Part shown: one piece after another, positions 1-64,000 of the stretch
Layout: each line of letters opens with the position of its first letter
Numbering within the stretch: position 1 is the first letter of the stretch
Assembly: GCF_963678865.1 (NCBI RefSeq)
Contig: NZ_OY787459.1
Location: 1,206,501 to 1,270,500, forward strand
From: Maridesulfovibrio sp.
GTDB taxonomy: Bacteria > Desulfobacterota > Desulfovibrionia > Desulfovibrionales > Desulfovibrionaceae
Direction: 5' to 3'
Length of the DNA stretch: 64,000 bases
The notes under the pieces: generated by a model
Told to the model about the DNA's origin: nothing
Databases searched by the model: none
What the model saw: the letters and a program-made list of their open reading frames with translations, nothing else
Program-made: the position numbers and the translations under genes

Positions 1-944
1 CTGCTTCCATTGTCGCGGGAACTGATTACCGGACACCCGCAGGCCAGAGCCTCAAGCACCGAGTTGGAGCAGGCATCATAAAACGAAGGAAGCACGAAAA
101 CATCTGAACGCCCATAAAGTGTAGGCATGTCCTCCACCTTACCGAGAAACCGCACCCGGTCTGCTATCCCAAATTCTTCCGCTAGTTTTATGTACTTGGA
201 GGGATTACGCCCTCCTGCAACCTGCAGATGATAATTTGCGGGAAGTTCGGCAAGAGACTTAATGAGGAATGAGACACCCTTGAGTGCGAAATTAGTAGTT
301 GCAGTAGAAATAAGAATATCATTATCAGACAGGGAAAATTCTGTACGTGCTAAATTTCTTTCTTCCTGATTAAGCGGGCTGAACAAGGACAGATCCGGCT
401 TGTTATAAAACACATCAATTTTGCGTCCGCTAAGTGAGGGATGGGAATCAATCATCCAATCGCGCACCCGGTGGGACACGCAAACCATGCGGCAATCTGA
501 TGCCGCCTGTTTACGCTCAATGTATTTAATAAGCAGGTTGACCGGAGCTGTACGACGGCGAAACATTTTAAAAGACCGGGCAAAGCCGGCAGGCCATGCC
601 CGCTGTGAAAGCGCCCAGAATGATTCCAGCGGCCCGCCACCGATGCGCAGAACATCCTGATTAAGTGACTTGCCGAGACTTATGGTCAGATCATAATTCC
701 CATTTCTGCGGGTTCTTTCAGCAGCCAGAACAAACCAAAACAGTTTACCGGCCCGGCACAAACCATACCGCCCTACATCTATTATACTCACACCCTGCGG
801 AGGAGCATCCTCGGCACGGGCGCAAATAAAATCAACGGCATATCCGGCATCAACAAGAGCCGCACTTAAGTTGTACCCAAAACGTTCCACCCCTCCGTAA
901 CGGCTGAAACGGGGCAGGATCAAAGCTATTCTTTTCATGTTCAT
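1..944 (-). CDS. Glycosyltransferase family 4 (GT-B), C-terminus cut by window edge
   Basis: The minus strand is open from an ATG at 944 to the window edge, so only about 314 N-terminal residues are present. The start reads MNMKRIALILPRFSRYGGVE, the usual GT-B opening with a glycine-rich donor/acceptor loop. Near the cut end there is a run with VFVLPSFYDACSNSVLEA followed by GCPVI, the GT4 nucleotide-sugar binding signature with the conserved E. It probably transfers a sugar to lipopolysaccharide core or a similar glycan at the inner face of the membrane; the acceptor cannot be read. A second ATG lies at 938 and neither has a strong ribosome binding site. No terminator is seen, so it is probably part of a cluster continuing to the left. 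Confidence 0.85.
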   Translation of the reverse strand, partial: MNMKRIALILPRFSRYGGVERFGYNLSAALVDAGYAVDFICARAEDAPPQGVSIIDVGRYGLCRAGKLFWFVLAAERTRRNGNYDLTISLGKSLNQDVLRIGGGPLESFWALSQRAWPAGFARSFKMFRRRTAPVNLLIKYIERKQAASDCRMVCVSHRVRDWMIDSHPSLSGRKIDVFYNKPDLSLFSPLNQEERNLARTEFSLSDNDILISTATTNFALKGVSFLIKSLAELPANYHLQVAGGRNPSKYIKLAEEFGIADRVRFLGKVEDMPTLYGRSDVFVLPSFYDACSNSVLEALACGCPVISSRDNGS

Positions 945-979
945 CTATATTTAAAATATCTGGTTACTCACAAAAGCGT

Positions 980-1103
980 CAGACTGTTGAGAAAGTGCCA
1001 GATGCTAGGCGCAAGAAAAATACTGGAAAAATGCGTATTAAGCATATGTGAATTTCAGTATTTTTCGCAGCACGGACGCAGATGGTGCTTTATCAGCAGT
1101 CTG
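980..1103. repeat. 124-bp imperfect palindromic element
   Basis: The two ends mirror each other: 980-999 begins CAGACTG and the complement of 1084-1103 also begins CAGACTG, with 15 of 20 bases matching. The symmetry continues inward, including GAAAAATACTG facing CAGTATTTTTC, to a centre around 1040-1050. The element could fold into one long hairpin. It has no coding signal and sits between genes, as REP- or MITE-like repeats do. Copy number cannot be judged from one window. Confidence 0.7.
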
Positions 1104-1264
1104 ATCCCTTGCGGGCTTTTATTTATATTGATACTCGCAGACCATGATCCGGCGGCATTAATGCTGCCTGAAAAAATTTACGAGCTTAAGATTATCGCAA
1201 CGGACGGGGATGTTATTCGGAAACAACCGTCTTGCCAAGGAAAACGCCCACACAGGAGAAATAA

Positions 1265-1864
1265 GTGCCGTTTTATACCCAACCGCTGGATATGCAGGTG
1301 TTCATTCTGGTTAACCAGATATTCCGCAAACACTGGCTGGACATTGCCATGCCCATGCTTTCCTCTGCTGCTCTGCTCTGGACGATTATCACACTAGTCA
1401 CGGTTTTCGGGGTTTGGAAAAAAGGAGCCAGATTTCTGGTCATAATTCTGCTTATATCCGCCACAATGGGGCTTGCCGATTTTTCCACTAACCTGATCAA
1501 AAAATCCATCGGCAGAGTCCGCCCGCTGAACTCAATCGCCCAGACATATTTCAAAGACGACGGCAAATGGCAACGCAGGCCGCTTGATTACCAACAGACA
1601 AAAGAACGCGGCAATTCATACCCTTCAGCCCACGCGGCAAACTCCATGGCATTAGCGGTCATGCTTATGTTCTTCTTCCGCCGACTGCGCCCGTGGATGC
1701 TCCTTCTACCTATAGGTGTAGGATACTCACGGCTTTATCTCGGTAAACATTTTCCCACCGATGTCATGGCAGGATGGGCATTAGGGGGCTGTATAGCAAT
1801 TTCAGTATGGCTGCTCTGGAGCTACTGGCTGAAATTTAAGTTGCCGGAAAAGTACAGGCCGTAA
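1265..1864 (+). CDS. PAP2-family membrane phosphatase
   Basis: A 199-residue integral membrane protein with the three PAP2 motifs: KSIGRVRP (motif 1, KX6RP), YPSAHAANS (motif 2, PSGH-like with S-A-H) and SRLYLGKHFPTDV (motif 3, SRX5HX3D). Members dephosphorylate lipid phosphates such as phosphatidate, phosphatidylglycerol phosphate or undecaprenyl pyrophosphate at the periplasmic face. About five hydrophobic segments are visible. The start is a GTG at 1265 with AGGAGA at 1254-1259, which is better than any nearby ATG. Next to a glycosyltransferase, a role in lipid A or undecaprenyl phosphate handling is reasonable but unproven. Confidence 0.88.
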   Translation: MPFYTQPLDMQVFILVNQIFRKHWLDIAMPMLSSAALLWTIITLVTVFGVWKKGARFLVIILLISATMGLADFSTNLIKKSIGRVRPLNSIAQTYFKDDGKWQRRPLDYQQTKERGNSYPSAHAANSMALAVMLMFFFRRLRPWMLLLPIGVGYSRLYLGKHFPTDVMAGWALGGCIAISVWLLWSYWLKFKLPEKYRP

Positions 1865-1958
1865 CACAATGACGCTGATTAAAAGATTTAAGGCCCCCGG
1901 CTGGGCTGCCGAAGACGAAATAAATTCATGAAAGAAGCGAAGCGCATCTTAACAAAAT

Positions 1959-1998
1959 AAAAAATCGACTTGATCCTGATGGTTCAAGTCGATTTTTT
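1959..1998 (+). terminator. Rho-independent terminator
   Basis: Arms AAAAAATCGACTTGA (1959-1973) and TTCAAGTCGATTTTTT (1983-1998) with a 9-base loop. It ends the PAP2 phosphatase transcript. Confidence 0.85.
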
Positions 1999-2094
1999 AT
2001 AGGAAGGATGGAGGTAGTAAAAAATAACCGGGCTGGCCAAAAAAGTTGTTACCCACAAGACAATTTACAATAAATTTTCAGCCAGCACCGGTGA

Positions 2095-2140
2095 GAAATT
2101 TTTTGTCCGGGATTCCCGGGGATGCGTGGAATCCCGGACA
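2095..2140 (-). terminator. Terminator of glyA
   Basis: Perfect 13-bp arms TGTCCGGGATTCC (2104-2116) and GGAATCCCGGACA (2128-2140). Read on the minus strand they are followed by a T run (2098-2103), just past the glyA stop. Confidence 0.85.
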
Positions 2141-2163
2141 CATAGTAAGGAAGGAATTTTCAA

Positions 2164-3420
2164 CTAGATTCCCGGAACCGGGAACCTTGAGCAGAAAGAT
2201 TCTATTTCTGACCGGGTGGTATCGGCCAGATTTTTATCTTCAGGATTTTGGAGAATGGTGGTGATCCAGCCCGCCAGTTTAACCATATCGGCCTCCTTCA
2301 TACCTCGGGAGGTAGCTGCGGGAGTACCTATCCTGATGCCACTGGGCTTCAAGGGTGGATTGGGATCATCGGGGATGATCTGCTTATTGGTGGTGATCGC
2401 TACCTCGTCGAGAAGCTCCTCGGCAACTTTGCCATTTATGCCGTAGCTCTTCTCAGTATCAAGGACCATCATATGATTGTCAGTTCCTCCGGTTACAAGG
2501 GAGGCACCGGACTTAATCAGCTCATCCGCCAATGTTTTCGCATTAAGCAGCACCTGTTTGCCGTATTCCTTGAATTCAGGCTCCAGCGCTTTCTTAAGAG
2601 TTACCGCAATACCGGCAATAGTATTCATATGCGGTCCACCCTGCAGGCCGGGGAAAACTGCCTTGTCGATCCTAGTGGCAAATTCTTTTTTACAAAAAAT
2701 CATTCCGCCACGGGGACCGCGCAGGGATTTATGTGAAGTGGAAGTGACGACATCAAAGCCGAAATCAAAGGGGTTGCGGATTACATCGGCTGCAATCAGT
2801 CCGCCGTAATGGGAGGCATCAGTCATAGTGATGGCCCCTACTTCATCAGCAATTTTCTTGAACGCAGAGTAATCCAGATCGCGGGGGTAGGAGGTGTAAC
2901 CGCAAAGGATCATTTTCGGTTTGTGCTCAAGGGCGGTTTTACGCAGCTCATCAAAATCAATCGCGCCGTCAACCGGATTGGTTTTGTAGCGAATGAAGTT
3001 AAAAAGCTTACCCATGAAGGAAACCGGAGCACCGTGAGTAAGATGCCCGCCATGAGAGAGATCCATGGCCAGAATAGTGTCGCCTGGTTCAAGAAGGCCG
3101 AGGTATACAGCCTGGTTCATGGGAGAACCGGATAGAGGCTGCACATTGGCATGTTCACAACGGAAGACCTTTTTCGCCCGCTCACGGGCAATGTCTTCTA
3201 TGGTGTCGGTAAATTCCTGACCGCCGTAGTAGCGTCTGCCGGGATAACCTTCGGAGTATTTGTTTGTGAAAACACTGCCGAGGGTGCAGAGCACTTCGGG
3301 ATAGGTGTAATTTTCAGAAGGGATCAGTTCAATACCAGCTCTCTGGCGAGATTCTTCGCCGGAAAGAGCACTGAAAATTTCGGGGTCGTTTGATTGGAGA
3401 AGATTTCGATATTCCTGCAT
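2164..3420 (-). CDS. glyA: Serine hydroxymethyltransferase (divergent)
   Basis: A PLP enzyme of about 418 residues, the usual length, interconverting serine plus THF with glycine plus 5,10-methylene-THF in the cytosol. The PLP lysine sits in STSHKSLRGPRGG (Lys231), where most family members have TTTHKTLRGPRGG. NKYSEGYPGRRYYGG is conserved. Several usually invariant spots differ: GSPMNQAVY instead of GSQANMAVY, and DASHYGGL instead of DMAHIAGL. It is therefore a divergent SHMT; a related aldolase-type activity cannot be excluded. I prefer ATG 3420 over the in-frame GTG at 3426 because AGGAG then stands 5 bases upstream. A ZTP-type riboswitch lies in the leader. Confidence 0.85.
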   Translation of the reverse strand: MQEYRNLLQSNDPEIFSALSGEESRQRAGIELIPSENYTYPEVLCTLGSVFTNKYSEGYPGRRYYGGQEFTDTIEDIARERAKKVFRCEHANVQPLSGSPMNQAVYLGLLEPGDTILAMDLSHGGHLTHGAPVSFMGKLFNFIRYKTNPVDGAIDFDELRKTALEHKPKMILCGYTSYPRDLDYSAFKKIADEVGAITMTDASHYGGLIAADVIRNPFDFGFDVVTSTSHKSLRGPRGGMIFCKKEFATRIDKAVFPGLQGGPHMNTIAGIAVTLKKALEPEFKEYGKQVLLNAKTLADELIKSGASLVTGGTDNHMMVLDTEKSYGINGKVAEELLDEVAITTNKQIIPDDPNPPLKPSGIRIGTPAATSRGMKEADMVKLAGWITTILQNPEDKNLADTTRSEIESFCSRFPVPGI

Positions 3421-3480
3421 GGGCACTCCTTTAGATCAGCCTCATGGAGAGGCAAGGAAGCACGTCTTGAAAAAGACGAG

Positions 3481-3557
3481 GCCCAGGCGAGCGGCAGGTA
3501 ACAAAAACTCCGTGTTTCCCTGTGGTTAATTCCACATTACATCGCCAGTTGCACGGA
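3481..3557 (-). promoter_or_regulatory. ZTP (pfl) riboswitch upstream of glyA
   Basis: On the minus strand the leader has P1 arms TCCGTG (3557-3552) and CACGGA (3514-3509), the pfl-type segment CAACTGGCG, an inner GTGG/CCAC stem, and then the 3' block CCGCTCGCCTGGGC (3494-3481), close to the CCGCCUGGGC signature. pfl motifs sense ZTP/ZMP (low 10-formyl-THF) and commonly control glyA, purH and folate genes. Two short hairpins follow before the ribosome binding site: CGTCTT/AAGACG (3463-3478) and GCCTC/GAGGC (3439-3453), the latter near the SD. Confidence 0.8.
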
Positions 3558-3581
3558 ATGTATATTCAAAAAGCTGATCTA

Positions 3582-3610
3582 CGATTAGCAACAGATTCAG
3601 CCGTTGTAAA
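3582..3610 (-). promoter_or_regulatory. Possible glyA promoter
   Basis: On the minus strand TTTACA (3610-3605), 17 bases, TAATCG (3587-3582). Transcription would start just before the riboswitch. It is a moderate match to sigma-70, found by eye. Confidence 0.4.
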
Positions 3611-3629
3611 CAAGTTTTTACAAATAAAC

Positions 3630-4073
3630 TCAAACTTCAGGTTCACCAAGCTTGTAGCGGATACGCAAAACACCATCTTCAAAGCTATGTGAAATCATCT
3701 TGAAGTCACCTATTTCATTAGTGTTTTCCACATGCTCACCGATACAGGGGCAGGCATCGAAATCACCTATATTAACAACCCGAACCTCGGTTACACCTTC
3801 AGGAAGACGGGTCAAATTAAAGCGGTCATCCGCCTCTCGAAGACTGATCATCTGTTCAGTAACCACCAGATTAGATGAAATAATATCGTTAACGCCCTGC
3901 TCGATTTCGCCAGCTTCCGCGTCAGTCAAACCGCGCTCGAATTTATAATCGCACTTGGATTTCTTCTTGTTGATATGCGCGCTGAAACAACGGTCACAAC
4001 TAAATTTACGAACCATCACCTGATTTAAGATATGCTCTGCAGAATGCATGCGGGGCTGGTAATGTTTTGCCAT
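3630..4073 (-). CDS. AlaX-like freestanding tRNA-editing domain protein
   Basis: A 147-residue protein resembling the second-additional (editing) domain of alanyl/threonyl-tRNA synthetase. The zinc ligands are visible: HSAEH near residue 11 (HxxxH) and CPCIGEH near residue 110 (CxxxH). There is no aminoacylation domain. Known AlaX proteins remove wrong amino acids from tRNA(Ala); which substrate this one edits is not evident. An extra cluster (CDRCFSAH, KKKSKCDY) near residues 25-45 contains further Cys residues. The ATG at 4073 has GAGGAA upstream. It lies in the same direction as the LysR gene (73-bp gap) and glyA. Confidence 0.75.
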   Translation of the reverse strand: MAKHYQPRMHSAEHILNQVMVRKFSCDRCFSAHINKKKSKCDYKFERGLTDAEAGEIEQGVNDIISSNLVVTEQMISLREADDRFNLTRLPEGVTEVRVVNIGDFDACPCIGEHVENTNEIGDFKMISHSFEDGVLRIRYKLGEPEV

Positions 4074-4146
4074 GTCTATGTGTTCCTCATTTGCTTAACA
4101 AATTGATTATGCGACAACCTATTTCAATTGAACCTAAATAACAAGT

Positions 4147-5037
4147 TTAGCCTGAAACAGCCGAACTCCACCCCAGCGCAGCTTCTTCAAGCAACCGCAT
4201 GAATTCTTTCATGGCCGGAGAAATCCACTTATCCTTGTGATGGACAATCTGGATCAGGATAGGATTAAGGGATTTCCATGGTATAGCCTTGAGTCTGCCA
4301 TTGGATAGTTCCTTACGGACTACTATCCCCGGCAGGAAAGAAACCCCTATATTACAGAGCAGGTATTGCTTGATGACCTCCACGCTGGCGGTCTCGATTA
4401 TATTGTCAGCCTTGATATCTTTATCAGCCAGCAACTGTTGGAAAATCTGCCGGTAACTGCACCCGGCTTCCGTATAAAGCACCGCATGGGAAGGGGAATA
4501 GATTAACTCGTCAGCAGGATATTCACGCGGGAGGACTACACACATGGGTTCATCAAATAGCGGTTTGCAGATCAACTCATCCTCATCCACCATACGGTCC
4601 AACAACACTGCCATATCAAGGCTTCCGTCACGTAGCAGGCCGCGCATATCAGGACAGGTGGAATTATGCATGATCAGCTCTACCTTTGGATACAAAGATT
4701 TATATTTCTGCAGCACCGGAGATAACCGGTAAAGCATGGTTGATTCCGGAGCACCAATACGCAACTGGCCTGCAGGTTCCCCCACTTCATTTTTCAATCC
4801 ACAGAGATCATCATACCCGGCCAGCAAGGGTAAAACCCTGTGGTAAAGACGTTCCCCAAACGAGTTAAGGACCACACGCTTACCAAGACGGTCAAAAACG
4901 GGCTGCCCATAAAAATCCTCAATCACGCGCACATGAGATGTGATTGACGACTGAGCGTAATTGAGCAGTTGCGCAGCCTTCATAAAGCTGCCTTGTTCAA
5001 CAATTTCCTTGAATGATAATAAATGCCGAATCTCCAT
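4147..5037 (-). CDS. LysR-family transcriptional regulator
   Basis: A 296-residue LTTR. The N-terminal winged helix-turn-helix (residues 1-60) reads MEIRHLLSFKEIVEQGSFMK and then AAQLLNYAQSSITSHVRVIE; the rest is the LysR substrate-binding fold. The start at 5037 has a perfect AGGAGG. It is divergent from an amino-acid permease across 117 bp, the classic arrangement for an LTTR that regulates its neighbour and itself. It probably controls the permease in response to the transported compound, whose identity is unknown. Confidence 0.93.
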   Translation of the reverse strand: MEIRHLLSFKEIVEQGSFMKAAQLLNYAQSSITSHVRVIEDFYGQPVFDRLGKRVVLNSFGERLYHRVLPLLAGYDDLCGLKNEVGEPAGQLRIGAPESTMLYRLSPVLQKYKSLYPKVELIMHNSTCPDMRGLLRDGSLDMAVLLDRMVDEDELICKPLFDEPMCVVLPREYPADELIYSPSHAVLYTEAGCSYRQIFQQLLADKDIKADNIIETASVEVIKQYLLCNIGVSFLPGIVVRKELSNGRLKAIPWKSLNPILIQIVHHKDKWISPAMKEFMRLLEEAALGWSSAVSG

Positions 5038-5084
5038 GCAATCCTCCTGACTCCATCCTTATCTGTTTTAGTGAACATTTCAAT

Positions 5085-5096
5085 CTGAATATTCAG
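5085..5096. promoter_or_regulatory. Candidate LysR operator
   Basis: Perfect 12-bp palindrome CTGAATATTCAG in the divergent LysR/permease interval. It lies inside a larger dyad (ATCTG at 5071 and CAGAT at 5101-5105). LTTRs usually bind such T-N11-A dyads. Confidence 0.5.
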
Positions 5097-5154
5097 TTTT
5101 TCAGATAACAAAAACATTGCTAAGCTCCGTCCATCAAATTCAGGAAGGTATAAG

Positions 5155-6396
5155 ATGAAAAACAAGCAAATGGGTCCAATTCAACTAGGAGGACTACTGG
5201 CCGGAGCCGTTCTAGGTTCCGGCGTGATTCTGCTTCCGCCTATGGCAGAAGCAAAACTTGGAGATTGGACAGTGACTGCCTGGCTGATAATCATGGCACT
5301 GGGAGCTGTATTTGCATCGCTCTTCGCACGACTGGCAGTTGCCTATCCCGGATCGGAAGGAGTTCCCATTGCCATACATAAAGCATTCGGCGAGAAGGCC
5401 GCGCAACTGGCCTCCAACTATATCATCTGTGCCGTCTGCGTTGGCCCTGTACCAGTCATGATGACCGCAGCAGAGTCCATCGCACACACATTCAACCTGT
5501 CCGCTGCCCAGATTTCTAGCACTGCCGCATTCATGGTACTCATATGCGCTTCTATTTTGTTACGCAGGGTGACCTTTGTCAGCACCATCTCGCTCATTGC
5601 CAGCATTGCCATCGGTTTGATCATGATCAGCGGTAGCCTCACGACAATAAATTTAAACCCTGTAAGCCCGACACCTGTAAACACACCTGATTTTCCGACT
5701 CTCGGCTCCAGCCTGCTGCTGCTATTCTGGGCCATAATCGGCTGGGAAATCATCGGCAATTACTCTATGGAGGTGCGCAACCCCAAACGGACAATTCCAT
5801 TGGCAACCATTATTGGCGTCAGCACAGTCAGCACAGTATATCTGCTGACAGGCTGGGCCATGCATTCAATTGATAAAAGCAAGCATGACTCCTTAAACAT
5901 TGCCCAAATTGTAACACCCTTACTTGGCGGCTATGCGAACTTAACGATCATGCTGATTACCTGCATATTGTGTATATGCACCTACCTGATGATCATCGGC
6001 GGGATTTCCCGGCTTATCGCAACACTCGCAGACAAAGGTAAGCTGCCATCCATTCTGGCGAAAACCAATGCTAACAATGCTCCGTCATCAGCAATCATGC
6101 TCCTATGCTTCATCCATATGGTAAACCTGCTTCTGCTCCATAATGGAGTGGTCTCCCTAGAAGAGTTGGTCGCGTTTGCCAATGTATTCTTTCTCGCCAA
6201 TTCATTAATCGCCGTGGGAGCAGCCCTGAAAATATTCAAATCACCAGCAGTACGCCTCTCCTGCTTAGTCCTTAGCTTCGGTTTTTGTACCCTGCTGGCA
6301 TTTTCATCCTCCTGTTCGTTGCTGGTACTTGCCACAGTAAGTATACTCACTTTAATCCGCAGAAGAATCCCGCCATTTGCTTTCGCTAAAAAATAA
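5155..6396 (+). CDS. APC-superfamily amino acid permease/exporter
   Basis: A 413-residue inner-membrane transporter with about 11-12 hydrophobic helices. The N-terminal GGLLAGAVLGSGVILLPP is the APC signature in the unwound TM1. Architecture and spacing recall YjeH-type exporters of methionine and branched-chain amino acids, but the substrate cannot be assigned. The ATG at 5155 has AGGAAGG upstream. It is divergent from the LysR gene that probably regulates it and ends at a strong shared terminator. Confidence 0.85.
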   Translation: MKNKQMGPIQLGGLLAGAVLGSGVILLPPMAEAKLGDWTVTAWLIIMALGAVFASLFARLAVAYPGSEGVPIAIHKAFGEKAAQLASNYIICAVCVGPVPVMMTAAESIAHTFNLSAAQISSTAAFMVLICASILLRRVTFVSTISLIASIAIGLIMISGSLTTINLNPVSPTPVNTPDFPTLGSSLLLLFWAIIGWEIIGNYSMEVRNPKRTIPLATIIGVSTVSTVYLLTGWAMHSIDKSKHDSLNIAQIVTPLLGGYANLTIMLITCILCICTYLMIIGGISRLIATLADKGKLPSILAKTNANNAPSSAIMLLCFIHMVNLLLLHNGVVSLEELVAFANVFFLANSLIAVGAALKIFKSPAVRLSCLVLSFGFCTLLAFSSSCSLLVLATVSILTLIRRRIPPFAFAKK

Positions 6397-6398
6397 GA

Positions 6399-6441
6399 AA
6401 AGCCGGAACCGTAATCCCATAAGGATCAAGGTTCCGGCTTT
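6399..6441. terminator. Bidirectional terminator
   Basis: Arms AAAGCCGGAACC (6399-6410) and GGTTCCGGCTTT (6430-6441) between the convergent permease and PEP-CTERM-like genes. Confidence 0.8.
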
Positions 6442-6462
6442 ACTGTCTACCTTCTGTAGTTC

Positions 6463-6924
6463 TTAAATGAATATGCGCTTCACAAATCCAACAACTCCCA
6501 GACCGCCGAGCAGAATGAATGCTGCACCGGGTATGGGAATTGGAACTACATTTGAAGCTTCGTCCGCCTTTAAATTGGTTACCGCAATCTGGGGGGCGCT
6601 CCAGTTTGTATTAAACGCTGACTCATAAGTCAGGTTAACAGTTGACCCCACAGTCAGGTCACTGAAATCAGAACTCAAATTTAGAATTTCCAGATAAGAC
6701 TGATTTTTCCCATTGCCCTTGGTATAAGGACCAGTCTGATCAGCATCAATTTCAACTAGATAACTTCCGGTATTACCAACGGAAATTCCAGAAATACTTG
6801 CCAAACCGCCACCATCATTAATCGCCCCGGCAGAACCTTCGAGAGTGTAGTAATAAGAAGCAAAAGCCTGTGCCGGAACAACCAATAGGACCAGCAAGGC
6901 CAGAACGCTGAATATTTTTTTCAT
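6463..6924 (-). CDS. Exported protein with PEP-CTERM/VPLPA-CTERM-like sorting tail
   Basis: A 153-residue protein with a clean signal peptide (MKKIFSVLALLVLLVVPAQAFA, cut after A-F-A) and a low-complexity, aromatic- and Gly/Ser-rich body. The C-terminus has a short motif VVPIPIPGAA, then a hydrophobic helix FILLGGLGVVGF and a basic end (VKRIFI). That tripartite tail matches the PEP-CTERM/VPLPA-CTERM class recognised by exosortases, which sort proteins to the envelope, often alongside exopolysaccharide. No exosortase gene is in this window. The ATG at 6924 has GGAGGT. The gene stands alone between terminators. Confidence 0.7.
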   Translation of the reverse strand: MKKIFSVLALLVLLVVPAQAFASYYYTLEGSAGAINDGGGLASISGISVGNTGSYLVEIDADQTGPYTKGNGKNQSYLEILNLSSDFSDLTVGSTVNLTYESAFNTNWSAPQIAVTNLKADEASNVVPIPIPGAAFILLGGLGVVGFVKRIFI

Positions 6925-7094
6925 GGGATAACCTCCACCGACTTACCCTGGATGAGAAATAACCAGAACACACAACTCAGTCAAGAAACCCACGACAGGC
7001 CGACATTAACACCCCATACAAATATTTGAAAAAAAATACCCAGCTATAGAACTGAATACGACTTTAATTATGTAAATCAAAAAACGCCACCTCC

Positions 7095-7128
7095 CAAAAA
7101 AATCCGGCAGACCAAAGCCAGCCGGATT
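7095..7128 (-). terminator. Terminator of the M29 aminopeptidase gene
   Basis: Arms AATCCGGC (7101-7108) and GCCGGATT (7121-7128). On the minus strand a T run follows (7096-7100). Confidence 0.75.
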
Positions 7129-7162
7129 GATAACGACAGTTTCGTGTTTCAGCAGCGAAACT

Positions 7163-8362
7163 TTAAATCTGGAACTCTCCGGACTTATAAATAACCACTT
7201 CGCTGCCATCCCTGAGAGTCGCGTAAACAGTTTTATCCTGAGTGTTTACCAGATCCCAGTGCAGAGCCGAAGTATTATAGCCCAATTCTTCTTTCATCCG
7301 GCCATCAAGCTCAGCCTGATCTCCGGCATAAGTATCAGGATAGGAAGAACCTACGGCAACGTGGCAGTTACCGAACTCTCCGCCGTAGTTCTCGTCGTAG
7401 AGAGTATTGGCCATGAATTTATCTATACGCGAAAAACGGCGGTCGGTAAGGGAAAATTCACCAAGCTTGGAAGCTCCCTCATCCATTGCCAGTTGCTTCT
7501 TGACAAACTCCTCGCCCTCTTTTGCTGTGACTTCCCTGGCTACACCATCTTCAAAAACAATGCGCACCCCTTCCACATAGTTACCGGAACGATAGGAAGG
7601 CTGGTCAGCATAGTACACGCCTGAAGTTCCGCGCCAATCCGGGGAAATAAACAGCTCAAAACTGGGTATATTGTGACCGGAAACCCCGATCCACTGACGC
7701 AGGTCACCATGTTTCACCGTCAGGTCCATATCTTCTGAAACCACACGATATGACTCAATACCCAGACCGTTCAGCCAGTCTTTTACTTCGGAGGCCTTGT
7801 CAAAAACGCCCTTCCAGCAGGCAGCCGGATCATCTTCATCGAGATAACAGGCCTTCACAATCTGGGCGGTAAAATCTTCAAGAGAAAGCCCTGCGGACTC
7901 TGCAAGCGCCTTGGTGGGGTAAGAACATAAAGTCCAACCCAGTTCTCCATTCTGTTCCCGCTTCTCCATAATATCACGCAGGAATTTACGGGCCACTGCA
8001 CATTTACCCATTCGGGAAGGGTCAACCCCGGCAAGGTGGGTGAGTGAAGAAGGAGCAAGCAGCACGATCAGTCCATTCAAGGCGCTGGTAAACTCCTCTT
8101 CACCGGGAGCGATGTAACGCAACTGGTCTTCATTTCCGTCACCGTAAAAACTTTTCTCCATTTCGGAAGTCAAGGTCATTCGCGGCACCGGATTAAGTCC
8201 TTCATCAATGAGACGCTTGAATACCGCCTCGGCAAGGGGCAGAGCCTCAACTTCATAACGGACCATGATCAGATCACCTTTTTCATACGGTTTGGTCCGT
8301 GCGGTGGTCAGCCCCCACCACAGAGCATCTACATATTTATCAAGCTGTTCTTTTGTCAGCAT
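7163..8362 (-). CDS. M29-family aminopeptidase
   Basis: A 399-residue cytosolic metallopeptidase of the AmpS/AmpT type, close to the family length of about 400. The C-terminal metal-binding half is recognisable: GHNIPSFELFISPDWRGTSG, YRSGNYVEGVRIVFEDG, then GEFSLTD, NCHVAVGSSYPDT and the NTSALHWDL segment with the family H-x-D. Two divalent metals are bound by Glu, His and Asp in this family. It probably trims N-terminal residues from peptides. The ATG at 8362 has AGGAG. It is a single-gene unit ending in its own terminator. Confidence 0.88.
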   Translation of the reverse strand: MLTKEQLDKYVDALWWGLTTARTKPYEKGDLIMVRYEVEALPLAEAVFKRLIDEGLNPVPRMTLTSEMEKSFYGDGNEDQLRYIAPGEEEFTSALNGLIVLLAPSSLTHLAGVDPSRMGKCAVARKFLRDIMEKREQNGELGWTLCSYPTKALAESAGLSLEDFTAQIVKACYLDEDDPAACWKGVFDKASEVKDWLNGLGIESYRVVSEDMDLTVKHGDLRQWIGVSGHNIPSFELFISPDWRGTSGVYYADQPSYRSGNYVEGVRIVFEDGVAREVTAKEGEEFVKKQLAMDEGASKLGEFSLTDRRFSRIDKFMANTLYDENYGGEFGNCHVAVGSSYPDTYAGDQAELDGRMKEELGYNTSALHWDLVNTQDKTVYATLRDGSEVVIYKSGEFQI

Positions 8363-8524
8363 AATTACTCCTGATAAAATTGCTTTTAAAAACCATCTAT
8401 TAATTCAATGCACCGCTAAAGTCATCCTCAATGAGGAAGCAAATATCACCTATAAATGAAAATCATAATCTGTACTTGAAATCCTTAGTCATATGATTAA
8501 GATGTTTCTTGTACTTTTTAGTAC

Positions 8525-8699
8525 CTGACTTCTTGACATGAGGAAGTCTTGTGGATATCCACAGTTCAATAGCCCTGAGTCGGGGGTAAAAGCTGGAAAG
8601 TTCCGGCTCAATCCTAATTGTTATAGACTGCGTAGCCTGTCGGCTTTGTACGCAGGCTACCAGAGGCTAAAAAAATCAATCTTTTTGGAGGGTAACTCT
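8525..8699 (+). promoter_or_regulatory. Ferredoxin leader: candidate promoter and hairpin
   Basis: The 337-bp gap before the ferredoxin gene contains TTGACA near 8534, 17 bases, then TATCCA, a plausible sigma-70 promoter. Downstream is a leader hairpin, GTAGCCTG (8632-8639) with CAGGCTAC (8653-8660), without a T run, more likely mRNA-stabilising than terminating. A small dyad GTACTTTTTAGTAC lies near 8509-8522. Confidence 0.4.
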
Positions 8700-8888
8700 A
8701 TGAGCTACGTTATCACTATTGATACTGACAAATGTAACGGCGACGGCGAATGCGTTGATGTATGTCCCACTGAAGTTTACGAACTTCAGGACGGCAAAGC
8801 AGTAGCTGTAAACGAAGACGAATGCCTCGGCTGTGAATCCTGTATCGAAGTTTGCGAACAGGATGCTATCACCATCGAAGAGCAGTAG
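8700..8888 (+). CDS. Ferredoxin III-type 7Fe ferredoxin
   Basis: A 62-residue ferredoxin. The first cluster motif is Cys12-x2-Asp15-x2-Cys18-x3-Cys22-Pro, where the second Cys is replaced by Asp. The second is complete: Cys42, Cys45, Cys48, Cys52. From memory this is the pattern and close sequence of Desulfovibrio africanus ferredoxin III, whose Asp site holds a 3Fe-4S cluster that can take up a fourth metal. It is a cytosolic low-potential electron carrier. I chose ATG 8700 because GGAGGG lies 7 bases upstream; the longer open frame from 8538 has no such site. The gene is monocistronic, with a hairpin on each side. Confidence 0.93.
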   Translation: MSYVITIDTDKCNGDGECVDVCPTEVYELQDGKAVAVNEDECLGCESCIEVCEQDAITIEEQ

Positions 8889-8914
8889 AAAGTTCTTCAT
8901 TACGAAGATTTTAA

Positions 8915-8946
8915 GGCGGGAATCAGGGTTAGCCCAGATTCCCGCC
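8915..8946 (+). terminator. Terminator of the ferredoxin gene
   Basis: Arms GGCGGGAATC (8915-8924) and GATTCCCGCC (8937-8946), followed by a modest T-rich stretch. Confidence 0.7.
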
Positions 8947-9007
8947 TGCTCTTTAATTGAGGCCAGTTAACTTTTAAAATGTTCATTGAACCAGCCTGCC
9001 GGAGCCG

Positions 9008-9061
9008 GATTTCTTTTTCTCCTCCCCCCTCTTCCTTTCCTCTTTTTATGCGCCCCCCCGG
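9008..9061. other. Polypyrimidine tract in a 340-bp gene-free gap
   Basis: Within the gap 8889-9228 the plus strand is almost pure C/T from about 9010 to 9061, with C6 and C7 runs. No gene or clear promoter is seen. On the minus strand it is a G/A-rich mirror-like tract. Confidence 0.55.
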
Positions 9062-9228
9062 CATGCAGCCTGTGCCTGTTTCAAAAACCGTCACGCGGGG
9101 TCGGTTTCAAAATCAGTAATTATTTTCATGCAGCCAATTGACTGCTGAACAATAAGACTTAGCTTATACGAGTTTGCGCGGTTTAATCCGCCATAACTCT
9201 GAACATATTTTTTCACGGAGGTTTTGCT

Positions 9229-9999
9229 TTGGAGTTCAAAGAAATTTTTCAAAAATATGAAGCTCTTGTCGCTGAAGTGGACAAGACATTCAATAAAATA
9301 TCCGAACAGACTGAAGACGGCATCAAATGTGCCAAAGGTTGCAGCGACTGCTGCCACGCCCTCTTCGATCTGACCCTTGTGGAAGCTATCTACATCAACC
9401 GCAAGTTCAATGAAAATTACAGTGGTATGGACCGCTCCGAGATCATGCAGGAAGCGGACAAAGCGGACAGGCTGATCCACAAGATCAAAAGAAGGGCTTT
9501 CAAAGCCAGCCAGTCCGGAGCCTCCACAACAGAAATCCTCAAGGAAATTTCCCTTGCAAGGGTCAAATGCCCCTGCCTGAAAGAAAACAACCTCTGTGCC
9601 CTCTATGACTACAGACCGTTGACTTGCCGCATTTATGGCGTACCCATGAATATCGGCGGACAGGCCCACTCCTGTCAGAAATCAGGCTTTACCCCCGGTA
9701 AATCCTACCCCACAATCAACATGGACACCCTGCAGTCCAAGCTGATGCAGCTTAGCGAAGAACTCGCCGCTTCCATCAACTCTTCCTTAACAGAACTCCC
9801 AGAAGTACTGGTCCCCCTCTCCATGGCACTGGTAACCGACTACACACCGGAATACCTCGGCGCCAACACCGGAGACAAACCGGAACCCGAAGCTCCTGCG
9901 GCAGAACAATCCGAAGCCTGCGGAACCTGCGACAAAGACAAATCCGCATGCGCCACCTGTAACTATTCTGTTGAACTCGGCGCAATGCCCGAGAATTAG
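9229..9999 (+). CDS. YkgJ-family cysteine cluster protein
   Basis: A 256-residue protein with the YkgJ pattern: CAKGCSDCCH near residue 38 (CxxxCxxCC), then CPCLKENNLCALYDYRPLTC near residue 118, and a His/Cys segment (GQAHSC). The family is presumed to bind zinc or an Fe-S cluster; its function is poorly known. A Cys-rich tail near the end (CGTCDKDKSACATC) looks like an extra metal site. The start is a TTG at 9229 with GGAGG 7 bases upstream; no ATG fits. It heads a likely operon with the next two genes. Confidence 0.8.
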   Translation: MEFKEIFQKYEALVAEVDKTFNKISEQTEDGIKCAKGCSDCCHALFDLTLVEAIYINRKFNENYSGMDRSEIMQEADKADRLIHKIKRRAFKASQSGASTTEILKEISLARVKCPCLKENNLCALYDYRPLTCRIYGVPMNIGGQAHSCQKSGFTPGKSYPTINMDTLQSKLMQLSEELAASINSSLTELPEVLVPLSMALVTDYTPEYLGANTGDKPEPEAPAAEQSEACGTCDKDKSACATCNYSVELGAMPEN

Positions 10000-10015
10000 C
10001 AAACAGGAGGCAATA

Positions 10016-10363
10016 ATGGACAATCCTACTCTGGAAGAACAGGAAGAACAAAAACGATACATGTACGAAAAGCTTTCGCCGCGCAGGCGCAAGTTTGTCG
10101 ACAAAATCGGATATGATGAATGGGACCCCTTTGCAAAACCTTTCGATCCCATTGACCTGCGTCAGGACATAACCGGAAGAACATCACAACAGCTTTGTGA
10201 AGAATTCCTCCGTGAAGTCCACGTGAACAGAAACTCCGAATATGCTCAGGCAGCATCCGAATTCGGGGTGATGCTGGTCATGAACTTCGAAAAAGTGCGG
10301 CCCATTTATGACTTTTGCGTCTGGTACGATGAACTGCTAAAAAAAGAAGGCAGAAACGCTTAG
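10016..10363 (+). CDS. Conserved hypothetical protein (115 aa)
   Basis: A small acidic/charged cytosolic protein with no signal peptide or membrane segment, rich in aromatic and charged residues (KRYMYEKLSPRRRKFVDKIG and DEWDPFAKPFDPIDLRQD). I do not recognise the family. The ATG at 10016 is chosen because AGGAGG stands 6 bases upstream; the open frame reaches back to 9971 inside the ykgJ-like gene without a ribosome binding site. It lies 16 bases after the YkgJ gene and 66 bases before the TPR gene, so the three probably work together. Confidence 0.75.
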   Translation: MDNPTLEEQEEQKRYMYEKLSPRRRKFVDKIGYDEWDPFAKPFDPIDLRQDITGRTSQQLCEEFLREVHVNRNSEYAQAASEFGVMLVMNFEKVRPIYDFCVWYDELLKKEGRNA

Positions 10364-10429
10364 TTCAAGCTGAACGACCATCGGCACACCAACAACGACA
10401 ATCTTTTGCAAATATAAGAGGTTTTTCAT

Positions 10430-11050
10430 ATGCAGAAATTTGATAATATTGATGATTATATTGCGGACCTGAAAAAAAAGAAAGAAGCAAGCCCCACCTG
10501 CAGTAACACCCGTTACAACCTCGGTGTTGCTTACCTTTCCAAAAGGGACTTCATGGAAGCTGAACGCGAATTCCTCGTAGCCATTGATGAATCCCCCAAA
10601 ATGGCCGAAGCATACGTCCAGCTCGGTGGTATCGCAATGCAGCGCGGCGACCTTGACGGCTGCCTGCGCTACAACATCACCGCAACCCAGCAGCGTCCGT
10701 TCTTCGCTGTTCCCTGGGGCAACATAGGCTACGTCTACATGGAACAGGGTGAAACCGACAAAGCCATCAAAGCCCTGAAACGCGCTATCAAATACGATCC
10801 CAACTTTGTACAGGCTCTCTCCACTCTCGGCGCAGCATACTTCAATGAAGGCGAACTGGATGACTGCATCGAAGTCTGCGAAAAAGCCCTCAAGCTTGCT
10901 GATAACTTCGGTCCCGCTTGGAACAACCTCGCACTGTGCTACACCGAGAAAGAAGACTACAAAAAAGCTATCGAATGTGTGGACAAAGCTGTTGAGACCG
11001 GCTTTGACGTATCCCCTGATTTCCTTAAGGAACTTGAGAAGCACCGTTAA
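10430..11050 (+). CDS. TPR-repeat protein
   Basis: A 206-residue protein made of about four to five tetratricopeptide repeats. Examples are TRYNLGVAYLSKRDFMEAER, AYVQLGGIAMQRGDLDGCLR, PWGNIGYVYMEQGETDKAIK and AWNNLALCYTEKEDYKKAIE. There is no signal peptide, so it is a cytosolic scaffold. It is the last gene of the YkgJ operon and is followed by a very strong terminator. Partner unknown; co-transcription suggests it assembles with the YkgJ-like protein. Confidence 0.85.
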   Translation: MQKFDNIDDYIADLKKKKEASPTCSNTRYNLGVAYLSKRDFMEAEREFLVAIDESPKMAEAYVQLGGIAMQRGDLDGCLRYNITATQQRPFFAVPWGNIGYVYMEQGETDKAIKALKRAIKYDPNFVQALSTLGAAYFNEGELDDCIEVCEKALKLADNFGPAWNNLALCYTEKEDYKKAIECVDKAVETGFDVSPDFLKELEKHR

Positions 11051-11089
11051 TCAACAGTCAGACAGCCTGACTCATAATGATTTACCCGA

Positions 11090-11123
11090 GTCCCCCGGTC
11101 CGAACTGGACCGGGGGACTTTTT
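11090..11123 (+). terminator. Strong rho-independent terminator
   Basis: Perfect 12-bp arms GTCCCCCGGTCC (11090-11101) and GGACCGGGGGAC (11107-11118), then T5. It ends the YkgJ-TPR operon. Confidence 0.92.
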
Positions 11124-11304
11124 CTTACGAATATAATTTTCTTCTGAACATATTTTTCAGAGGGTAGGCCTCTCGTAATTTTTACGGTTCTGTTCTATAT
11201 TTCTCTTAAGTCAAAAACTTTTCTGTTCTGTTTACCTTTGCCGACGAGACTTGCATCATGGCACACATCACGGAAAACATCGAAAATGAATAGCTCTGAC
11301 AATT

Positions 11305-11751
11305 ATGTATGACCCGACCACCCTGCTCACTTTCGGCGGCATGGCCTGCTTCCTGATTGCAATCCTGCACATAGTAATCATTGTTGTAGGCCCAACAGCC
11401 TACCGTTACTTCGGTGCCGGGGAAGACCTAAGCACTCTTGCGGAAAAACACTCCCTTATTCCACCGTTTTTAACTGCATTTATCGCCACAGTACTTGCAA
11501 CATTCGGTCTTTACGCTTTTTCCGGAGCAGGTAAATTCAATCGTCTGCCACTGCTGGGCCCGGTGCTGCTGATTATCAGTACAATCTTCTGCCTCCGGGG
11601 ACTGGCCCTGCCCATGCAACTCTTCGGACTTCTCAAAAATCCACATAAAACAGAAATTAAAGAAATTTTATTTTCATTCATATCCCTTATCATCGGGGTG
11701 TGCCTGCTCTACGGAACTGCACTAAACTGGGATTTCATTTTTCACGGATAA
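11305..11751 (+). CDS. Small four-helix membrane protein, unknown
   Basis: 148 residues with four hydrophobic segments at about 7-30, 55-75, 80-100 and 118-140. It has short loops and no recognised catalytic motif. The conserved-looking GPTAYRYFGAGED follows the first helix. I do not recognise the family. No good ribosome binding site precedes the ATG at 11305, so the start is uncertain. It stands alone between the TPR operon terminator and pgm. Confidence 0.6.
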   Translation: MYDPTTLLTFGGMACFLIAILHIVIIVVGPTAYRYFGAGEDLSTLAEKHSLIPPFLTAFIATVLATFGLYAFSGAGKFNRLPLLGPVLLIISTIFCLRGLALPMQLFGLLKNPHKTEIKEILFSFISLIIGVCLLYGTALNWDFIFHG

Positions 11752-11999
11752 ATATTGAGCAAAAACAAAATAGGCATAAACTTTATTTACTTAATTTTAC
11801 ATCAATACTCGCTTATTGCCCAAATTCCACCTGCGATACCTACCGAGAATTATAGACAAAGGACGGAGCAACCTGCTATTTGTCACAAAAAAGAGTCTAA
11901 TGAAAAGCAGGTTACAATCAGCTTAAAAACATCTGTTAACTGTTGTCTTTTTATATTTCTTTGATATTCTTTATCGGTACTAAAAATACGGAGGCTTAA
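11752..11999 (+). other. AT-rich interval upstream of pgm
   Basis: This 248-bp stretch carries only a weak open frame (11755-11964) with no ribosome binding site or family match. It presumably holds the pgm promoter in its A/T-rich 3' part (around 11940-11975). Confidence 0.4.
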
Positions 12000-13649
12000 A
12001 TGGCACTAAGCAAACTGGCAGGTCAACTTGCTCCAGCAGGCATTCTGGAAAACATACCGAGATTAGTCTCAGCTTATTATACCGTAAAACCTGATCCTTC
12101 CATTGATTCTCACCTTGTAGCATTCGGGACTTCCGGACACCGAGGATCAGCCCTTGACGGGTCCTTCAACGAGGCCCACATTTACGCCATAGCTCAGGCT
12201 ATCTGCGAATACAGAAAATCAAAAGGATATTCAGGACCGCTCTTCATGGGGAAAGATCCCCATGCCCTTTCGGAACCGGCCCAGATTTCAGCCCTTGAAG
12301 TTTTCGCGGCAAACGGCGTAACCGTACTTCTCAACGACAAGGGCTTTACTCCTACCCCCGCAATCTCTCACGCCATTCTTGCCTACAACAAAGGCCGAAA
12401 TGACGGTTTTGCCGATGGAGTTGTGATAACCCCTTCCCACAATCCCCCGCGTGACGGCGGTTTTAAATACAACCCGCCAAATGCAGGACCTGCTGGGACA
12501 GTTATCACCAGCACAATCCAGAACCGGGCCAATGAAATCCTCAAAAACGGTCTTAAAGATGTAAAACGTATTCCGTTCAACCGCGCTATTAAAGCCGATA
12601 CAACAAAAGAATTTGATTTCATAACTCCCTATGTGGATGACCTGGAAAACATCGTCGACATGAAGGCAATAGCATCCGCAGGCCTGAGTATCGGCGTAGA
12701 CCCTCTTGGCGGGGCCGCCATTGATTTCTGGGAACCCATTGCTGAGACCTACGGCTTGAATATTAATGTGGTCAACAAGAAGCTGGACCCCTCATACTCT
12801 TTCATGCATGTGGACAAGGACGGCAAAATCCGCATGGATTGTTCCTCCCCATACGCTATGGCCGGCCTTATAGAACTGAAATACCAATATGATATTTCAT
12901 TCGCCAACGACCCGGATACTGACAGACACGGCATAGTAACCAAAAGCCGTGGACTGATGAACCCCAACCACTATCTGGCCGTTGCTATTGAATATCTTTA
13001 TAAGCACAGGCCGCAGTGGAGCGATAAACTCACCGTCGGCAAAACCCTTGTATCCAGCTCCATGATTGACCGGGTAGCCAAGTCAATCAACCGTCCGCTC
13101 ATGGAAGTTCCGGTGGGCTTTAAATGGTTCGTGGAACCTCTGCTGGACGGAACTTGCGGCTTCGGCGGTGAAGAAAGCGCCGGTGCATCCTTCCTGCGGA
13201 AAGACGGTAAGGTCTGGACCACAGACAAAGACGGTATAATCATGAACCTGCTGGCAGCAGAGATTACCGCCATCACCGAACAGGATCCGGGCGAACATTA
13301 CACTGCCCTTGAAAAACAATTCGGCCATCCAGTGTACAAACGCATTGATACCCCGGCCACCGAAGAACAGAAGAAGGCATTCAGCATCCTTACGCCGGAT
13401 ATGGTCAAAGCCAAAACCCTTGCAGGGGAAACAATCGAAGAACGACTCACAGCCGCCCCCGGTAACGGAGAGGCTATCGGCGGTCTCAAAGTAGTGACCG
13501 AAAACGGCTGGTTTGCTGCCCGCCCCTCTGGAACGGAATCAATTTACAAGATCTACGCAGAATCCTTCAAAGGACTTGCCCATCTGGTGGCAATTCAGGA
13601 AGAAGCAGCAAAAATAGTCAATGCAGCATTTGAAGTTGCATTGAAATAA
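12000..13649 (+). CDS. pgm: Phosphoglucomutase
   Basis: A 549-residue alpha-D-phosphohexomutase, almost the same length as E. coli Pgm. It interconverts glucose-1-phosphate and glucose-6-phosphate, linking glycolysis to glycogen and LPS sugars. The phosphoserine loop TPSHNPP has Ser146. The Mg site is DPDTDRHG, the sugar-binding loop GEESAGASF, and the phosphate loop [10 protein letters not shown] near the end. The ATG at 12000 has GGAGG. It is monocistronic with a strong terminator. Confidence 0.96.
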
Positions 13650-13670
13650 AAACAAGACCCAGATCATAAT

Positions 13671-13709
13671 AAAAAAGAGCAGTCCGCCACATGGCCGACT
13701 GCTCTTTTT
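13671..13709. terminator. Bidirectional terminator
   Basis: Arms AAAAAAGAGCAGTC (13671-13684) and GACTGCTCTTTTT (13697-13709) between convergent pgm and the chemosensory operon. Confidence 0.88.
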
Positions 13710-13732
13710 AAATTAAAAATCAATTTATTTAC

Positions 13733-16195
13733 TCACGAATCCAATTCATCACAAATCCGCTCTGCTTCCTCTTCAAAACGGACAAGACATTCTTCAACCT
13801 TTACTGCATCCCCATCAACAATGGCTTTTTCAAGCAAGACAGCAGCCTCACGTGCATGGGGAGCACAAATAGCCGCACAGCTGCTCTTCATGGTGTGCGC
13901 AATGCGCTTAGCAACAGTGCCATCGCTACTGATGGCATGTTTCAGATTTTTAATTTCAGTGCGGACATCATTAAAAAACATGGAGCACAATTCGTTATAC
14001 AAAGAACTGTCCCCCTGATACATGACTTCAGCCTTATCACGGTCCAACACACCCTCATCACAGGGCGCAGGCTTTTCAACGAAAGGGACAACCCTGTTGC
14101 CTTTAGTCATGGTTTGGATGATAACTTCCTGCAAAGCGACATACTGTACCGGCTTGGCGATATAATTATTCATCCCGGATTCGGTACATTTCTCCTTAAC
14201 CCCGGCCATGGCATGAGCAGACATGGCTATAATCGGAACATTGCGGGCTGCATCACCGGCCTTTCCGCTACGGATACAGCTCGATGCACTGAAACCGTCC
14301 ATTTCCGGCATTTCAAGATCCATGAGCACAAGATCCACATCAATGCCTGAAAGCATGCTGACCGCCTCCAAACCGTTGGAAGCCACATGTACACTATGCC
14401 CCATCTTCTCCAGCAGGCTGGTTGCCACCAGCACGTTAATGGGATTATCCTCCACCAGCAGAATGGAATATTCAGATTCAACCCCGACAGCCCCGGAAAT
14501 AAACCCGGAGTCCACGCAGTCAACTTTCTCCGGATTGCCGATTTTGAGGACTACGGAAAAAGTGAAGACACTGCCGCAATCCTCAGAGCTGTTAACCCTG
14601 ATTTGTCCGCCCATCATTTCCACCAGCTCGCGTGAAATAGCCAGCCCCAACCCGGTTCCACCGAATTTGCGGGTAGTAGAATCATCCGCCTGCCGAAAAC
14701 TTTCAAAAATAATAGCCTGCTTTTCATCAGGGATGCCTATACCGGTATCGCGAACCGCGACCTGGATAACGACTTCTCCGGTATCAACACGCTCCTCAAG
14801 TTTGCTGACCTGAACAAAAACTCCGCCATGCCCTGTAAATTTAATGGAATTACCAACAAGGTTGTATAAAACCTGCTTCAAACGGACCAGATCTCCCGAA
14901 ACAGCCTTCGGAACATCGTCAGCGACATCAATATTTAAAGCCAACCCCTTGTCACAGGCCTGCTGCTCCATGCTTTTGACAACATCCTGCATGGCCTCCG
15001 CCAGACAAAAATCTGTTTCCTCCAGTGTCAGCATGCGGGCTTCCACTTTAGAAAGATCAAGAATATCGTTGATCAAAGTCAGGAGCTGATCTGCAGATAG
15101 TTTCACAAGCTCAAGACTCTCGGTTTGTTTCGCGGAAAGCTCGGACCGCAAGGTAAGATCGGTCAAGCCGACAATGGCATTTAACGGGGTACGAATTTCA
15201 TGACTCATGGAAGCAAGGAAACGGGATTTAAAACGATTGGCTTTTTCAGCTACATCGCGTGCCCTCAAAATTTCCCGCTCCATCTCCTTACGGTCGGTTA
15301 TCTCAATAAAGGAAGCAACCGCACCTCCGGATTCTCCCTGCATGGGAGTGACTTCAAGCAAATACCAGCAGGACCTGCCCATGCTGTCAAAAGAATATTC
15401 AGAGGAAAACTTTTTGCTGATGCCTTTTACTACAGAACGCACCCCGTCCATAAGTTCACTCAAAGAACCACGAAGACAACCAGATGAATATATCGCATCC
15501 TTAAATTCCAGCCCGTCCAAAGCTTCCTCAGTTATACCGGGGACAAAAAGCTCCCTCCAGGACTCATTTGCGGCAACAATTTTCATTTCCGGGTCAAGGA
15601 CAGCGATCTTGGCGGACATGGACCCCAGTACGGAGCTCAACTGTTCCTCACGGGCAACCAGTTTACGGTTGGCAACATCAAGCTGCCGGGATTGCAGAAG
15701 AGTATTTTCATAAGTAGCCAGCAGCAGGTGGAAGACCTGACTGAAATCAGCCTTCAGCACATGCTTGACGCCCTGAAATTCAAAATCCACTTCCTGAACA
15801 GTAGAATCACCGGAATCAAATGACCTGTTCCTTAGAACGGACTCAATACGGGCCAGCAAAAAGCCCTCGTCATAAGGCTTAGTGACAAAGTTTGTGGCTC
15901 CGCTTTTCAAACCTTTGATGATGTCACCCGGATCGGAAAGACTGGTCAGGAGAATTACCGGGACATCCTTATATCTACTACTTGCCCTGATCCTTTCGCA
16001 AAGTTCGTAACCGTCCATACCGGGCATGACAACATCGCTGATGACCAGATCGACTTTTCTTTCTTCCATCAACTCAAGGGCATTTTCCCCGTTGGACGCA
16101 AGGGAAACCTGAAACCCCTTGTCAAAAAGGATATATTCCAGTTTAACTGCCTGCGTTAAGCTGTCTTCCACCACCAGAATATGATTATTTGGCAC
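13733..16195 (-). CDS. Hybrid histidine kinase REC-PAS-HisKA-HATPase-REC-Hpt
   Basis: An 820-residue soluble multi-step phosphorelay protein, last gene of the Wsp-like operon. Domains in order: receiver (about 5-122, Asp54); PAS (about 190-310); HisKA with SHEIRTPLN (His332); HATPase with DTGIGIP and GTGLGLAIS; second receiver with LMDLEMPEMDG (Asp626); C-terminal Hpt with HTMKSS (His767). No membrane segment is seen. The N-terminal receiver is a natural phosphate acceptor for the operon's CheA, and the kinase core could then pass signal on through REC2 and Hpt. It starts at a GTG (16195) with GGAGGG, overlapping the cheB stop by 11 bp, so translation is probably coupled. It occupies the place of WspR in Wsp operons. 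Confidence 0.93.
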   Translation of the reverse strand: MPNNHILVVEDSLTQAVKLEYILFDKGFQVSLASNGENALELMEERKVDLVISDVVMPGMDGYELCERIRASSRYKDVPVILLTSLSDPGDIIKGLKSGATNFVTKPYDEGFLLARIESVLRNRSFDSGDSTVQEVDFEFQGVKHVLKADFSQVFHLLLATYENTLLQSRQLDVANRKLVAREEQLSSVLGSMSAKIAVLDPEMKIVAANESWRELFVPGITEEALDGLEFKDAIYSSGCLRGSLSELMDGVRSVVKGISKKFSSEYSFDSMGRSCWYLLEVTPMQGESGGAVASFIEITDRKEMEREILRARDVAEKANRFKSRFLASMSHEIRTPLNAIVGLTDLTLRSELSAKQTESLELVKLSADQLLTLINDILDLSKVEARMLTLEETDFCLAEAMQDVVKSMEQQACDKGLALNIDVADDVPKAVSGDLVRLKQVLYNLVGNSIKFTGHGGVFVQVSKLEERVDTGEVVIQVAVRDTGIGIPDEKQAIIFESFRQADDSTTRKFGGTGLGLAISRELVEMMGGQIRVNSSEDCGSVFTFSVVLKIGNPEKVDCVDSGFISGAVGVESEYSILLVEDNPINVLVATSLLEKMGHSVHVASNGLEAVSMLSGIDVDLVLMDLEMPEMDGFSASSCIRSGKAGDAARNVPIIAMSAHAMAGVKEKCTESGMNNYIAKPVQYVALQEVIIQTMTKGNRVVPFVEKPAPCDEGVLDRDKAEVMYQGDSSLYNELCSMFFNDVRTEIKNLKHAISSDGTVAKRIAHTMKSSCAAICAPHAREAAVLLEKAIVDGDAVKVEECLVRFEEEAERICDELDS

Positions 16196-17261
16196 GACTT
16201 CCCTCCGGCAACCCCAGAAAAATCCTGCAAAGATGCGCTCCGATATTATTGATAGGTAAAATAGACTTGGCAGCGCCGATTTTCACTGCCTCACCGGGCA
16301 TTCCGAATACAATTGAACTCTCTTTATCCTGAGCAATAGTATATCCGCCACTGTTTTTGATCTCAAGCAGACCATCAGCGCCGTCCCGCCCCATTCCTGT
16401 AAGGAGCACCCCTACTACGGAACTACCAAGATTACGGGCAGCTGAACTGAAAAGGACTGAAGCTGAAGGCCTTATTTCATTCACGCACGGCCCGGCAGTG
16501 AGTACTATCTTCAGTCCAGCAGAAATTTCCATATGCAAGCCTTCAGGAGCAAAATAAACACGGCCGGACTTCAAGACATCACCGTGAGCGGCAACACAGA
16601 CATCATGCCCGGTATTATTTTTCAACCAGTTCACCAGACCGTCGGTAAACCCCTCGGACATATGCTGCACTATCAGGATCGGAGCAGGGAAATTATTGGG
16701 CAATGAAGACAGAACACACTTAATTGCCTGCGGCCCTCCAGTGGAAGCGCCGATACATATGACCTTGCCTTTACACGAAGAAGGCATTGGCAAGCAATCA
16801 ATGCTTGAAGATGCAGGTGGCTCGGGTACGGTTCCACTCCTGTACCGGCTTTTACGCCGGACAACCTTCACTTCCGACATTAAACGAACGGAAAGGATTA
16901 TCTCCTGCATCTGTTCTTCAAAATTTTCACTCTTCAAAGCGGGCTTGTTGTGGAAGGCAAGAGCTCCCGTATCGATAAGCCGGAAACCTATTTCCGCATC
17001 TGAAGCACTGTAAACGGCACTGATAACAACAATTGGTACCGGATTTTGCTCCATGATCATCCGGGTTACCCTGAAACCGTCACAATCAGGAAGGTTAACG
17101 TCCATAGTGACCACATCAGGCTTTAAATCACGAACCATACGCAGGGCTGAGTAACCGTCTTCCGCACAGCCGACTACCTCAAAATCATCCTCACGCTTGA
17201 ACAGCTCCGCAAAAAGCATGCGTACAGAAGCCGAATCGTCTACAATCAAAACCTTGATCAC
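16185..17261 (-). CDS. cheB: CheB-type protein-glutamate methylesterase
   Basis: A two-domain CheB of about 358 residues. It has an N-terminal receiver (Asp54 in TMDVNLPDCDG) and a C-terminal methylesterase with the catalytic triad visible as GASTGG (Ser173), VQHMSEGF (His200) and TGMGRDGADG (Asp293). It removes methyl groups from chemoreceptor glutamates. I prefer GTG 17261, with GGGGAT upstream, over the in-frame TTG at 17276, which lacks a site. It is the WspF counterpart in this operon. The substrate MCP is not encoded here. Confidence 0.92.
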   Translation of the reverse strand: MIKVLIVDDSASVRMLFAELFKREDDFEVVGCAEDGYSALRMVRDLKPDVVTMDVNLPDCDGFRVTRMIMEQNPVPIVVISAVYSASDAEIGFRLIDTGALAFHNKPALKSENFEEQMQEIILSVRLMSEVKVVRRKSRYRSGTVPEPPASSSIDCLPMPSSCKGKVICIGASTGGPQAIKCVLSSLPNNFPAPILIVQHMSEGFTDGLVNWLKNNTGHDVCVAAHGDVLKSGRVYFAPEGLHMEISAGLKIVLTAGPCVNEIRPSASVLFSSAARNLGSSVVGVLLTGMGRDGADGLLEIKNSGGYTIAQDKESSIVFGMPGEAVKIGAAKSILPINNIGAHLCRIFLGLPEGSRAK

Positions 17262-17387
17262 TAAATCTATCCCCAATCAGGTCATTTTAATACATACACA
17301 TTCGGAAGTATCATCTACACTCTAACTTTCCGCCATGCAAACGTATTCATCTGATAAAAAATCACCGGCCTAAAAAAAATATTCAGC

Positions 17388-19676
17388 TCAACCTGCCAAG
17401 CGGTTAATAACTTCCAGCAGATTACCCTGATCGAAGCTTGACTTGATTATATAGGCATCCGCCCCGGCCTCAACTCCACGCTCACGGTCCTCCGCAGAGC
17501 CAAGCGAAGTAACAAGAATTATCGGCAGGCTGGAGCAGCCGTCCAACTTTCTTACTTTGGAAGTCAAGGTAAAACCATCCATCCGGGGCATCTCCACATC
17601 AGAGACAAGAACATCCGGCAAAGAGTCTTCAATCTTGTGCAGGGCATCCAGACCATCCATAGCTGTAACCACATTGTACCCGGCTGCTTCCAGCACATTT
17701 TTGAGCAACATACGCGAGGTAATGGAGTCTTCGGCTACAAGCACAGTTTTGACTTCAGCCACAGCCTGCCTGTTCACAACAGGCCGTACCCGGCCTCGTG
17801 AATGAATTTCCAAAGCAGTTCGGGTCATATCCGGGGTATGCAGAATAGGAGCAAGTTGACCTGAGCCCAGCATGGAAAAACCGGAAACATTGCGGACTCT
17901 CCTCAGCAGCGAGCCCATACTTTTAGCCATCACTTCCTGCTCACCTGAAAGGCCGTCAACACTGATGGCCACAGCCTTGCGTCCTTTCCCTATGATTAGG
18001 ACTGCCAAGGCATCACCTTCCTGATCACTGCGTTCCTGCTCCAGAACATCCGCAAGGTGGACCAATGGAAGCGGTCTGCCATAAGCCGAAACGGTTTCCT
18101 TGCCCCCGGCAGTTATAATGTCTTCCTGCCGGACCAGCATGACCTTACGGATACCGGATTTTGGAATCACGTGCTGCCTGCCACCGGATTCCACAACTAT
18201 ACCCCTAAACGAAGTAAGGGCAACTGGGATATTAAATATTACCCTGATACCTTTCCCTTTGGGGCTGGCAAGCACAATGCTGCCTCCGAGGGATTCCACC
18301 TTGTCACGGACAATAGCCATTCCCAGTCCTCGGCCTGAAATATCAGTGATTATCTCACTAGTTGACATGCCGGAAAGAAATATCAACTCCAACACGGAAC
18401 GGCGATCCATTTTTTCCGCTTCTTCTACGGAAATAATCCCCTTGCTAACGGCAACGGCCTTGAGACGGTCCTGATCTATTCCCCGTCCGTCATCACCGTA
18501 AATCATCTTGACCGCATCCCGGTCGGTCTGGGTTATTGAAAACTGAATGCTGCCGACAGGGTCCTTCCCCTTGGCGATCCGTTCCTCTTTGCTTTCAATT
18601 CCGTGATCAATGGAGTTACGAATCATATGAATGAGAGGATCATGGAGCATTTCAAGAATCCTGCGGTCAATACGCACCTTCGCGCCACTGGTCTCCAGTC
18701 TGCACTCCTTGCCCTGTTCCAGACTCAGCTTACGGACAATACGAGGAAACACATCCAAAAGCGAAGAAAAAGGGAGCAGCATGGAATCCTTAAAATCATT
18801 CAGCAGACCATCAACTTTGGATGTGAGATCCCACTCAGCCTTCCGGGCAGAAGCTGCAAGCGCACCTGCTTTTTGGGAAAACGCCTTTAGCTTTCTACTC
18901 ATCAGGTCATTAACCTTCAACTCTTCTTCCGAAAGACTGTCCATCCGGCGTTCGTAAACTTCATTAAAAGAACGAACATAATCGGCAAGCATATTTTCGA
19001 GTTCGGCAACTTCCCTAACTCTGGCCCGCTGAGAATTTCGCGATGAAATCAACTCCTCTGTCTGCAGGAGAAGACCGGTCAAAAAAGAAGAACTGACCCG
19101 GACGGTATCGCCCATACCGCCAAGAGTCGACAAATTTTCATGTCTATCCGTCTCTGCGGCAGCAGGTTTATGTGAACAGTCAGCTGCATCATCCCCGGAC
19201 GCAATGACCTCAACGGCGGCTCCCCCACCTGCGGCATCATTTCCGCCGGCCTCAATTTGCTGTGGTGAATCTACCAGCTCTTTCATACGGGATAAAGCCA
19301 GCATAACCGGTGCCGCTGCTGTCGCCCCTGCGGAATCATTTTCTTCTCGCAGAAGGCCATCCAGAAGATCAAGCCAGCCAAGCATCAGGGAACAGGTTGA
19401 AGAAGAAGGAACCAGCTCCATTTTCTTAAGTACGAAAAAAAACGACTCAAATGTCTGGCAGAATTCCTCCACCGCACTGAGCCCTACTGCTCTTGCCGCT
19501 CCTTTGAGGCTGTGCAGTTCGCGGTAGGAAGATTCGACAACCATGGCCAGTTCTTCCTTGCCACAACCTTTTTCAAGCCGCATAAAATCAGCGGAAAGGA
19601 CCTGCATCCTGTCGACACTTTCCCCCCTGAATGCTTTAAGCAGTCTCTGCTTAAGATCACCACCGATCATGGACAT
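17388..19676 (-). CDS. cheA: CheA-REC hybrid chemosensory kinase (WspE-like)
   Basis: About 762 residues. N-terminal Hpt with ELHSLKGAARAVG (His55); a helical dimerisation region; HATPase with HMIRNSIDHGIE, DDGRGID and GRGLGMAIV; a CheW-like P5 domain; and a C-terminal receiver with Asp693 (VSDVEMPRMDG). No P2 CheY-docking domain is apparent between Hpt and P3, as in other CheA-REC proteins. The ATG at 19676 has GGGAG 6 bases upstream; the frame also opens with a TTG at 19682. It should autophosphorylate and pass phosphate to its own receiver, CheB and possibly the hybrid kinase. The gap to cheB is about 125 bp without a clear terminator. Confidence 0.93.
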   Translation of the reverse strand: MSMIGGDLKQRLLKAFRGESVDRMQVLSADFMRLEKGCGKEELAMVVESSYRELHSLKGAARAVGLSAVEEFCQTFESFFFVLKKMELVPSSSTCSLMLGWLDLLDGLLREENDSAGATAAAPVMLALSRMKELVDSPQQIEAGGNDAAGGGAAVEVIASGDDAADCSHKPAAAETDRHENLSTLGGMGDTVRVSSSFLTGLLLQTEELISSRNSQRARVREVAELENMLADYVRSFNEVYERRMDSLSEEELKVNDLMSRKLKAFSQKAGALAASARKAEWDLTSKVDGLLNDFKDSMLLPFSSLLDVFPRIVRKLSLEQGKECRLETSGAKVRIDRRILEMLHDPLIHMIRNSIDHGIESKEERIAKGKDPVGSIQFSITQTDRDAVKMIYGDDGRGIDQDRLKAVAVSKGIISVEEAEKMDRRSVLELIFLSGMSTSEIITDISGRGLGMAIVRDKVESLGGSIVLASPKGKGIRVIFNIPVALTSFRGIVVESGGRQHVIPKSGIRKVMLVRQEDIITAGGKETVSAYGRPLPLVHLADVLEQERSDQEGDALAVLIIGKGRKAVAISVDGLSGEQEVMAKSMGSLLRRVRNVSGFSMLGSGQLAPILHTPDMTRTALEIHSRGRVRPVVNRQAVAEVKTVLVAEDSITSRMLLKNVLEAAGYNVVTAMDGLDALHKIEDSLPDVLVSDVEMPRMDGFTLTSKVRKLDGCSSLPIILVTSLGSAEDRERGVEAGADAYIIKSSFDQGNLLEVINRLAG

Positions 19677-19708
19677 ACCCAACTCCCAGGATTATCCTTT
19701 AAACAGCC

Positions 19709-20275
19709 CTAGATATCACTGCCTACAAATTCATTCACAATCAACGATTCATCCTGCAGAAAAGCCTCTCCGTCCAAAACGATCTTCCTATCGTCAGTAA
19801 CACCAAGGCTGTATTCGGAAATCCGGCCATCACCTTTGGGTAAGGCTTTAAGCTCCCCTTCCGGTATCCGGCTGACTCCAAGGATTTCATCAACGGCAAT
19901 ACAAAATTCAGATTCCCCGCCGGAAAGCATGACTACACCCGGATTTTCAAACTCCAATCCTTCACGGATTCCTAAAAACTTACACATATCAATGACCGCC
20001 CAGAGATGCCCACGCACACTGAGCACTCCAAGGTGAAAATCAGGGGTGCAGGGAACGGCTACGATATCTTCAGGAATCATAACCTCTTTGACAATGGAAG
20101 TTTCCAGACCGTAGACATCCGGTCCCAGACGAAAAAAAACATAGTCGCTCCCTCCGGCAACATTCTCAGATGCAGAATTCTCCAAAGAAGTCTGCAATGC
20201 CATTTTTTTCGCCCTTTTGCGGAGCAACTCCCTGTCACTTTCTTTTTTTAAATAATCCAATGTGCTGCTTTCCAT
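19709..20275 (-). CDS. cheW: CheW coupling protein (WspD-like position)
   Basis: 188 residues. A charged N-terminal extension of about 40 residues precedes a CheW domain (YVFFRLGPDVYGLETSIVKE, then VLSVRGHLWAVIDMCKFLG). CheW couples CheA to receptor arrays. It sits between cheR and cheA, as WspD does. The ATG at 20275 has AGGTGG. A second CheW lies on the other side of cheR. Confidence 0.9.
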   Translation of the reverse strand: MESSTLDYLKKESDRELLRKRAKKMALQTSLENSASENVAGGSDYVFFRLGPDVYGLETSIVKEVMIPEDIVAVPCTPDFHLGVLSVRGHLWAVIDMCKFLGIREGLEFENPGVVMLSGGESEFCIAVDEILGVSRIPEGELKALPKGDGRISEYSLGVTDDRKIVLDGEAFLQDESLIVNEFVGSDI

Positions 20276-20299
20276 GATTCCACCTTTGAATGAATCCTG

Positions 20300-21853
20300 C
20301 TAAACCGTATGATCCTTGACCAGCCGCACCATTTCCATCAAGCGTCCGGCTGTAATGTTGTCGGAAAAAGGAACAGTTTCATCGTGTTCAACTTTCTCCA
20401 ATTCCTGCAAGGCAATTCTAAAATGCCGAAGGGCTGCATTTTTATCCTTGTTTTCAAGATAAACATTTCCAAGCAGCACATGCCCCATTATAAAACCGCT
20501 GTCCAAGAAGACTGCATTTCTCATTTCAGCTACAGCACGATCCCGATCACCCTGCTGCAGGCATATCTGACCAAGCAGAAAATGAGCTTGGGGAGCAATA
20601 CGGTCCAACTCAATTGCTCTTTCGCACCACCGGGCGGCTTCATCCGCAAAACCGGAATCGGCCTTCACCCCGGCTATTTCGAGTAGCGCAGCAGCACGAA
20701 TGTCCTGCGCATGTTCCTGACCGATAATTCTATCATAACAGGCCAAGGCCCCGGCAAAATCACCTTGCAAACGCAGATTCTGCCCCTGTTCCAAAAGCCT
20801 GGCTCCGTCAACATCTTCACCCGCAACCGGACAGTTCTCCTCCGCTTGTTCAACAGGAGTATCTTCAGGCTCATGGATGGGAATATCTATTTCAGCAAAT
20901 GTACCGACTTCTTCCTGCGACTGCTCACCGAAACAGAGCCCGGGAAAAGCAAAATGAAAATCATGATCGCCATGACAGGGGCTTTGGTCTGTAAAATCAA
21001 TACGGAAAGGCTTGTACTGCTCATTCTTCCTAAAAAAAAGAGCACCGTCTAGATTTACAGGTTCGAATTTTCCATGGCTCGTTAACAAGGCAGACTCACT
21101 TGGCGTGGCAATAAGCCACCCTCCGGGAGTCAGGCAATTCCATATTTTATCAAGTACATTATTAACTCCACTTGGAGAAAAATACATAAGTACGTTGCGG
21201 CAAAGAACCACATCCATATCCATGAGCGAAGTCGGGACAGCCGAATCCATAAGATTCAAACGCGACAGATTGACCATTTTTTTAATTGAAGAATCAATGA
21301 GATAGGAATTCGCGCCGACCTTCCTGAAAAATATATCCCTGAACCCAGTATCCGCCGAACGGAAAGACCATCTTCGATAACATCCTTCCTGCGCCTTGAT
21401 CAAAGCGTGGCTGTCAATATCGGTTCCGTAAATGTCCGCCTTCAATCCGGACCGGCGGCAGATCATGGCAATGGTATAAGGTTCCTCCCCGGTGGAACAG
21501 GCCGTAGACCATATCCTGATTGCCCCATTGATACCGCTCCCCGTTCCGCTAAGCTTACGCAGGATCTCATGCTCAAGTACGTTTAGCGCCTTGCTGTCTC
21601 GAAAAAAGAAGGTCTCGCCTATGGTAAGGCGGTTAATAAATTGTTCAAGATCCTTATCCCCGACTGATCTGGAAAGGATATGGTCAAGACAGTCCGAAGC
21701 AGTTACGGTATTGGCCGGAGACTCTTCCCTGTGAAAAAGGATTACAGCGGTACGCAGGTCCTTCCACCTATTCGGGGCAAAATCCAACCCGAACCTATGG
21801 CGAACCATATCCGCAAGTTTGCAGATCCTGTCTTCAGTCAAGGAATTAATCAT
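20300..21853 (-). CDS. cheR: CheR methyltransferase with C-terminal TPRs (WspC-like)
   Basis: About 517 residues. The CheR N-terminal helical domain is followed by the SAM-binding fold: RLTIGETFFFRD, then IRIWSTACSTGEEPYTIAM, DIYGTDID and DVVLCRNVLMYF. After residue about 280 comes a linker rich in acidic residues and then TPR-like repeats (residues about 375-500). It methylates receptor glutamates using SAM. The ATG at 21853 overlaps the upstream cheW stop by 8 bp; a TTG ten codons earlier is less likely. The TPR tail is the WspC hallmark. Confidence 0.92.
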   Translation of the reverse strand: MINSLTEDRICKLADMVRHRFGLDFAPNRWKDLRTAVILFHREESPANTVTASDCLDHILSRSVGDKDLEQFINRLTIGETFFFRDSKALNVLEHEILRKLSGTGSGINGAIRIWSTACSTGEEPYTIAMICRRSGLKADIYGTDIDSHALIKAQEGCYRRWSFRSADTGFRDIFFRKVGANSYLIDSSIKKMVNLSRLNLMDSAVPTSLMDMDVVLCRNVLMYFSPSGVNNVLDKIWNCLTPGGWLIATPSESALLTSHGKFEPVNLDGALFFRKNEQYKPFRIDFTDQSPCHGDHDFHFAFPGLCFGEQSQEEVGTFAEIDIPIHEPEDTPVEQAEENCPVAGEDVDGARLLEQGQNLRLQGDFAGALACYDRIIGQEHAQDIRAAALLEIAGVKADSGFADEAARWCERAIELDRIAPQAHFLLGQICLQQGDRDRAVAEMRNAVFLDSGFIMGHVLLGNVYLENKDKNAALRHFRIALQELEKVEHDETVPFSDNITAGRLMEMVRLVKDHTV

Positions 21854-22325
21854 CTGATGCGGACTCCTCTGCCATGGCCGCAATAGCTTCAGCTAAGTCC
21901 CGTTCCTGATCAGGATCAAGCAGCGCCCCAATCTCCTGCACCAGAATTACATCCGCGCCCAGCCCGGCAAAGGATTTCAGAAAAGAAACTCCGGGCCAGA
22001 TTTCATCCGCACTTCTCACTGTACCTGGATTAATTTCCAGCACATCGCTGATCCGATCCGCAAGCAAAGCCATGCGCCGCCCATGGGCAAAACTGAAAAT
22101 AAGTCTGTCGCTGGGAATTACATCACGTTCTTCAGTACCGATCCTGCCCCGCAAGCCCAGCACTGGAACAACATCACCCCCATAATTAACCACGCCGAGA
22201 ACCGGCTCAGGAGAATCGGGAACCGGGGTAAGCATAACGGCCCGTTCAACCCGGTCTACATCTACAGAAGGCAGGGCGAATTTTACCGTATCAACCTCGA
22301 AAACAATGTAATCATCAGTCTTCAT
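21846..22325 (-). CDS. cheW: CheW coupling protein (WspB-like position)
   Basis: 159 residues, essentially one CheW domain (DYIVFEVDTVKFALPSVDVD, then VLGVVNYGGDVVPVLGLRGR), with an acidic C-terminal tail. It starts 6 bases after the transglycosylase stop and overlaps cheR, so the three are translated together. Two different CheW proteins flanking CheR is the WspB-C-D order. Confidence 0.9.
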   Translation of the reverse strand: MKTDDYIVFEVDTVKFALPSVDVDRVERAVMLTPVPDSPEPVLGVVNYGGDVVPVLGLRGRIGTEERDVIPSDRLIFSFAHGRRMALLADRISDVLEINPGTVRSADEIWPGVSFLKSFAGLGADVILVQEIGALLDPDQERDLAEAIAAMAEESASDD

Positions 22326-22331
22326 AGACCA

Positions 22332-22934
22332 TCACTTTCCGGCCTGACCGGACTTTTCCATAAGCGCATTATATTTTTTCATAACCTTCACCGCATAAGC
22401 CCTTGCCCGGCCCGGCAGGTTATTCGGCGATCCGGTATGATAGGCTCCGATCGCACGCCAGTTGTAACCGTAACGGTCAAGGCAGTAACGTAAAATCCAA
22501 GCCCCGAGACGTAGGTTTTCCTCCGGTTCAAGAGCTTCTGCAGGACTGAGCTTGAATTTCCGTATCCAGTAGGAATTAACCTGCATCAACCCCACGTCAT
22601 AACTCCTGCCCTGATATTTTTCGATTATGGCAAGAGCCTCTTCACGGGTTTCAGGATACACACTTCTGCCCTCAATATTCAAGGCCCATGGATTGTAGCC
22701 GCTTTCGTGATCAGCAATGGCATTCAAAATTTCCGGATGCAGGGAAAATTCTTCAGCCACCTGCCCGAAGAGAGGCGGCACCGGGACCCTCTCCCGCTCG
22801 GCAACTTTCATACGCTGCTGCACTTCATGACGCTGAACAGGAGAATACTCACGTTCCGCATCAAAAGGAATTATTGTCCTAAATAATATGGCTCCGCAAA
22901 GGATTAAATAAAGGGCTACAATAAATCTGGACAT
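22332..22934 (-). CDS. Lytic transglycosylase (SLT family)
   Basis: 200 residues with an N-terminal hydrophobic signal/anchor (residues 4-22) and an SLT goose-lysozyme-like domain. The catalytic Glu77 is in AIADHESGYNPWAL, followed by DVGLMQVNSYWI and the YHTGSP segment. It cleaves peptidoglycan glycan strands to anhydro-muropeptides in the periplasm. It lies 6 bases upstream of cheW and appears to be the first gene of the chemosensory operon, which is unusual. It may open the wall for an apparatus controlled by the system. Confidence 0.88.
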   Translation of the reverse strand: MSRFIVALYLILCGAILFRTIIPFDAEREYSPVQRHEVQQRMKVAERERVPVPPLFGQVAEEFSLHPEILNAIADHESGYNPWALNIEGRSVYPETREEALAIIEKYQGRSYDVGLMQVNSYWIRKFKLSPAEALEPEENLRLGAWILRYCLDRYGYNWRAIGAYHTGSPNNLPGRARAYAVKVMKKYNALMEKSGQAGK

Positions 22935-23033
22935 TAACTATCAGCATCCCAGAAAGCAGTTCAAACATCAGCCAACTTCACAGATTAATACGGCAAAGTC
23001 TGAAAAAAACACCAGACGCCGGAGGCACCATAC

Positions 23034-25469
23034 TTAAAATCTGGATCTTACCTGCTCGGCTTCCTCAAATTTTTCCTGTACTTCAAGGGCCTTTGCCAGA
23101 GTTTCCCAGAACTGCTCCTTTGAAGGTTTGAGCGCCGCACTCTGACGGGCCAACACTTCAGCAACCTGCGGATCCTCGCCTTTTTTGAGATAAATGCGGG
23201 CCAGCATATTCATAGCCGAGGCATCGTTGTGATTGACGTTCAAGGCCTGATGCAGATATTCGCGGGCCTTGTCCATGTCGCCGCGAGCGTAAGACAGGCG
23301 GGCCAGATGACGCATGGTCAAGGCATCTCCGCCTTTGAGGCCGGCGGCCTTGAGATAATACTGCTCGGCCTCGTCCAATCCCCTGTCCTGCTCGGCAAGA
23401 ACTCCCAGCCTTACAAGGGAAAACACGTTCTCCGGCTCCAGCTCAAGACACTTTTCATAAGCTTCGCGGGCCTTGTCCATGCTGCCTAACATCTGACAGG
23501 TCCAGCCCAGATTATACAAGGCCATAATATTTTTGGGCGTAATATCGAGAACTTCTTCAAACTGCTTACGAGCCTGCTCCGGTTTTCCCACCTGCGCGTA
23601 GCAGATACCAAGGGAATTACGGGCAAGTATGTTGTCGGAATCTGCCAGCAGAGCCAGCCGGAACTCCTCGATTGCCCCATAAATATCACCATCCACGTAA
23701 AGACGGTCAGCGGAAATATTCAACGAAACGGAATCGAACTGAGCCACCATGGGCTTCTCAAGCATTAGCGAATGGTCCAGCCCTTTACGGCAATTCTCAA
23801 GAATTTCACTGCGCCTGTAATTGAGGAAAGGAAAGGAAGCTACTCCGGCTGCAAGTTCAATTTCAAAATCATCCACACACTCGCGCACCAGACGCAGCAC
23901 ATTTTCCATTACCGCGTCAGCTTCACCGTGCGGGAAAAAATAAATCAGGCTGTTCAGGCTGTATCGTCCGCCCATGCATGATTCGGCAAAAAAAGTTTCA
24001 GCCCGTGAAGCCACTTTCTGCACCTGTGCATCGGTCAGCTTCTGAAAATTACCCCCCTGCTCCGCAGGATTTGTTGCCAGGCGCAAAACAGCTACGGAAA
24101 ATTTATCCAGATTCTGACGCATGCGGCTATAGCGGCCAATGAACTCCTTGTAGCTGAACAAGCCGGTGATCATATCGCGCTGCGGGGAAGAGTTTGCTTC
24201 CGGTCCTGCCTGGGCATCAAAAAAGCTGTCTTTTTCATTGAGCAGAGTCAGTCTGTCGCCCTCTGTCACGGGCCATGCCGGGTCGCTCAGATGCAAAATC
24301 TCCGCAAAAGCGATTTCCTCCTGCACCTCTATAATGACAACCTCGGCCTTATACATCGTGGGGTAGGTTCCGGAAATACGTTCATCCTCGGTCAGACGGG
24401 CCTGCGTACCGGATTGGTAATCCGGAGACCAAACCAGGAAACGCGCCCCCTCACGGGCATCCACACTCTGCCCGATGGACAAAGCAAGACGCTGCAAAGG
24501 CAAAACTTCCAGAACCTTGGCACCCTTCTGCAAAATATCGGAATAGGCAAAAACACAATTACGCCCGAAATCTTTGGCAGTTGCCACAGCCTTATGGGCT
24601 TTACGCATGAGAATGCGGGCCTGTTCGTCTGCGGAACGCTTGAAATGAGGACCGGAAAGGGACTGCGGATAGTTGGCGTATCCTGCACTTACGCTTATTT
24701 TAATTACGTCCCCGGTCACAGGATCTTTAACAGGAAAACTCTCCACCAGTGCACGCAACTCCTCAGCAAGCTTAGCGCAGGCTTTGGGCCGTCCGTCCGG
24801 GATCAGAAAAGCAAACTTGTCATCAAATATGCGTGCACAGATCACAGACTCGGTAACAACCTCATTAATACGGGAGGCAAGATCAGCTATAATTGTGTCG
24901 CCCAGCCCGTAACCATAACGGTCATTGATGCGCTGAAAATAATCCATATCAAGAACAACTACGCCGACAGAGCCACTGAAAGTAGGTATTCCGGGATCCT
25001 TGCACCCACCTGTAGTGGGCATCATGCAATTCTGAATCAGGTCCAATTCCTTATTCAGTTTGGACATGAAATAATCACGGGTCGCCAAACCGGTAAGCCT
25101 GTCGGTTATTGACCCTTTATAAAGAAGTATCTTTTCCAGTGAACAGGAAGCCAAGGCTTCAAGATAAGGAGGCAAAGCCTCCGGGGCTTCCAGCTCCACC
25201 CCGCGTGCAATAAAATAACAAAGATCACGTCCACGCAAACGCAAAGGAAGCATGAGTTGAGCTTCCTCGGCACTGTAGCGGGCCTCAAGTTTGGCCCGGA
25301 ACTGCCCTTTGGCAGGCTTTGGAAAATAAAGACTATAAGATTCAAAAGGCAGAAATTCCTGAATGAGGTCCTTGAGTGTGTGCTCGTAGAGGATCAAATC
25401 CTGTGGGGAAAGACTTATTCCGGCGGTGAAGAGATTATCCTTGTTCATAGGCAGGGACATAACCCGCAT
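23034..25469 (-). CDS. Tandem degenerate GGDEF domains fused to TPR repeats
   Basis: 811 residues, soluble. An N-terminal region of about 120 residues leads into a GGDEF fold (DRLTGLATRDYFMSKL, VVLDMDYFQRINDRYGYGLG) whose active loop is FDDKF at 215-219 instead of GGDEF. A second GGDEF-like fold (GLFSYKEFIGRYSRM, about 425-580) also lacks the motif. Six or so TPRs follow (about 590-811, for example AIEEFRLALLADSDNILARN). Neither cyclase domain should be active; they could bind GTP or c-di-GMP or only dock partners. No signal peptide. The start at 25469 lacks a good ribosome binding site, and ATGs at 25460 and 25448 are alternatives. It is 99 bp upstream of the transglycosylase, same strand, without a convincing terminator between. 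Confidence 0.85.
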   Translation of the reverse strand: MRVMSLPMNKDNLFTAGISLSPQDLILYEHTLKDLIQEFLPFESYSLYFPKPAKGQFRAKLEARYSAEEAQLMLPLRLRGRDLCYFIARGVELEAPEALPPYLEALASCSLEKILLYKGSITDRLTGLATRDYFMSKLNKELDLIQNCMMPTTGGCKDPGIPTFSGSVGVVVLDMDYFQRINDRYGYGLGDTIIADLASRINEVVTESVICARIFDDKFAFLIPDGRPKACAKLAEELRALVESFPVKDPVTGDVIKISVSAGYANYPQSLSGPHFKRSADEQARILMRKAHKAVATAKDFGRNCVFAYSDILQKGAKVLEVLPLQRLALSIGQSVDAREGARFLVWSPDYQSGTQARLTEDERISGTYPTMYKAEVVIIEVQEEIAFAEILHLSDPAWPVTEGDRLTLLNEKDSFFDAQAGPEANSSPQRDMITGLFSYKEFIGRYSRMRQNLDKFSVAVLRLATNPAEQGGNFQKLTDAQVQKVASRAETFFAESCMGGRYSLNSLIYFFPHGEADAVMENVLRLVRECVDDFEIELAAGVASFPFLNYRRSEILENCRKGLDHSLMLEKPMVAQFDSVSLNISADRLYVDGDIYGAIEEFRLALLADSDNILARNSLGICYAQVGKPEQARKQFEEVLDITPKNIMALYNLGWTCQMLGSMDKAREAYEKCLELEPENVFSLVRLGVLAEQDRGLDEAEQYYLKAAGLKGGDALTMRHLARLSYARGDMDKAREYLHQALNVNHNDASAMNMLARIYLKKGEDPQVAEVLARQSAALKPSKEQFWETLAKALEVQEKFEEAEQVRSRF

Positions 25470-25842
25470 GGAGATTCAAGACAAGCAGGGAGATGGTACA
25501 GCGGGCAGATTACTTTATTAAATGGCAATTCCGCACCTTATTAAAAAATCTACAATTTTGTAAGACATACTAATAACTTTTAACATAATAACTCAAATTC
25601 AAATCATTTGGCATTATATTATTATACGAAAACCATTTTTTTATTAACCAGCTCCACTCCGGAGCATTTCAGCTAAATCTACTAAGCTCAATGGTTAACT
25701 ACACTTTTGAATCTTTTCGAATGACACCAATCTACATTTTTGCACGCTAATTGCAAAAACCCAATAATTATTTGCAGTTTGGTGAGCCGCAAACACACAT
25801 ATTTGTAATTTCACCCTACACTACTTTACAAACGAGAGCTCA
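25470..25842. other. Divergent AT-rich intergenic region
   Basis: A 373-bp gap between the GGDEF-TPR and Cache genes, very A/T rich (for example TATATTATTATA near 25613-25626). It has a small GCTCC/GGAGC hairpin at 25651-25665. It presumably holds both promoters; no clear sigma-28 or sigma-54 box was found. Confidence 0.4.
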
Positions 25843-27891
25843 ATGGACCCTACACTGATAGAAAAACACTCAAGACAGCTGCTAAAGGTTATGCCTGCCA
25901 CATCCAACTGTATGTCAAGGCTGACACGACTTGACCGGCAGTGGACCATGGCCACCATGACCGGGAAAATTAATTGCAGCAGAATTGCGCAGACACTGAT
26001 CGATTTTATAATTAAAACTCAGGAGAATTTTTCAGGCCTCAAGCAGAATCTGATTGAAATCCTGATCAAGGAAAACACGAATAAAGTAGTTCAGGAAATC
26101 TCCGCAGTCGCGCAGGTCGTCATCGACATTCTTAAAAGAAACCTCTTTGAAAGAACTGCAGATGTCGGATTCCTCGCCACAGATGATGACCTGGTCCGCT
26201 TTTTATCCAATCCGGAAAGAACCAGCCATGACACATCTATCATCGAAGACAGGCTTCGTGAATATAGGGATAAATACACGGTATATAATGAAATTGTGAT
26301 TCTGGATACAGCAGGACGTGTATGCGCCCACCTTGACCAGAACAATAGAATTTCGGCATCCAGAGACCCTCTGATATCTAAAACTTTTAAAGCCAAGGAT
26401 TACGTAGAAACATACAGAGCCAGTGATCTGGCCCCGGATGCAGGTGAAATCCTGATATACTCGCAGGCAATCAAGTCCCCTGACACAGGGGAAAACCTCG
26501 GCATCTTGTGTCTTATTTTTGATTTTGCCGGAGAAATGGCCGGGGTATTTGAAAATTTAAGTGACTTTTCAAATGACACAATTCTCATTGTTCTTGATGA
26601 ACGCGGAAACGCAATTGCATCCAGTGATACCGGTACAATTCCCACAGGGAAAAGACTGGACATGAATCTGGATGAAGACTTTCAGATTATCAGCATCAAT
26701 GAGACACCGTATCTTTCTAAAACAGTCAAGACTAAAGGATATCAAGGTTTTTTCGGACTCCCATGGTATGGTCATGTCCTAAAAAAAATGGAAACGGCTT
26801 TCAGCGGCAGCAATGATAAGTCATTTGACGCAGAGGCAATCCGTGGCAAAGCCCACTTTTCAGGAAGATTGACCCAAGTGGAAGAATCCTCGGAAAACGT
26901 TCTCTCAGACCTTGAACTCGTAGTTCAGAACGGCGAAATAATGGCTGCCAAAAAATGCATTGAACCCAATCCTGTCGAGCAGATGGAAGGCCGAGCCCTG
27001 CCGCATATCCTAAACGAAATCAAAAAAATCGGTGATCAGGTTCAGAGTGTTTTCCAGCACTCCACCGACGAACTTCTGCAGCTTGTGACTGCATCAAGAC
27101 TGCATGACACTCAATTTCTTGCCCGGCTTGCCATTGATATAATGGACCGCAACCTCTATGAGCGCGCAAACGACTGCCGTTGGTGGGCATTGACCTCAGA
27201 CTTCAAAACCATTCTCGCAAAACCGACCATAGAGGACGCAGACCGGGACCGGATGTGTAAAATTCTGGGCTACATCAACAGTCTTTACACGGTTTACACC
27301 AACCTGTTCATTTATGACCGCTCTGGAAAAATCCTAGCGTGCTCCAATCCCAGTGAATACAACAAGGAAGGCCGTATACTGAATGCAGGGTATGTATCCG
27401 AAGCACTGCGGATAACCGACTCACAGCTCTACTGCGTTTCCGATTTCATCAAAACCGATCTCTACGCCACAGACGGGCAAAACCGGTATACTTATATATA
27501 CAATGCATCCATTACCGACCATGAAGATTCGTCCCGTGTACTAGGCGGCATCGGTATCGTCTTCGACTCAGAACCGGAATTCAAAGCTATGCTGGGAGAT
27601 GTACTTCCTCAAGACGGGCAGGGCAGAATCATTGAAGGGGCGGAAGGCATGTTCGTGGAACCAGGCGGCAAACTGATTTCCGCCACCAACCCTGAACGAA
27701 AACCGGGTGAAAACATAACCATTGACCCGGATTTCACTCAACTGAAAAACGGGGAATCCGCAGTTAAACTGGTAGAGGAGGACGGATCGCTCTATGCAGT
27801 CGGTTGTGCCCATTCCGCCGGGTATCGCGAATATAAGCGGGACGGAAGCTATAAAAATGATGTGCTTTGCATGGTTCGGGTGCGGATTTAA
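25843..27891 (+). CDS. Soluble tandem Cache-like sensory protein
   Basis: 682 residues with no signal peptide, no transmembrane helix and no output domain that I recognise. Two halves repeat the same plan. A helix with DILKRNLFERTADVGFLATD (near 100-120) matches DIMDRNLYERANDCRWWALT (near 430-450). Each continues through YTVYNEIVILDTAGRV or YTVYTNLFIYDRSGKI and ends in a Cache-like sheet (ENLGILCLIFDF; RVLGGIGIVFDS). This is the dCache-type ligand fold, here apparently cytosolic and duplicated. The protein stops right after the second unit. It is divergent from the GGDEF-TPR gene and the MCP-less chemosensory operon, so it is a candidate input protein for it. Confidence 0.7.
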   Translation: MDPTLIEKHSRQLLKVMPATSNCMSRLTRLDRQWTMATMTGKINCSRIAQTLIDFIIKTQENFSGLKQNLIEILIKENTNKVVQEISAVAQVVIDILKRNLFERTADVGFLATDDDLVRFLSNPERTSHDTSIIEDRLREYRDKYTVYNEIVILDTAGRVCAHLDQNNRISASRDPLISKTFKAKDYVETYRASDLAPDAGEILIYSQAIKSPDTGENLGILCLIFDFAGEMAGVFENLSDFSNDTILIVLDERGNAIASSDTGTIPTGKRLDMNLDEDFQIISINETPYLSKTVKTKGYQGFFGLPWYGHVLKKMETAFSGSNDKSFDAEAIRGKAHFSGRLTQVEESSENVLSDLELVVQNGEIMAAKKCIEPNPVEQMEGRALPHILNEIKKIGDQVQSVFQHSTDELLQLVTASRLHDTQFLARLAIDIMDRNLYERANDCRWWALTSDFKTILAKPTIEDADRDRMCKILGYINSLYTVYTNLFIYDRSGKILACSNPSEYNKEGRILNAGYVSEALRITDSQLYCVSDFIKTDLYATDGQNRYTYIYNASITDHEDSSRVLGGIGIVFDSEPEFKAMLGDVLPQDGQGRIIEGAEGMFVEPGGKLISATNPERKPGENITIDPDFTQLKNGESAVKLVEEDGSLYAVGCAHSAGYREYKRDGSYKNDVLCMVRVRI

Positions 27892-27903
27892 TCCGCATCC
27901 GCA

Positions 27904-28347
27904 TCAATAAATGGACTTCACCTCTTCCAGAACAAAAGTACTTCGGGTAGCGTTAACTCCTTTAGTATCAGCGAACTCCTTCATAACCACGGATGAGTAG
28001 TGCTGCATGTCGTGGGCAACAATCTCAACCATCAAATCAACATCCCCGGAAACAGCAAAGACGCTGACGACTCCTTCAATCCGAGCCAATTCCTCAGCAA
28101 GCTCTTTCCAGCCCACACTTGCATCACGAAATACTCCGCAATACGCGCGGACAGAATAACCAAGCTTCATGCGGTCTGTCAGTGCGCGATAGCCGACGAT
28201 AACCCCATCTCTTTCCAAGCGCGAAATCCTTCGCGAACAGCTTGAATGAGTAAGGTTTACCAATTCGGCTACCTCTTTATTTGAAATCCTTCCGTTATCC
28301 TGAAGCGCGGCAACTATCTGCCGGTCAACATCATCAAGCTTTATCAT
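27904..28347 (-). CDS. Lrp/AsnC-family transcriptional regulator
   Basis: 147 residues. The N-terminal helix-turn-helix (KLDDVDRQIVAALQDNGRIS, NKEVAELVNLTHSSCSRRIS) is followed by the RAM ligand domain (VSVFAVSGDVDLMVEIVAHD). These regulators sense amino acids and form octamers. I prefer ATG 28347 with AGAG upstream; the frame extends to a TTG at 28353. It is convergent with the Cache gene and divergent from the 44-codon ORF, its likely target region. Confidence 0.92.
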   Translation of the reverse strand: MIKLDDVDRQIVAALQDNGRISNKEVAELVNLTHSSCSRRISRLERDGVIVGYRALTDRMKLGYSVRAYCGVFRDASVGWKELAEELARIEGVVSVFAVSGDVDLMVEIVAHDMQHYSSVVMKEFADTKGVNATRSTFVLEEVKSIY

Positions 28348-28542
28348 GTGCAAACTCTTTGCAGTTTAATGTCTAAAAGCACTCATTATTTCAAACTAAA
28401 AGCATATATTGAAACTTATATGCACATTTTTTGAAAAAATAAAGCTTTCGTGAAAAATATTTGCACAAAAAGACCAAAAAGCAGTAAACAATAAACAGCG
28501 TGTCCGCAATTACCCTGACGGTCACCAGATAAGGAGTAACCC

Positions 28543-28677
28543 ATGAGTTTTGCTTTAAAAAACAGCAGGCTGGCCACAGCTATTAAAACATACTTTGAAG
28601 CGATTTACTGCATACAGGCCAGACTGCACATGCCTAGGTCTTATACAATTAAGAAAGATTTACCACTCAATAAATAA
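28543..28677 (+). CDS. Small ORF, 44 aa, with strong ribosome binding site
   Basis: This frame runs from ATG 28543 to TAA 28677. AAGGAGT stands 6 bases upstream, one of the better sites in the window. The product starts MSFALKNSRLATAIKTYFEA and is basic, with one Cys and no membrane segment. I recognise no family. It lies divergently from the Lrp gene and just upstream of a perfect 17-bp inverted repeat. It could be a leader peptide, a small protein, or the surviving 5' end of a deleted Lrp-controlled gene. Confidence 0.45.
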   Translation: MSFALKNSRLATAIKTYFEAIYCIQARLHMPRSYTIKKDLPLNK

Positions 28678-28738
28678 GAACTCCAACACCCTCCAGAACT
28701 TCCACATCGACCTTCCCCGGCGATTAGGTTCTGAAATA

Positions 28739-28812
28739 AAAGCCGCGCAGCAGAATAGGCACACAAGACGCATTATTACCCCTTTTGCAAATAAGTTCTG
28801 CTGCGCGGCTTT
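28739..28812. repeat. Perfect 17-bp inverted repeat with 40-bp loop
   Basis: AAAGCCGCGCAGCAGAA (28739-28755) and its exact complement TTCTGCTGCGCGGCTTT (28796-28812). It could terminate the small-ORF transcript, but the loop is long for a terminator and the T run is short. The rest of the 28678-28986 gap shows nothing else except the panC leader. Confidence 0.7.
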
Positions 28813-28986
28813 CTCAAACCAACCTTCCCGTCAACAACCAAATTCACTCCAATAGAACTAAAGCGCGCCCACAGCCCACCATGCTATAGACAGCAGGCAG
28901 CGATCAGCGTAAACGGATTTTCTAATCTTCCATACATTGAATTAAGCCTCACACTACCAAAAACCAAACTATCAGGGTTTGAAAAA

Positions 28987-29835
28987 ATGGAAACAATCAA
29001 TAATCCGCAGGAACTTCAGAATCTTTGCCTCATGCTTCGCAACGACGGCAAAAAAATCGGTCTTGTACCTACCATGGGATATTTTCATGAAGGACACTTG
29101 AGCCTTATGGATGCAGCACGAAAGCAATGCGACGTACTCATCGTCAGCCTTTTTGTGAACCCAACCCAGTTCGGAGAAAACGAAGACCTAGATGCCTACC
29201 CTCATGATCTGGAGCGGGACTCCAGACTTGCCGAAGAACACGGAGTGGATATCCTCTTCACCCCGGCACGTGATGATATGTATTTCGAAGACCACTGCAC
29301 ATGGGTAGAAGTTCCCGACCTTGCCGCCAACCTCTGCGGCAAATCACGGCCTGTTCATTTTCGAGGCGTGGCAACAGTAGTGACCAAGTTGTTTATGACC
29401 GCCCAACCACATATTGCCGTATTCGGACAGAAAGATTGGCAGCAGTTGGCGCTCATCAAAAGAATGGTCCGCGATCTGAATATTCCTGTGAACGTGCAGG
29501 GGCATGAGATTGTACGAGAAGAATCCGGGCTGGCCATGAGTTCCCGCAACGTTTACCTGACTGCCGAAGAAAAATCAGTGGCCCCCAACCTTCAAAAAGG
29601 ATTGAAAAAAATGCGGGATCAGGTGGCTGGCGGTGAAACAGACCCGGCAAAGCTGAAAGCAGACCTTGCTGATTTTTATGCGGAAAGCATTCCCGGCTGT
29701 AGCGTTGACTATATCGAAATTGTAGACCCGGAAAATATCAATATCCTTAAAAAAGTTGATGAAAGTGCGCTTTGTGCGGTGGCAGTGCAGGTTGGAAAGG
29801 CAAGATTGATAGACAACCTGCTCATAAAAGTGTAA
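28987..29835 (+). CDS. panC: Pantothenate synthetase
   Basis: 282 residues, the normal length. It joins pantoate and beta-alanine with ATP to make pantothenate, the coenzyme A precursor. Visible motifs are VPTMGYFHEGHLSLM (HIGH-like nucleotidyl-transferase motif with H-x2-H), FVNPTQFGENEDLDAYP, FRGVATVVTKLF, FGQKDWQQL and the KMSKS-like MSSRN. The ATG at 28987 has only a weak AGGG upstream. It is monocistronic; metK follows after 126 bp with its own leader. Confidence 0.95.
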   Translation: METINNPQELQNLCLMLRNDGKKIGLVPTMGYFHEGHLSLMDAARKQCDVLIVSLFVNPTQFGENEDLDAYPHDLERDSRLAEEHGVDILFTPARDDMYFEDHCTWVEVPDLAANLCGKSRPVHFRGVATVVTKLFMTAQPHIAVFGQKDWQQLALIKRMVRDLNIPVNVQGHEIVREESGLAMSSRNVYLTAEEKSVAPNLQKGLKKMRDQVAGGETDPAKLKADLADFYAESIPGCSVDYIEIVDPENINILKKVDESALCAVAVQVGKARLIDNLLIKV

Positions 29836-29892
29836 GGTGTCTTCATTCTTATATGCAAGTTTAGTTATATAGTAATTTTGAACTATATATTT

Positions 29893-29934
29893 CGGGGAGT
29901 TACCGAAAAACGGTTTCGAATAACATTTACCCCG
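29893..29934 (+). promoter_or_regulatory. Candidate structured metK leader
   Basis: An outer CGGGG (29893-29897)/CCCCG (29930-29934) stem encloses an ACCG-AAAAA-CGGT hairpin (29902-29914). I could not match it to any known SAM riboswitch class. It ends about 10 bases before AGGAGG of metK. Confidence 0.35.
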
Positions 29935-29961
29935 CCAATTAATTCCAGGAGGAACTTTTAA

Positions 29962-31131
29962 ATGATCAGCAGCAAAGGCAAGTACTTTTTTACCTCTGAA
30001 TCAGTAACCGAAGGTCACCCCGATAAAGTGGCCGACCAGATTTCCGACGCAATTCTCGACTGCCTGCTTGAGCAGGACCCCAACTCCCGCGTCGCTTGTG
30101 AAACTCTGGTAACCACCGGAATGGCATTCATCGCAGGTGAAATCTCCACCGCAGGATACGCCGACTTCCCCGCTATTGTTCGCGATACCATCCGCGAAAT
30201 CGGCTATGTACATTCCGACATGGGATTCGACGCTGACACTTGTGCTGTTATTTCTTCTATCGACAAACAGTCCGTTGACATCGCTCAGGGCGTTGACCGC
30301 AACACTCCTGAAAGCCAGGGTGCCGGTGACCAGGGCATGATGTTCGGTTTTGCCTGCAAAGAAACCGATACCCTCATGCCTGCCCCCATCTACTGGTCCC
30401 ACAAGCTTTCCAAAAAGCTGACCGAAGTGCGTAAAGACAAGACTATTTCCTATCTTCGTCCTGACGGAAAAACAGAAGTCTCCTTCGAATACTTCAACGG
30501 CAGACCTGTCCGCATCGCTGACGTCGTTATCGCTGCCCAGCACGATGACGGCATTGAGCAGGAACAGATTTACGAAGATATTAAACGTGAAGTTGTTCTG
30601 GCTACCCTGCCCGCAGACATGGTTGATGATGCTACTAAAATCTACATCAACACCACTGGCCGCTTCGTAATCGGCGGTCCCATGGGTGACTGCGGCCTGA
30701 CCGGTCGTAAAATCATCAACGACACCTACGGCGGCATGGGCAACCACGGCGGCGGTGCTTTCTCCGGTAAGGACCCGTCCAAAGTTGACCGTTCCGGCGC
30801 ATACATGGCCCGTTACATCGCCAAGAACATCGTAGCTGCTGGCCTTGCCGAGCGTGCGGAAGTTCAGGTTGCATACGCAATCGGTGTTGCAGAGCCCGTA
30901 TCTGTTCTGGCTACCTCCCACGGTACCGGCGAAGTCTCCGATGAAACCCTGACTGAAGCAGTCAAGGAAGTATTTGACCTGCGCCCCTACTACATCTCCG
31001 AGCGTCTGGACCTTCGTCGTCCCATTTACAAGCCCTCCGCTTGTTACGGACACTTCGGTCGCAACAATCCCAACTTCACATGGGAAAAAACCGACGCTGT
31101 AGATGACCTCAGAACTGCCTGCAAAATCTAA
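29962..31131 (+). CDS. metK: S-adenosylmethionine synthetase
   Basis: 389 residues, the usual size. It makes SAM from methionine and ATP. Motifs: [20 protein letters not shown] (methionine/ATP site), [13 protein letters not shown], and the P-loop-like [20 protein letters not shown]. The [20 protein letters not shown] segment is intact. The ATG at 29962 has AGGAGGA. Codon use is that of a highly expressed gene. It supplies SAM to the CheR and other methyltransferases; it is not in an operon with them. Confidence 0.97.
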
Positions 31132-31156
31132 GCAGAACAGAATCACACTGACTTAA

Positions 31157-31192
31157 AAATACCCGGAAGTTTCGGCTTCCGGGTATTTTTTT
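31157..31192 (+). terminator. Terminator of metK
   Basis: Arms AAATACCCGGAAG (31157-31169) and CTTCCGGGTATTT (31176-31188), then more T. Confidence 0.92.
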
Positions 31193-31268
31193 ACACTTGA
31201 GACAAAACGCTTTAGCGGGTAAAGAAACTGCTTGCATAAACCAGAACGCAAGCTAGGAGATTTAAGAT

Positions 31269-31796
31269 ATGAGCGCTTTTGAAATTGTCGAAGCAAAACC
31301 GACCCCGGATTTTAATATTTTTTATTTTGCGGAACTGAACGGTTCCACCCGTATTGAGCATTCGCTTATGGAAAGCCTTGAAAAGTACTGGAACAAATGG
31401 CTGCCCCATCTTAAAGCTTACACCCTGAAGCAACCCGAAGGCGCTAAAGGAACTGACTTCCTGCTGCTCTACCTCGAAAAAGAAGTTGAAGATGCAGTAG
31501 AAGACATCTGGCAGGAAACCCCCACTGAAGGCCTTGCTCATCACAACCTCGCCATTACCCTTGTTATGTCTGCAGCACAGTCATTGATACCGCAGTTGGA
31601 AGAAGGCAAGTGCGCACCGCTGCCCAAGCCGGGTGAAGAAGTGCTCAAGGCTTTCGAAGCCCTCGGGCTCACATGGAATCAGGAAGGCACTGTAAACCGC
31701 CAGTACGCAGTATTTACCCCGTTCCCCTACTCCGGCGGCTGCGAAGTCTGTTATCTGGAAGACACCTGTCCCAAGAGCCAGACACGTAAGCAGTAG
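31269..31796 (+). CDS. Hypothetical protein with C-terminal Cys motif (175 aa)
   Basis: A 175-residue soluble protein with no recognised family. The start is well supported by AGGAG before ATG 31269. The body is mixed alpha/beta (FNIFYFAELNGSTRIEHSLM). The C-terminus holds CEVCYLEDTCP, three Cys that could bind a metal or cluster. It has its own terminator and a high-expression codon pattern, so it is a genuine gene. Confidence 0.75.
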   Translation: MSAFEIVEAKPTPDFNIFYFAELNGSTRIEHSLMESLEKYWNKWLPHLKAYTLKQPEGAKGTDFLLLYLEKEVEDAVEDIWQETPTEGLAHHNLAITLVMSAAQSLIPQLEEGKCAPLPKPGEEVLKAFEALGLTWNQEGTVNRQYAVFTPFPYSGGCEVCYLEDTCPKSQTRKQ

Positions 31797-31814
31797 TTTT
31801 TAGGCACAAAATTC

Positions 31815-31852
31815 AAAGCCCGCCGGACTATCTGATCTGGCGGGCTTTTTGT
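31815..31852 (+). terminator. Rho-independent terminator
   Basis: Arms AAAGCCCGCC (31815-31824) and GGCGGGCTTT (31839-31848), then T. It ends the 175-aa gene. Confidence 0.88.
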
Positions 31853-31880
31853 TTTCCAAAAGGAAAACCATACTGAAATG

Positions 31881-32627
31881 CTAGCGATATTTTTCATAAA
31901 TTTTATTAATGGTACCATCTGCAATTAATTTTTTAAGCGCTCTATCAAACCTCGGGACAGCTTTCTTTTTACTTGGATGAAACCGAATCATCATTTTCAC
32001 AGAATTACATGGTTCACTGGCAATAAGCTGCCCCTCAGCATCACGTTCCTTGACTGCGTATATAGCAAAATCTTTGTTCATAATAGCCTGGTGCAACCTC
32101 CCGGCAAGCAGCATCTGGACAAGCTTATTCTCATTTTTTACCGCATAAGCTGTTAACATACCTTTTTCAAAATAAGGACCATAGACAGGATAAGTGTATC
32201 CGTAAACCGTCCCTATGGTTTCACCCAGCAAGTCATCAGGCATGTTTACCATCTGGTAGTACTTGGAATTATATAAGATTATCTGCTCAGAAACTGCGAA
32301 AGGGATACTGTAAACACCGGGAACCTTGGCATGTTTCCTCCAAACAGGATTAGCCATTGGTTCTATATCAACCTGTCCGGAATCAAATTTATATAATCCC
32401 CGCTTATACGGAACATCTACAAATTCAAAATTATCGCCGGTTTCCTTTGTTAACGCCGTAAAAAGATCACGTACAATACCACTTTGAGGACTATCTGAAT
32501 TAAAATAATAAGGAGGAAAAGACTCACAATAACGCATAACACGAAAAGTCTCAGCCCTGATTTTTCCTGTCAGAAAAGGACTAAAAACAAAAAAGGCTAT
32601 CCCCAAAAAAATAGCAAAACGTTTCAT
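31881..32627 (-). CDS. Periplasmic solute-binding protein, family 3
   Basis: 248 residues with a signal peptide (MKRFAIFLGIAFFVFSPFLT, cut near R-A-E) and an SBP_bac_3 fold: FPPYYFNSDSPQSGIVRDLF, VDIEPMANPVW, ETIGTVYGYTYPVYG and a C-terminal DGTINKIYEKYR. Such proteins bind amino acids or similar small molecules for ABC uptake or for sensor kinases. No permease or ATPase is adjacent, so it is an orphan, perhaps a sensory or redundant binding protein. Confidence 0.85.
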   Translation of the reverse strand: MKRFAIFLGIAFFVFSPFLTGKIRAETFRVMRYCESFPPYYFNSDSPQSGIVRDLFTALTKETGDNFEFVDVPYKRGLYKFDSGQVDIEPMANPVWRKHAKVPGVYSIPFAVSEQIILYNSKYYQMVNMPDDLLGETIGTVYGYTYPVYGPYFEKGMLTAYAVKNENKLVQMLLAGRLHQAIMNKDFAIYAVKERDAEGQLIASEPCNSVKMMIRFHPSKKKAVPRFDRALKKLIADGTINKIYEKYR

Positions 32628-32718
32628 GCCTTACTCCCCGAAAGCAGCATTCAACAAAACCATCCCCACCTAATACTTCCTACATAATACTTTCTATATT
32701 ATTACACAACGCATAAAA

Positions 32719-32748
32719 TAAAAGCCGTGACACATTCCGTGTCACGAC
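32719..32748 (-). terminator. Terminator of the 156-aa hypothetical gene
   Basis: Arms CCGTGACAC (32725-32733) and GTGTCACG (32739-32746); a T-rich stretch follows on the minus strand. Confidence 0.75.
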
Positions 32749-32793
32749 TCTACTTCTTCATAATCTGCCAACAGAAATATTCGCTGCCCACCC

Positions 32794-33264
32794 TCACTCG
32801 ACAAATGCAACACTCTTTAATAGCGTCCTCTCACCGAAAAACTGCTCCAGCCTCTCTCGCTCTGCCCCATGGATGCGAATTTCGGACAAACCGATTTCCT
32901 CTTTGACTCCGCCGTATATTTTAAGAGCCTGATCAATAAAGCCTGATTCCACAAAACAGACATTCATAGAGTAGGAACGCTCATTCCACTTCATTCGTAT
33001 TTTGATGATCGGATTGCGGGTCTCATGATCTATAACAAGATTACCGGTCCGTACGAGGGTATCGCGGACATTTTTGGGCAACATGACTGCAAAACGGCTT
33101 AAATTTTCAGAAAATGCAGGCTCAAAAGCTACGTAATAATAGGGGTCCACCTTGAGCGCGATGGATTTGCCCGGAATATTCAGAATAAATGGATTTTCGG
33201 CAAAGGCTTTCCCAAGCCCCTCCTGAAGGCGATCGACTCGAACTTTATAATCTTGTAAGGACAT
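32794..33264 (-). CDS. Hypothetical protein (156 aa)
   Basis: Soluble alpha/beta protein without a signal peptide; I do not recognise the family. The start ATG at 33264 has AGGGGGA, and that site lies in the loop of a perfect 10-bp inverted repeat. It is monocistronic with its own terminator. The segment RFAVMLPKNVRDTLVRTGNL suggests a small ligand- or PilZ-like beta fold, but this is not strong enough to name. Confidence 0.65.
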   Translation of the reverse strand: MSLQDYKVRVDRLQEGLGKAFAENPFILNIPGKSIALKVDPYYYVAFEPAFSENLSRFAVMLPKNVRDTLVRTGNLVIDHETRNPIIKIRMKWNERSYSMNVCFVESGFIDQALKIYGGVKEEIGLSEIRIHGAERERLEQFFGERTLLKSVAFVE

Positions 33265-33300
33265 TGGTATAATCCCCCTTTAAATGAGTTATTATACCAA
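33264..33300 (-). promoter_or_regulatory. Inverted repeat spanning -10 and start of the 156-aa gene
   Basis: TTGGTATAAT (33264-33273) and ATTATACCAA (33291-33300) are exact complements. On the minus strand the upstream arm contains a perfect TATAAT, and the other arm ends on the start codon, with the SD in between. It could be an operator, or an RNA hairpin that presents or hides the SD. Confidence 0.5.
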
Positions 33301-33329
33301 GTTTGAATGCATATCAAACAGATTGATCT

Positions 33330-33602
33330 TTACTTCAAATCATCCTTCATGTGCCTAAAAGTATCCTCGTCAATTTCACCTGCTGCATATCTCTTCTTCA
33401 AAACATCCTGTGCAGAAGGAGCAGAGGGTCCGCCGTCCGGCCTGCGAAACATACGCACAGTAAAATATACTATCAACCCGATCACCACCAACTGCAAAAT
33501 ACCGCCAAAATGAAAAGGCATCCAGCCACTCATTCCGTAACCGGCACCATGACCGAAGCCAAGACCACCACACCAATTGCTCATAGCACTGATAAATTCC
33601 AT
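33330..33602 (-). CDS. Small membrane protein with SHOCT domain
   Basis: 90 residues. A Gly/His/Trp-rich N-terminus, one membrane helix (about 35-52, GGILQLVVIGLIVYFTVRMF), then a C-terminal SHOCT motif (DVLKKRYAAGEIDEDTFRHM). SHOCT domains are oligomerisation helices found at the end of many small membrane proteins. The partner is unknown. The ATG at 33602 has AGGAGG. Confidence 0.85.
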   Translation of the reverse strand: MEFISAMSNWCGGLGFGHGAGYGMSGWMPFHFGGILQLVVIGLIVYFTVRMFRRPDGGPSAPSAQDVLKKRYAAGEIDEDTFRHMKDDLK

Positions 33603-33984
33603 GGTTTACCTCCTATTTGATTTAACTAAACCAAAGCATATAGTGTGCCACAAAACATAATCAAGAATATTAGTATGCTGAAGAATTACAGCACTTTTAT
33701 GTGCAGTTTATTTCACAATTTTCAGACAAAAAACTTCACAATTCCTGTTAGTATACATAAGATTACACATCATAGAACATACTCAAACAGACCAATACCA
33801 ACAGACATACAAGAACTTACAAATAAGTCACAATCAATGCTCTGCACAAGTTGCATATGCCTCAAACAGCAGGCTCGATTTTAAACTCCGGATATGGCAT
33901 ATTATAGGCAAATCACATATCCCTAGACTGAAAAAATCTGCAAAAAGACCCTATGCATGACTACAAAAACTTGAAGGGACAACC
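33603..33984. other. Gene-free AT-rich interval
   Basis: A 382-bp gap upstream of the caspase-like gene. It carries an open frame (33645-33884) without a ribosome binding site, family match or coding bias. It presumably holds promoters for the two divergent genes; nothing further is seen. Confidence 0.4.
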
Positions 33985-35424
33985 ATGAAAAAAATCATAC
34001 TGTTTCTGCTTGCAGCAATACTTGCAACCACCCACGCACTGGCCGACACCAAGGTTGCCCTTGTAATCGGAAACTCAGCCTACCCAACATCACCTTTGAC
34101 CAATCCGGTCAATGATGCCACGGACATGAGCGCAGCCCTTCAGGAACTGGGTTTCACAACAACCCTGCTGACCGATGCTACCCAACGGGAAATGGACACA
34201 GCCATCAAAAAATTCGGGCAGCAACTCTTCAATGCCGAGACAGGACTCTTCTACTTTGCCGGACATGGCATGCAAATAAACGGACAAAATTATCTCATTC
34301 CGGTAGATGCCAATGTAGCCAGTGAAAGTGATGTGAAATACGAATCCGTGAATGCCGGACGGGTGCTGGATAAAATGAACGAAGCCGGGAACAAGGTAAA
34401 TATAGTGCTGCTTGATGCCTGCCGGGACAATCCTTTTGCACGCTCTTTCAGGTCCGGCAGAAAAGGGCTGGCCCGCATGGACGCTCCTCCCGGTTCCATC
34501 ATCGGATACGCTACGGCTCCCGGCCAGACCGCCTCAGACGGAATCGGACGAAACGGGGTCTACACAAAAGCTCTGCTGAATAACATCGCCAAACCTGGAG
34601 CGGACATAAACCAGATGTTCATGGCCGCACGCATCGAAGTAGCCAAGCTGACTGGCAATAAACAGATTCCCTGGGAATCCAGCTCGCTGATGGACTATTT
34701 CTATTTCAACAGCAAAGGGAATAATCTGAAAGCACAAGCTAAGACACTCGCTCCGGTTCAGACTGCAAGCCTGCCGCCGGCGGCAAAAACACGGGCCAAG
34801 ACAACCGATCTTAGAAATATTTCATTTCCCTACACAGACAGATTCAACAACTTTGACCATGTCATGTGGGATGAAAAAGGGGAAAATGTTAATTTGAACT
34901 TCGGCCCGGAGGGTTTGATTCTGAAGACTCCCAGAGGGGAAGAAAGTACGGGAGGGATAAAAAGTAATTTCAATTTCAGAGGCGATTTCGACATTGAAGT
35001 CGGAATCAAATTCCTGTTCGCCCCCTCACCAAAAATGATGCAAAGCTGTGTGATAAAGTTGAGCAAAGGAAAACAGCACTCACTGGTCTTTTTAATTCAG
35101 AAGGCCTACCGAAAACCGTTCATAAGAATCGGTGAGAAAAAACGATCTGAAAAACGTAAGATTTACAACACAAGGGCGAGTAGACAAGGATTTGAAGGTG
35201 CTCTGCGCATCACCCGTCTGGATGATGAAATAACATTCAGCCTCAAGCCGGCAGGAGCAGCAGACTGGAAAGAACTGGCCACCACTCCGGCGGCTTCTGA
35301 AGAACTTGATTTGAGCTTTATCCTCGACAACTACGACTGGGTAAAGAAAAATACCCAGTTCCCGTTGCAGGCTGAAATCAAATACCTGACCATCCATTCC
35401 GCCGCAAAACTTGTCGAAAAATAG
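33985..35424 (+). CDS. Secreted caspase-family (C14) protease
   Basis: 479 residues. A signal peptide (MKKIILFLLAAILATTHALA) precedes a caspase-like p20 domain with the catalytic dyad visible: YFAGHGMQ (His94) and LLDACRDNPF (Cys146). RVALVIGNSAY-type strand 1 is present (KVALVIGNSAYP). The p20 domain ends near 240. After a short Pro/Ala/Lys linker (245-275) comes a beta-rich C-terminal domain (about 280-470) resembling a lectin/laminin-G-type jelly roll (DRFNNFDHVMWDEKG, FRGDFDIEVGIKF). Bacterial caspase homologues cleave after Arg/Lys or Asp; the substrate is unknown. It is monocistronic and periplasmic or exported. Confidence 0.85.
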   Translation: MKKIILFLLAAILATTHALADTKVALVIGNSAYPTSPLTNPVNDATDMSAALQELGFTTTLLTDATQREMDTAIKKFGQQLFNAETGLFYFAGHGMQINGQNYLIPVDANVASESDVKYESVNAGRVLDKMNEAGNKVNIVLLDACRDNPFARSFRSGRKGLARMDAPPGSIIGYATAPGQTASDGIGRNGVYTKALLNNIAKPGADINQMFMAARIEVAKLTGNKQIPWESSSLMDYFYFNSKGNNLKAQAKTLAPVQTASLPPAAKTRAKTTDLRNISFPYTDRFNNFDHVMWDEKGENVNLNFGPEGLILKTPRGEESTGGIKSNFNFRGDFDIEVGIKFLFAPSPKMMQSCVIKLSKGKQHSLVFLIQKAYRKPFIRIGEKKRSEKRKIYNTRASRQGFEGALRITRLDDEITFSLKPAGAADWKELATTPAASEELDLSFILDNYDWVKKNTQFPLQAEIKYLTIHSAAKLVEK

Positions 35425-35480
35425 GGACTCCGGCGACCAAGAAAGCTCAGCCTGTTCGGAATCCCTATGAGTTAGGCCGA

Positions 35481-36581
35481 CTAATCATTAAAAGCCTGCT
35501 TCATAAGATGCTTGCCCAGACCACCTAAATCTTTGGGTGTGTAGCCGAAAACATCCTGCCAGTTTTCGGTTGATTCCATGCAGAAGTAGAGTTGCCTGCC
35601 CATACCGTGCTTGCGCAGTCGGTCAACAATGAACTTGAACTGACGCAGACGCAAGGGCCGCAGCAGACGCATCTTGTTGTCATTTCCGGTAATAAATTCA
35701 TCATAGATGTAAGTAGTTTCCGGAAAATTCTGTTCAATTATCGACTTGAGATGAGGCATATGCCTGAATGAACCGAGACTGAAATAAGCGATCTGCTCCG
35801 GCTTCACGTAATCGAAAATCATGTCGATAATTTCAGCATACCCTTCTCGCCAGCCGTCAAAACGGATGATGGGATCGAAATGCAGACAAACCCGGAACCC
35901 GGCTTCAGCGCAAGTACGGGCAGCTTCAAGGCGTTCTATAAGAGTAGAAACCCCGAACTCCTCATGCTCGTTGACAAACGGGGCATTGAGCGACCAAGCC
36001 GGGAGCAGACGATCAGTGCGCTTAACTACATCCATCCATGAGAGATCAATGATCTTGGATTTCAGCTCAAGACAGACATTGGGATAATCACCGAGGAACT
36101 CCACCAGATCACGGCTGTACCCGGTAACAGCTTCAAGGGCGAGGGAATCTGTGAATTCTCCGGTCCCCACACGGTACCGGGTGGAACTATCCGCAGAGAA
36201 AGCCTTGCCCAACTCATCGAACAAATCATTCTGGTTGGCCCAGACCTTGAGTACGTTATCCTGAAAGTAAGCCTGCAAAATACAGTAAGAGCAGGCCATA
36301 GGGCAGCCCTCGCCGATGTGGATGATCCGGTATCCGCAACAATGATAGTAGCGGGTTCCGGGGCAGAAGCGCAGGAACTTGCCCTTGTACTCCTTTAAGT
36401 ACAAAGACTGCTTTCCACCCAATTCCCCGTGAGGGAAATTATCCGGGTCCACAACCTCCACCGGGAGGCCGGGCATACGCGAAAGAACCCGCTCGGTAAG
36501 AGGAACCTTCTGCATGCTGCGATCAATATATATTTTTTCAATTCCCTTCAGATGATCGGGAAGTACATTTTTTTTACTCAT
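35481..36581 (-). CDS. Spore-photoproduct-lyase-like radical SAM protein
   Basis: 366 residues with the radical SAM CxxxCxxC motif at Cys93, Cys97 and Cys100 (GEGCPMACSYCILQ). The N-terminal FCPGTRYYHCCGYRIIH and the C-terminal EFITGNDNKMRLLRPLRLRQ agree with the SplB family. Bona fide SplB reverses thymine dimer spore photoproduct with a 5'-deoxyadenosyl radical. This organism type does not sporulate, so the natural substrate is open. It is on the same strand as the ParB-domain gene, 139 bp downstream of its stop. Confidence 0.82.
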   Translation of the reverse strand: MSKKNVLPDHLKGIEKIYIDRSMQKVPLTERVLSRMPGLPVEVVDPDNFPHGELGGKQSLYLKEYKGKFLRFCPGTRYYHCCGYRIIHIGEGCPMACSYCILQAYFQDNVLKVWANQNDLFDELGKAFSADSSTRYRVGTGEFTDSLALEAVTGYSRDLVEFLGDYPNVCLELKSKIIDLSWMDVVKRTDRLLPAWSLNAPFVNEHEEFGVSTLIERLEAARTCAEAGFRVCLHFDPIIRFDGWREGYAEIIDMIFDYVKPEQIAYFSLGSFRHMPHLKSIIEQNFPETTYIYDEFITGNDNKMRLLRPLRLRQFKFIVDRLRKHGMGRQLYFCMESTENWQDVFGYTPKDLGGLGKHLMKQAFND

Positions 36582-36641
36582 TTTTAATCCGCTGATCTAA
36601 ATACACGAAGCGGCGAAGCCATACTAAAAAAGTTTGGGATC

Positions 36642-36667
36642 CTTAAACCCTTACCAAAGGGTTTAAG
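36642..36667. repeat. Short intergenic inverted repeat
   Basis: CTTAAACCCTT (36642-36652) and AAGGGTTTAAG (36657-36667), flanked by TTTGGGATC and CCGCCGGAGGC. It resembles dispersed intergenic repeats of related genomes. It could act as a weak terminator. Confidence 0.55.
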
Positions 36668-36720
36668 CCGCCGGAGGCAAAATCTTTACATCAAAAGCGC
36701 GACAGCGCATCAAATTAATC

Positions 36721-37674
36721 CTACTTATCCCGTCCAAGCTCAAACAACTCTTCCCAGCCGCTGAACTTAGCAATCGACTCAAGATCGTCTATGGCTTTCC
36801 GCATCATCTCACGACTCTTGAAGCGGGTCTGGATCATGACTTCCCCGGTCTCGAAGCTGCCCACAGGCTCTACCCGCCACCTAGTCCCGGCACATACTTC
36901 TGAAACAATCTTGTTATGAACCTTCTCAAGTTCGCTCAAAGTTGGATAGCGCAACTCTTTTGCCGCCTTGCAAAAACGTGCCACCGCATCCTTAGGAGAT
37001 TCGCTCTCTGATGCGGGTTCAAATGCAGGTGCGGAAATAAGTTCGTTGATCGATTTATTCTCACGCCGGGAGGTCTCATATAGCCAGGTCAGGAAATTCA
37101 CGGCATTGGAGCGGGACCAGCTCAGCTTTTCAAAAAAACGGACCAGTGCGGCTCGGTCACTATCATCCAGCTTAATCAACACAGAAACTGCAGCCAGCGG
37201 AATATGCCCAAGCCTGAGCAATTCATCATATTCAGGATCAAGTTCCATCCAGTCCAACCAGAATTTCATATCCCGAGATTTAGGCTTGATGGAAAGCAAC
37301 GGCCCGACAGTTTTGCTCAGTTCGGCTGCATCCATTCTGGTGCAAAAAAAGCGCATAGTCGCCAGTTTAAGAGAATCGTCTAACGTACGGGTGCAATTTT
37401 CTTCAAGATGTAACACCGCTTTTTGAGTGTCATCAACAGCATCAATAAAACGGACCAAAACATTTAACCCAAGTTTCGAAGCTGCAGAAACCCTTGCCCT
37501 GCCTGCGATAAGGATATTTTTACCCGATTCTTCCACTGCAAGCACAGGAACAAGCTGACCGTGCTTTTTCAGCGATGGAATGAGTTTTTCAGCCGGCGTT
37601 TCGGGGTGCAACAGCCATGATCCGGAGCAGTCTAAATCTGCCGGAGTGAGACTGCAAACACTGGAATTATTCAA
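36721..37674 (-). CDS. ParB-N domain protein
   Basis: 317 residues. The N-terminal ParB/Spo0J-like domain is visible (EKLIPSLKKHGQLVPVLAVE, then ILIAGRARVSAASKLG). A middle helical domain follows, including a helix-turn-helix-like stretch. The C-terminal third (DAVARFCKAAKELRYPTLSE onward) is not a known ParB dimerisation domain to my eye. There is no parA beside it and it pairs with the Spl-like gene, so chromosome partitioning is unlikely; DNA binding or CTP binding is the inferred activity. Confidence 0.72.
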   Translation of the reverse strand: MNNSSVCSLTPADLDCSGSWLLHPETPAEKLIPSLKKHGQLVPVLAVEESGKNILIAGRARVSAASKLGLNVLVRFIDAVDDTQKAVLHLEENCTRTLDDSLKLATMRFFCTRMDAAELSKTVGPLLSIKPKSRDMKFWLDWMELDPEYDELLRLGHIPLAAVSVLIKLDDSDRAALVRFFEKLSWSRSNAVNFLTWLYETSRRENKSINELISAPAFEPASESESPKDAVARFCKAAKELRYPTLSELEKVHNKIVSEVCAGTRWRVEPVGSFETGEVMIQTRFKSREMMRKAIDDLESIAKFSGWEELFELGRDK

Positions 37675-37752
37675 TTTATTTTACCTCCGATAAACGGAAC
37701 AAAATCGTTCTTATTTTATATTTATGCACGAAATTTTATTAATTATCTACGC

Positions 37753-37781
37753 TTGACATGTTAGCGTGGCTGTACCTATAG
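37753..37781 (+). promoter_or_regulatory. Sigma-70 promoter of the EF-G-like gene
   Basis: TTGACA (37753-37758), 17-base spacer, CTATAG (37776-37781), about 97 bases upstream of the start codon. Confidence 0.65.
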
Positions 37782-37877
37782 GGATTATTAGGAAGAATTA
37801 TAAGTTGCACCTTTAGACCTGTACAAGCCGGGTCGATCGGTCCCGGCTGTAAACATTCAGAGAAACGGAGTTGTTGA

Positions 37878-39941
37878 ATGTCTGAAGCTTTACAAAACCA
37901 AAGGACTTTTGCACTTGTGGGCCACGGCGGTTGTGGCAAAACCTCTACCGCCGAGATGATTCTTTTTAATGCCGGTGTCATCGACAGACTCGGTAAAATC
38001 GAGGAAGGCACCACCGCCCTCGATACCGAACCTGAAGAAATCAAACGCCGCGGTTCCATTCAGTCCGGTTTCGCCGGATACAAGTGGGACAAAAACGACC
38101 ACTATCTCATCGACACTCCGGGTGATGCAAACTTTTGCGGAGACCTGCCCTACTCTCTAGCCGCGTCCGACGGCGTTGTCTTTACCATTGACGCCGTGGA
38201 CGGAGTCAAGCCCCTTTCGCGCAAGGCATGGGCAGCAGTTGAAAAAGCAAATCTACCCGCAGTTATTTACATCAATAAGATGGACCGAGACCGCGCAGAC
38301 TTCGATTCTGCATTCGACAGCCTGAACTCTTCTCTCGGCATCAGCCCCGTACTGCTGTATTATCCCATAGGAATCAAGGAAAATTTCAAGGGCGTAGTGG
38401 ATATGCTCTCTGGGCAAGCCTATCTGTTTGAGGAAAACGGAAAGGTCACCAAAGGTAATATCCCCGCCGATATCGCAGACGAAGTAGAAGTGCTGCGTGA
38501 AACCATGATTGAAAACATTGCTGAAAGTGATGAAGATCTCATGGAAAAATACCTTGAAGAAGGTGAGCTGAATCCTGACGAAATTGCAAAAGGTCTTACC
38601 GCAGGTGTCAAAAACCGTACCCTGTTCCCGGTCTGCGTTGGTTCCGCACTGGAAAACAAGGGTGGATCTTTCCTGCTGGATATGATCCAGACCTACCTGC
38701 CCTCACCGCTTGATCATGCCGAATGGCAGGGCGAAGACGGTGCAACCCGTGAATCTTCCCCTGACGCTCCCGTGGCCTGCTTTGTATTCAAGACTATCGC
38801 CGACCCCTTTGCCGGACAGCTTACTGTTTGCCGCGTTCTCTCCGGAACTGTAAGCGGAGATCTGACCCTGACCAACACCAATACCGGGGTAAAGGAAAGG
38901 ATGGGCAACATTCAACTCATGGTCGGCAAGGAGCAAAAGCCGCTCAAAAACCCGGTCGGTCCCGGTGCAATTATCACTCTTGCCAAGCTCAAGGAAACTT
39001 TCACCGGCGACACTCTCAGCGCCGACAACAACAAATTTACCCTTGAAAAACCGCAACTGGCTCCGCAATTGATCACCTTTGCTCTCTCCCCTGCGGAAAA
39101 AGGTGATGAAGACAAGGTTTTTCAGGCAATTCAGAAACTGCTGGCCGAAGACGTCAACCTCAGCCTTTCCCGAGACGAAGAGTCCGGCGACATCCTGCTT
39201 TCCGGCATGGGCCAGAACCATATTGAAATCTCCGTTGAAAAAGCAAAGCGCCGTTACAAGGCTGAAATCGTACTTAATGCACCCAAGGTGCCCTACCGCG
39301 AAACAATCAAGGGTTCTGCTGAAGTTCAGGGTCGCTTTAAAAAGCAATCCGGCGGACGCGGCCAGTTCGGTGACTGCTGGATCAAGCTTGAGCCGAAGTC
39401 GAAAGGCGATGGTTATGAATTCGTCAACAACATCGTTGGCGGCGTAATCCCCAAGCAGTATATCCCCGCTGTGGATAAAGGAGTTCAGGAAGCAGCCCAA
39501 AAAGGTTTTCTTTCCGGATCGCAGATCATTGACTTCAGGGTCACCCTCTATGACGGATCCTACCATTCCGTCGATTCATCGGAAATGGCCTTCAAGGTCG
39601 CCGGTTCAATGGCTTTCAAGAAAGCCTGCGAAAAAGCCGGGGTTGCCCTGCTTGAACCGCTGATGAACGTTGTAGTTGAAGTACCGGATGAATTCATGGG
39701 TGACATCATCGGCGACCTTTCCTCCCGCCGGGGCAAGGTACTCGGCTCCGACTCCACAGCAGGAGTCACCGAAGTCAAAGCTCACGTACCCATGTCTGAA
39801 ATCCTCAAGTACGCACCGGACCTGCGCTCCATGACCGGTGGTCAGGGAACTTTCACCATGGAATTATCCCATTACGAGGAATGCCCACCGCCTATCGCTG
39901 AAAAAGTAATTGAAGAATATAATGCAGGCAAAGACGAATAA
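37878..39941 (+). CDS. EF-G-like GTPase (EF-G2/FusA2 type)
   Basis: 687 residues with the EF-G domain order. The G1 loop is GHGGCGKTS instead of the usual GHVDHGKTT. Switch I is EPEEIKRRGSI, not the ERGITI of FusA; G3 is DTPGDANF and G4 NKMDR. This set defines the EF-G2/EF-G-like subfamily, whose role in translation differs from FusA and is not settled. Domains II-V follow (GRGQFGDCWIKLEP, then HVPMSEILKYAPDLRSMTGG). It is monocistronic with strong promoter and terminator. The canonical fusA is not in this window. Confidence 0.92.
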   Translation: MSEALQNQRTFALVGHGGCGKTSTAEMILFNAGVIDRLGKIEEGTTALDTEPEEIKRRGSIQSGFAGYKWDKNDHYLIDTPGDANFCGDLPYSLAASDGVVFTIDAVDGVKPLSRKAWAAVEKANLPAVIYINKMDRDRADFDSAFDSLNSSLGISPVLLYYPIGIKENFKGVVDMLSGQAYLFEENGKVTKGNIPADIADEVEVLRETMIENIAESDEDLMEKYLEEGELNPDEIAKGLTAGVKNRTLFPVCVGSALENKGGSFLLDMIQTYLPSPLDHAEWQGEDGATRESSPDAPVACFVFKTIADPFAGQLTVCRVLSGTVSGDLTLTNTNTGVKERMGNIQLMVGKEQKPLKNPVGPGAIITLAKLKETFTGDTLSADNNKFTLEKPQLAPQLITFALSPAEKGDEDKVFQAIQKLLAEDVNLSLSRDEESGDILLSGMGQNHIEISVEKAKRRYKAEIVLNAPKVPYRETIKGSAEVQGRFKKQSGGRGQFGDCWIKLEPKSKGDGYEFVNNIVGGVIPKQYIPAVDKGVQEAAQKGFLSGSQIIDFRVTLYDGSYHSVDSSEMAFKVAGSMAFKKACEKAGVALLEPLMNVVVEVPDEFMGDIIGDLSSRRGKVLGSDSTAGVTEVKAHVPMSEILKYAPDLRSMTGGQGTFTMELSHYEECPPPIAEKVIEEYNAGKDE

Positions 39942-39973
39942 GCCTGCACCAATTTACTATGGTTGAACTACTT

Positions 39974-40002
39974 AGGCCGGGACATGCGTCCCGGCCTTTT
40001 TT
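39974..40002 (+). terminator. Terminator of the EF-G-like gene
   Basis: Arms AGGCCGGGAC (39974-39983) and GTCCCGGCCT (39988-39997), then T6. Confidence 0.93.
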
Positions 40003-40104
40003 CAGTACAAAAAAACAACTTAATACAACCTTCGCTTTACAATCCTTTCATCAAATTATACCGAGACTCACAAACACAATTCAATTCTGCCCCGTGAGTA
40101 AAAT

Positions 40105-40992
40105 ATGCTGAAACGTCCTTATGCACTCAGTACTGCCCTATCAACAATTTTATTATTGCTTCCTGCTATTTGCTCTTCCGCTAACACACCTCAAATTTCA
40201 GTCTGCGCCCCAGAATCAGCGGGAATAGGTCAGCCTTTCCTCATTCAAATTTCATCTCCGCAAACAATCGACCAACTCCTAATCCGCTGGAACGGAAAAA
40301 CCGTCATTCCGTCCATCTCCGTAAACAATGGAACATCACAGGCAATGGTCCTCTTAGGCTCCAGACTTAGCTCTAAACCTGAGGACATTCCACTTATAGT
40401 CGATACCACCATTCATGGGACCAAACATGAATTTCAAAAAACAATCCACATTGTCCCCCATAAATATCAAGAGGAAAAACTTTCAGTTGCCCCTAAAATG
40501 ATCACCCCGCCAGAAAAAAAAATGATGCGTATCAAGGCTGAACGCGAAAAAGCGCTCAAAGCCATAAGGACAGTCTCCGCTGAGCGCAGATGGACAGTTC
40601 CTTTTGCCCTGCCTGTAAAAGGGAAAAAGCTAAGTAGATTTGGCTTATACAGGACATTTAACGGAGAAATAAAGAGGAGACACAAAGGGCTTGATTTCAG
40701 GGCTTGGCTCGGTACTCCCATCAAAGCCATCGCAGCTGGGAAGGTTGTTCTGATAGGCAACTTCTATTACGCGGGCAATTGCGTGTTTATAGACCATGGC
40801 AATGGGGTTGTTTCCAACTCAATCCATATGTCTAAGGTACTTGTCAAAGAAGGCGATCTAGTAAAACCGGGACAAAAGATAGGCCTATCCGGCGCAACAG
40901 GACGTGCAACCGGGGCGCACCTCCACTTAAGTGTTTACGTGCAGGGAGTTTCCATTGACCCGGAACCGCTTTTTACTTTGGGTAGCATCTAG
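40105..40992 (+). CDS. M23 family metallopeptidase, exported
   Basis: 295 residues. A signal peptide (about residues 1-27) is followed by a beta-sandwich-like region and then an M23 LytM domain. The zinc ligands are HKGLDF (H-x3-D) and HLHLSVY. A GHGN-type strand (DHGNGVVSNSIHM) is intact. These enzymes cut peptidoglycan peptide cross-links or act as septal amidase activators when degenerate; here the ligands look complete. The region between signal peptide and M23 includes a charged linker (about 125-165) rich in Lys, Arg and Glu. Confidence 0.88.
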   Translation: MLKRPYALSTALSTILLLLPAICSSANTPQISVCAPESAGIGQPFLIQISSPQTIDQLLIRWNGKTVIPSISVNNGTSQAMVLLGSRLSSKPEDIPLIVDTTIHGTKHEFQKTIHIVPHKYQEEKLSVAPKMITPPEKKMMRIKAEREKALKAIRTVSAERRWTVPFALPVKGKKLSRFGLYRTFNGEIKRRHKGLDFRAWLGTPIKAIAAGKVVLIGNFYYAGNCVFIDHGNGVVSNSIHMSKVLVKEGDLVKPGQKIGLSGATGRATGAHLHLSVYVQGVSIDPEPLFTLGSI

Positions 40993-41117
40993 CAACACAG
41001 TAAATATTGTGAAACAAATATATTAATACTCATTTTCGAAATTACCAGCAAAACTACAGCACCAAATCTCCCGTGACTTAAACTGCAAATAAATGCTAAT
41101 ATGGTCGCAATCTTTAA

Positions 41118-43340
<2,223 letters not shown>

Positions 43341-43368
43341 GCAATCCGTAGGTCACAATAAACAAAAA

Positions 43369-43402
43369 CGGCGTTTCAAAAATTTTTGAGACGCCGCTTT
43401 AT
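43369..43402 (+). terminator. Terminator of katG
   Basis: Arms CGGCGTTTCAAAAA (43369-43382) and TTTTTGAGACGCCG (43383-43396), near perfect, then a T-rich stretch. Confidence 0.85.
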
Positions 43403-43585
43403 TTTTAATTTTAAGGTAGGCATATTGCGTAATTTTTATTATTTTACCTCGCCCCCTTGTCCAGCAGTAAAAATTAAACTACCTAATGGGTTGCTTATTT
43501 GATATTAATTAATGATCGTCAGCGCGGGTGTATAACTCCCGGCTAAAAAATATTTTTCTGAAACAGTTTAACCTCCATTATTACA

Positions 43586-44305
43586 GTGAGTCTATTAAGA
43601 ACCTTATTTTTCTACCTTATTTTTTTTCCGGCCACGATCTTTTTCTCTATTGTAGCCATTATCGGTCGCAATCAGCCCTCAAGCCACTGGTGTGAGCGAA
43701 ACTGGGGCCGCGTTTGTGTCTGGCTCTGCGCCAGCAAAAACATGGTGGACCTGAGTGCATTGGATGAAAAAGAAACCTACGTATTCATGGTCAACCATCA
43801 GAGCTTTTACGATATTCCCCTGCTCTTCAAGTACCTTGCACCATGGCAATTCAAATTCGTAGCCAAAAAACAACTATTTGATTTTCCGGTATTCGGTCAT
43901 GCCATGACTGCAGGGAATCATATTTCCATCGACCGCGAGAACCGCAGGCAGGGCATGCGCGACATCCAGAACGCCATCAACGTTGCCAATAGCGGACTCT
44001 CCCCGCTCATTTTCCCTGAAGGGACCCGCAACCCAGCCCCTGAAAAAGACGGCCTCATGGAATTCAAGACCGGTGGTATGGTGCTTGCCCTGAAATGCCA
44101 AAAACCCATCGCCCCCGTAGTTATGTACGGAGTCAACAGGGTCTGCAGAAAACACAGCCTGTGGATGAACCCTTTTCAGGAAGTCAAAATCAAGGCTCTG
44201 CCTCCTATTGATATTTCCGAATATAAAGTACGTGACCGCGTAAAACTCAAGGAACAGCTTGAAGAAGTAATGGGTGCGGCCTTGGCGGAGCTGAAAGATG
44301 AGTGA
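43586..44305 (+). CDS. plsC: 1-acyl-sn-glycerol-3-phosphate acyltransferase
   Basis: 239 residues. An N-terminal membrane helix (4-26) is followed by the LPLAT motifs: VNHQSFYD (NHX4D, residues about 71-77) and LIFPEGTRNP (FPEGTR). It acylates lysophosphatidic acid to phosphatidic acid. The start is a GTG at 43586; no SD is visible, so it may be slightly wrong. It overlaps the next gene by 8 bp, which couples translation. Confidence 0.9.
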   Translation: MSLLRTLFFYLIFFPATIFFSIVAIIGRNQPSSHWCERNWGRVCVWLCASKNMVDLSALDEKETYVFMVNHQSFYDIPLLFKYLAPWQFKFVAKKQLFDFPVFGHAMTAGNHISIDRENRRQGMRDIQNAINVANSGLSPLIFPEGTRNPAPEKDGLMEFKTGGMVLALKCQKPIAPVVMYGVNRVCRKHSLWMNPFQEVKIKALPPIDISEYKVRDRVKLKEQLEEVMGAALAELKDE

Positions 44306-46001
44306 TCCTCAACTTACAGTATGTCCGCTGGGCGGACTAGGTGAGATCGGCCTGAACTGCATGATGCTAAGCACCGCTGAAAGCTCAGTGGTCATTGACT
44401 GCGGGCTGATATTCCCTGACGATGCCCTCTTCGGAGTGGACATAGCCATCCCCCGCTTCGACCATATCCTGACCAGAAAAGATATTCTCAAGGGGATAGT
44501 ACTGACACACGGTCATGAGGACCATATAGGAGCACTTCCGTGGCTTCTTCCTTACATTGATGTCCCGGTATACGGTTCCAAATTCACTCTCGGACTGGTG
44601 GAAAACAAACTTCGGGAACACAATCTGGAAGATTACGTGGAACTGCGCGAAGTCAAACCCCACGACCGCATCAAGCTGGGTGACATGGCCTTTAACTTTT
44701 TCCCGGTCTGCCATTCCATCATTGAGGGCTATGCACTGGGAATCGAAACCCCCGTGGGCCGGGTGATCCATACCGGAGACTTCAAAATCGACCGCAATCC
44801 CCTTGACGGGCATGCCACTGATCTTGAATCAATCGCCAAATTTTCCGAGCAGGGAGTAACCCTGCTCTTCTCGGATTCCACCAATGTGGAGCAAGAAGGC
44901 CACGCCCTTACCGAAAGAGAAATCAAAAGCTCCATGCGGGACATTTTTGAAGAAGCTGAAGGACGCATTCTGGTCACCCTCTTCTCCAGTCACATCCAGC
45001 GCATGCAGGAAATTTTCGACCTTGCCGGAGAAACCGGACGCAAAGTCGGAGTCAGCGGCAAATCCCTTGCACGCAACATCGATCTGGCCCGCGATCTGGG
45101 CAAACTTCGCTTTCCAGGCGGAACCCTCATTGATCTTGTGGATCTGCCCGACTACAGGGATGATGAAATTGTCCTGCTGGTAACCGGATCACAGGGAGAA
45201 TCACTGGCCTCACTCTCTCGTCTTTCCACCGGAGACCACCGTCAGCTATCCATTAAGGAAGGGGACCTCGTACTCATGTCCTCACGCTTCATTCCCGGCA
45301 ATACCAAAGCCATCACCCGCGTAATCAACAGGCTCTACAAGCTGGGAGCGGAAGTCCTCTATGAAAAGGTTCAAGGCATCCACGCTTCAGGACACGCCCA
45401 CCGGGAAGAACTGCGCACCATGCTTGAAACAGTACGTCCCAAATATTTCATCCCCGTCCACGGCGAATACAGGCACCTTATCAAGCATTCCCGTCTGGCA
45501 GTTGAAACCGGAGTAGCCCCGGAACGGGCGCTTGTAATTGAGGACGGTGAACCGGTAACTTTCCTGCTCCACGGCATCAGGTTCGAAGAAAACGTCCCTG
45601 TGCAATGCACCCTCGTGGATGGTAAAGGCGTTGGTGATGTAGGCCAGACTGTGCTCAAGGAACGGCAGTTACTTGCCGGGGAAGGTTTGGTAATCGTGGC
45701 TCTCGTAGTCGATGTGAACACCGGGGAGATACTTAGAGGACCGGAAGTAACTTCCAAAGGATTTGTTTTTGAACAGCAGTATTCCCACCTGCTGGAAGAT
45801 GCCAAATGCATTGTGCTTGATGTTTTTGAAAACATCCCTCCGGGCCAGACCAACAAACTCAAAGAACGCATACGCTCGGCCCTGCGCCGCTTTTTCCGCA
45901 AGGTTTTGGGACGTGATCCCGTGGTCATCCCGCTGGTAATATCCATAACCGGCGATGAAGAAAAGGACATCGACGCCAAGTGCGACAAATGCATCCTCTA
46001 A
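44298..46001 (+). CDS. rnj: Ribonuclease J
   Basis: 567 residues of the metallo-beta-lactamase/beta-CASP family. Zinc motif: VLTHGHEDHIGALPW. The beta-CASP motifs follow: DSTNVEQEG, TLFSSHIQRM, GSQGE and ASGHAHREELR with HGEYRHLI. It is a 5'-to-3' exo- and endonuclease in RNA decay and rRNA maturation. The ATG at 44298 lies inside plsC, overlapping 8 bp. Pairing of plsC with rnj suggests coupling of lipid and RNA metabolism is only through the operon. Confidence 0.92.
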   Translation: MSDPQLTVCPLGGLGEIGLNCMMLSTAESSVVIDCGLIFPDDALFGVDIAIPRFDHILTRKDILKGIVLTHGHEDHIGALPWLLPYIDVPVYGSKFTLGLVENKLREHNLEDYVELREVKPHDRIKLGDMAFNFFPVCHSIIEGYALGIETPVGRVIHTGDFKIDRNPLDGHATDLESIAKFSEQGVTLLFSDSTNVEQEGHALTEREIKSSMRDIFEEAEGRILVTLFSSHIQRMQEIFDLAGETGRKVGVSGKSLARNIDLARDLGKLRFPGGTLIDLVDLPDYRDDEIVLLVTGSQGESLASLSRLSTGDHRQLSIKEGDLVLMSSRFIPGNTKAITRVINRLYKLGAEVLYEKVQGIHASGHAHREELRTMLETVRPKYFIPVHGEYRHLIKHSRLAVETGVAPERALVIEDGEPVTFLLHGIRFEENVPVQCTLVDGKGVGDVGQTVLKERQLLAGEGLVIVALVVDVNTGEILRGPEVTSKGFVFEQQYSHLLEDAKCIVLDVFENIPPGQTNKLKERIRSALRRFFRKVLGRDPVVIPLVISITGDEEKDIDAKCDKCIL

Positions 46002-46079
46002 AACTTACTGCTGCTGTTTAATGAATTTCAGATTTGTGCTAGTCTTCAGTTTGCTATCAACTTCAGACCGGGAGAAAAG

Positions 46080-46847
46080 ATGAAAGTCTACAGGATCAGG
46101 CATGACGAAAAAGTTTTTTATGCAACCTTGGAAGAAGGCTATTTTAAAAGCCTGGCAACAGGACAACCCGGTTCCGTGCCTATCCCTGTCTCTGAGTGTG
46201 CAATGCTGCCCATTGTTGTGCCTTCCAAAATAGTTTGCGTAGGCCTGAATTACAAAGCGCATGCGGCGGAACTGGATATGAAGATCCCTGATGAACCCAT
46301 GATATTCCTCAAGCCCCCCTCTGCGATAGTTGGTAACAATGATGCCATTGTCATCCCTTCTGCATCCCGGCAGGTGGATTACGAAGGAGAACTGGCCGTG
46401 ATCATGGGCCAGACAACCAAAAATGTGCTTCCGCAGGACGTTACCCCGCTCATTTTCGGATATGCCTGCGCAAATGATGTAACCGCAAGGGATTTCCAGC
46501 GCAAAGACACTCTTTTCACCCGTGCCAAAGGATTTGACACCTTTGCCCCCATCGGACCATGCATTGAGACTGATATTGATGTCAGTGCTCTGGGCATACG
46601 TACTATAATTAATGATAAGGTCCGACAGGAAGGCACTATTGCCGACATGCAATACAGCCCTGCGGAGCTGGTCAGCTACATTTCCCACATCATGACTCTC
46701 AACCCCGGCGACGTAATCCTGACCGGCACACCTCCGGGAATCGGCACACTGAATGCCGGTGACCGGGTAGAAGTGGAAATCGAAGGAATCGGCAAGCTCA
46801 GCAATCCGGTTGTTGATGACGACTCGCTGAAAACTCCGGTGCAGTAA
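46080..46847 (+). CDS. Fumarylacetoacetate hydrolase-family protein
   Basis: 255 residues with the FAH catalytic domain: GLNYKAHAAELDM, FLKPPSAIVG, VDYEGELAVIMG (metal Glu), GYACANDVTARDFQ and GDVILTGTPPGIG. The family includes acylpyruvate hydrolases, oxaloacetate decarboxylases and 2-hydroxyhepta-2,4-diene-1,7-dioate isomerases. The activity cannot be fixed from sequence alone. The ATG at 46080 has GGGAG. It lies between rnj and rpsB with its own spacing on both sides. Confidence 0.88.
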   Translation: MKVYRIRHDEKVFYATLEEGYFKSLATGQPGSVPIPVSECAMLPIVVPSKIVCVGLNYKAHAAELDMKIPDEPMIFLKPPSAIVGNNDAIVIPSASRQVDYEGELAVIMGQTTKNVLPQDVTPLIFGYACANDVTARDFQRKDTLFTRAKGFDTFAPIGPCIETDIDVSALGIRTIINDKVRQEGTIADMQYSPAELVSYISHIMTLNPGDVILTGTPPGIGTLNAGDRVEVEIEGIGKLSNPVVDDDSLKTPVQ

Positions 46848-46895
46848 TAAAGGGTAACAACCATATAAATATTTCAAAAAGACCTGCACCAAGGG

Positions 46896-46924
46896 TTGCC
46901 TTTTCCGGGTAATTCCCGTAATGG
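46896..46924 (+). promoter_or_regulatory. Candidate rpsB promoter
   Basis: TTGCCT (46896-46901), 17 bases, TAATGG (46919-46924). Moderate match. Confidence 0.4.
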
Positions 46925-46941
46925 TGCGTAGCCAAATCACA

Positions 46942-46998
46942 CATTCCGGCCTCAATATGGGTGCCTGCAGCGGTTGCAGGTTCATTATCGTCGGAATG
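46942..46998 (+). promoter_or_regulatory. Candidate S2 autoregulatory leader
   Basis: CATTCCG (46942-46948) pairs with CGGAATG (46992-46998) and encloses CCTGCA/TGCAGG (46964-46969/46975-46980). It sits directly before the rpsB ribosome binding site, where ribosomal protein S2 leaders occur in many bacteria. Confidence 0.5.
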
Positions 46999-47021
46999 GA
47001 GGAAAAACCCAGGAGGAAATT

Positions 47022-47801
47022 ATGGCATACGTAACTATGAAACAGATGCTGGAAACCGGCGTTCACTTCGGTCACCAGACCCGCAGATGGAATCCCAAAA
47101 TGCGTCCTTACATTTTCGGCGCACGCAACGGAATCCATATTATGGACCTGCAGCAGACTGTAAAACTTTTCCGCAAAGCTCACGATTTCATCGCTGACAA
47201 CGTTGCAAAAGGCGGCAAAGTTCTTTTCATCGGTACCAAGCGTCAGGCTCAGGAAGCTATCGCTGCTGAAGCAAGCCGTGCAGGCATGTTCCACGTGACT
47301 CACCGCTGGATGGGCGGAACTCTTACCAACTTCCAGACCATCAAGAAAAGCATCGATCGCCTCAAAAAACTCGAAGAAATGTTCGAAGACGGTTCCATCA
47401 ACCGTTTCCCCAAAAAGGAAATCGTAATGATGGGTCGTGAGGTTAAAAAACTCAACCTCGCACTCGGCGGCATCAAAGACCTTAACGGTTCTCCCGCTGT
47501 TGCTTTCGTCATTGACCCCAAACGTGAGCAGATCGCTATTCAGGAATGCCGCAAACTCGGTATCCCCGTAGTTGCAGTAGTAGACTCCAACTGCGATCCC
47601 GATATGGTTGACTACATCATTCCCGGTAACGATGACGCTATCCGCGCCATCAAACTTTTCGCTGCCCACATGGCTGATGCCTGCCTCGAAGGCGCTGCTC
47701 GCCGCAAGGAAGACAAAGTTATGGAAGCAGAAGAAACCAAAGCTGCTGAGAAAGCTGTAGAAACTGAAGCTAAAGAAGAAACTCCTCAGGAGGCAGAATA
47801 A
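47022..47801 (+). CDS. rpsB: 30S ribosomal protein S2
   Basis: 259 residues. [20 protein letters not shown], then [20 protein letters not shown], and the S2 signature in the C-terminal half ([23 protein letters not shown]). The acidic tail ([19 protein letters not shown]) is typical. The ATG at 47022 has AGGAGGA; an upstream in-frame ATG at 46974 lies in the leader and is unlikely. It is the first gene of the rpsB-tsf operon. Confidence 0.97.
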
Positions 47802-47803
47802 TC

Positions 47804-48424
47804 ATGGCTATTACCGCACAGATGGTTAAGGCCCTGCGCGAAAAAACCGGCGTAGGAATGATGGATTGCAAAAAAGCTCTCGCTGAATCCAATGGCGATG
47901 AAGAAAAAGCAATCAAATACCTGCGTGAAAAAGGTCTCGCTAAGGCAGCCAAGAAAGCAGGTCGCGCTACCAGTGAAGGTCTGGTCGGCACTTACACCCA
48001 CAGCAACGGCAAACTCGTTGCTATGGTTGAACTCAAGTGCGAAACCGACTTTGTTGCTAAAGCAGAACAGTTCATCCAGCTTTCCAAAGACCTCGCAATG
48101 CAGGTTGCAGCTACCAGCCCTGTATGCGTAAAGCCCGAAGATCTGCCTCAGGATCTGCTTGAGAAAGAAAAAGAAATCTATAAGCAGCAGGCAATCGCAG
48201 AAGGCAAGCCCGAAAACATCGCAGAAAAGATCGTTGAAGGCCGCGTAAACAAATACTACAAAGAAGTATGCCTCCTTGAGCAGCCTTTCATTAAGGATGA
48301 CAAGAAGACTATTAAAGATCTTCTCAACGACACCATCGCGGTTCTCGGAGAGAACATGCAGATCGGTCGCTTCGCCCGCATCAACCTTGCGGAAGCAGTT
48401 GCTGAAGAAAGCGAAGCCGAATAA
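47804..48424 (+). CDS. tsf: Elongation factor Ts
   Basis: 206 residues, shorter than the E. coli protein (283) but normal for the one-subdomain type. The N-terminal ITAQMVKALREKTGVGMMDC and KKALAESNGDEEKAI are conserved, with the TDFVAK core motif (ETDFVAKAEQF). It exchanges GDP for GTP on EF-Tu. It starts 2 bases after the rpsB stop. Confidence 0.97.
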   Translation: MAITAQMVKALREKTGVGMMDCKKALAESNGDEEKAIKYLREKGLAKAAKKAGRATSEGLVGTYTHSNGKLVAMVELKCETDFVAKAEQFIQLSKDLAMQVAATSPVCVKPEDLPQDLLEKEKEIYKQQAIAEGKPENIAEKIVEGRVNKYYKEVCLLEQPFIKDDKKTIKDLLNDTIAVLGENMQIGRFARINLAEAVAEESEAE

Positions 48425-48433
48425 GACTTCATT

Positions 48434-48461
48434 AAAACGGGCCGCAAGGCCCGTTTTTTTT
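48434..48461 (+). terminator. Terminator of rpsB-tsf
   Basis: Arms AAAACGGGCC (48434-48443) and GGCCCGTTTT (48448-48457), then T4. Confidence 0.93.
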
Positions 48462-48620
48462 GTCCTTTTTTTAACAAACGGCAGACCCCATACCAAGGAC
48501 AGATTTGGTACATACATCAATTTCTCCTCACAACGCCGGAAAACCTCATACACGAACCAACCTTCAAAAACGTCTCCAGCCAGAAAGATCGAAGGAAGTT
48601 CAGCGGTGGATATTTTTTTA

Positions 48621-48664
48621 AGCTCAAATCAATACGGATACGACCGTATGGATTTGAGCTTTTT
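48621..48664 (+). terminator. Long hairpin in the tsf-pyrH gap
   Basis: AGCTCAAATC (48621-48630) pairs with GATTTGAGCT (48651-48660), and inner ATACGG (48632-48637) with CCGTAT (48644-48649). T4 follows. It is a second terminator-like hairpin 160 bp past the tsf terminator, so it may end a small RNA or be an attenuator. Nothing coding is seen in the 433-bp gap 48425-48857. Confidence 0.65.
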
Positions 48665-48755
48665 AAAGGGGCAATTTTCGCCTGATCAATTACCGTGAAT
48701 AATATTTTCTGGTAACATCGGGCTAATAAACAAAAAACAAACAACCTTGATCACA

Positions 48756-48806
48756 GCCGGAAACAGGGAGGACCACCCTCCCGCGCCAGACAAATCAACT
48801 TCCGGC
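48756..48806 (+). promoter_or_regulatory. Candidate structured pyrH leader
   Basis: Outer stem GCCGGAA (48756-48762)/TTCCGGC (48800-48806) and inner stem GGGAGG (48766-48771)/CCTCCC (48777-48782), 50 bases before the pyrH start. Confidence 0.45.
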
Positions 48807-48857
48807 ACGATTATCTACTAATAACCGGACAAGATCCGCGGAAAAACGGGAGAAACT

Positions 48858-49577
48858 ATGGACAAATTGCGCTATTCACGGGTAATGATCAAACTCAGCG
48901 GTGAGGCACTGGCAGGCGATCAGCAGTTCGGTATCAAACCTTCAGCAATCAGCCAGTTTGCAGGCGAAATTGCAGAAGTTGCCAAGAAAGGACTTCAGGT
49001 CGCTCTGGTCATCGGCGGCGGTAATATTTTCCGCGGCATGTCTGATTCTGCAAAAGGCATGGACCGCGCTTCCGCCGACTACATGGGAATGCTCGCAACC
49101 ATCATGAACGCACTGGCTGTTCAGGATGCGCTTGAAAAAATGGGCTGCGACACACGAGTTATGTCTGCAATTCCCATGCAGGCCGTGGCCGAGCCTTACA
49201 TTCGCCGCAGGGCCGTTCGCCACCTTGAAAAAGGCAGGGTGGTAATCTGTGCAGCAGGAACCGGTAACCCTTATTTCACAACCGACACTGCCGCAGCACT
49301 CAGGGCCATGGAACTTAAGACCGAGGCTATCATCAAGGCAACCAAAGTAGACGGTGTCTACGACAAGGACCCGATGAAGCACGATGATGCAGTTAAATTT
49401 GAATCTATCACCTACCTTGAAACTCTGGAAAAGAGACTGGGTGTAATGGACTCCACCGCCACCTCACTGGCCATGGACAACAATATGCCCATCATTGTTT
49501 TCAACCTTTTCGAAAAAGGAAACATTGAAAGGGTTGTTAAAGGTGAACAGATCGGAACTATTGTTCACGGAGGATAA
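48858..49577 (+). CDS. pyrH: UMP kinase
   Basis: 239 residues of the amino-acid-kinase fold. [41 protein letters not shown] and the [17 protein letters not shown] segment are all conserved. It phosphorylates UMP to UDP and is a hexamer regulated by GTP and UTP. GGGAG precedes ATG 48858. It heads pyrH-frr-uppS; spacing to frr is 2 bases. Confidence 0.97.
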
Positions 49578-49579
49578 TA

Positions 49580-50137
49580 ATGATTAAAGAAGTTCTTGCC
49601 GATGGCAAAAAAAGAATGGATGGCGCGCTGACCTCTTTGGAAAACGACTTTGCAAAACTGCGCACCGGTCGTGCTGCCACCTCACTGGTGGATAACGTTC
49701 TCGTTGATTATTACGGAACACCCACCCCCATTAACCAGTTGGCTTCCGTTTCCATCCCGGATTCCCGGACCATCTCCATTCAGCCTTGGGACAAAGGCGC
49801 TTTCCCCCGTATCGAGAAAGCCCTGCAGCAGTCCGACCTCGGCTTGAACCCCGTCAACGACGGTGTAGTACTGCGCATCACCATTCCGCCCCTCACCGAG
49901 GAACGCCGTAAGGAACTGGTTAAGATTGCTAAAAAGTACACTGAAGATTCCAAAATCGCTATCCGTAATGTTCGCCGCGACATGAACGACACCCTGAAAA
50001 AACTGGAAAAAGATAAAGACATCTCTGAAGATGAACAGCGCAAAGCTCAGGATGACGTCCAAAAAATCACAGATGACTACGTAAAGAAATGCGACGTAGC
50101 ATGCGGCGAAAAAGAAAAGGAAATTCTGGAAATCTAA
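49580..50137 (+). CDS. frr: Ribosome recycling factor
   Basis: 185 residues, the standard size. It splits the post-termination ribosome with [31 protein letters not shown] and [14 protein letters not shown]-type motif ([20 protein letters not shown]) are present. It starts 2 bases after pyrH and ends 4 bases before uppS. Confidence 0.97.
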
Positions 50138-50141
50138 TACA

Positions 50142-50837
50142 ATGATGCCCCGACATATAGCCGTCATCATGGACGGCAATGGACGGTGGGCAAAATCAAG
50201 AGGACTGAAACGAAGCGAAGGTCATAAGGCCGGGACGAACGCAGCGAAAAACATCGTTACCAGATGCCGTGAACTGGGCATCGAATACCTGACCCTGTAC
50301 ACCTTTTCCAAGGAGAACTGGGCCAGACCCAAGGATGAAATCGCAACGCTTTTCGAGCTTCTGCAAGTCTTCCTGAAAAAAGAACTGTCCAGCCTGCGTG
50401 AGCAGGACATCCGCCTGAAAATACTGGGGGAACTCTCTGAGTTCCCCTTCGGCGTAAGACAGGTTGTGGCCCACACCATTAAAAAAACGGAACACTGCAA
50501 GTCCATGACCCTCAATCTGGCCCTGAATTATTCTGGGCGGGATGAGCTTGTTCGGGCTTGCAGGAAAATGATTTCTGAAGGTGTCAGTGAAGATCAAATC
50601 ACTGAAAAATCCGTGTCCGACTACCTGTACACTGCCGGACAGCCCGACCCGGACCTGATCATCCGCACCAGTGGAGAACAGCGGCTTTCAAACTACCTGC
50701 TCTATCAGGCAGCATACTCAGAACTCTATTTTACTGATGTGTACTGGCCCGACTTCACTCCCGAAGAGCTTGAAAAAGCTCTGGCCGACTTTGCCGGACG
50801 GCAGCGCCGCTTTGGAAAGACCGGAGAACAGATTTAA
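50142..50837 (+). CDS. uppS: Isoprenyl (undecaprenyl) diphosphate synthase
   Basis: 231 residues of the cis-prenyltransferase family. HIAVIMDGNGRWAKSRGL, RSEGHKAG, TLYTFSKENWARP, and the C-terminal DPDLIIRTSGEQRLSNYLLY are the family motifs. It makes C55 undecaprenyl diphosphate, the carrier for peptidoglycan and LPS. A second ATG follows at 50145. The usual next gene, cdsA, lies 6.2 kb away. Confidence 0.96.
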   Translation: MMPRHIAVIMDGNGRWAKSRGLKRSEGHKAGTNAAKNIVTRCRELGIEYLTLYTFSKENWARPKDEIATLFELLQVFLKKELSSLREQDIRLKILGELSEFPFGVRQVVAHTIKKTEHCKSMTLNLALNYSGRDELVRACRKMISEGVSEDQITEKSVSDYLYTAGQPDPDLIIRTSGEQRLSNYLLYQAAYSELYFTDVYWPDFTPEELEKALADFAGRQRRFGKTGEQI

Positions 50838-50842
50838 GACTG

Positions 50843-50873
50843 ATCCCGTGGATAATTTTCCACGGGATTTTTT
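50843..50873 (+). terminator. Terminator of pyrH-frr-uppS
   Basis: Arms ATCCCGTGG (50843-50851) and CCACGGGAT (50860-50868), then T5. Confidence 0.9.
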
Positions 50874-51054
50874 TATCCCTCCCGCTTCGATAAAATCATC
50901 CTTTGAAATTTTTTTTTATCGACAAAAATAAGCAAACTGCTTTATTCTATTTACAAAATGTGGGATAAAGCGTGTCTTGAACTGATTTTTATAATATTAC
51001 ACCTATATAAATCATTACAACCGACACTCATACATGAATACAGGGAGGGGTTTC

Positions 51055-52821
51055 ATGTCATCAAGATTGGTTACCGGTTTTCTTTTATGCCTGACAGCCT
51101 GCCTGCTTGTTGCGGCGTGTGTTCCTCAAAAAAACAAACAGCAGAGTAATGCCGTAACAACAACAGTCAGAACTGAAACTGTTGTAATAACTCCTGTCAT
51201 TACCGGTCGGTCTCTACTCAAAAGCAATGTCCGTGAAATTTCGTCTTCAAAGGCGGATATTGTAGATGTTCTGGCCAAGGGAACACAGGTTGAGCTGATC
51301 GGAAAAAAAGGAAACTGGTACGAGGTCAAGCGCATGGACGGAAACGGTAAACCCGGCTTTGTCTACCACAAACTAATCAATCTTGATTTCGGAAACTATC
51401 TTGGAACCCAAGGAAGAAACAATGAAAAAACTGTGGTATACGAAGCTCCGAGCACTAAATCTACCACTGTTACAGTTATTCAGCCACAGACCACTTTCGA
51501 TATTATTGGTATTGAAAATGATTTTTACCATATCAAAGGTGAAAACTTTGAAGGCTATTCCTATGCCAAATATTGTGTAGCCGATCCGCTCACTCCTATA
51601 GCGAAGACTGAAACTCAAACTATTACCGCAAAAAGAGTCCCGAAAGCCTCCGGGTCGACCAACCTTGCTGCAGCACAAGTTAAACCTACAGTTACTGCAA
51701 AACCAGAAAAAGAAAAAATTCAAATCAGAACCAGAAGCAGGACCAAAACCAAAACAACTGTTAAAAAGAACAGTGCTAATCAAGGCATGGGAGCTGCTCT
51801 TTTCGGCGCCTTTGCCCAGGCCCTGCTTACCGGAGGGAACACCGGAGCCACTAATAACAGCGGTATTCCGGTACAATCTTCCAATGATCAGCTCAAGGAA
51901 ATCCTGAAAAGCGTAAGTGCAGGTAAAGAACTGGCTGCCAAAACAGTTGAAATTCGGGAACAGATGCTTCAAGCCCTTAACGAAACAAGGGCACTGCAAT
52001 CTCTGGTGGGGGCAACTGTAGCCGCCATGAACGACAACTACAAAATAGCGGCCGACACTGCCCGTGGAGTCAGCTCCACCGGCATGAAAAAAATATCCAT
52101 CAAAGCTTTCATAAAAGACCTCTCGTACGAACCCACCGACTCAATTGAAGGTGCGGCAGTAAAAATTGCCCAGAACAGCAAAATGCTTCAGGCTCTGGAA
52201 AATAAAATCAAATCCGAGGCTGCGGAATTCTCAAACCTGAACGCCCAGCAGGTTCAGAATCTTGACTCAATTATCAATTCTTTCTCCAACAACCTGCATG
52301 CATCCAACGCGCTTTACGATTTCAGTATCGATAAAGCCAACAACGTCATCCTGCGCATTGACCGGGCCATCAACGCATACGATGAAAAAGCCGGTCCCAT
52401 GGCTGCGGAAGCAACCAAACAGGCCGTGGTTATCGCGCTCGCAACTGCCGAGCTGGTCTCAATCATCAGCAATGCACAGAACGACCCGGTCAGAGCCTTG
52501 ACCGCCCTGCCGAGACTGATCGAAATTCAAGATGAACTGGCTAATCTGACCACCCTCTTCGCCGACTTTCAGGCCGACTACGATTACATTGAAGAAAATT
52601 CGGCTGTCATCACCCGGCAAGGGAAAGACATCAGTAAAATTATTATGACCGCACGCCGGAAAAACACTCAGGTAACCACCATGCTTGAATCATATTACCA
52701 GAATAAACTTGCCCTGAGCAGCAGGCTCAAGAAAAAGATGGCCAGCCAGACTGCGGAAGAATTTAAAGAGGTGGAGAAAAAAGCAGCCTCTGTTGCTTTG
52801 GCTGAAGACATGCTAGACTAA
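51055..52821 (+). CDS. Lipoprotein with two SH3b domains and long helical region
   Basis: About 588 residues. A lipobox LLVAAC (lipid Cys22) follows the signal peptide. Two SH3b-like domains follow (about 45-105: RSLLKSNVREISSSKADIVD, GFVYHKLINLDFG; and 108-175: TVVYEAPSTKSTTVTVIQPQ). A Lys/Thr-rich linker (about 180-240) leads to a hydrophobic stretch (GMGAALFGAFAQALLTGG) and a long alpha-helical, coiled-coil-prone C-terminal region (280-588). SH3b domains often bind peptidoglycan. ATG 51055 is chosen for its AGGGAGGGG; the frame has an earlier ATG at 51034. It is the first gene of a four-gene module between uppS and cdsA. Confidence 0.8.
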   Translation: MSSRLVTGFLLCLTACLLVAACVPQKNKQQSNAVTTTVRTETVVITPVITGRSLLKSNVREISSSKADIVDVLAKGTQVELIGKKGNWYEVKRMDGNGKPGFVYHKLINLDFGNYLGTQGRNNEKTVVYEAPSTKSTTVTVIQPQTTFDIIGIENDFYHIKGENFEGYSYAKYCVADPLTPIAKTETQTITAKRVPKASGSTNLAAAQVKPTVTAKPEKEKIQIRTRSRTKTKTTVKKNSANQGMGAALFGAFAQALLTGGNTGATNNSGIPVQSSNDQLKEILKSVSAGKELAAKTVEIREQMLQALNETRALQSLVGATVAAMNDNYKIAADTARGVSSTGMKKISIKAFIKDLSYEPTDSIEGAAVKIAQNSKMLQALENKIKSEAAEFSNLNAQQVQNLDSIINSFSNNLHASNALYDFSIDKANNVILRIDRAINAYDEKAGPMAAEATKQAVVIALATAELVSIISNAQNDPVRALTALPRLIEIQDELANLTTLFADFQADYDYIEENSAVITRQGKDISKIIMTARRKNTQVTTMLESYYQNKLALSSRLKKKMASQTAEEFKEVEKKAASVALAEDMLD

Positions 52822-52843
52822 AGAGATAAAAGGAGATTAATAA

Positions 52844-53056
52844 ATGAAAAAAATCAAAGTTATTTTAATTTGCGTGATCACTCTGCTGGCCCTGTCCGGT
52901 TGTGGATTCAAACATGCTGATTCAGCCAAACAATCCATGGAAGGTGTCAACCAGTCCGCCGAAGAACTCAAAGAGGAAACCCAAACCTCCAAAGAACGCA
53001 CCGAAGAAATCAAACAGGAAGAGAATCAGGATACAACCGAAGGCTACAAGTGGTAG
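52844..53056 (+). CDS. Small helical lipoprotein (70 aa)
   Basis: The lipobox is LSGC (Cys20). The remaining 50 residues are a single amphipathic helix rich in Glu, Lys and Ser (SAEELKEETQTSKERTEEIK), like a miniature Lpp. AGGAG precedes ATG 52844. It follows the SH3b lipoprotein by 22 bases. It may bridge outer membrane and wall or bind its large neighbour; unknown. Confidence 0.8.
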   Translation: MKKIKVILICVITLLALSGCGFKHADSAKQSMEGVNQSAEELKEETQTSKERTEEIKQEENQDTTEGYKW

Positions 53057-53060
53057 GCAA

Positions 53061-54179
53061 ATGATGGTCCGTAAATTCAGTTTCGTTATCATACTGCTCT
53101 CTACGCTTCTACTCGGCTCATGGGTAGAAGCTGCAGAGCTTTATATTATAGCACCGGCCATAGGCAAGGTGCGGAATAAGGAAAAAGACAGACATAAAGC
53201 GGAACTGGAAATCATACTCAAGGATAAGGAATTCAAAAAAGCCCTGCGTAAAGGAGTAATGGGATTCCTCAAACGTGCTGCAGCCAAAAACAAGGGCGTA
53301 AAAATCAAAAGGGCCGGATTCGGAGATAAATTCGACCCGGAATCTATTTTAGTACCCCTGCTGTTTGTGGATAATGTAATTTCCTTTGTGGATGAATACG
53401 GTTCCGCCGCTCAGAGATTATACAAAGGGCGGGTCTACATCGGGTTGAACTTCCTGCTCTTTCAGGCAAAGTCTGAATCTCTCGTCTATTCTGCTCCCAT
53501 GCTGATATCCGTTCCTTACCTGGATAAAACAAAGAACTTCAGCCTTAATCCCCTGGCCGGACAGATCCGAAGAGCCATTGTGGAATTTTTTACTGACCGC
53601 AAAAGACTCAAGGTTGATGCGCAGGACGAACTGGGGAAATGTCTGGCCAACATGGACTATCTGTTCTCAACTAAAACATGCGCAGTTACCGATATAAATC
53701 TATCCGAGGGAACACTGAAACGCATCCAGAATCCCGGTAAATATAAGTCCTTGGCCCAAATGCTGGCCTCGCAGGCACTTTCCCAAGAAATGATGGTCCT
53801 GCCACCCAAATCAAGGTTCAATGCCATCCGCCGCGGACTGCACGCTTCGGTCTCAATGTTCGGGGTTTCTTTCCAGCAGGGATCAGAAAAATCCGGTTTC
53901 TCGGAAAGGGATAACGTATACCAGACCAGTATGCGCATGCCCAAACCCGAAACAGTGTTCCGCCTGAGCATCAAAACCGGGACCAAAGACAACGACCTCG
54001 GCGCTTTTATAGAGCGCAACTACACCACCGCAGCATACCTGCAGGGCAAAGGAGAGGTTATCAAATGCATAAAGGCCGTAGATGCCACCATTGCCAAGGG
54101 CCATACGTCCGTATCTGATGTAAACTTCTACAACAGCCTGATCAACGCCCTTTCCGATCTCGATTCCTGCAAACGATAA
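53061..54179 (+). CDS. Exported protein of unknown function (372 aa)
   Basis: A signal peptide (MMVRKFSFVIILLSTLLLGS, cut after V-E-A-A) is followed by a mixed domain I do not recognise. Features include a basic region (KALRKGVMGFLKRAAAKNKG), a beta-rich middle (YKGRVYIGLNFLLFQAKSES), and a helical C-terminus ending LSDLDSCKR. The open frame extends back to 52902 over the small lipoprotein, but the signal peptide and spacing (4 bases after the previous stop) fix the start at 53061. It is presumably periplasmic. Confidence 0.75.
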   Translation: MMVRKFSFVIILLSTLLLGSWVEAAELYIIAPAIGKVRNKEKDRHKAELEIILKDKEFKKALRKGVMGFLKRAAAKNKGVKIKRAGFGDKFDPESILVPLLFVDNVISFVDEYGSAAQRLYKGRVYIGLNFLLFQAKSESLVYSAPMLISVPYLDKTKNFSLNPLAGQIRRAIVEFFTDRKRLKVDAQDELGKCLANMDYLFSTKTCAVTDINLSEGTLKRIQNPGKYKSLAQMLASQALSQEMMVLPPKSRFNAIRRGLHASVSMFGVSFQQGSEKSGFSERDNVYQTSMRMPKPETVFRLSIKTGTKDNDLGAFIERNYTTAAYLQGKGEVIKCIKAVDATIAKGHTSVSDVNFYNSLINALSDLDSCKR

Positions 54180-54203
54180 CCGGTACAAAGCCAAGGAGTT
54201 TAC

Positions 54204-54839
54204 ATGAAAAAAACATCACTAATCTCAATTTTTGTTTCAGCTCTGCTGGTACTCTCCTTTGCCACCACAGGATTTTGCGGAAGCAAAGACGGGTACAAGA
54301 TTTATAAAAAAACCGGCAAGCCGACCATTGTCTTTTCTCTGGTTCCGAGAATAAAGGGAGAAAACCTTTCACCACAGGAATGTGAAAACCTGATCCGCAA
54401 CCTGAATAAATCTTTGCAACAGGAATTCAACGAAGCCGGATTCGAAACCCACAGGGACCGGATGATCACCGGTTTTCTGCTCGACTCCTGCAAACGCTCT
54501 TACGCCACATCCCAGCAGACAGTCACTGAAGACGAAATTATATCAATCGCCCGTGATAACTTAATTGATTATGTGGTCATTGGAGCATCTGAAGTGGATA
54601 TTGAATATGATGAAGACTATGAACAATACTCCGCTCTAGTGGATATCAACGGTGATTTTCTAGGAGTAGAATTTGACCCGCCAACTTCTTACGCCCTGAA
54701 CCTGACCGGGGAATACATGCATCCCAAAAAAGATCGGCTGATCAAGCTGGCGGTAATTGATATTGCGCGCAAAATCGCCCGCCTGCGAACCATAGATACA
54801 GTGCTGACCCACTGGCAGGAAAATAATAAAAAGAGATAA
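54204..54839 (+). CDS. Exported protein of unknown function (211 aa)
   Basis: A signal peptide (MKKTSLISIFVSALLVLSFA, cut near F-C-G) and a mature domain of alternating strands and helices: FSLVPRIKGENLSPQECENL, DNLIDYVVIGASEVDIEYDE, then an amphipathic C-terminal helix with LAVIDIARKIARL. It has some resemblance in plan to CsgG/FlgT/LPP20-type outer-membrane assembly proteins (short repeated strand-helix with a VIG turn), but this is only an impression. It ends at a bidirectional terminator. It is the last of the four-gene module. Confidence 0.72.
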   Translation: MKKTSLISIFVSALLVLSFATTGFCGSKDGYKIYKKTGKPTIVFSLVPRIKGENLSPQECENLIRNLNKSLQQEFNEAGFETHRDRMITGFLLDSCKRSYATSQQTVTEDEIISIARDNLIDYVVIGASEVDIEYDEDYEQYSALVDINGDFLGVEFDPPTSYALNLTGEYMHPKKDRLIKLAVIDIARKIARLRTIDTVLTHWQENNKKR

Positions 54840-54882
54840 AAAATCCGGGGGAGCCGCAAAACAACTCCCCCGGATTTTTTTA
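54837..54882. terminator. Bidirectional terminator
   Basis: Arms AAATCCGGGGGAG (54841-54853) and CTCCCCCGGATTT (54865-54877), with A and T runs on both sides. It separates the four-gene module from the convergent HD-GYP gene. Confidence 0.92.
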
Positions 54883-54901
54883 TAATTTGATTTTAAAAAA
54901 A

Positions 54902-56635
54902 CTATTCATCTTCCTCGATCTGTGAAGGATCAAGCTCGGCATTGGCATAATCCATATACAGGCCGGAATCTATAAACAGGTTGCAGACATCCTCATCAAT
55001 ATGCCTGTCCTTGACCATGAAGCCCAAAATTTTGATGGCCTGTGAAAGTTTCATGGGTTTTTTGTATGGTCGATCTTTAGCGGTCAAAGCTTCAAAAATA
55101 TCTGCTACAGCCATGATCCGGGCCTGTAGCGGCAAGTCATCCCCGCCAAGACCGTTGGGGTATCCTGAACCGTCCAATTTTTCATGGTGTCCGGCGGCAT
55201 ATTCAGGAACACGAGAAAGTCTCTTGGGAAATGGCAGGCGTGAAAGCATCTCATGTGTAATAGCCGCATGGCTCTCAATAACGCTGCGTTCCTTATCGGT
55301 AAGTGTCCCTTTGCGGATACAAAGGTTTCTGACTTCATCTTCAGTGAGCCAGTTAAAAGTCTCCCCGTTGCTTTCATAGGTTCGGGAAGCAATCTCCTCA
55401 ACCCGCGCAATACGCTCATCAGACATGAACTCTTTGGGAATATTGCAGGAATTAATATACTGACGATCTTCTTCCACCTGCTCCAGCTCAACTGCGTAAC
55501 GCATTTCAATTTCAACCAGCTTTGATGGGTCGGCACCATTTGAAAGCGCAGCCACGGTTTCTTCAAGTTGCCTATTCTTGATAATTTCAGCAATTAACCT
55601 GAATCGCGCATCGACCATCTCGGCACGGTCAAAAATTGTTTCCAGCTTTGTAGATTTATCCACCACATGTTCGGGAATGGAAATTTTCCCCACATCGTGC
55701 ATCCATGCTGCCAGCTTCAGCTCCTCAAGTTCATCATCGGTAAAGCAAACATCTGCGTATTTACCTTCTTTTAAAGAATTAACCTTATCGGCAATCATCA
55801 TAGTGATGGTTACCACACGCTCAATGTGACCGTTGGTATAAGGAGATTTGGCATCAATGGCTGCGGCAATACTCTGGATGACGGAATATAACAGATCTTT
55901 CAGGCCCTGAATAAGCTGGGCATTGGTCAAGGCTATTGCGGCCTGCGAAGCAAGAGAGCCGACGATGTTCACTATATCCGGTGAAAATTCGATTATTTCA
56001 CCGTCTTCATCAAGAGCATTCAAAAGCTGCAATACACCGATAATATCCTGCTCGTGGTTTTTAAGGGCCAGAACCAGCATGGATTTGGAACGGTATCCGG
56101 TAGCGGCATCGTACTTCCGGGGTCCAGTGAAATCAAAACCTTCGGCTTCGTACACATCGGCAATGTTAATTGTTTCTCCGGTCAGTCCGCAATATGAAGA
56201 GACATTGGATTTATTTGGAGTATTGCCGTTAGCATAAAGCGGAACCGGAGGCAGGGTGATTTCATTACCGCTGGTGCCGCCCATGCGCACCTGCATGGTG
56301 TCATTCTGGAGAATTGAAAATTCAAGTTTGCGCCCTTCAGGATCGACAATATAGAGAGTCCCGGCATCGGCTCTAGTCAAAACCCGGGCTTCATCAACTA
56401 TCATCTCCAGCAATCTCTCAAGCCGTGTTTCACCAGATAAAGCCAACCCGATTTCGGTAAGTCGCTCAATCAACTCATCTTTGGAACCCAGATCGTATTC
56501 AAGCGCATTCTCAACATCACGGCATAAATTTACCACAACATCATGATATTCAGTACCCTGAGAACTTTCAGAAGCTGTTTTAAGCACTTTCGAAAGTTCA
56601 CGTAACTTGAAATCTGTTACACTATTGCTCGACAC
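54902..56635 (-). CDS. GAF-HD-GYP phosphohydrolase
   Basis: About 577 residues, soluble. A GAF domain (about 70-250; RADAGTLYIVDPEGRKLEFS onward) is followed by an HD-GYP domain. HD motif: AAWMHDVGKISIPEHVVDKS (near 310). GYP motif: GHHEKLDGSGYPNGLGGDDL (near 480) with ARIMAVADIFEALTAKDRPY. A large insertion of about 125 residues separates HD from GYP. HD-GYP proteins hydrolyse c-di-GMP; the key residues are present. GTG 56635 is preferred because GGAGGG stands 5 bases upstream; the frame also opens with an ATG at 56668 lacking a site. It is convergent with the envelope module and divergent from cdsA. Confidence 0.88.
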   Translation of the reverse strand: MSSNSVTDFKLRELSKVLKTASESSQGTEYHDVVVNLCRDVENALEYDLGSKDELIERLTEIGLALSGETRLERLLEMIVDEARVLTRADAGTLYIVDPEGRKLEFSILQNDTMQVRMGGTSGNEITLPPVPLYANGNTPNKSNVSSYCGLTGETINIADVYEAEGFDFTGPRKYDAATGYRSKSMLVLALKNHEQDIIGVLQLLNALDEDGEIIEFSPDIVNIVGSLASQAAIALTNAQLIQGLKDLLYSVIQSIAAAIDAKSPYTNGHIERVVTITMMIADKVNSLKEGKYADVCFTDDELEELKLAAWMHDVGKISIPEHVVDKSTKLETIFDRAEMVDARFRLIAEIIKNRQLEETVAALSNGADPSKLVEIEMRYAVELEQVEEDRQYINSCNIPKEFMSDERIARVEEIASRTYESNGETFNWLTEDEVRNLCIRKGTLTDKERSVIESHAAITHEMLSRLPFPKRLSRVPEYAAGHHEKLDGSGYPNGLGGDDLPLQARIMAVADIFEALTAKDRPYKKPMKLSQAIKILGFMVKDRHIDEDVCNLFIDSGLYMDYANAELDPSQIEEDE

Positions 56636-57090
56636 CAGACCCTCCGCACTAAGGATAATTCCCAACATTATTATTTTAAGTAATCGTCTTATTAATACAA
56701 GGGGAAGGCACGCTTGGCAAACTTAATATCAAGGGTTCGTAAAACATGCATGCCCTTCGGGGCGTCTGCATAGTTAATAGAACAGAGAAGATGCGCCTAA
56801 AAGATCTTCAAGGCATCAGTTCAAAAAGGATTGTCATTCCAGTTCTTCACGAACCGACTGTGACAGGATTAATATGGAAAAATAACTGTCAACAGCTTGC
56901 CCACTAACTATTAATGGATTATAAATATGGAGTTTTTTAAAAGATAACGTAAAATCTGCCCAGAAATGATGCTGATTTTTGCTCCTTGCGAGACATGAAA
57001 CTTCCCAATATCTTAGGAAGTACCATCTTTCATAAGTAGTATCTATATATTTTAATTGCATTTTTTGTGGAAATTTCAACCGAGGACTTC
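56636..57090. other. Gene-free divergent interval with hairpins
   Basis: A 455-bp gap between the HD-GYP gene and cdsA. It has a GCCC-TTCG-GGGC tetraloop hairpin (56752-56763) and ACTTCC (57000-57005)/GGAAGT (57016-57021). No coding signal. It should hold both promoters. Confidence 0.45.
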
Positions 57091-57894
57091 ATGCCCGTAA
57101 GCAGCCTTCAAAAAAGAATCATTACCTCACTGCTCCTTGTCGCAGCCTTGACCACAGCCCTGATAATGGGCGGAAACGTATTAACCGGCGGGCTGGCTAT
57201 CTTCTGCACCATCGCCCTTCATGAATTTTACGCCATGTTCTGGCAGGACAGGTCACACCTTGCCTCCAGAATTGTTGGTATGGCTGCCGGCGCAGGAATA
57301 ATAATGACCTCTGCCGCAGTTTCCCCGGTCTGGATGCTGTTGATAATGCTTGGAGCGTTCTGGCTTTTCAACTTACGGTTCCTGTTTTCATTCAGTGCAA
57401 AACCAGATCAGGCGGCCTACCATGACAGCTTGGTCCTCTTTGCCGGACTTGTTTATATTCCTGTTACAATGCAGTTCATGACTTCCATGAACAGCTGGGA
57501 AATACTTTTTGTACTCCTCGCGGCATCTTCCTCGGACACTGCCGCTTTTTATGCCGGAACTTTTTTAGGTAAAAAGAAAATATGGCCCCAGATCAGTCCT
57601 AAAAAATCATGGGCCGGATCAATCGGCGGATTTGCCGGATGCATCCTGTGCTGCACAGTTTATGGATTATTTTTCGGGCATGCCCCGGTCTTATACTGGA
57701 TGCTCCTTGCGGCCATGCTCAACATAGGTTCCCAGATGGGGGATTTTTTCGAGTCTGCCCTCAAGCGCAAGCTCCAGATTAAAGACTCCGGTAAAATACT
57801 GCCCGGACACGGCGGTGTTCTGGACCGTATCGACAGTCTTGTGCTTGCCCTGCCCCTATACGTTCTGGCAAGACAGATTCACGCATTTTTTTAA
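57091..57894 (+). CDS. cdsA: Phosphatidate cytidylyltransferase
   Basis: About 267 residues with six to eight membrane helices. The C-terminal signature is complete: SALKRKLQIKDSGKILPGHG followed by GVLDRIDSL. It makes CDP-diacylglycerol for phospholipid synthesis. ATG 57091 is preferred, with GAGGA upstream; the frame reaches back to a GTG at 57067 without a site. In most genomes it directly follows uppS, which here is 6.2 kb upstream. Confidence 0.93.
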   Translation: MPVSSLQKRIITSLLLVAALTTALIMGGNVLTGGLAIFCTIALHEFYAMFWQDRSHLASRIVGMAAGAGIIMTSAAVSPVWMLLIMLGAFWLFNLRFLFSFSAKPDQAAYHDSLVLFAGLVYIPVTMQFMTSMNSWEILFVLLAASSSDTAAFYAGTFLGKKKIWPQISPKKSWAGSIGGFAGCILCCTVYGLFFGHAPVLYWMLLAAMLNIGSQMGDFFESALKRKLQIKDSGKILPGHGGVLDRIDSLVLALPLYVLARQIHAFF

Positions 57895-57935
57895 ACCGGG
57901 CTTCAACGCCTACAAAATAAGACGGATAACCAGAG

Positions 57936-59138
57936 TTGCAAACATATATTTCCCCTTGGCCGGCAGAAGCGAAACTCCCGGAATTCCCCAGATCAATTTC
58001 CATTCTGGGCAGCACCGGCTCAATCGGCACCAGTACCCTTAAAGTAATTGAACAACACCCGGATCTTTTCAAGATTACCGCCCTTGCCGGGGCCAGAAAC
58101 GCCAAATTGCTGGCTGAACAGGCTATCAAACACCGTCCTCAATATCTCGCAGTTCTCAATGACGAGGCAGCGGCAGAATTGAACAGTCTGCTTCCCGCGG
58201 ATTACAAGCCGGAAATCCTCACCGGCCCGGCGGCATACATCACCCTTTCCGAGCTGGAAGAAGTATCGCTGGTACTTTCCTCAATTGTAGGGGCAGCCGG
58301 CTTTGAGCCGACCCTCGCCGCTGCAAATAAAGGAAAAATGATCGCCCTTGCCAACAAGGAATCACTTGTGCTCGGCGGACACATCATCCGCGAAGCATGC
58401 CAGCGCACCGGAGCGACCATTCTTCCTGTTGACTCTGAGCACAACGCCCTTTTCCAAGGCTTGGCCGGACACAGTGGGGATGAAGTAAGCAGACTGATCC
58501 TGACCGCGTCCGGGGGACCTTTCCGTGGCAAATCAAAAGAATTTCTGGAAACTGTAACCCGTGAACAGGCTCTGGCCCATCCCAACTGGGACATGGGCGC
58601 AAAAATTAGTATTGATTCCGCAACCCTTATGAACAAAGGGCTGGAATTCATCGAAGCCTGCCACCTCTACGGTTTGCCGCCGGAACAGGTGGATGTAGTG
58701 GTCCACCCGCAGTCCATCATTCATTCGCTGGTGGAATATGTAGACGGTTCACAGCTTGCGCATCTGGGCGTGCCGGACATGCAGATTCCCATTGCCTTCT
58801 GCATGTGTTTCCCGCAGCGTGTGCCCCTGGCACTCAAACAGCTCAACCTTGCTGAAGTGGGGACCCTGACCTTTGAAAAACCGGACCTTGAAGTTTTTCC
58901 CTGCCTGAAACATGCAGCGGACTCTTTTGCAGCCGGACAAAGTCACCCCATTGTACTCAATGCGGCAAATGAAGTTGCTGTAGATCTTTTCCTACAGGAA
59001 AAAATTCGCTTTCTGGACATCCCGGCCATCATCGGTAAAGCACTCAATGCCCATGCCGGGTGCGATGTAAGCGAAGCCGGATCAGTTCTGGAACTGGACA
59101 TCAAAACCAGACGGGACGTCATGGACTCCATCGTCTAA
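57936..59138 (+). CDS. dxr: 1-deoxy-D-xylulose-5-phosphate reductoisomerase
   Basis: 400 residues. It converts DXP to MEP with NADPH in the isoprenoid pathway. The NADPH motif SISILGSTGSIGTSTLKV starts near residue 21; VDSEHNALFQGL, GGPFRGKSKEFL and HPNWDMGAKISIDSATLMNKG are conserved. The start is a TTG at 57936, the first in-frame start after the cdsA stop with a weak CAGAG upstream; the N-terminal 20 residues are longer than usual. Confidence 0.94.
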   Translation: MQTYISPWPAEAKLPEFPRSISILGSTGSIGTSTLKVIEQHPDLFKITALAGARNAKLLAEQAIKHRPQYLAVLNDEAAAELNSLLPADYKPEILTGPAAYITLSELEEVSLVLSSIVGAAGFEPTLAAANKGKMIALANKESLVLGGHIIREACQRTGATILPVDSEHNALFQGLAGHSGDEVSRLILTASGGPFRGKSKEFLETVTREQALAHPNWDMGAKISIDSATLMNKGLEFIEACHLYGLPPEQVDVVVHPQSIIHSLVEYVDGSQLAHLGVPDMQIPIAFCMCFPQRVPLALKQLNLAEVGTLTFEKPDLEVFPCLKHAADSFAAGQSHPIVLNAANEVAVDLFLQEKIRFLDIPAIIGKALNAHAGCDVSEAGSVLELDIKTRRDVMDSIV

Positions 59139-59147
59139 GGAACTATT

Positions 59148-60215
59148 ATGTCTTGGATAGTTGACTTTATTGTGGTCCTCGGCGGGCTGATTTTCTTCCA
59201 CGAGCTGGGACACTTCCTGGCGGCACGCATGCTCGGCATTGGTGTGAAGACATTTTCACTCGGATTCGGTCCCAGAATTGCCGGATTCAACTGGGGAGCC
59301 ACCAACTACCGGCTATCCCTGATTCCCCTAGGCGGCTATGTCAGCCTTGCCGGAGAAGAACGGGAGATGAGCGAGGACAACGGATTCACCGAAAAAGAAC
59401 TTTTCATGAGCCGCCCTCCGTGGCATCGCATGATCGTAGTCGCGGCAGGACCTATATTCAACTTTGTTCTGGCATGGCTTATATTCTGGGGCATCATCAT
59501 CAGTAACGGACAAATGGGTTTGGCCCCTACCGTAGGTCAGCTCCAGCCGGACAGTCCGGCTTTGAAAGCCGGAATAGAAGTCGGAGACAAAGTTCTTTCC
59601 ATTGAAGGACATAAAATTATTTTCTGGTCCGATCTCGCACAAACCATCCAGAACAGTAGATCCGACACACTTGATTTTGTTGTCGACAGGGATGGCAACA
59701 TCAAAGAATTTTCCATAAAACCACAGGTTCAGGAACTCAAAAATATTTTCGGTGAAACCATCCGCAGGCCGGTGGTAGGCATAGTAGCGTCCGGTGATTC
59801 CAAAACAATTGAAATGGACGGACTCAACGGAGCTGTTGCCGCAGCAGAACAGACATGGACCGTGACCAAACTCATCTGCACCAGCATAGTTAAAATGGTT
59901 GAACGGGTTGTGCCCATGGACTCAATCGGCGGACCGATCATGATAGCTCAGGCAATCAAGCAGCAATCCGAACGCGGGCTGCTTGAACTGCTCCAGTTTA
60001 CCGCCTTTATCAGCATCAACCTCGGGCTGCTCAATCTGCTGCCCATTCCCGTACTGGACGGCGGACACCTGCTCTTTTTCAGTCTTGAGACAATCCTGCG
60101 TAAGCCGCTCAATGAAAAACTTCAGGCCGCAGCCACCCGTGTGGGCTTGCTACTGCTTCTCAGCCTGATGGCCTTTGCGATATTTAATGACATAGTACGA
60201 ATGAGCAGCAAATGA
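59148..60215 (+). CDS. rseP: RseP-type site-2 protease (M50)
   Basis: 355 residues. The zinc site is FFHELGHFLAARML (His18, Glu19, His22) near the N-terminus; one PDZ domain lies in the middle (SPALKAGIEVGDKVLSIEGH); the C-terminal LLNLLPIPVLDGGHLLFF is the third zinc-ligand motif. It is a membrane protease that cuts anti-sigma factors and signal peptides. It lies 9 bases after dxr and overlaps tsaB by 4 bp. Confidence 0.93.
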   Translation: MSWIVDFIVVLGGLIFFHELGHFLAARMLGIGVKTFSLGFGPRIAGFNWGATNYRLSLIPLGGYVSLAGEEREMSEDNGFTEKELFMSRPPWHRMIVVAAGPIFNFVLAWLIFWGIIISNGQMGLAPTVGQLQPDSPALKAGIEVGDKVLSIEGHKIIFWSDLAQTIQNSRSDTLDFVVDRDGNIKEFSIKPQVQELKNIFGETIRRPVVGIVASGDSKTIEMDGLNGAVAAAEQTWTVTKLICTSIVKMVERVVPMDSIGGPIMIAQAIKQQSERGLLELLQFTAFISINLGLLNLLPIPVLDGGHLLFFSLETILRKPLNEKLQAAATRVGLLLLLSLMAFAIFNDIVRMSSK

Positions 60216-61018
60216 ATGCATCCATAGAAGAAAAAGAAGAGCTTCTGCTGGCCATAAACGGCACAGAAGAAACCATGCAGATAATTATCGCCCGGCGTGA
60301 GGATGAGGGGGAGCCCTATTCCCTGCTGGAAACCAAAACCCTTGTGGTCCCCGGACGCTCGGTTAATTTCCTTGTACCCTCCATCAGGGATTCTCTTAAA
60401 CTGTTCGGATACGCTGCCGGAAAGATTTCCCGTATCGCCTTAGTGGCCGGTCCGGGAAGCTTCACCGGATTGCGGCTGACTTTTGCTGCCGCTGCAGGAA
60501 TTGCCGCCGGAAGCAACTGTCCGGTCTGTGGCTTGGAATACCTTCCGATCATTGCCAGAGGGACAGCCCTTGTATGCGACAGCCCTGTCTGGGCTATCAC
60601 ACACTCCAGAAGACTGCAGGTCTACCTGCAGGGGTTTGAGGCTGCAAACATTGACGGAACGCTGACTTCCGTCACTCCTCCTTTGCCGGTGGCTGCTCAG
60701 AAAGCAGCAGAAATAATTCTTTCATACAAGCAAGAGAATGCTGTGCTGGTTGGAACCGGATTGGTAAAAAACAAAGACTTCTTTGACGATTTTCTGGCCG
60801 GAAACCCCCAATACTCCACTATGCCTGAAAGATTCAATGTTCCATCTGTTTATGACATACTTGAAGCTGCCCAACATGCTGAATATTCTTACGAGATGCC
60901 CATACCCATGTATCTGCGCGGATCAGACGCCGAAGAAAATCTTGAAGCCATCACCCGCAAACGGGGAATTCCCCTTGAGGCTGCGCGGGAACAACTGAAG
61001 GACATTACACCGCGTTAA
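60212..61018 (+). CDS. tsaB: tRNA threonylcarbamoyladenosine protein TsaB
   Basis: 268 residues. VAGPGSFTGLRLTFAAAAGI is the YeaZ/TsaB hallmark. It partners TsaD for t6A modification of tRNA. The N-terminal ASKAH-fold start is less conserved than usual (LLLAINGTEETMQIIIARRE), and the C-terminal part after residue 190 is divergent. It starts with ATGA overlapping the rseP stop by 4 bp. Confidence 0.88.
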   Translation: MNASIEEKEELLLAINGTEETMQIIIARREDEGEPYSLLETKTLVVPGRSVNFLVPSIRDSLKLFGYAAGKISRIALVAGPGSFTGLRLTFAAAAGIAAGSNCPVCGLEYLPIIARGTALVCDSPVWAITHSRRLQVYLQGFEAANIDGTLTSVTPPLPVAAQKAAEIILSYKQENAVLVGTGLVKNKDFFDDFLAGNPQYSTMPERFNVPSVYDILEAAQHAEYSYEMPIPMYLRGSDAEENLEAITRKRGIPLEAAREQLKDITPR

Positions 61019-61044
61019 ACATTTTTTATAAAAATTAATATGTT

Positions 61045-61080
61045 AAAAAGGGATCTCCATAAACGGAGGTCCCTTTTTTT
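61045..61080 (+). terminator. Terminator of the cdsA-tsaB group
   Basis: Arms AAAAAGGGATCTCC (61045-61058) and GGAGGTCCCTTTTT (61065-61078), one mismatch, then T. Confidence 0.88.
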
Positions 61081-61109
61081 ATTAAATAAACAAAAAAATT
61101 AACAAACCC

Positions 61110-61136
61110 TAAAGTAATCTACATTTCAGACGATCA
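61110..61136 (+). promoter_or_regulatory. Sigma-28 (FliA) promoter of flagellin
   Basis: TAAAGTAA (61110-61117), exactly 11 bases, GACGATCA (61129-61136). The consensus is TAAAGTTT-N11-GCCGATAA. It lies 97 bases before the start codon. Confidence 0.75.
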
Positions 61137-61232
61137 GGTAGTCACGAAGGACCAGTATAGCTTTGTGAACCTTTAGTTCCAAGGCAATGTTTTTGGCAAG
61201 GAAGCCAAAGATCACATTTCAAGGAGGAAAGC

Positions 61233-62114
61233 ATGTCTTTAGTAATTAACCACAACATGATGGCCATGAATGCCAACCGCAACTTGGCAGAATCGTATGG
61301 TAACCTCGGTGTTTCAACTCGTCGTCTGTCTTCAGGACTCCGTATTGGCACCGCAGCTGACGATGCTGCAGGTCTCGCAATTCGCGAACTTATGCGTTCT
61401 GACATCAAGTCACTCAACCAGGGTATCCGTAACGCCAACGATGCAATTTCGATGATCCAGACCGCTGACGGCGCTCTCGGTGTTATTGATGAAAAGCTCA
61501 TCCGTATGAAGGAGCTTGCAACTCAGGCCGCAACCGGTACCTACAACTCTGACCAGCGTCTGATCATCGACTCCGAATATCAGGCCATGGCTTCAGAAAT
61601 CACCCGTATTGCCAACGCAACTGACTTTAACGGCATCCACCTGCTGAATGGTAACATGTCCGGCGCAAACAGCGATCACGACGGTTCCGGTATCGAGTCT
61701 TCTGGTCCTGTGAAGGTTCACTTCGGTACCGCGAACGACTCTGCGGAAGACTACTACTATGTTTCCATCGGCACTTCTACTGCATCTGCACTCGGTGTAG
61801 GTATGGGAGCAAACAACTCCATTTCAACCCAGCAGTTGGCGCAGGAATCCCTTGAGAAGCTCAACAATGCGATTATCTCAAAGGATAAGATCCGCGCTAA
61901 CCTCGGTGCCCTGCAGAACAGGCTGGAAAACACCATTACCAACCTGTCCATCCAGGCTGAAAACGTTCAGGCTTCGGAATCCCGTATTTCCGACGTTGAC
62001 GTTGCAACTGAAATGACTGAGTTCACCCGTAACCAGATCCTGACCCAGTCTGCAGTAGCCATGCTCTCGCAGGCTAACAGCATGCCCAGAATGGCAATGC
62101 AGCTCATCGGTTAA
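61233..62114 (+). CDS. fliC: Flagellin
   Basis: 293 residues. The conserved D0/D1 ends are intact: MSLVINHNMMAMNANRNLAE, RLSSGLRIGTAADDAAGLAI and the C-terminal TRNQILTQSAVAMLSQANSM. The variable middle (about 140-190) is short and Gly/Ser/Asp rich, so the filament surface domain is minimal. AGGAGG precedes ATG 61233. It is exported by the flagellar type III apparatus and needs no signal peptide. fliD follows. Confidence 0.96.
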   Translation: MSLVINHNMMAMNANRNLAESYGNLGVSTRRLSSGLRIGTAADDAAGLAIRELMRSDIKSLNQGIRNANDAISMIQTADGALGVIDEKLIRMKELATQAATGTYNSDQRLIIDSEYQAMASEITRIANATDFNGIHLLNGNMSGANSDHDGSGIESSGPVKVHFGTANDSAEDYYYVSIGTSTASALGVGMGANNSISTQQLAQESLEKLNNAIISKDKIRANLGALQNRLENTITNLSIQAENVQASESRISDVDVATEMTEFTRNQILTQSAVAMLSQANSMPRMAMQLIG

Positions 62115-62166
62115 TAAAACCGCATACGCCGCATGAATCATTCTGACTAAGTCAGACCACATGAGA

Positions 62167-62200
62167 AAAGCCGGGTCCGGCAAAACCGGCCCGGCTTTCT
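62167..62200 (+). terminator. Terminator of flagellin
   Basis: Arms AAAGCCGGGTCCGG (62167-62180) and CCGGCCCGGCTTT (62186-62198), then T-rich. Confidence 0.9.
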
Positions 62201-62258
62201 TCACCTTAATCAAATCCGCTACTTAATACTTAACACAACTTAATTTTACATTAATATT

Positions 62259-62274
62259 TGGCATCCTGATTGCA
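62259..62274 (+). promoter_or_regulatory. Sigma-54 promoter of fliD
   Basis: TGGCAT (62259-62264), 5 bases, TTGCA (62270-62274). This is the -24/-12 pattern TGGCAC-N5-TTGCA with one mismatch, 50 bases before the fliD start. Confidence 0.8.
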
Positions 62275-62323
62275 ACGGATGAGGTGAGAATAGAATCAGG
62301 GAAAAAAGTTCCCGGAGAAAATT

Positions 62324-64000
62324 ATGTCTGATTACACCTCAGGAAATATCAACTTTACCGGACTCGGGTCCGGAACCGACTTCCAGTCGCTTATCGACGG
62401 GCTGATCAAGCTTGAGCGGGTCCATATCAACAGGCTCGAAAGCTGGAAAAGCACATGGAGTGATAAAGTTGAAAAATTTCAGGAACTGAACACCGCCCTT
62501 CTCGGCCTTCAGAGCACGCTGAAGTCCATGGATACCCTTGATGAATTCATGACTAAAGCTGTGTCAACCACAGACGCAGACACAATAACAGCGACAGCTA
62601 ACAGTGAAGCAGACATTGCCAGCCACACAATTGAAGTCAACCAGTTGGCACAAAATGATAAGATAGTAGGATTCAACGGACTTCCCTCTGAAAGCGATCA
62701 ATTTTTTACCTCTACGGGGACATTTTCATTTTCATACGCAGGGGAATCAATAACACTTAGCAATATTCCAGCAGGAACGACCCTTCAGGGGTTCGTAAAT
62801 ATGATCAATGCCCATGCCGACACGCGCGATAAAATCAGGGCTGCGACCATCGACGACGGAAGCGAAGTCCATTTACAGATTTACGGGCTGGATCTCGGTG
62901 CAGACAATGTAATCATTCTCTCCAATATTTCCGGTGCAGTATATGACGAAACAAACTTTTTCCGTTCACAAAACGCCCAGAACTCTCAGATAAAAGTAGA
63001 TGGCTATCCTTTTTTAGCTGCTCAGTGGATTGAGCGCGATTCAAACACCATTGACGATGTTATTCCTGGTGTAACTCTAAATTTGAAAAAAACAACCCCC
63101 GCAGGTTCTCCCATCAATATCGGTATTACGACTGATAAAGAGGGAATGGTCGAAAACGTTCAAAATTTTGTCGAACAAACGAATGTTATCCGGGAAATGA
63201 TCAAGGACCTGACGTCGGTAAAAACTTCATCGGACTCTGCTAAGGGATCCATCCTCACCGGTAACTATGGTGTCGAACTTTTAATCGGCCAAAGATTGAA
63301 AGATGTAGTTGCCAACAAGGGTATCGGATTTTCATGGTTTTACGAAGACCCTGCCACCGGTCATACTTCGGGGGACAGGTACTCTGCTCTGTCCCAGTTG
63401 GGAATTAAGACCAACGCAGATAGCGGCGGCGCCAACATGGGTATGCTGGAGCTTGATACTGACGAACTGACAAAAGCCTTGAATGACGATCCGATGGCTG
63501 TGGCGAAACTTTTTGCGGCAAACTATATGGGAGAATCAGAATCCCCTAACCTGACTTACTTATCCCACATTAACGGAGTTACCAAAGCAGGGGACTACAA
63601 TGTTCAATATGAAGTAGCCGGCGGCACACTTATCTCTGCAAGTATCAACGGCCATACAGCATCAGTGGACCCCGGAACATGGCAGATCACCGGGGCATCT
63701 GGCACCGATGAAGCAGGTATGTCCCTACGTGTTGAAAACAGGGCAGACGGAACATACGGTAATGCCGACAGCAGCGCATCAGATGCTATGAATATCAACC
63801 TCAAGCTGGGTAAGATCAGTGAAATGGTTGGCATTCTTGGTGAAATAACCAGTAAAAACGGTCCTCTTGAAATTCTGCAGAACAACTACGACACCATCAT
63901 GAACAATATCGATAAGAAAATTGATTATGAAGAGGATCGGATTGCACTGAAGAAAAGAATGCTGACCGATAAATACGCTAGATTGGACAAGTTGCTTGGT
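62324..64000 (+). CDS. fliD: Flagellar filament cap protein, 3' end cut by window edge
   Basis: 559 residues visible, open to the window edge, with no stop. The N-terminal FliD_N domain reads FTGLGSGTDFQSLIDGLIKL, then ERVHINRLESWKSTW and KVEKFQELNTAL. The FliD_C domain starts near residue 230 (RSQNAQNSQIKVDGYPF). The end has the coiled-coil DYEEDRIALKKRMLTDKYAR that normally lies within about 20 residues of the stop. It caps the filament and helps fold flagellin. CCCGGAGA precedes ATG 62324. Confidence 0.93.
   Translation, partial: MSDYTSGNINFTGLGSGTDFQSLIDGLIKLERVHINRLESWKSTWSDKVEKFQELNTALLGLQSTLKSMDTLDEFMTKAVSTTDADTITATANSEADIASHTIEVNQLAQNDKIVGFNGLPSESDQFFTSTGTFSFSYAGESITLSNIPAGTTLQGFVNMINAHADTRDKIRAATIDDGSEVHLQIYGLDLGADNVIILSNISGAVYDETNFFRSQNAQNSQIKVDGYPFLAAQWIERDSNTIDDVIPGVTLNLKKTTPAGSPINIGITTDKEGMVENVQNFVEQTNVIREMIKDLTSVKTSSDSAKGSILTGNYGVELLIGQRLKDVVANKGIGFSWFYEDPATGHTSGDRYSALSQLGIKTNADSGGANMGMLELDTDELTKALNDDPMAVAKLFAANYMGESESPNLTYLSHINGVTKAGDYNVQYEVAGGTLISASINGHTASVDPGTWQITGASGTDEAGMSLRVENRADGTYGNADSSASDAMNINLKLGKISEMVGILGEITSKNGPLEILQNNYDTIMNNIDKKIDYEEDRIALKKRMLTDKYARLDKLLG

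Follow-up and report, generated by a model that had tools for sequence, protein, structure and literature searches.

The window analysed here, a 64,000-nucleotide stretch of a Maridesulfovibrio genome (contig NZ_OY787459.1), contains four close-set plus-strand genes at 51055-54839. Gene 1 (51055-52821) encodes a 588-aa lipoprotein with SH3b domains and a helical tail, gene 2 (52844-53056) a 70-aa lipoprotein with alanine-zipper heptads, and gene 3 (53061-54179) and gene 4 (54204-54839) predicted exported proteins of 372 and 211 aa, respectively; export signals of all four have been assigned by hydropathy and lipoboxes. The intergenic gaps are 22, 4 and 24 bp, and a Shine-Dalgarno sequence, GGGAGGGG, lies directly 5' of gene 1. 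The upstream limit of the module is a plus-strand terminator-like hairpin of uppS (50842-50869; 11 pairs, 6 of them GC, then a T run), and since uppS has this hairpin of its own, the four genes look like a separate transcription unit. A conserved promoter-like block follows on the plus strand (50911-50960), with TCGACA, 18 nt and TATTCT at 50919-50948, matching a sigma-70-like pattern at 9 of 12 positions; shuffles give no fewer such matches (12.4 expected) than this region does (10 found). Among seven aligned genomes, 33 of the 50 columns of this block are invariant versus 10 of 111 in the remaining spacer, the limits of the block having been picked after the alignment had been viewed.

At the downstream end, a strong terminator-like inverted repeat with a T run (54838-54880), whose first bases overlap the gene 4 stop codon, is common to the module and to a convergent minus-strand gene (54902-56668) outside the unit, the product of which contains GAF and HD (HD-GYP type) domains according to Pfam. 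cdsA lies downstream of this gene at 57067-57894. Rfam revealed no RNA family at gathering thresholds within 48000-60000. The initial annotation had described four tightly packed plus-strand genes with one shared terminator, which the coordinates, the gaps of 4-24 bp and the inverted repeat confirm. It had also placed them between uppS and cdsA; the site indeed lies there, but the HD-GYP gene intervenes as well, so that five genes separate uppS from cdsA.

Of the 17 genomes of the genus, 15 carry all four genes in one and the same order, and no module-bearing genome has them scattered or incomplete (15/15). The dN/dS values of genes 1, 3 and 4 range from 0.01 to 0.12, with synonymous sites near saturation, and these genes are under strong purifying selection, gene 4 being the most constrained of the three measured. 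Given the constant order in all 15 genomes and the low dN/dS of the three genes measured, the four genes form a real unit, beyond chance. The HD-GYP gene lies beside the module in 13 of the 15 genomes (in G312 and in G313 a single gene intervenes), and in the other two, G307 and G308, the module is intact though the HD-GYP gene and cdsA no longer adjoin it. The two genomes of the genus without the module, G093 and G311, have the HD-GYP gene, and the module site of G093 is empty, with 79 bp from uppS to the next gene; these two lineages do without the module. Outside the genus, the gene 4 protein is absent from 331 other genomes of the class and the gene 3 protein from the 394 others in a sample of 395 genomes of the phylum, which yielded no further module-bearing genome of the genus either. 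A gene 1 scan of bacterial genomes, whose reliance on short exact patterns means that it is no evidence of absence, returned 75 pattern matches and two loci (L063 and L064, both Desulfovibrio sp.), which probably correspond to G310 and G074 and so add nothing new. In viral contigs, none of 60 pattern matches to gene 3 was confirmed, and no relative of gene 3 was found in plasmids.

The product of gene 1 carries the lipobox LVAAC22, with C22 as the lipidation Cys, and two SH3_3 domains (PF08239; E 3.2e-15, 56.5 bits vs a cut-off of 27) at residues 58-106 and about 128-173, the second located by the genome search; its earlier description as a lipoprotein with two SH3b domains therefore holds. 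The pair W88-Y89 is invariant in 15/15 copies, in the first SH3b domain only, and a sequence search of solved structures retrieved two SH3b chains at E 8e-5, plus weaker matches. From these domains gene 1 may be expected to bind peptidoglycan. A basic linker (residues 181-240) leads to a long helical C-terminal region in which P478, at a predicted hairpin turn, and the motif MTARRKN (531-537) are both invariant. The long coiled coil proposed for this tail was borne out as far as helicity is concerned, the hydrophobic periodicity peaking at 3.55 residues (12 periods tested), but its predicted shape, a helical hairpin of two helices of about 110 residues, is of low confidence (pLDDT 56, pTM 0.38). 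Foldseek returned no match to this tail model at E <= 0.001. Chains of the alpha-helical pore-forming toxins MakA, ClyA, AhlC, XaxB and PaxB make up 9 of the 50 rows listed for this model, which is too weak for interpretation (pLDDT 56), together with axoneme, F-BAR, designed bundles and many unrelated long helices, at rmsd 15-51 A.

Gene 2 encodes a small lipoprotein (lipobox LSGC20, lipidation at C20) whose a/d positions -46, -43, -39, -36, -32 and -29 are kept in at least 14 of 15 copies. Its size and alanine-rich a/d heptads recall Lpp/OprI, and Lpp is reported to be joined to the wall via its C-terminus (PMC8824477). The score of gene 2 against the Lpp/OprI model is 20.6 bits, below the cut-off of 43, and its sub-threshold matches (10 in Pfam, 33 in NCBIfam) are led by an SA0632-family lipoprotein (E 3.2e-05, 23.5 bits vs 70). 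The residue of Lpp that is linked to peptidoglycan is the terminal Lys. In contrast, gene 2 ends in Trp in 15/15 copies, preceded by Lys in 11 and Gln in 4, so that a covalent bridge to the wall is not supported and Braun-type attachment appears unlikely. Of an Lpp-like character, gene 2 thus keeps the lipobox and the alanine zipper.

The gene 3 protein has a signal peptide without a lipobox at its end (15 aligned copies, judged by eye). Structure prediction, which had been proposed for this protein, gave a model of moderate quality (pLDDT 75, pTM 0.74, built from 15 related sequences), in which residues about 204-372 are predicted to have the LptE/PelC/PqiC/CsgG fold. The top structural match of this C-terminal half is Cj1090c (7rxu; Z 12.1, rmsd 2.4 A over 113 residues), reported as the LptE of C. 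jejuni (PMC10077673). Further matches are LptE (Z 9.2-8.0), PelC (8.8-8.1), DUF330/PqiC (8.7-7.9) and CsgG (8.8-7.2), values to be read with the caution, given for the comparison tool, that Z near 8 can reflect a mere common arrangement. Places two to four are taken by ribosome hibernation factors (Z 9.8-9.5), which outscore the remaining LptE chains; over the whole list, these factors score 9.8-6.6. Foldseek likewise retrieved HpaA, CsgG, LptE, FlgT and DUF330 chains (E 5e-7 to 1e-3), as well as the LPHT ring, the global alignments with the whole model being poor (TM by query at most 0.27). The strand/helix order of the N-terminal half resembles that of the C-terminal half; profile-profile comparison of the two halves, with shallow alignments, gave no signal.

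Sequence searches did not find this fold. CsgG, LptE, DUF330 and LpoB profiles matched none of the 8 of 15 gene 3 members scanned with Pfam (E 5) and none of 15 with NCBIfam (E 1), and the solved structures yielded only large T antigen (E 0.7). Weak matches to unlikely families, such as DUF4209 (4/8) and PYST-A (10/15), were rejected. Gene 3 shares with the LptE/PelC/PqiC/CsgG group the predicted fold, export and an envelope context. It differs from that group by its extra N-terminal half, by the lack of a profile match and of a lipobox, and in that the unit encodes no partner barrel. A common fold alone gives no function; nevertheless, the predicted fold points to a role in outer-membrane assembly, transport or ring formation beyond that of a passive tether.

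Gene 4, also without a lipobox, gave sub-threshold matches to SurA_N_3 (6/15 members, best E 0.00029), Erf4 (14/15, 0.00076), FlgT_M (7/15, 0.006), DnaD (4/15, 0.03) and the CT253 lipoprotein (2/15, 0.063). We treated SurA_N_3, Erf4 and DnaD as probable chance matches, the first because the match starts inside the signal peptide in member P0003. CsgG, LptE and LpoB profiles matched none of the gene 4 members scanned, no solved structure was found by sequence, and profile-profile comparisons with gene 3 and with CsgG-type and LpoB proteins of locus L045 (see below), based on shallow alignments, showed no signal. Judging by the pattern of its sequence and by the weak matches to FlgT_M and CT253, we would guess that gene 4 has the same fold as gene 3.

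The profile searches that had been suggested for the 372-aa and 211-aa proteins gave no family above cut-off, and neither did gene 2 (Pfam, NCBIfam); PADLOC matched none of the four proteins, and no description of this gene set was found in the literature searched. The earlier statement that no described system has this composition therefore holds against these searches. Of the two proteins first described as exported unknowns, neither is named by a profile, but gene 3 now has a predicted fold in its C-terminal half. A parallel is provided by L045, in another genus of the same family, where an SH3b lipoprotein, a tandem CsgG protein, a DUF1425 lipoprotein and an LpoB protein form a cluster, with LpoB (PF13036) and DUF1425 (PF07233) both above cut-offs. 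Its make-up of four exported proteins parallels that of the module; however, only the SH3b regions aligned in BLAST and hhalign comparisons. SH3b lipoproteins also occur in machines of Gram-negative bacteria; one of them, TagV from the type VI secretion apparatus of Serratia, has been proposed to stabilise such a machine against the wall (PMC7614798). Like gene 1, TagV is a lipoprotein whose SH3b domain contains a conserved Trp, whereas gene 1 has two SH3b domains and a helical tail of about 340 residues, and no type VI genes are present in the unit. The module-free G093 contains an SH3b/DUF1425 cluster, and G311 has no match to its SH3b protein; the idea that this cluster substitutes for the missing module was dropped, with one genome for and one against. 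A search with the G093 SH3b protein in the other 15 genomes gave matches at gene 1 of the type present in the window, mostly in the N-terminal region.

We tentatively interpret the module as a genus-specific four-protein envelope complex that runs from the outer membrane to the cell wall and acts as a wall-anchored platform or scaffold (probability roughly 0.4), which makes it one lineage's version of a familiar type of envelope assembly. What we infer here is where the four proteins are located, that they bind each other and peptidoglycan, and what they do. The lipid of gene 1 would hold the protein in the outer membrane while its first SH3b domain grips peptidoglycan, and its helical tail may span the periplasm or pack with partners, among them the gene 2 alanine zipper, which would pack against the helical part. 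Gene 3 would contribute one LptE/PelC/CsgG-type domain, perhaps two; in known cases such a domain is found at the foot of a pore in the outer membrane or assembles into a ring at that place, and rings of 8 (PqiC) and 12 (PelC) are reported for this fold (PMC10897342). Gene 4 might be a soluble, strongly constrained partner, and the platform could position or steady a machine or export site encoded elsewhere.

This reading is consistent with co-conservation in order in 15/15 genomes, purifying selection, the module's own promoter-like block and terminator, its integrity in G307/G308 after the neighbours moved, the empty site of G093, the SH3_3 domains with invariant W88-Y89, the predicted gene 3 fold and the parallel set in L045. 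On the other side, neither a partner barrel nor an inner-membrane energiser is encoded in the set, the lipobox of LptE, PelC, PqiC and CsgG is missing from genes 3 and 4, the moderate gene 3 model has no profile support and is matched better by hibernation factors than by other LptE chains, and two lineages of the genus do without the module. Of the original proposal of an envelope complex anchored by SH3b and bridging to the outer membrane, the co-conserved envelope set with its SH3b anchor is supported; a covalent link of gene 2 to the wall, of the Lpp kind, is not.

Alternatively, the module might be an outer-membrane export apparatus in which gene 3 (and gene 4) forms a periplasmic gate on the export route of a polymer or protein, much as PelC serves PelB, and gene 1 ties this site to the wall. 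In favour of this, many of the proteins matched by the predicted gene 3 fold (LptE, PelC, CsgG, PqiC) serve in export or insertion. Genes for a barrel, a polymerase, a substrate or an energiser are, however, missing from the unit, and neither gene 3 nor gene 4 encodes a lipoprotein, which leaves this rather unlikely. Somewhat less likely still is a control of peptidoglycan synthesis, in which the set would reach from the outer-membrane side through the wall in an LpoB-like manner to activate a synthase while SH3b reads the wall. LpoB has a fold of a related class; a CsgG-type lipoprotein of the genus matches both the CsgG and the LpoB profile, and L045 pairs an SH3b lipoprotein with LpoB and DUF1425 proteins. 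Against this, the LpoB and DUF1425 profiles match none of the four window proteins and no synthase gene is present in the unit.

The passive tether between outer membrane and peptidoglycan that had been suggested initially, in which SH3b and the Lpp-like protein hold the layers and genes 3 and 4 only help, would fit the two SH3b domains on a lipoprotein and the zipper heptads of gene 2. It is made quite improbable by the C-terminal Trp of gene 2, by the strongest constraint among the three genes measured lying on gene 4, which is not an anchor, and by a predicted gene 3 fold atypical of tethers.

We give very little weight to a collar around the flagellar basal body that would resemble the H-ring of Vibrio (FlgO/FlgP/FlgT) but be assembled from other proteins. 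In its favour, the gene 3 model matched FlgT and the LPHT ring, among others, in Foldseek, gene 4 has the weak FlgT_M matches, and FliD-like and FliS-like proteins (by eye) lie near cdsA in G093 and G311; however, this flagellar neighbourhood exists there without the module, the module scores below cut-offs, is not in a flagellar operon and includes no recognised FlgO or FlgP, and FlgT_M exceeds its cut-off in 0 of 120 class genomes (the 14 control genomes gave no match either, which leaves this search without a positive control), with three weak matches elsewhere in the family and none at E 0.001 in the module's own genome. Equally improbable is an undescribed trans-envelope machine, in which gene 1 would clamp outer membrane and wall, the hydrophobic end of its hairpin beside invariant Pro478 would dip into the opposite membrane, and gene 3 would form an LptE/PelC-type ring, giving a self-contained bridge of novel design for lipid or polymer movement or for a mechanical signal over the periplasm.

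The wall-anchored platform would be a compact, readily studied example of a lineage that builds its own envelope complex from old parts (SH3b, an alanine zipper and probably the LptE/CsgG fold) at a site next to essential genes of lipid synthesis. The predicted fold of gene 3, missed by profile searches, is new and constitutes the first testable handle on one of the two proteins nameless in the profile libraries used. If the module turns out to be a transport or wall-control device, it would represent a new composition for the outer-membrane biology of sulfate reducers. As to its history, the deep groups of the core and module trees agree; the module tree places G312 with G129 and G313 (support 100), whereas the core tree places it with G310 (88), and exchange of the module within the genus is possible.

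The four plus-strand genes at 51055-54839, for which our ORF reading agrees with the coordinates of the initial annotation, encode proteins of 588, 70, 372 and 211 aa (genes 1 to 4). The parts of this set are of known kinds and its composition is not previously known; the four-gene set was named neither in the profile libraries nor in the literature searched. We tentatively suggest, at a probability of roughly 0.4, that the set builds a wall-anchored outer-membrane platform, in which gene 1 would grip the outer membrane by its lipid anchor and the wall by SH3b, gene 2 would pack with helices, gene 3 would contribute a domain whose counterparts in other systems plug, encircle or lie at an outer-membrane pore, and gene 4 would be a constrained soluble partner.

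In the genome concerned (4.35 Mb, single contig), the signals around the set predict an operon of its own. The genes are separated by gaps of 22, 4 and 24 bp. A terminator-like hairpin closes uppS (50842-50869), and 3' of gene 4 lies a symmetric terminator (54838-54880). In an alignment of seven genomes, 33 of the 50 positions of a promoter-like block between uppS and gene 1 (50911-50960; TCGACA, 18 nt, TATTCT) do not vary, compared with 10 of the 111 positions in the remaining spacer; the limits of the block were set after inspection of the alignment. Since consensus promoter matches around the set were not enriched (10 observed, 12.4 expected), the promoter reading leans on the conservation of this block. 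The position between uppS and cdsA, as initially described, stands, but a GAF/HD gene of the HD-GYP type (54902-56668, minus strand; Pfam), convergent with the module, also intervenes before cdsA.

No genome outside one genus was found to carry the set. The 211-aa protein occurs in 15 of 348 genomes of the class, that is, in 15 of the 17 genus members and in none of the 331 others. In the family search the 372-aa and 211-aa proteins were each present in 8 of 149 genomes, all in the genus, and the 588-aa protein in 11, three of these matches (G093, G096, G014) being weak and confined to the N-terminal part; in the phylum sample the 372-aa profile matched 1 of 395, the window itself. The four genes are one unit, all present in the same order in each of the 15 module-bearing genomes, with uppS at the same locus (15/15). 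The HD-GYP-type gene follows the set in 13 of the 15, and past it cdsA was called in 12 of those 13, with none in the ORF map of the remaining stretch (L038). The four genes stay together when neighbours go, since G307 and G308 keep the whole set behind uppS, followed there by a NicO-like gene (Pfam, G308 copy) and genes resembling a TRAP transporter by eye; HD-GYP and cdsA are absent from the stretch examined around the set in both. In G312 and G313, an extra OpuAC-type binding-protein gene separates gene 4 from the HD-GYP-type gene (L069 11717-12760 in G312, by Pfam; L070 7872-8864 in G313). The position of G312 differs, with good support, between the module tree and the core-gene tree. Exchange of the set inside the genus is possible for this G312 module (L069).

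That the set was inserted between uppS and cdsA is borne out in the evolutionary sense, because cdsA abuts uppS in two of three other-genus genomes checked (L050, L046), and in L049, the third, the uppS-dxr interval of 932 bp leaves room for little beyond cdsA, which was not called. Two genus members, G093 and G311 (the latter from the class search), are without the set. It was probably lost in G093, since the next gene, 79 bp after uppS, has a start and neighbours that correspond to those flanking the set in G307/G308, with which the core tree groups G093 (support 96). The HD-GYP-type gene remains by cdsA in both module-less genomes.

Genes 1, 3 and 4 are under strong constraint, gene 4 the most. 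Against six relatives, dN/dS ranged over 0.055-0.117 (gene 1), 0.035-0.063 (gene 3) and 0.010-0.039 (gene 4) in the 15 of 18 comparisons that were computable; the values are rough because synonymous change is near saturation.

The model of gene 3 (pLDDT 75, pTM 0.74) gives a predicted C half (about 204-372) resembling C. jejuni Cj1090c (Z 12.1, rmsd 2.4 A, 113 residues), which is reported as LptE (PMC10077673). LptE (Z 9.2-8.0), PelC (8.8-8.1), DUF330/PqiC (8.7-7.9) and CsgG (8.8-7.2) match next, and ribosome hibernation factors, of similar arrangement, take ranks 2-4 of the same list; since these score Z 9.8 to 6.6 too, Cj1090c is the one match that is clearly higher than all others. With the whole model as query, Foldseek gave a list of more uniform kind: most of the 50 matches listed are HpaA, CsgG, LptE, DUF330, FlgT and further small lipoproteins of the envelope (E 5e-7 to 1e-3), although their global TM is low (by query, 0.27 at most). 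The PqiC paper (PMC10897342) groups the PqiC, XCC0632 (DUF330), PelC and LptE structures together and reports 8- and 12-membered rings. In the model, strands and helices follow one another in the N half much as they do in the C half, so gene 3 is possibly a tandem of two such domains. An export gate is a rival reading.

Gene 4 matched no family above cut-off in profile searches with 15 members; weak matches were to FlgT_M (7/15) and a CT253 lipoprotein (2/15), and stronger sub-threshold ones (SurA_N_3, Erf4) were judged unlikely. A separate CsgG-type lipoprotein gene at another locus in the genus (L074 12755-13315) is readily matched by the CsgG and LpoB profiles, so gene 4, if of the CsgG-type fold, would be far diverged. 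The window's genome has its own CsgG-family gene (C1:4082866-4083192), these separate genes having open frames of 189-217 aa, and 16 of the 17 genus members have CsgG matches over cut-off. The set might instead control wall synthesis or form a flagellar collar; the module was compared with LpoB/DUF1425 and with FlgT/H-ring and did not qualify as a member of either.

Gene 1 carries a lipobox cysteine (22), two SH3_3 domains, W88-Y89 being invariant in the first, a basic linker (181-240, charge about +12) and about 340 residues of helix beyond it, with an invariant MTARRKN stretch and an invariant P478. The low-confidence tail model (343 residues, pLDDT 56, pTM 0.38) predicts two helices of about 110 residues each with a turn at 475-477, adjoining the most hydrophobic stretch apart from the signal (456-474), and is only suggestive of a helical hairpin with a hydrophobic stretch beside its turn. 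Gene 2 combines a lipobox with an invariant terminal Trp, and its a/d heptads are conserved in the manner of an alanine zipper. A plain tether is another rival reading. In tests of membership the set qualified neither for Lpp nor for FlgT/H-ring or LpoB/DUF1425, and gene 3 has the predicted LptE/CsgG-group fold but neither profile match nor lipobox.

In a family member of another genus, a cluster of a tandem-CsgG protein, an SH3b lipoprotein, a DUF1425 lipoprotein and LpoB (L045, G096:C16:693001-713000, 7953-12905) parallels the module in composition and shows that such parts can occur together, although an alignment was obtained for the SH3b regions alone. A gene run in the module-less G093 (L043, G093:C1:50001-70000, 6105-12473) encodes an ATPase of the FtsK/SpoIIIE type (E 6.3e-20), two small proteins, a 191-aa exported protein, SH3b and DUF1425 lipoproteins and a 175-aa protein that is LpoB-like by eye, with no Pfam match; the run may constitute a separate export system.
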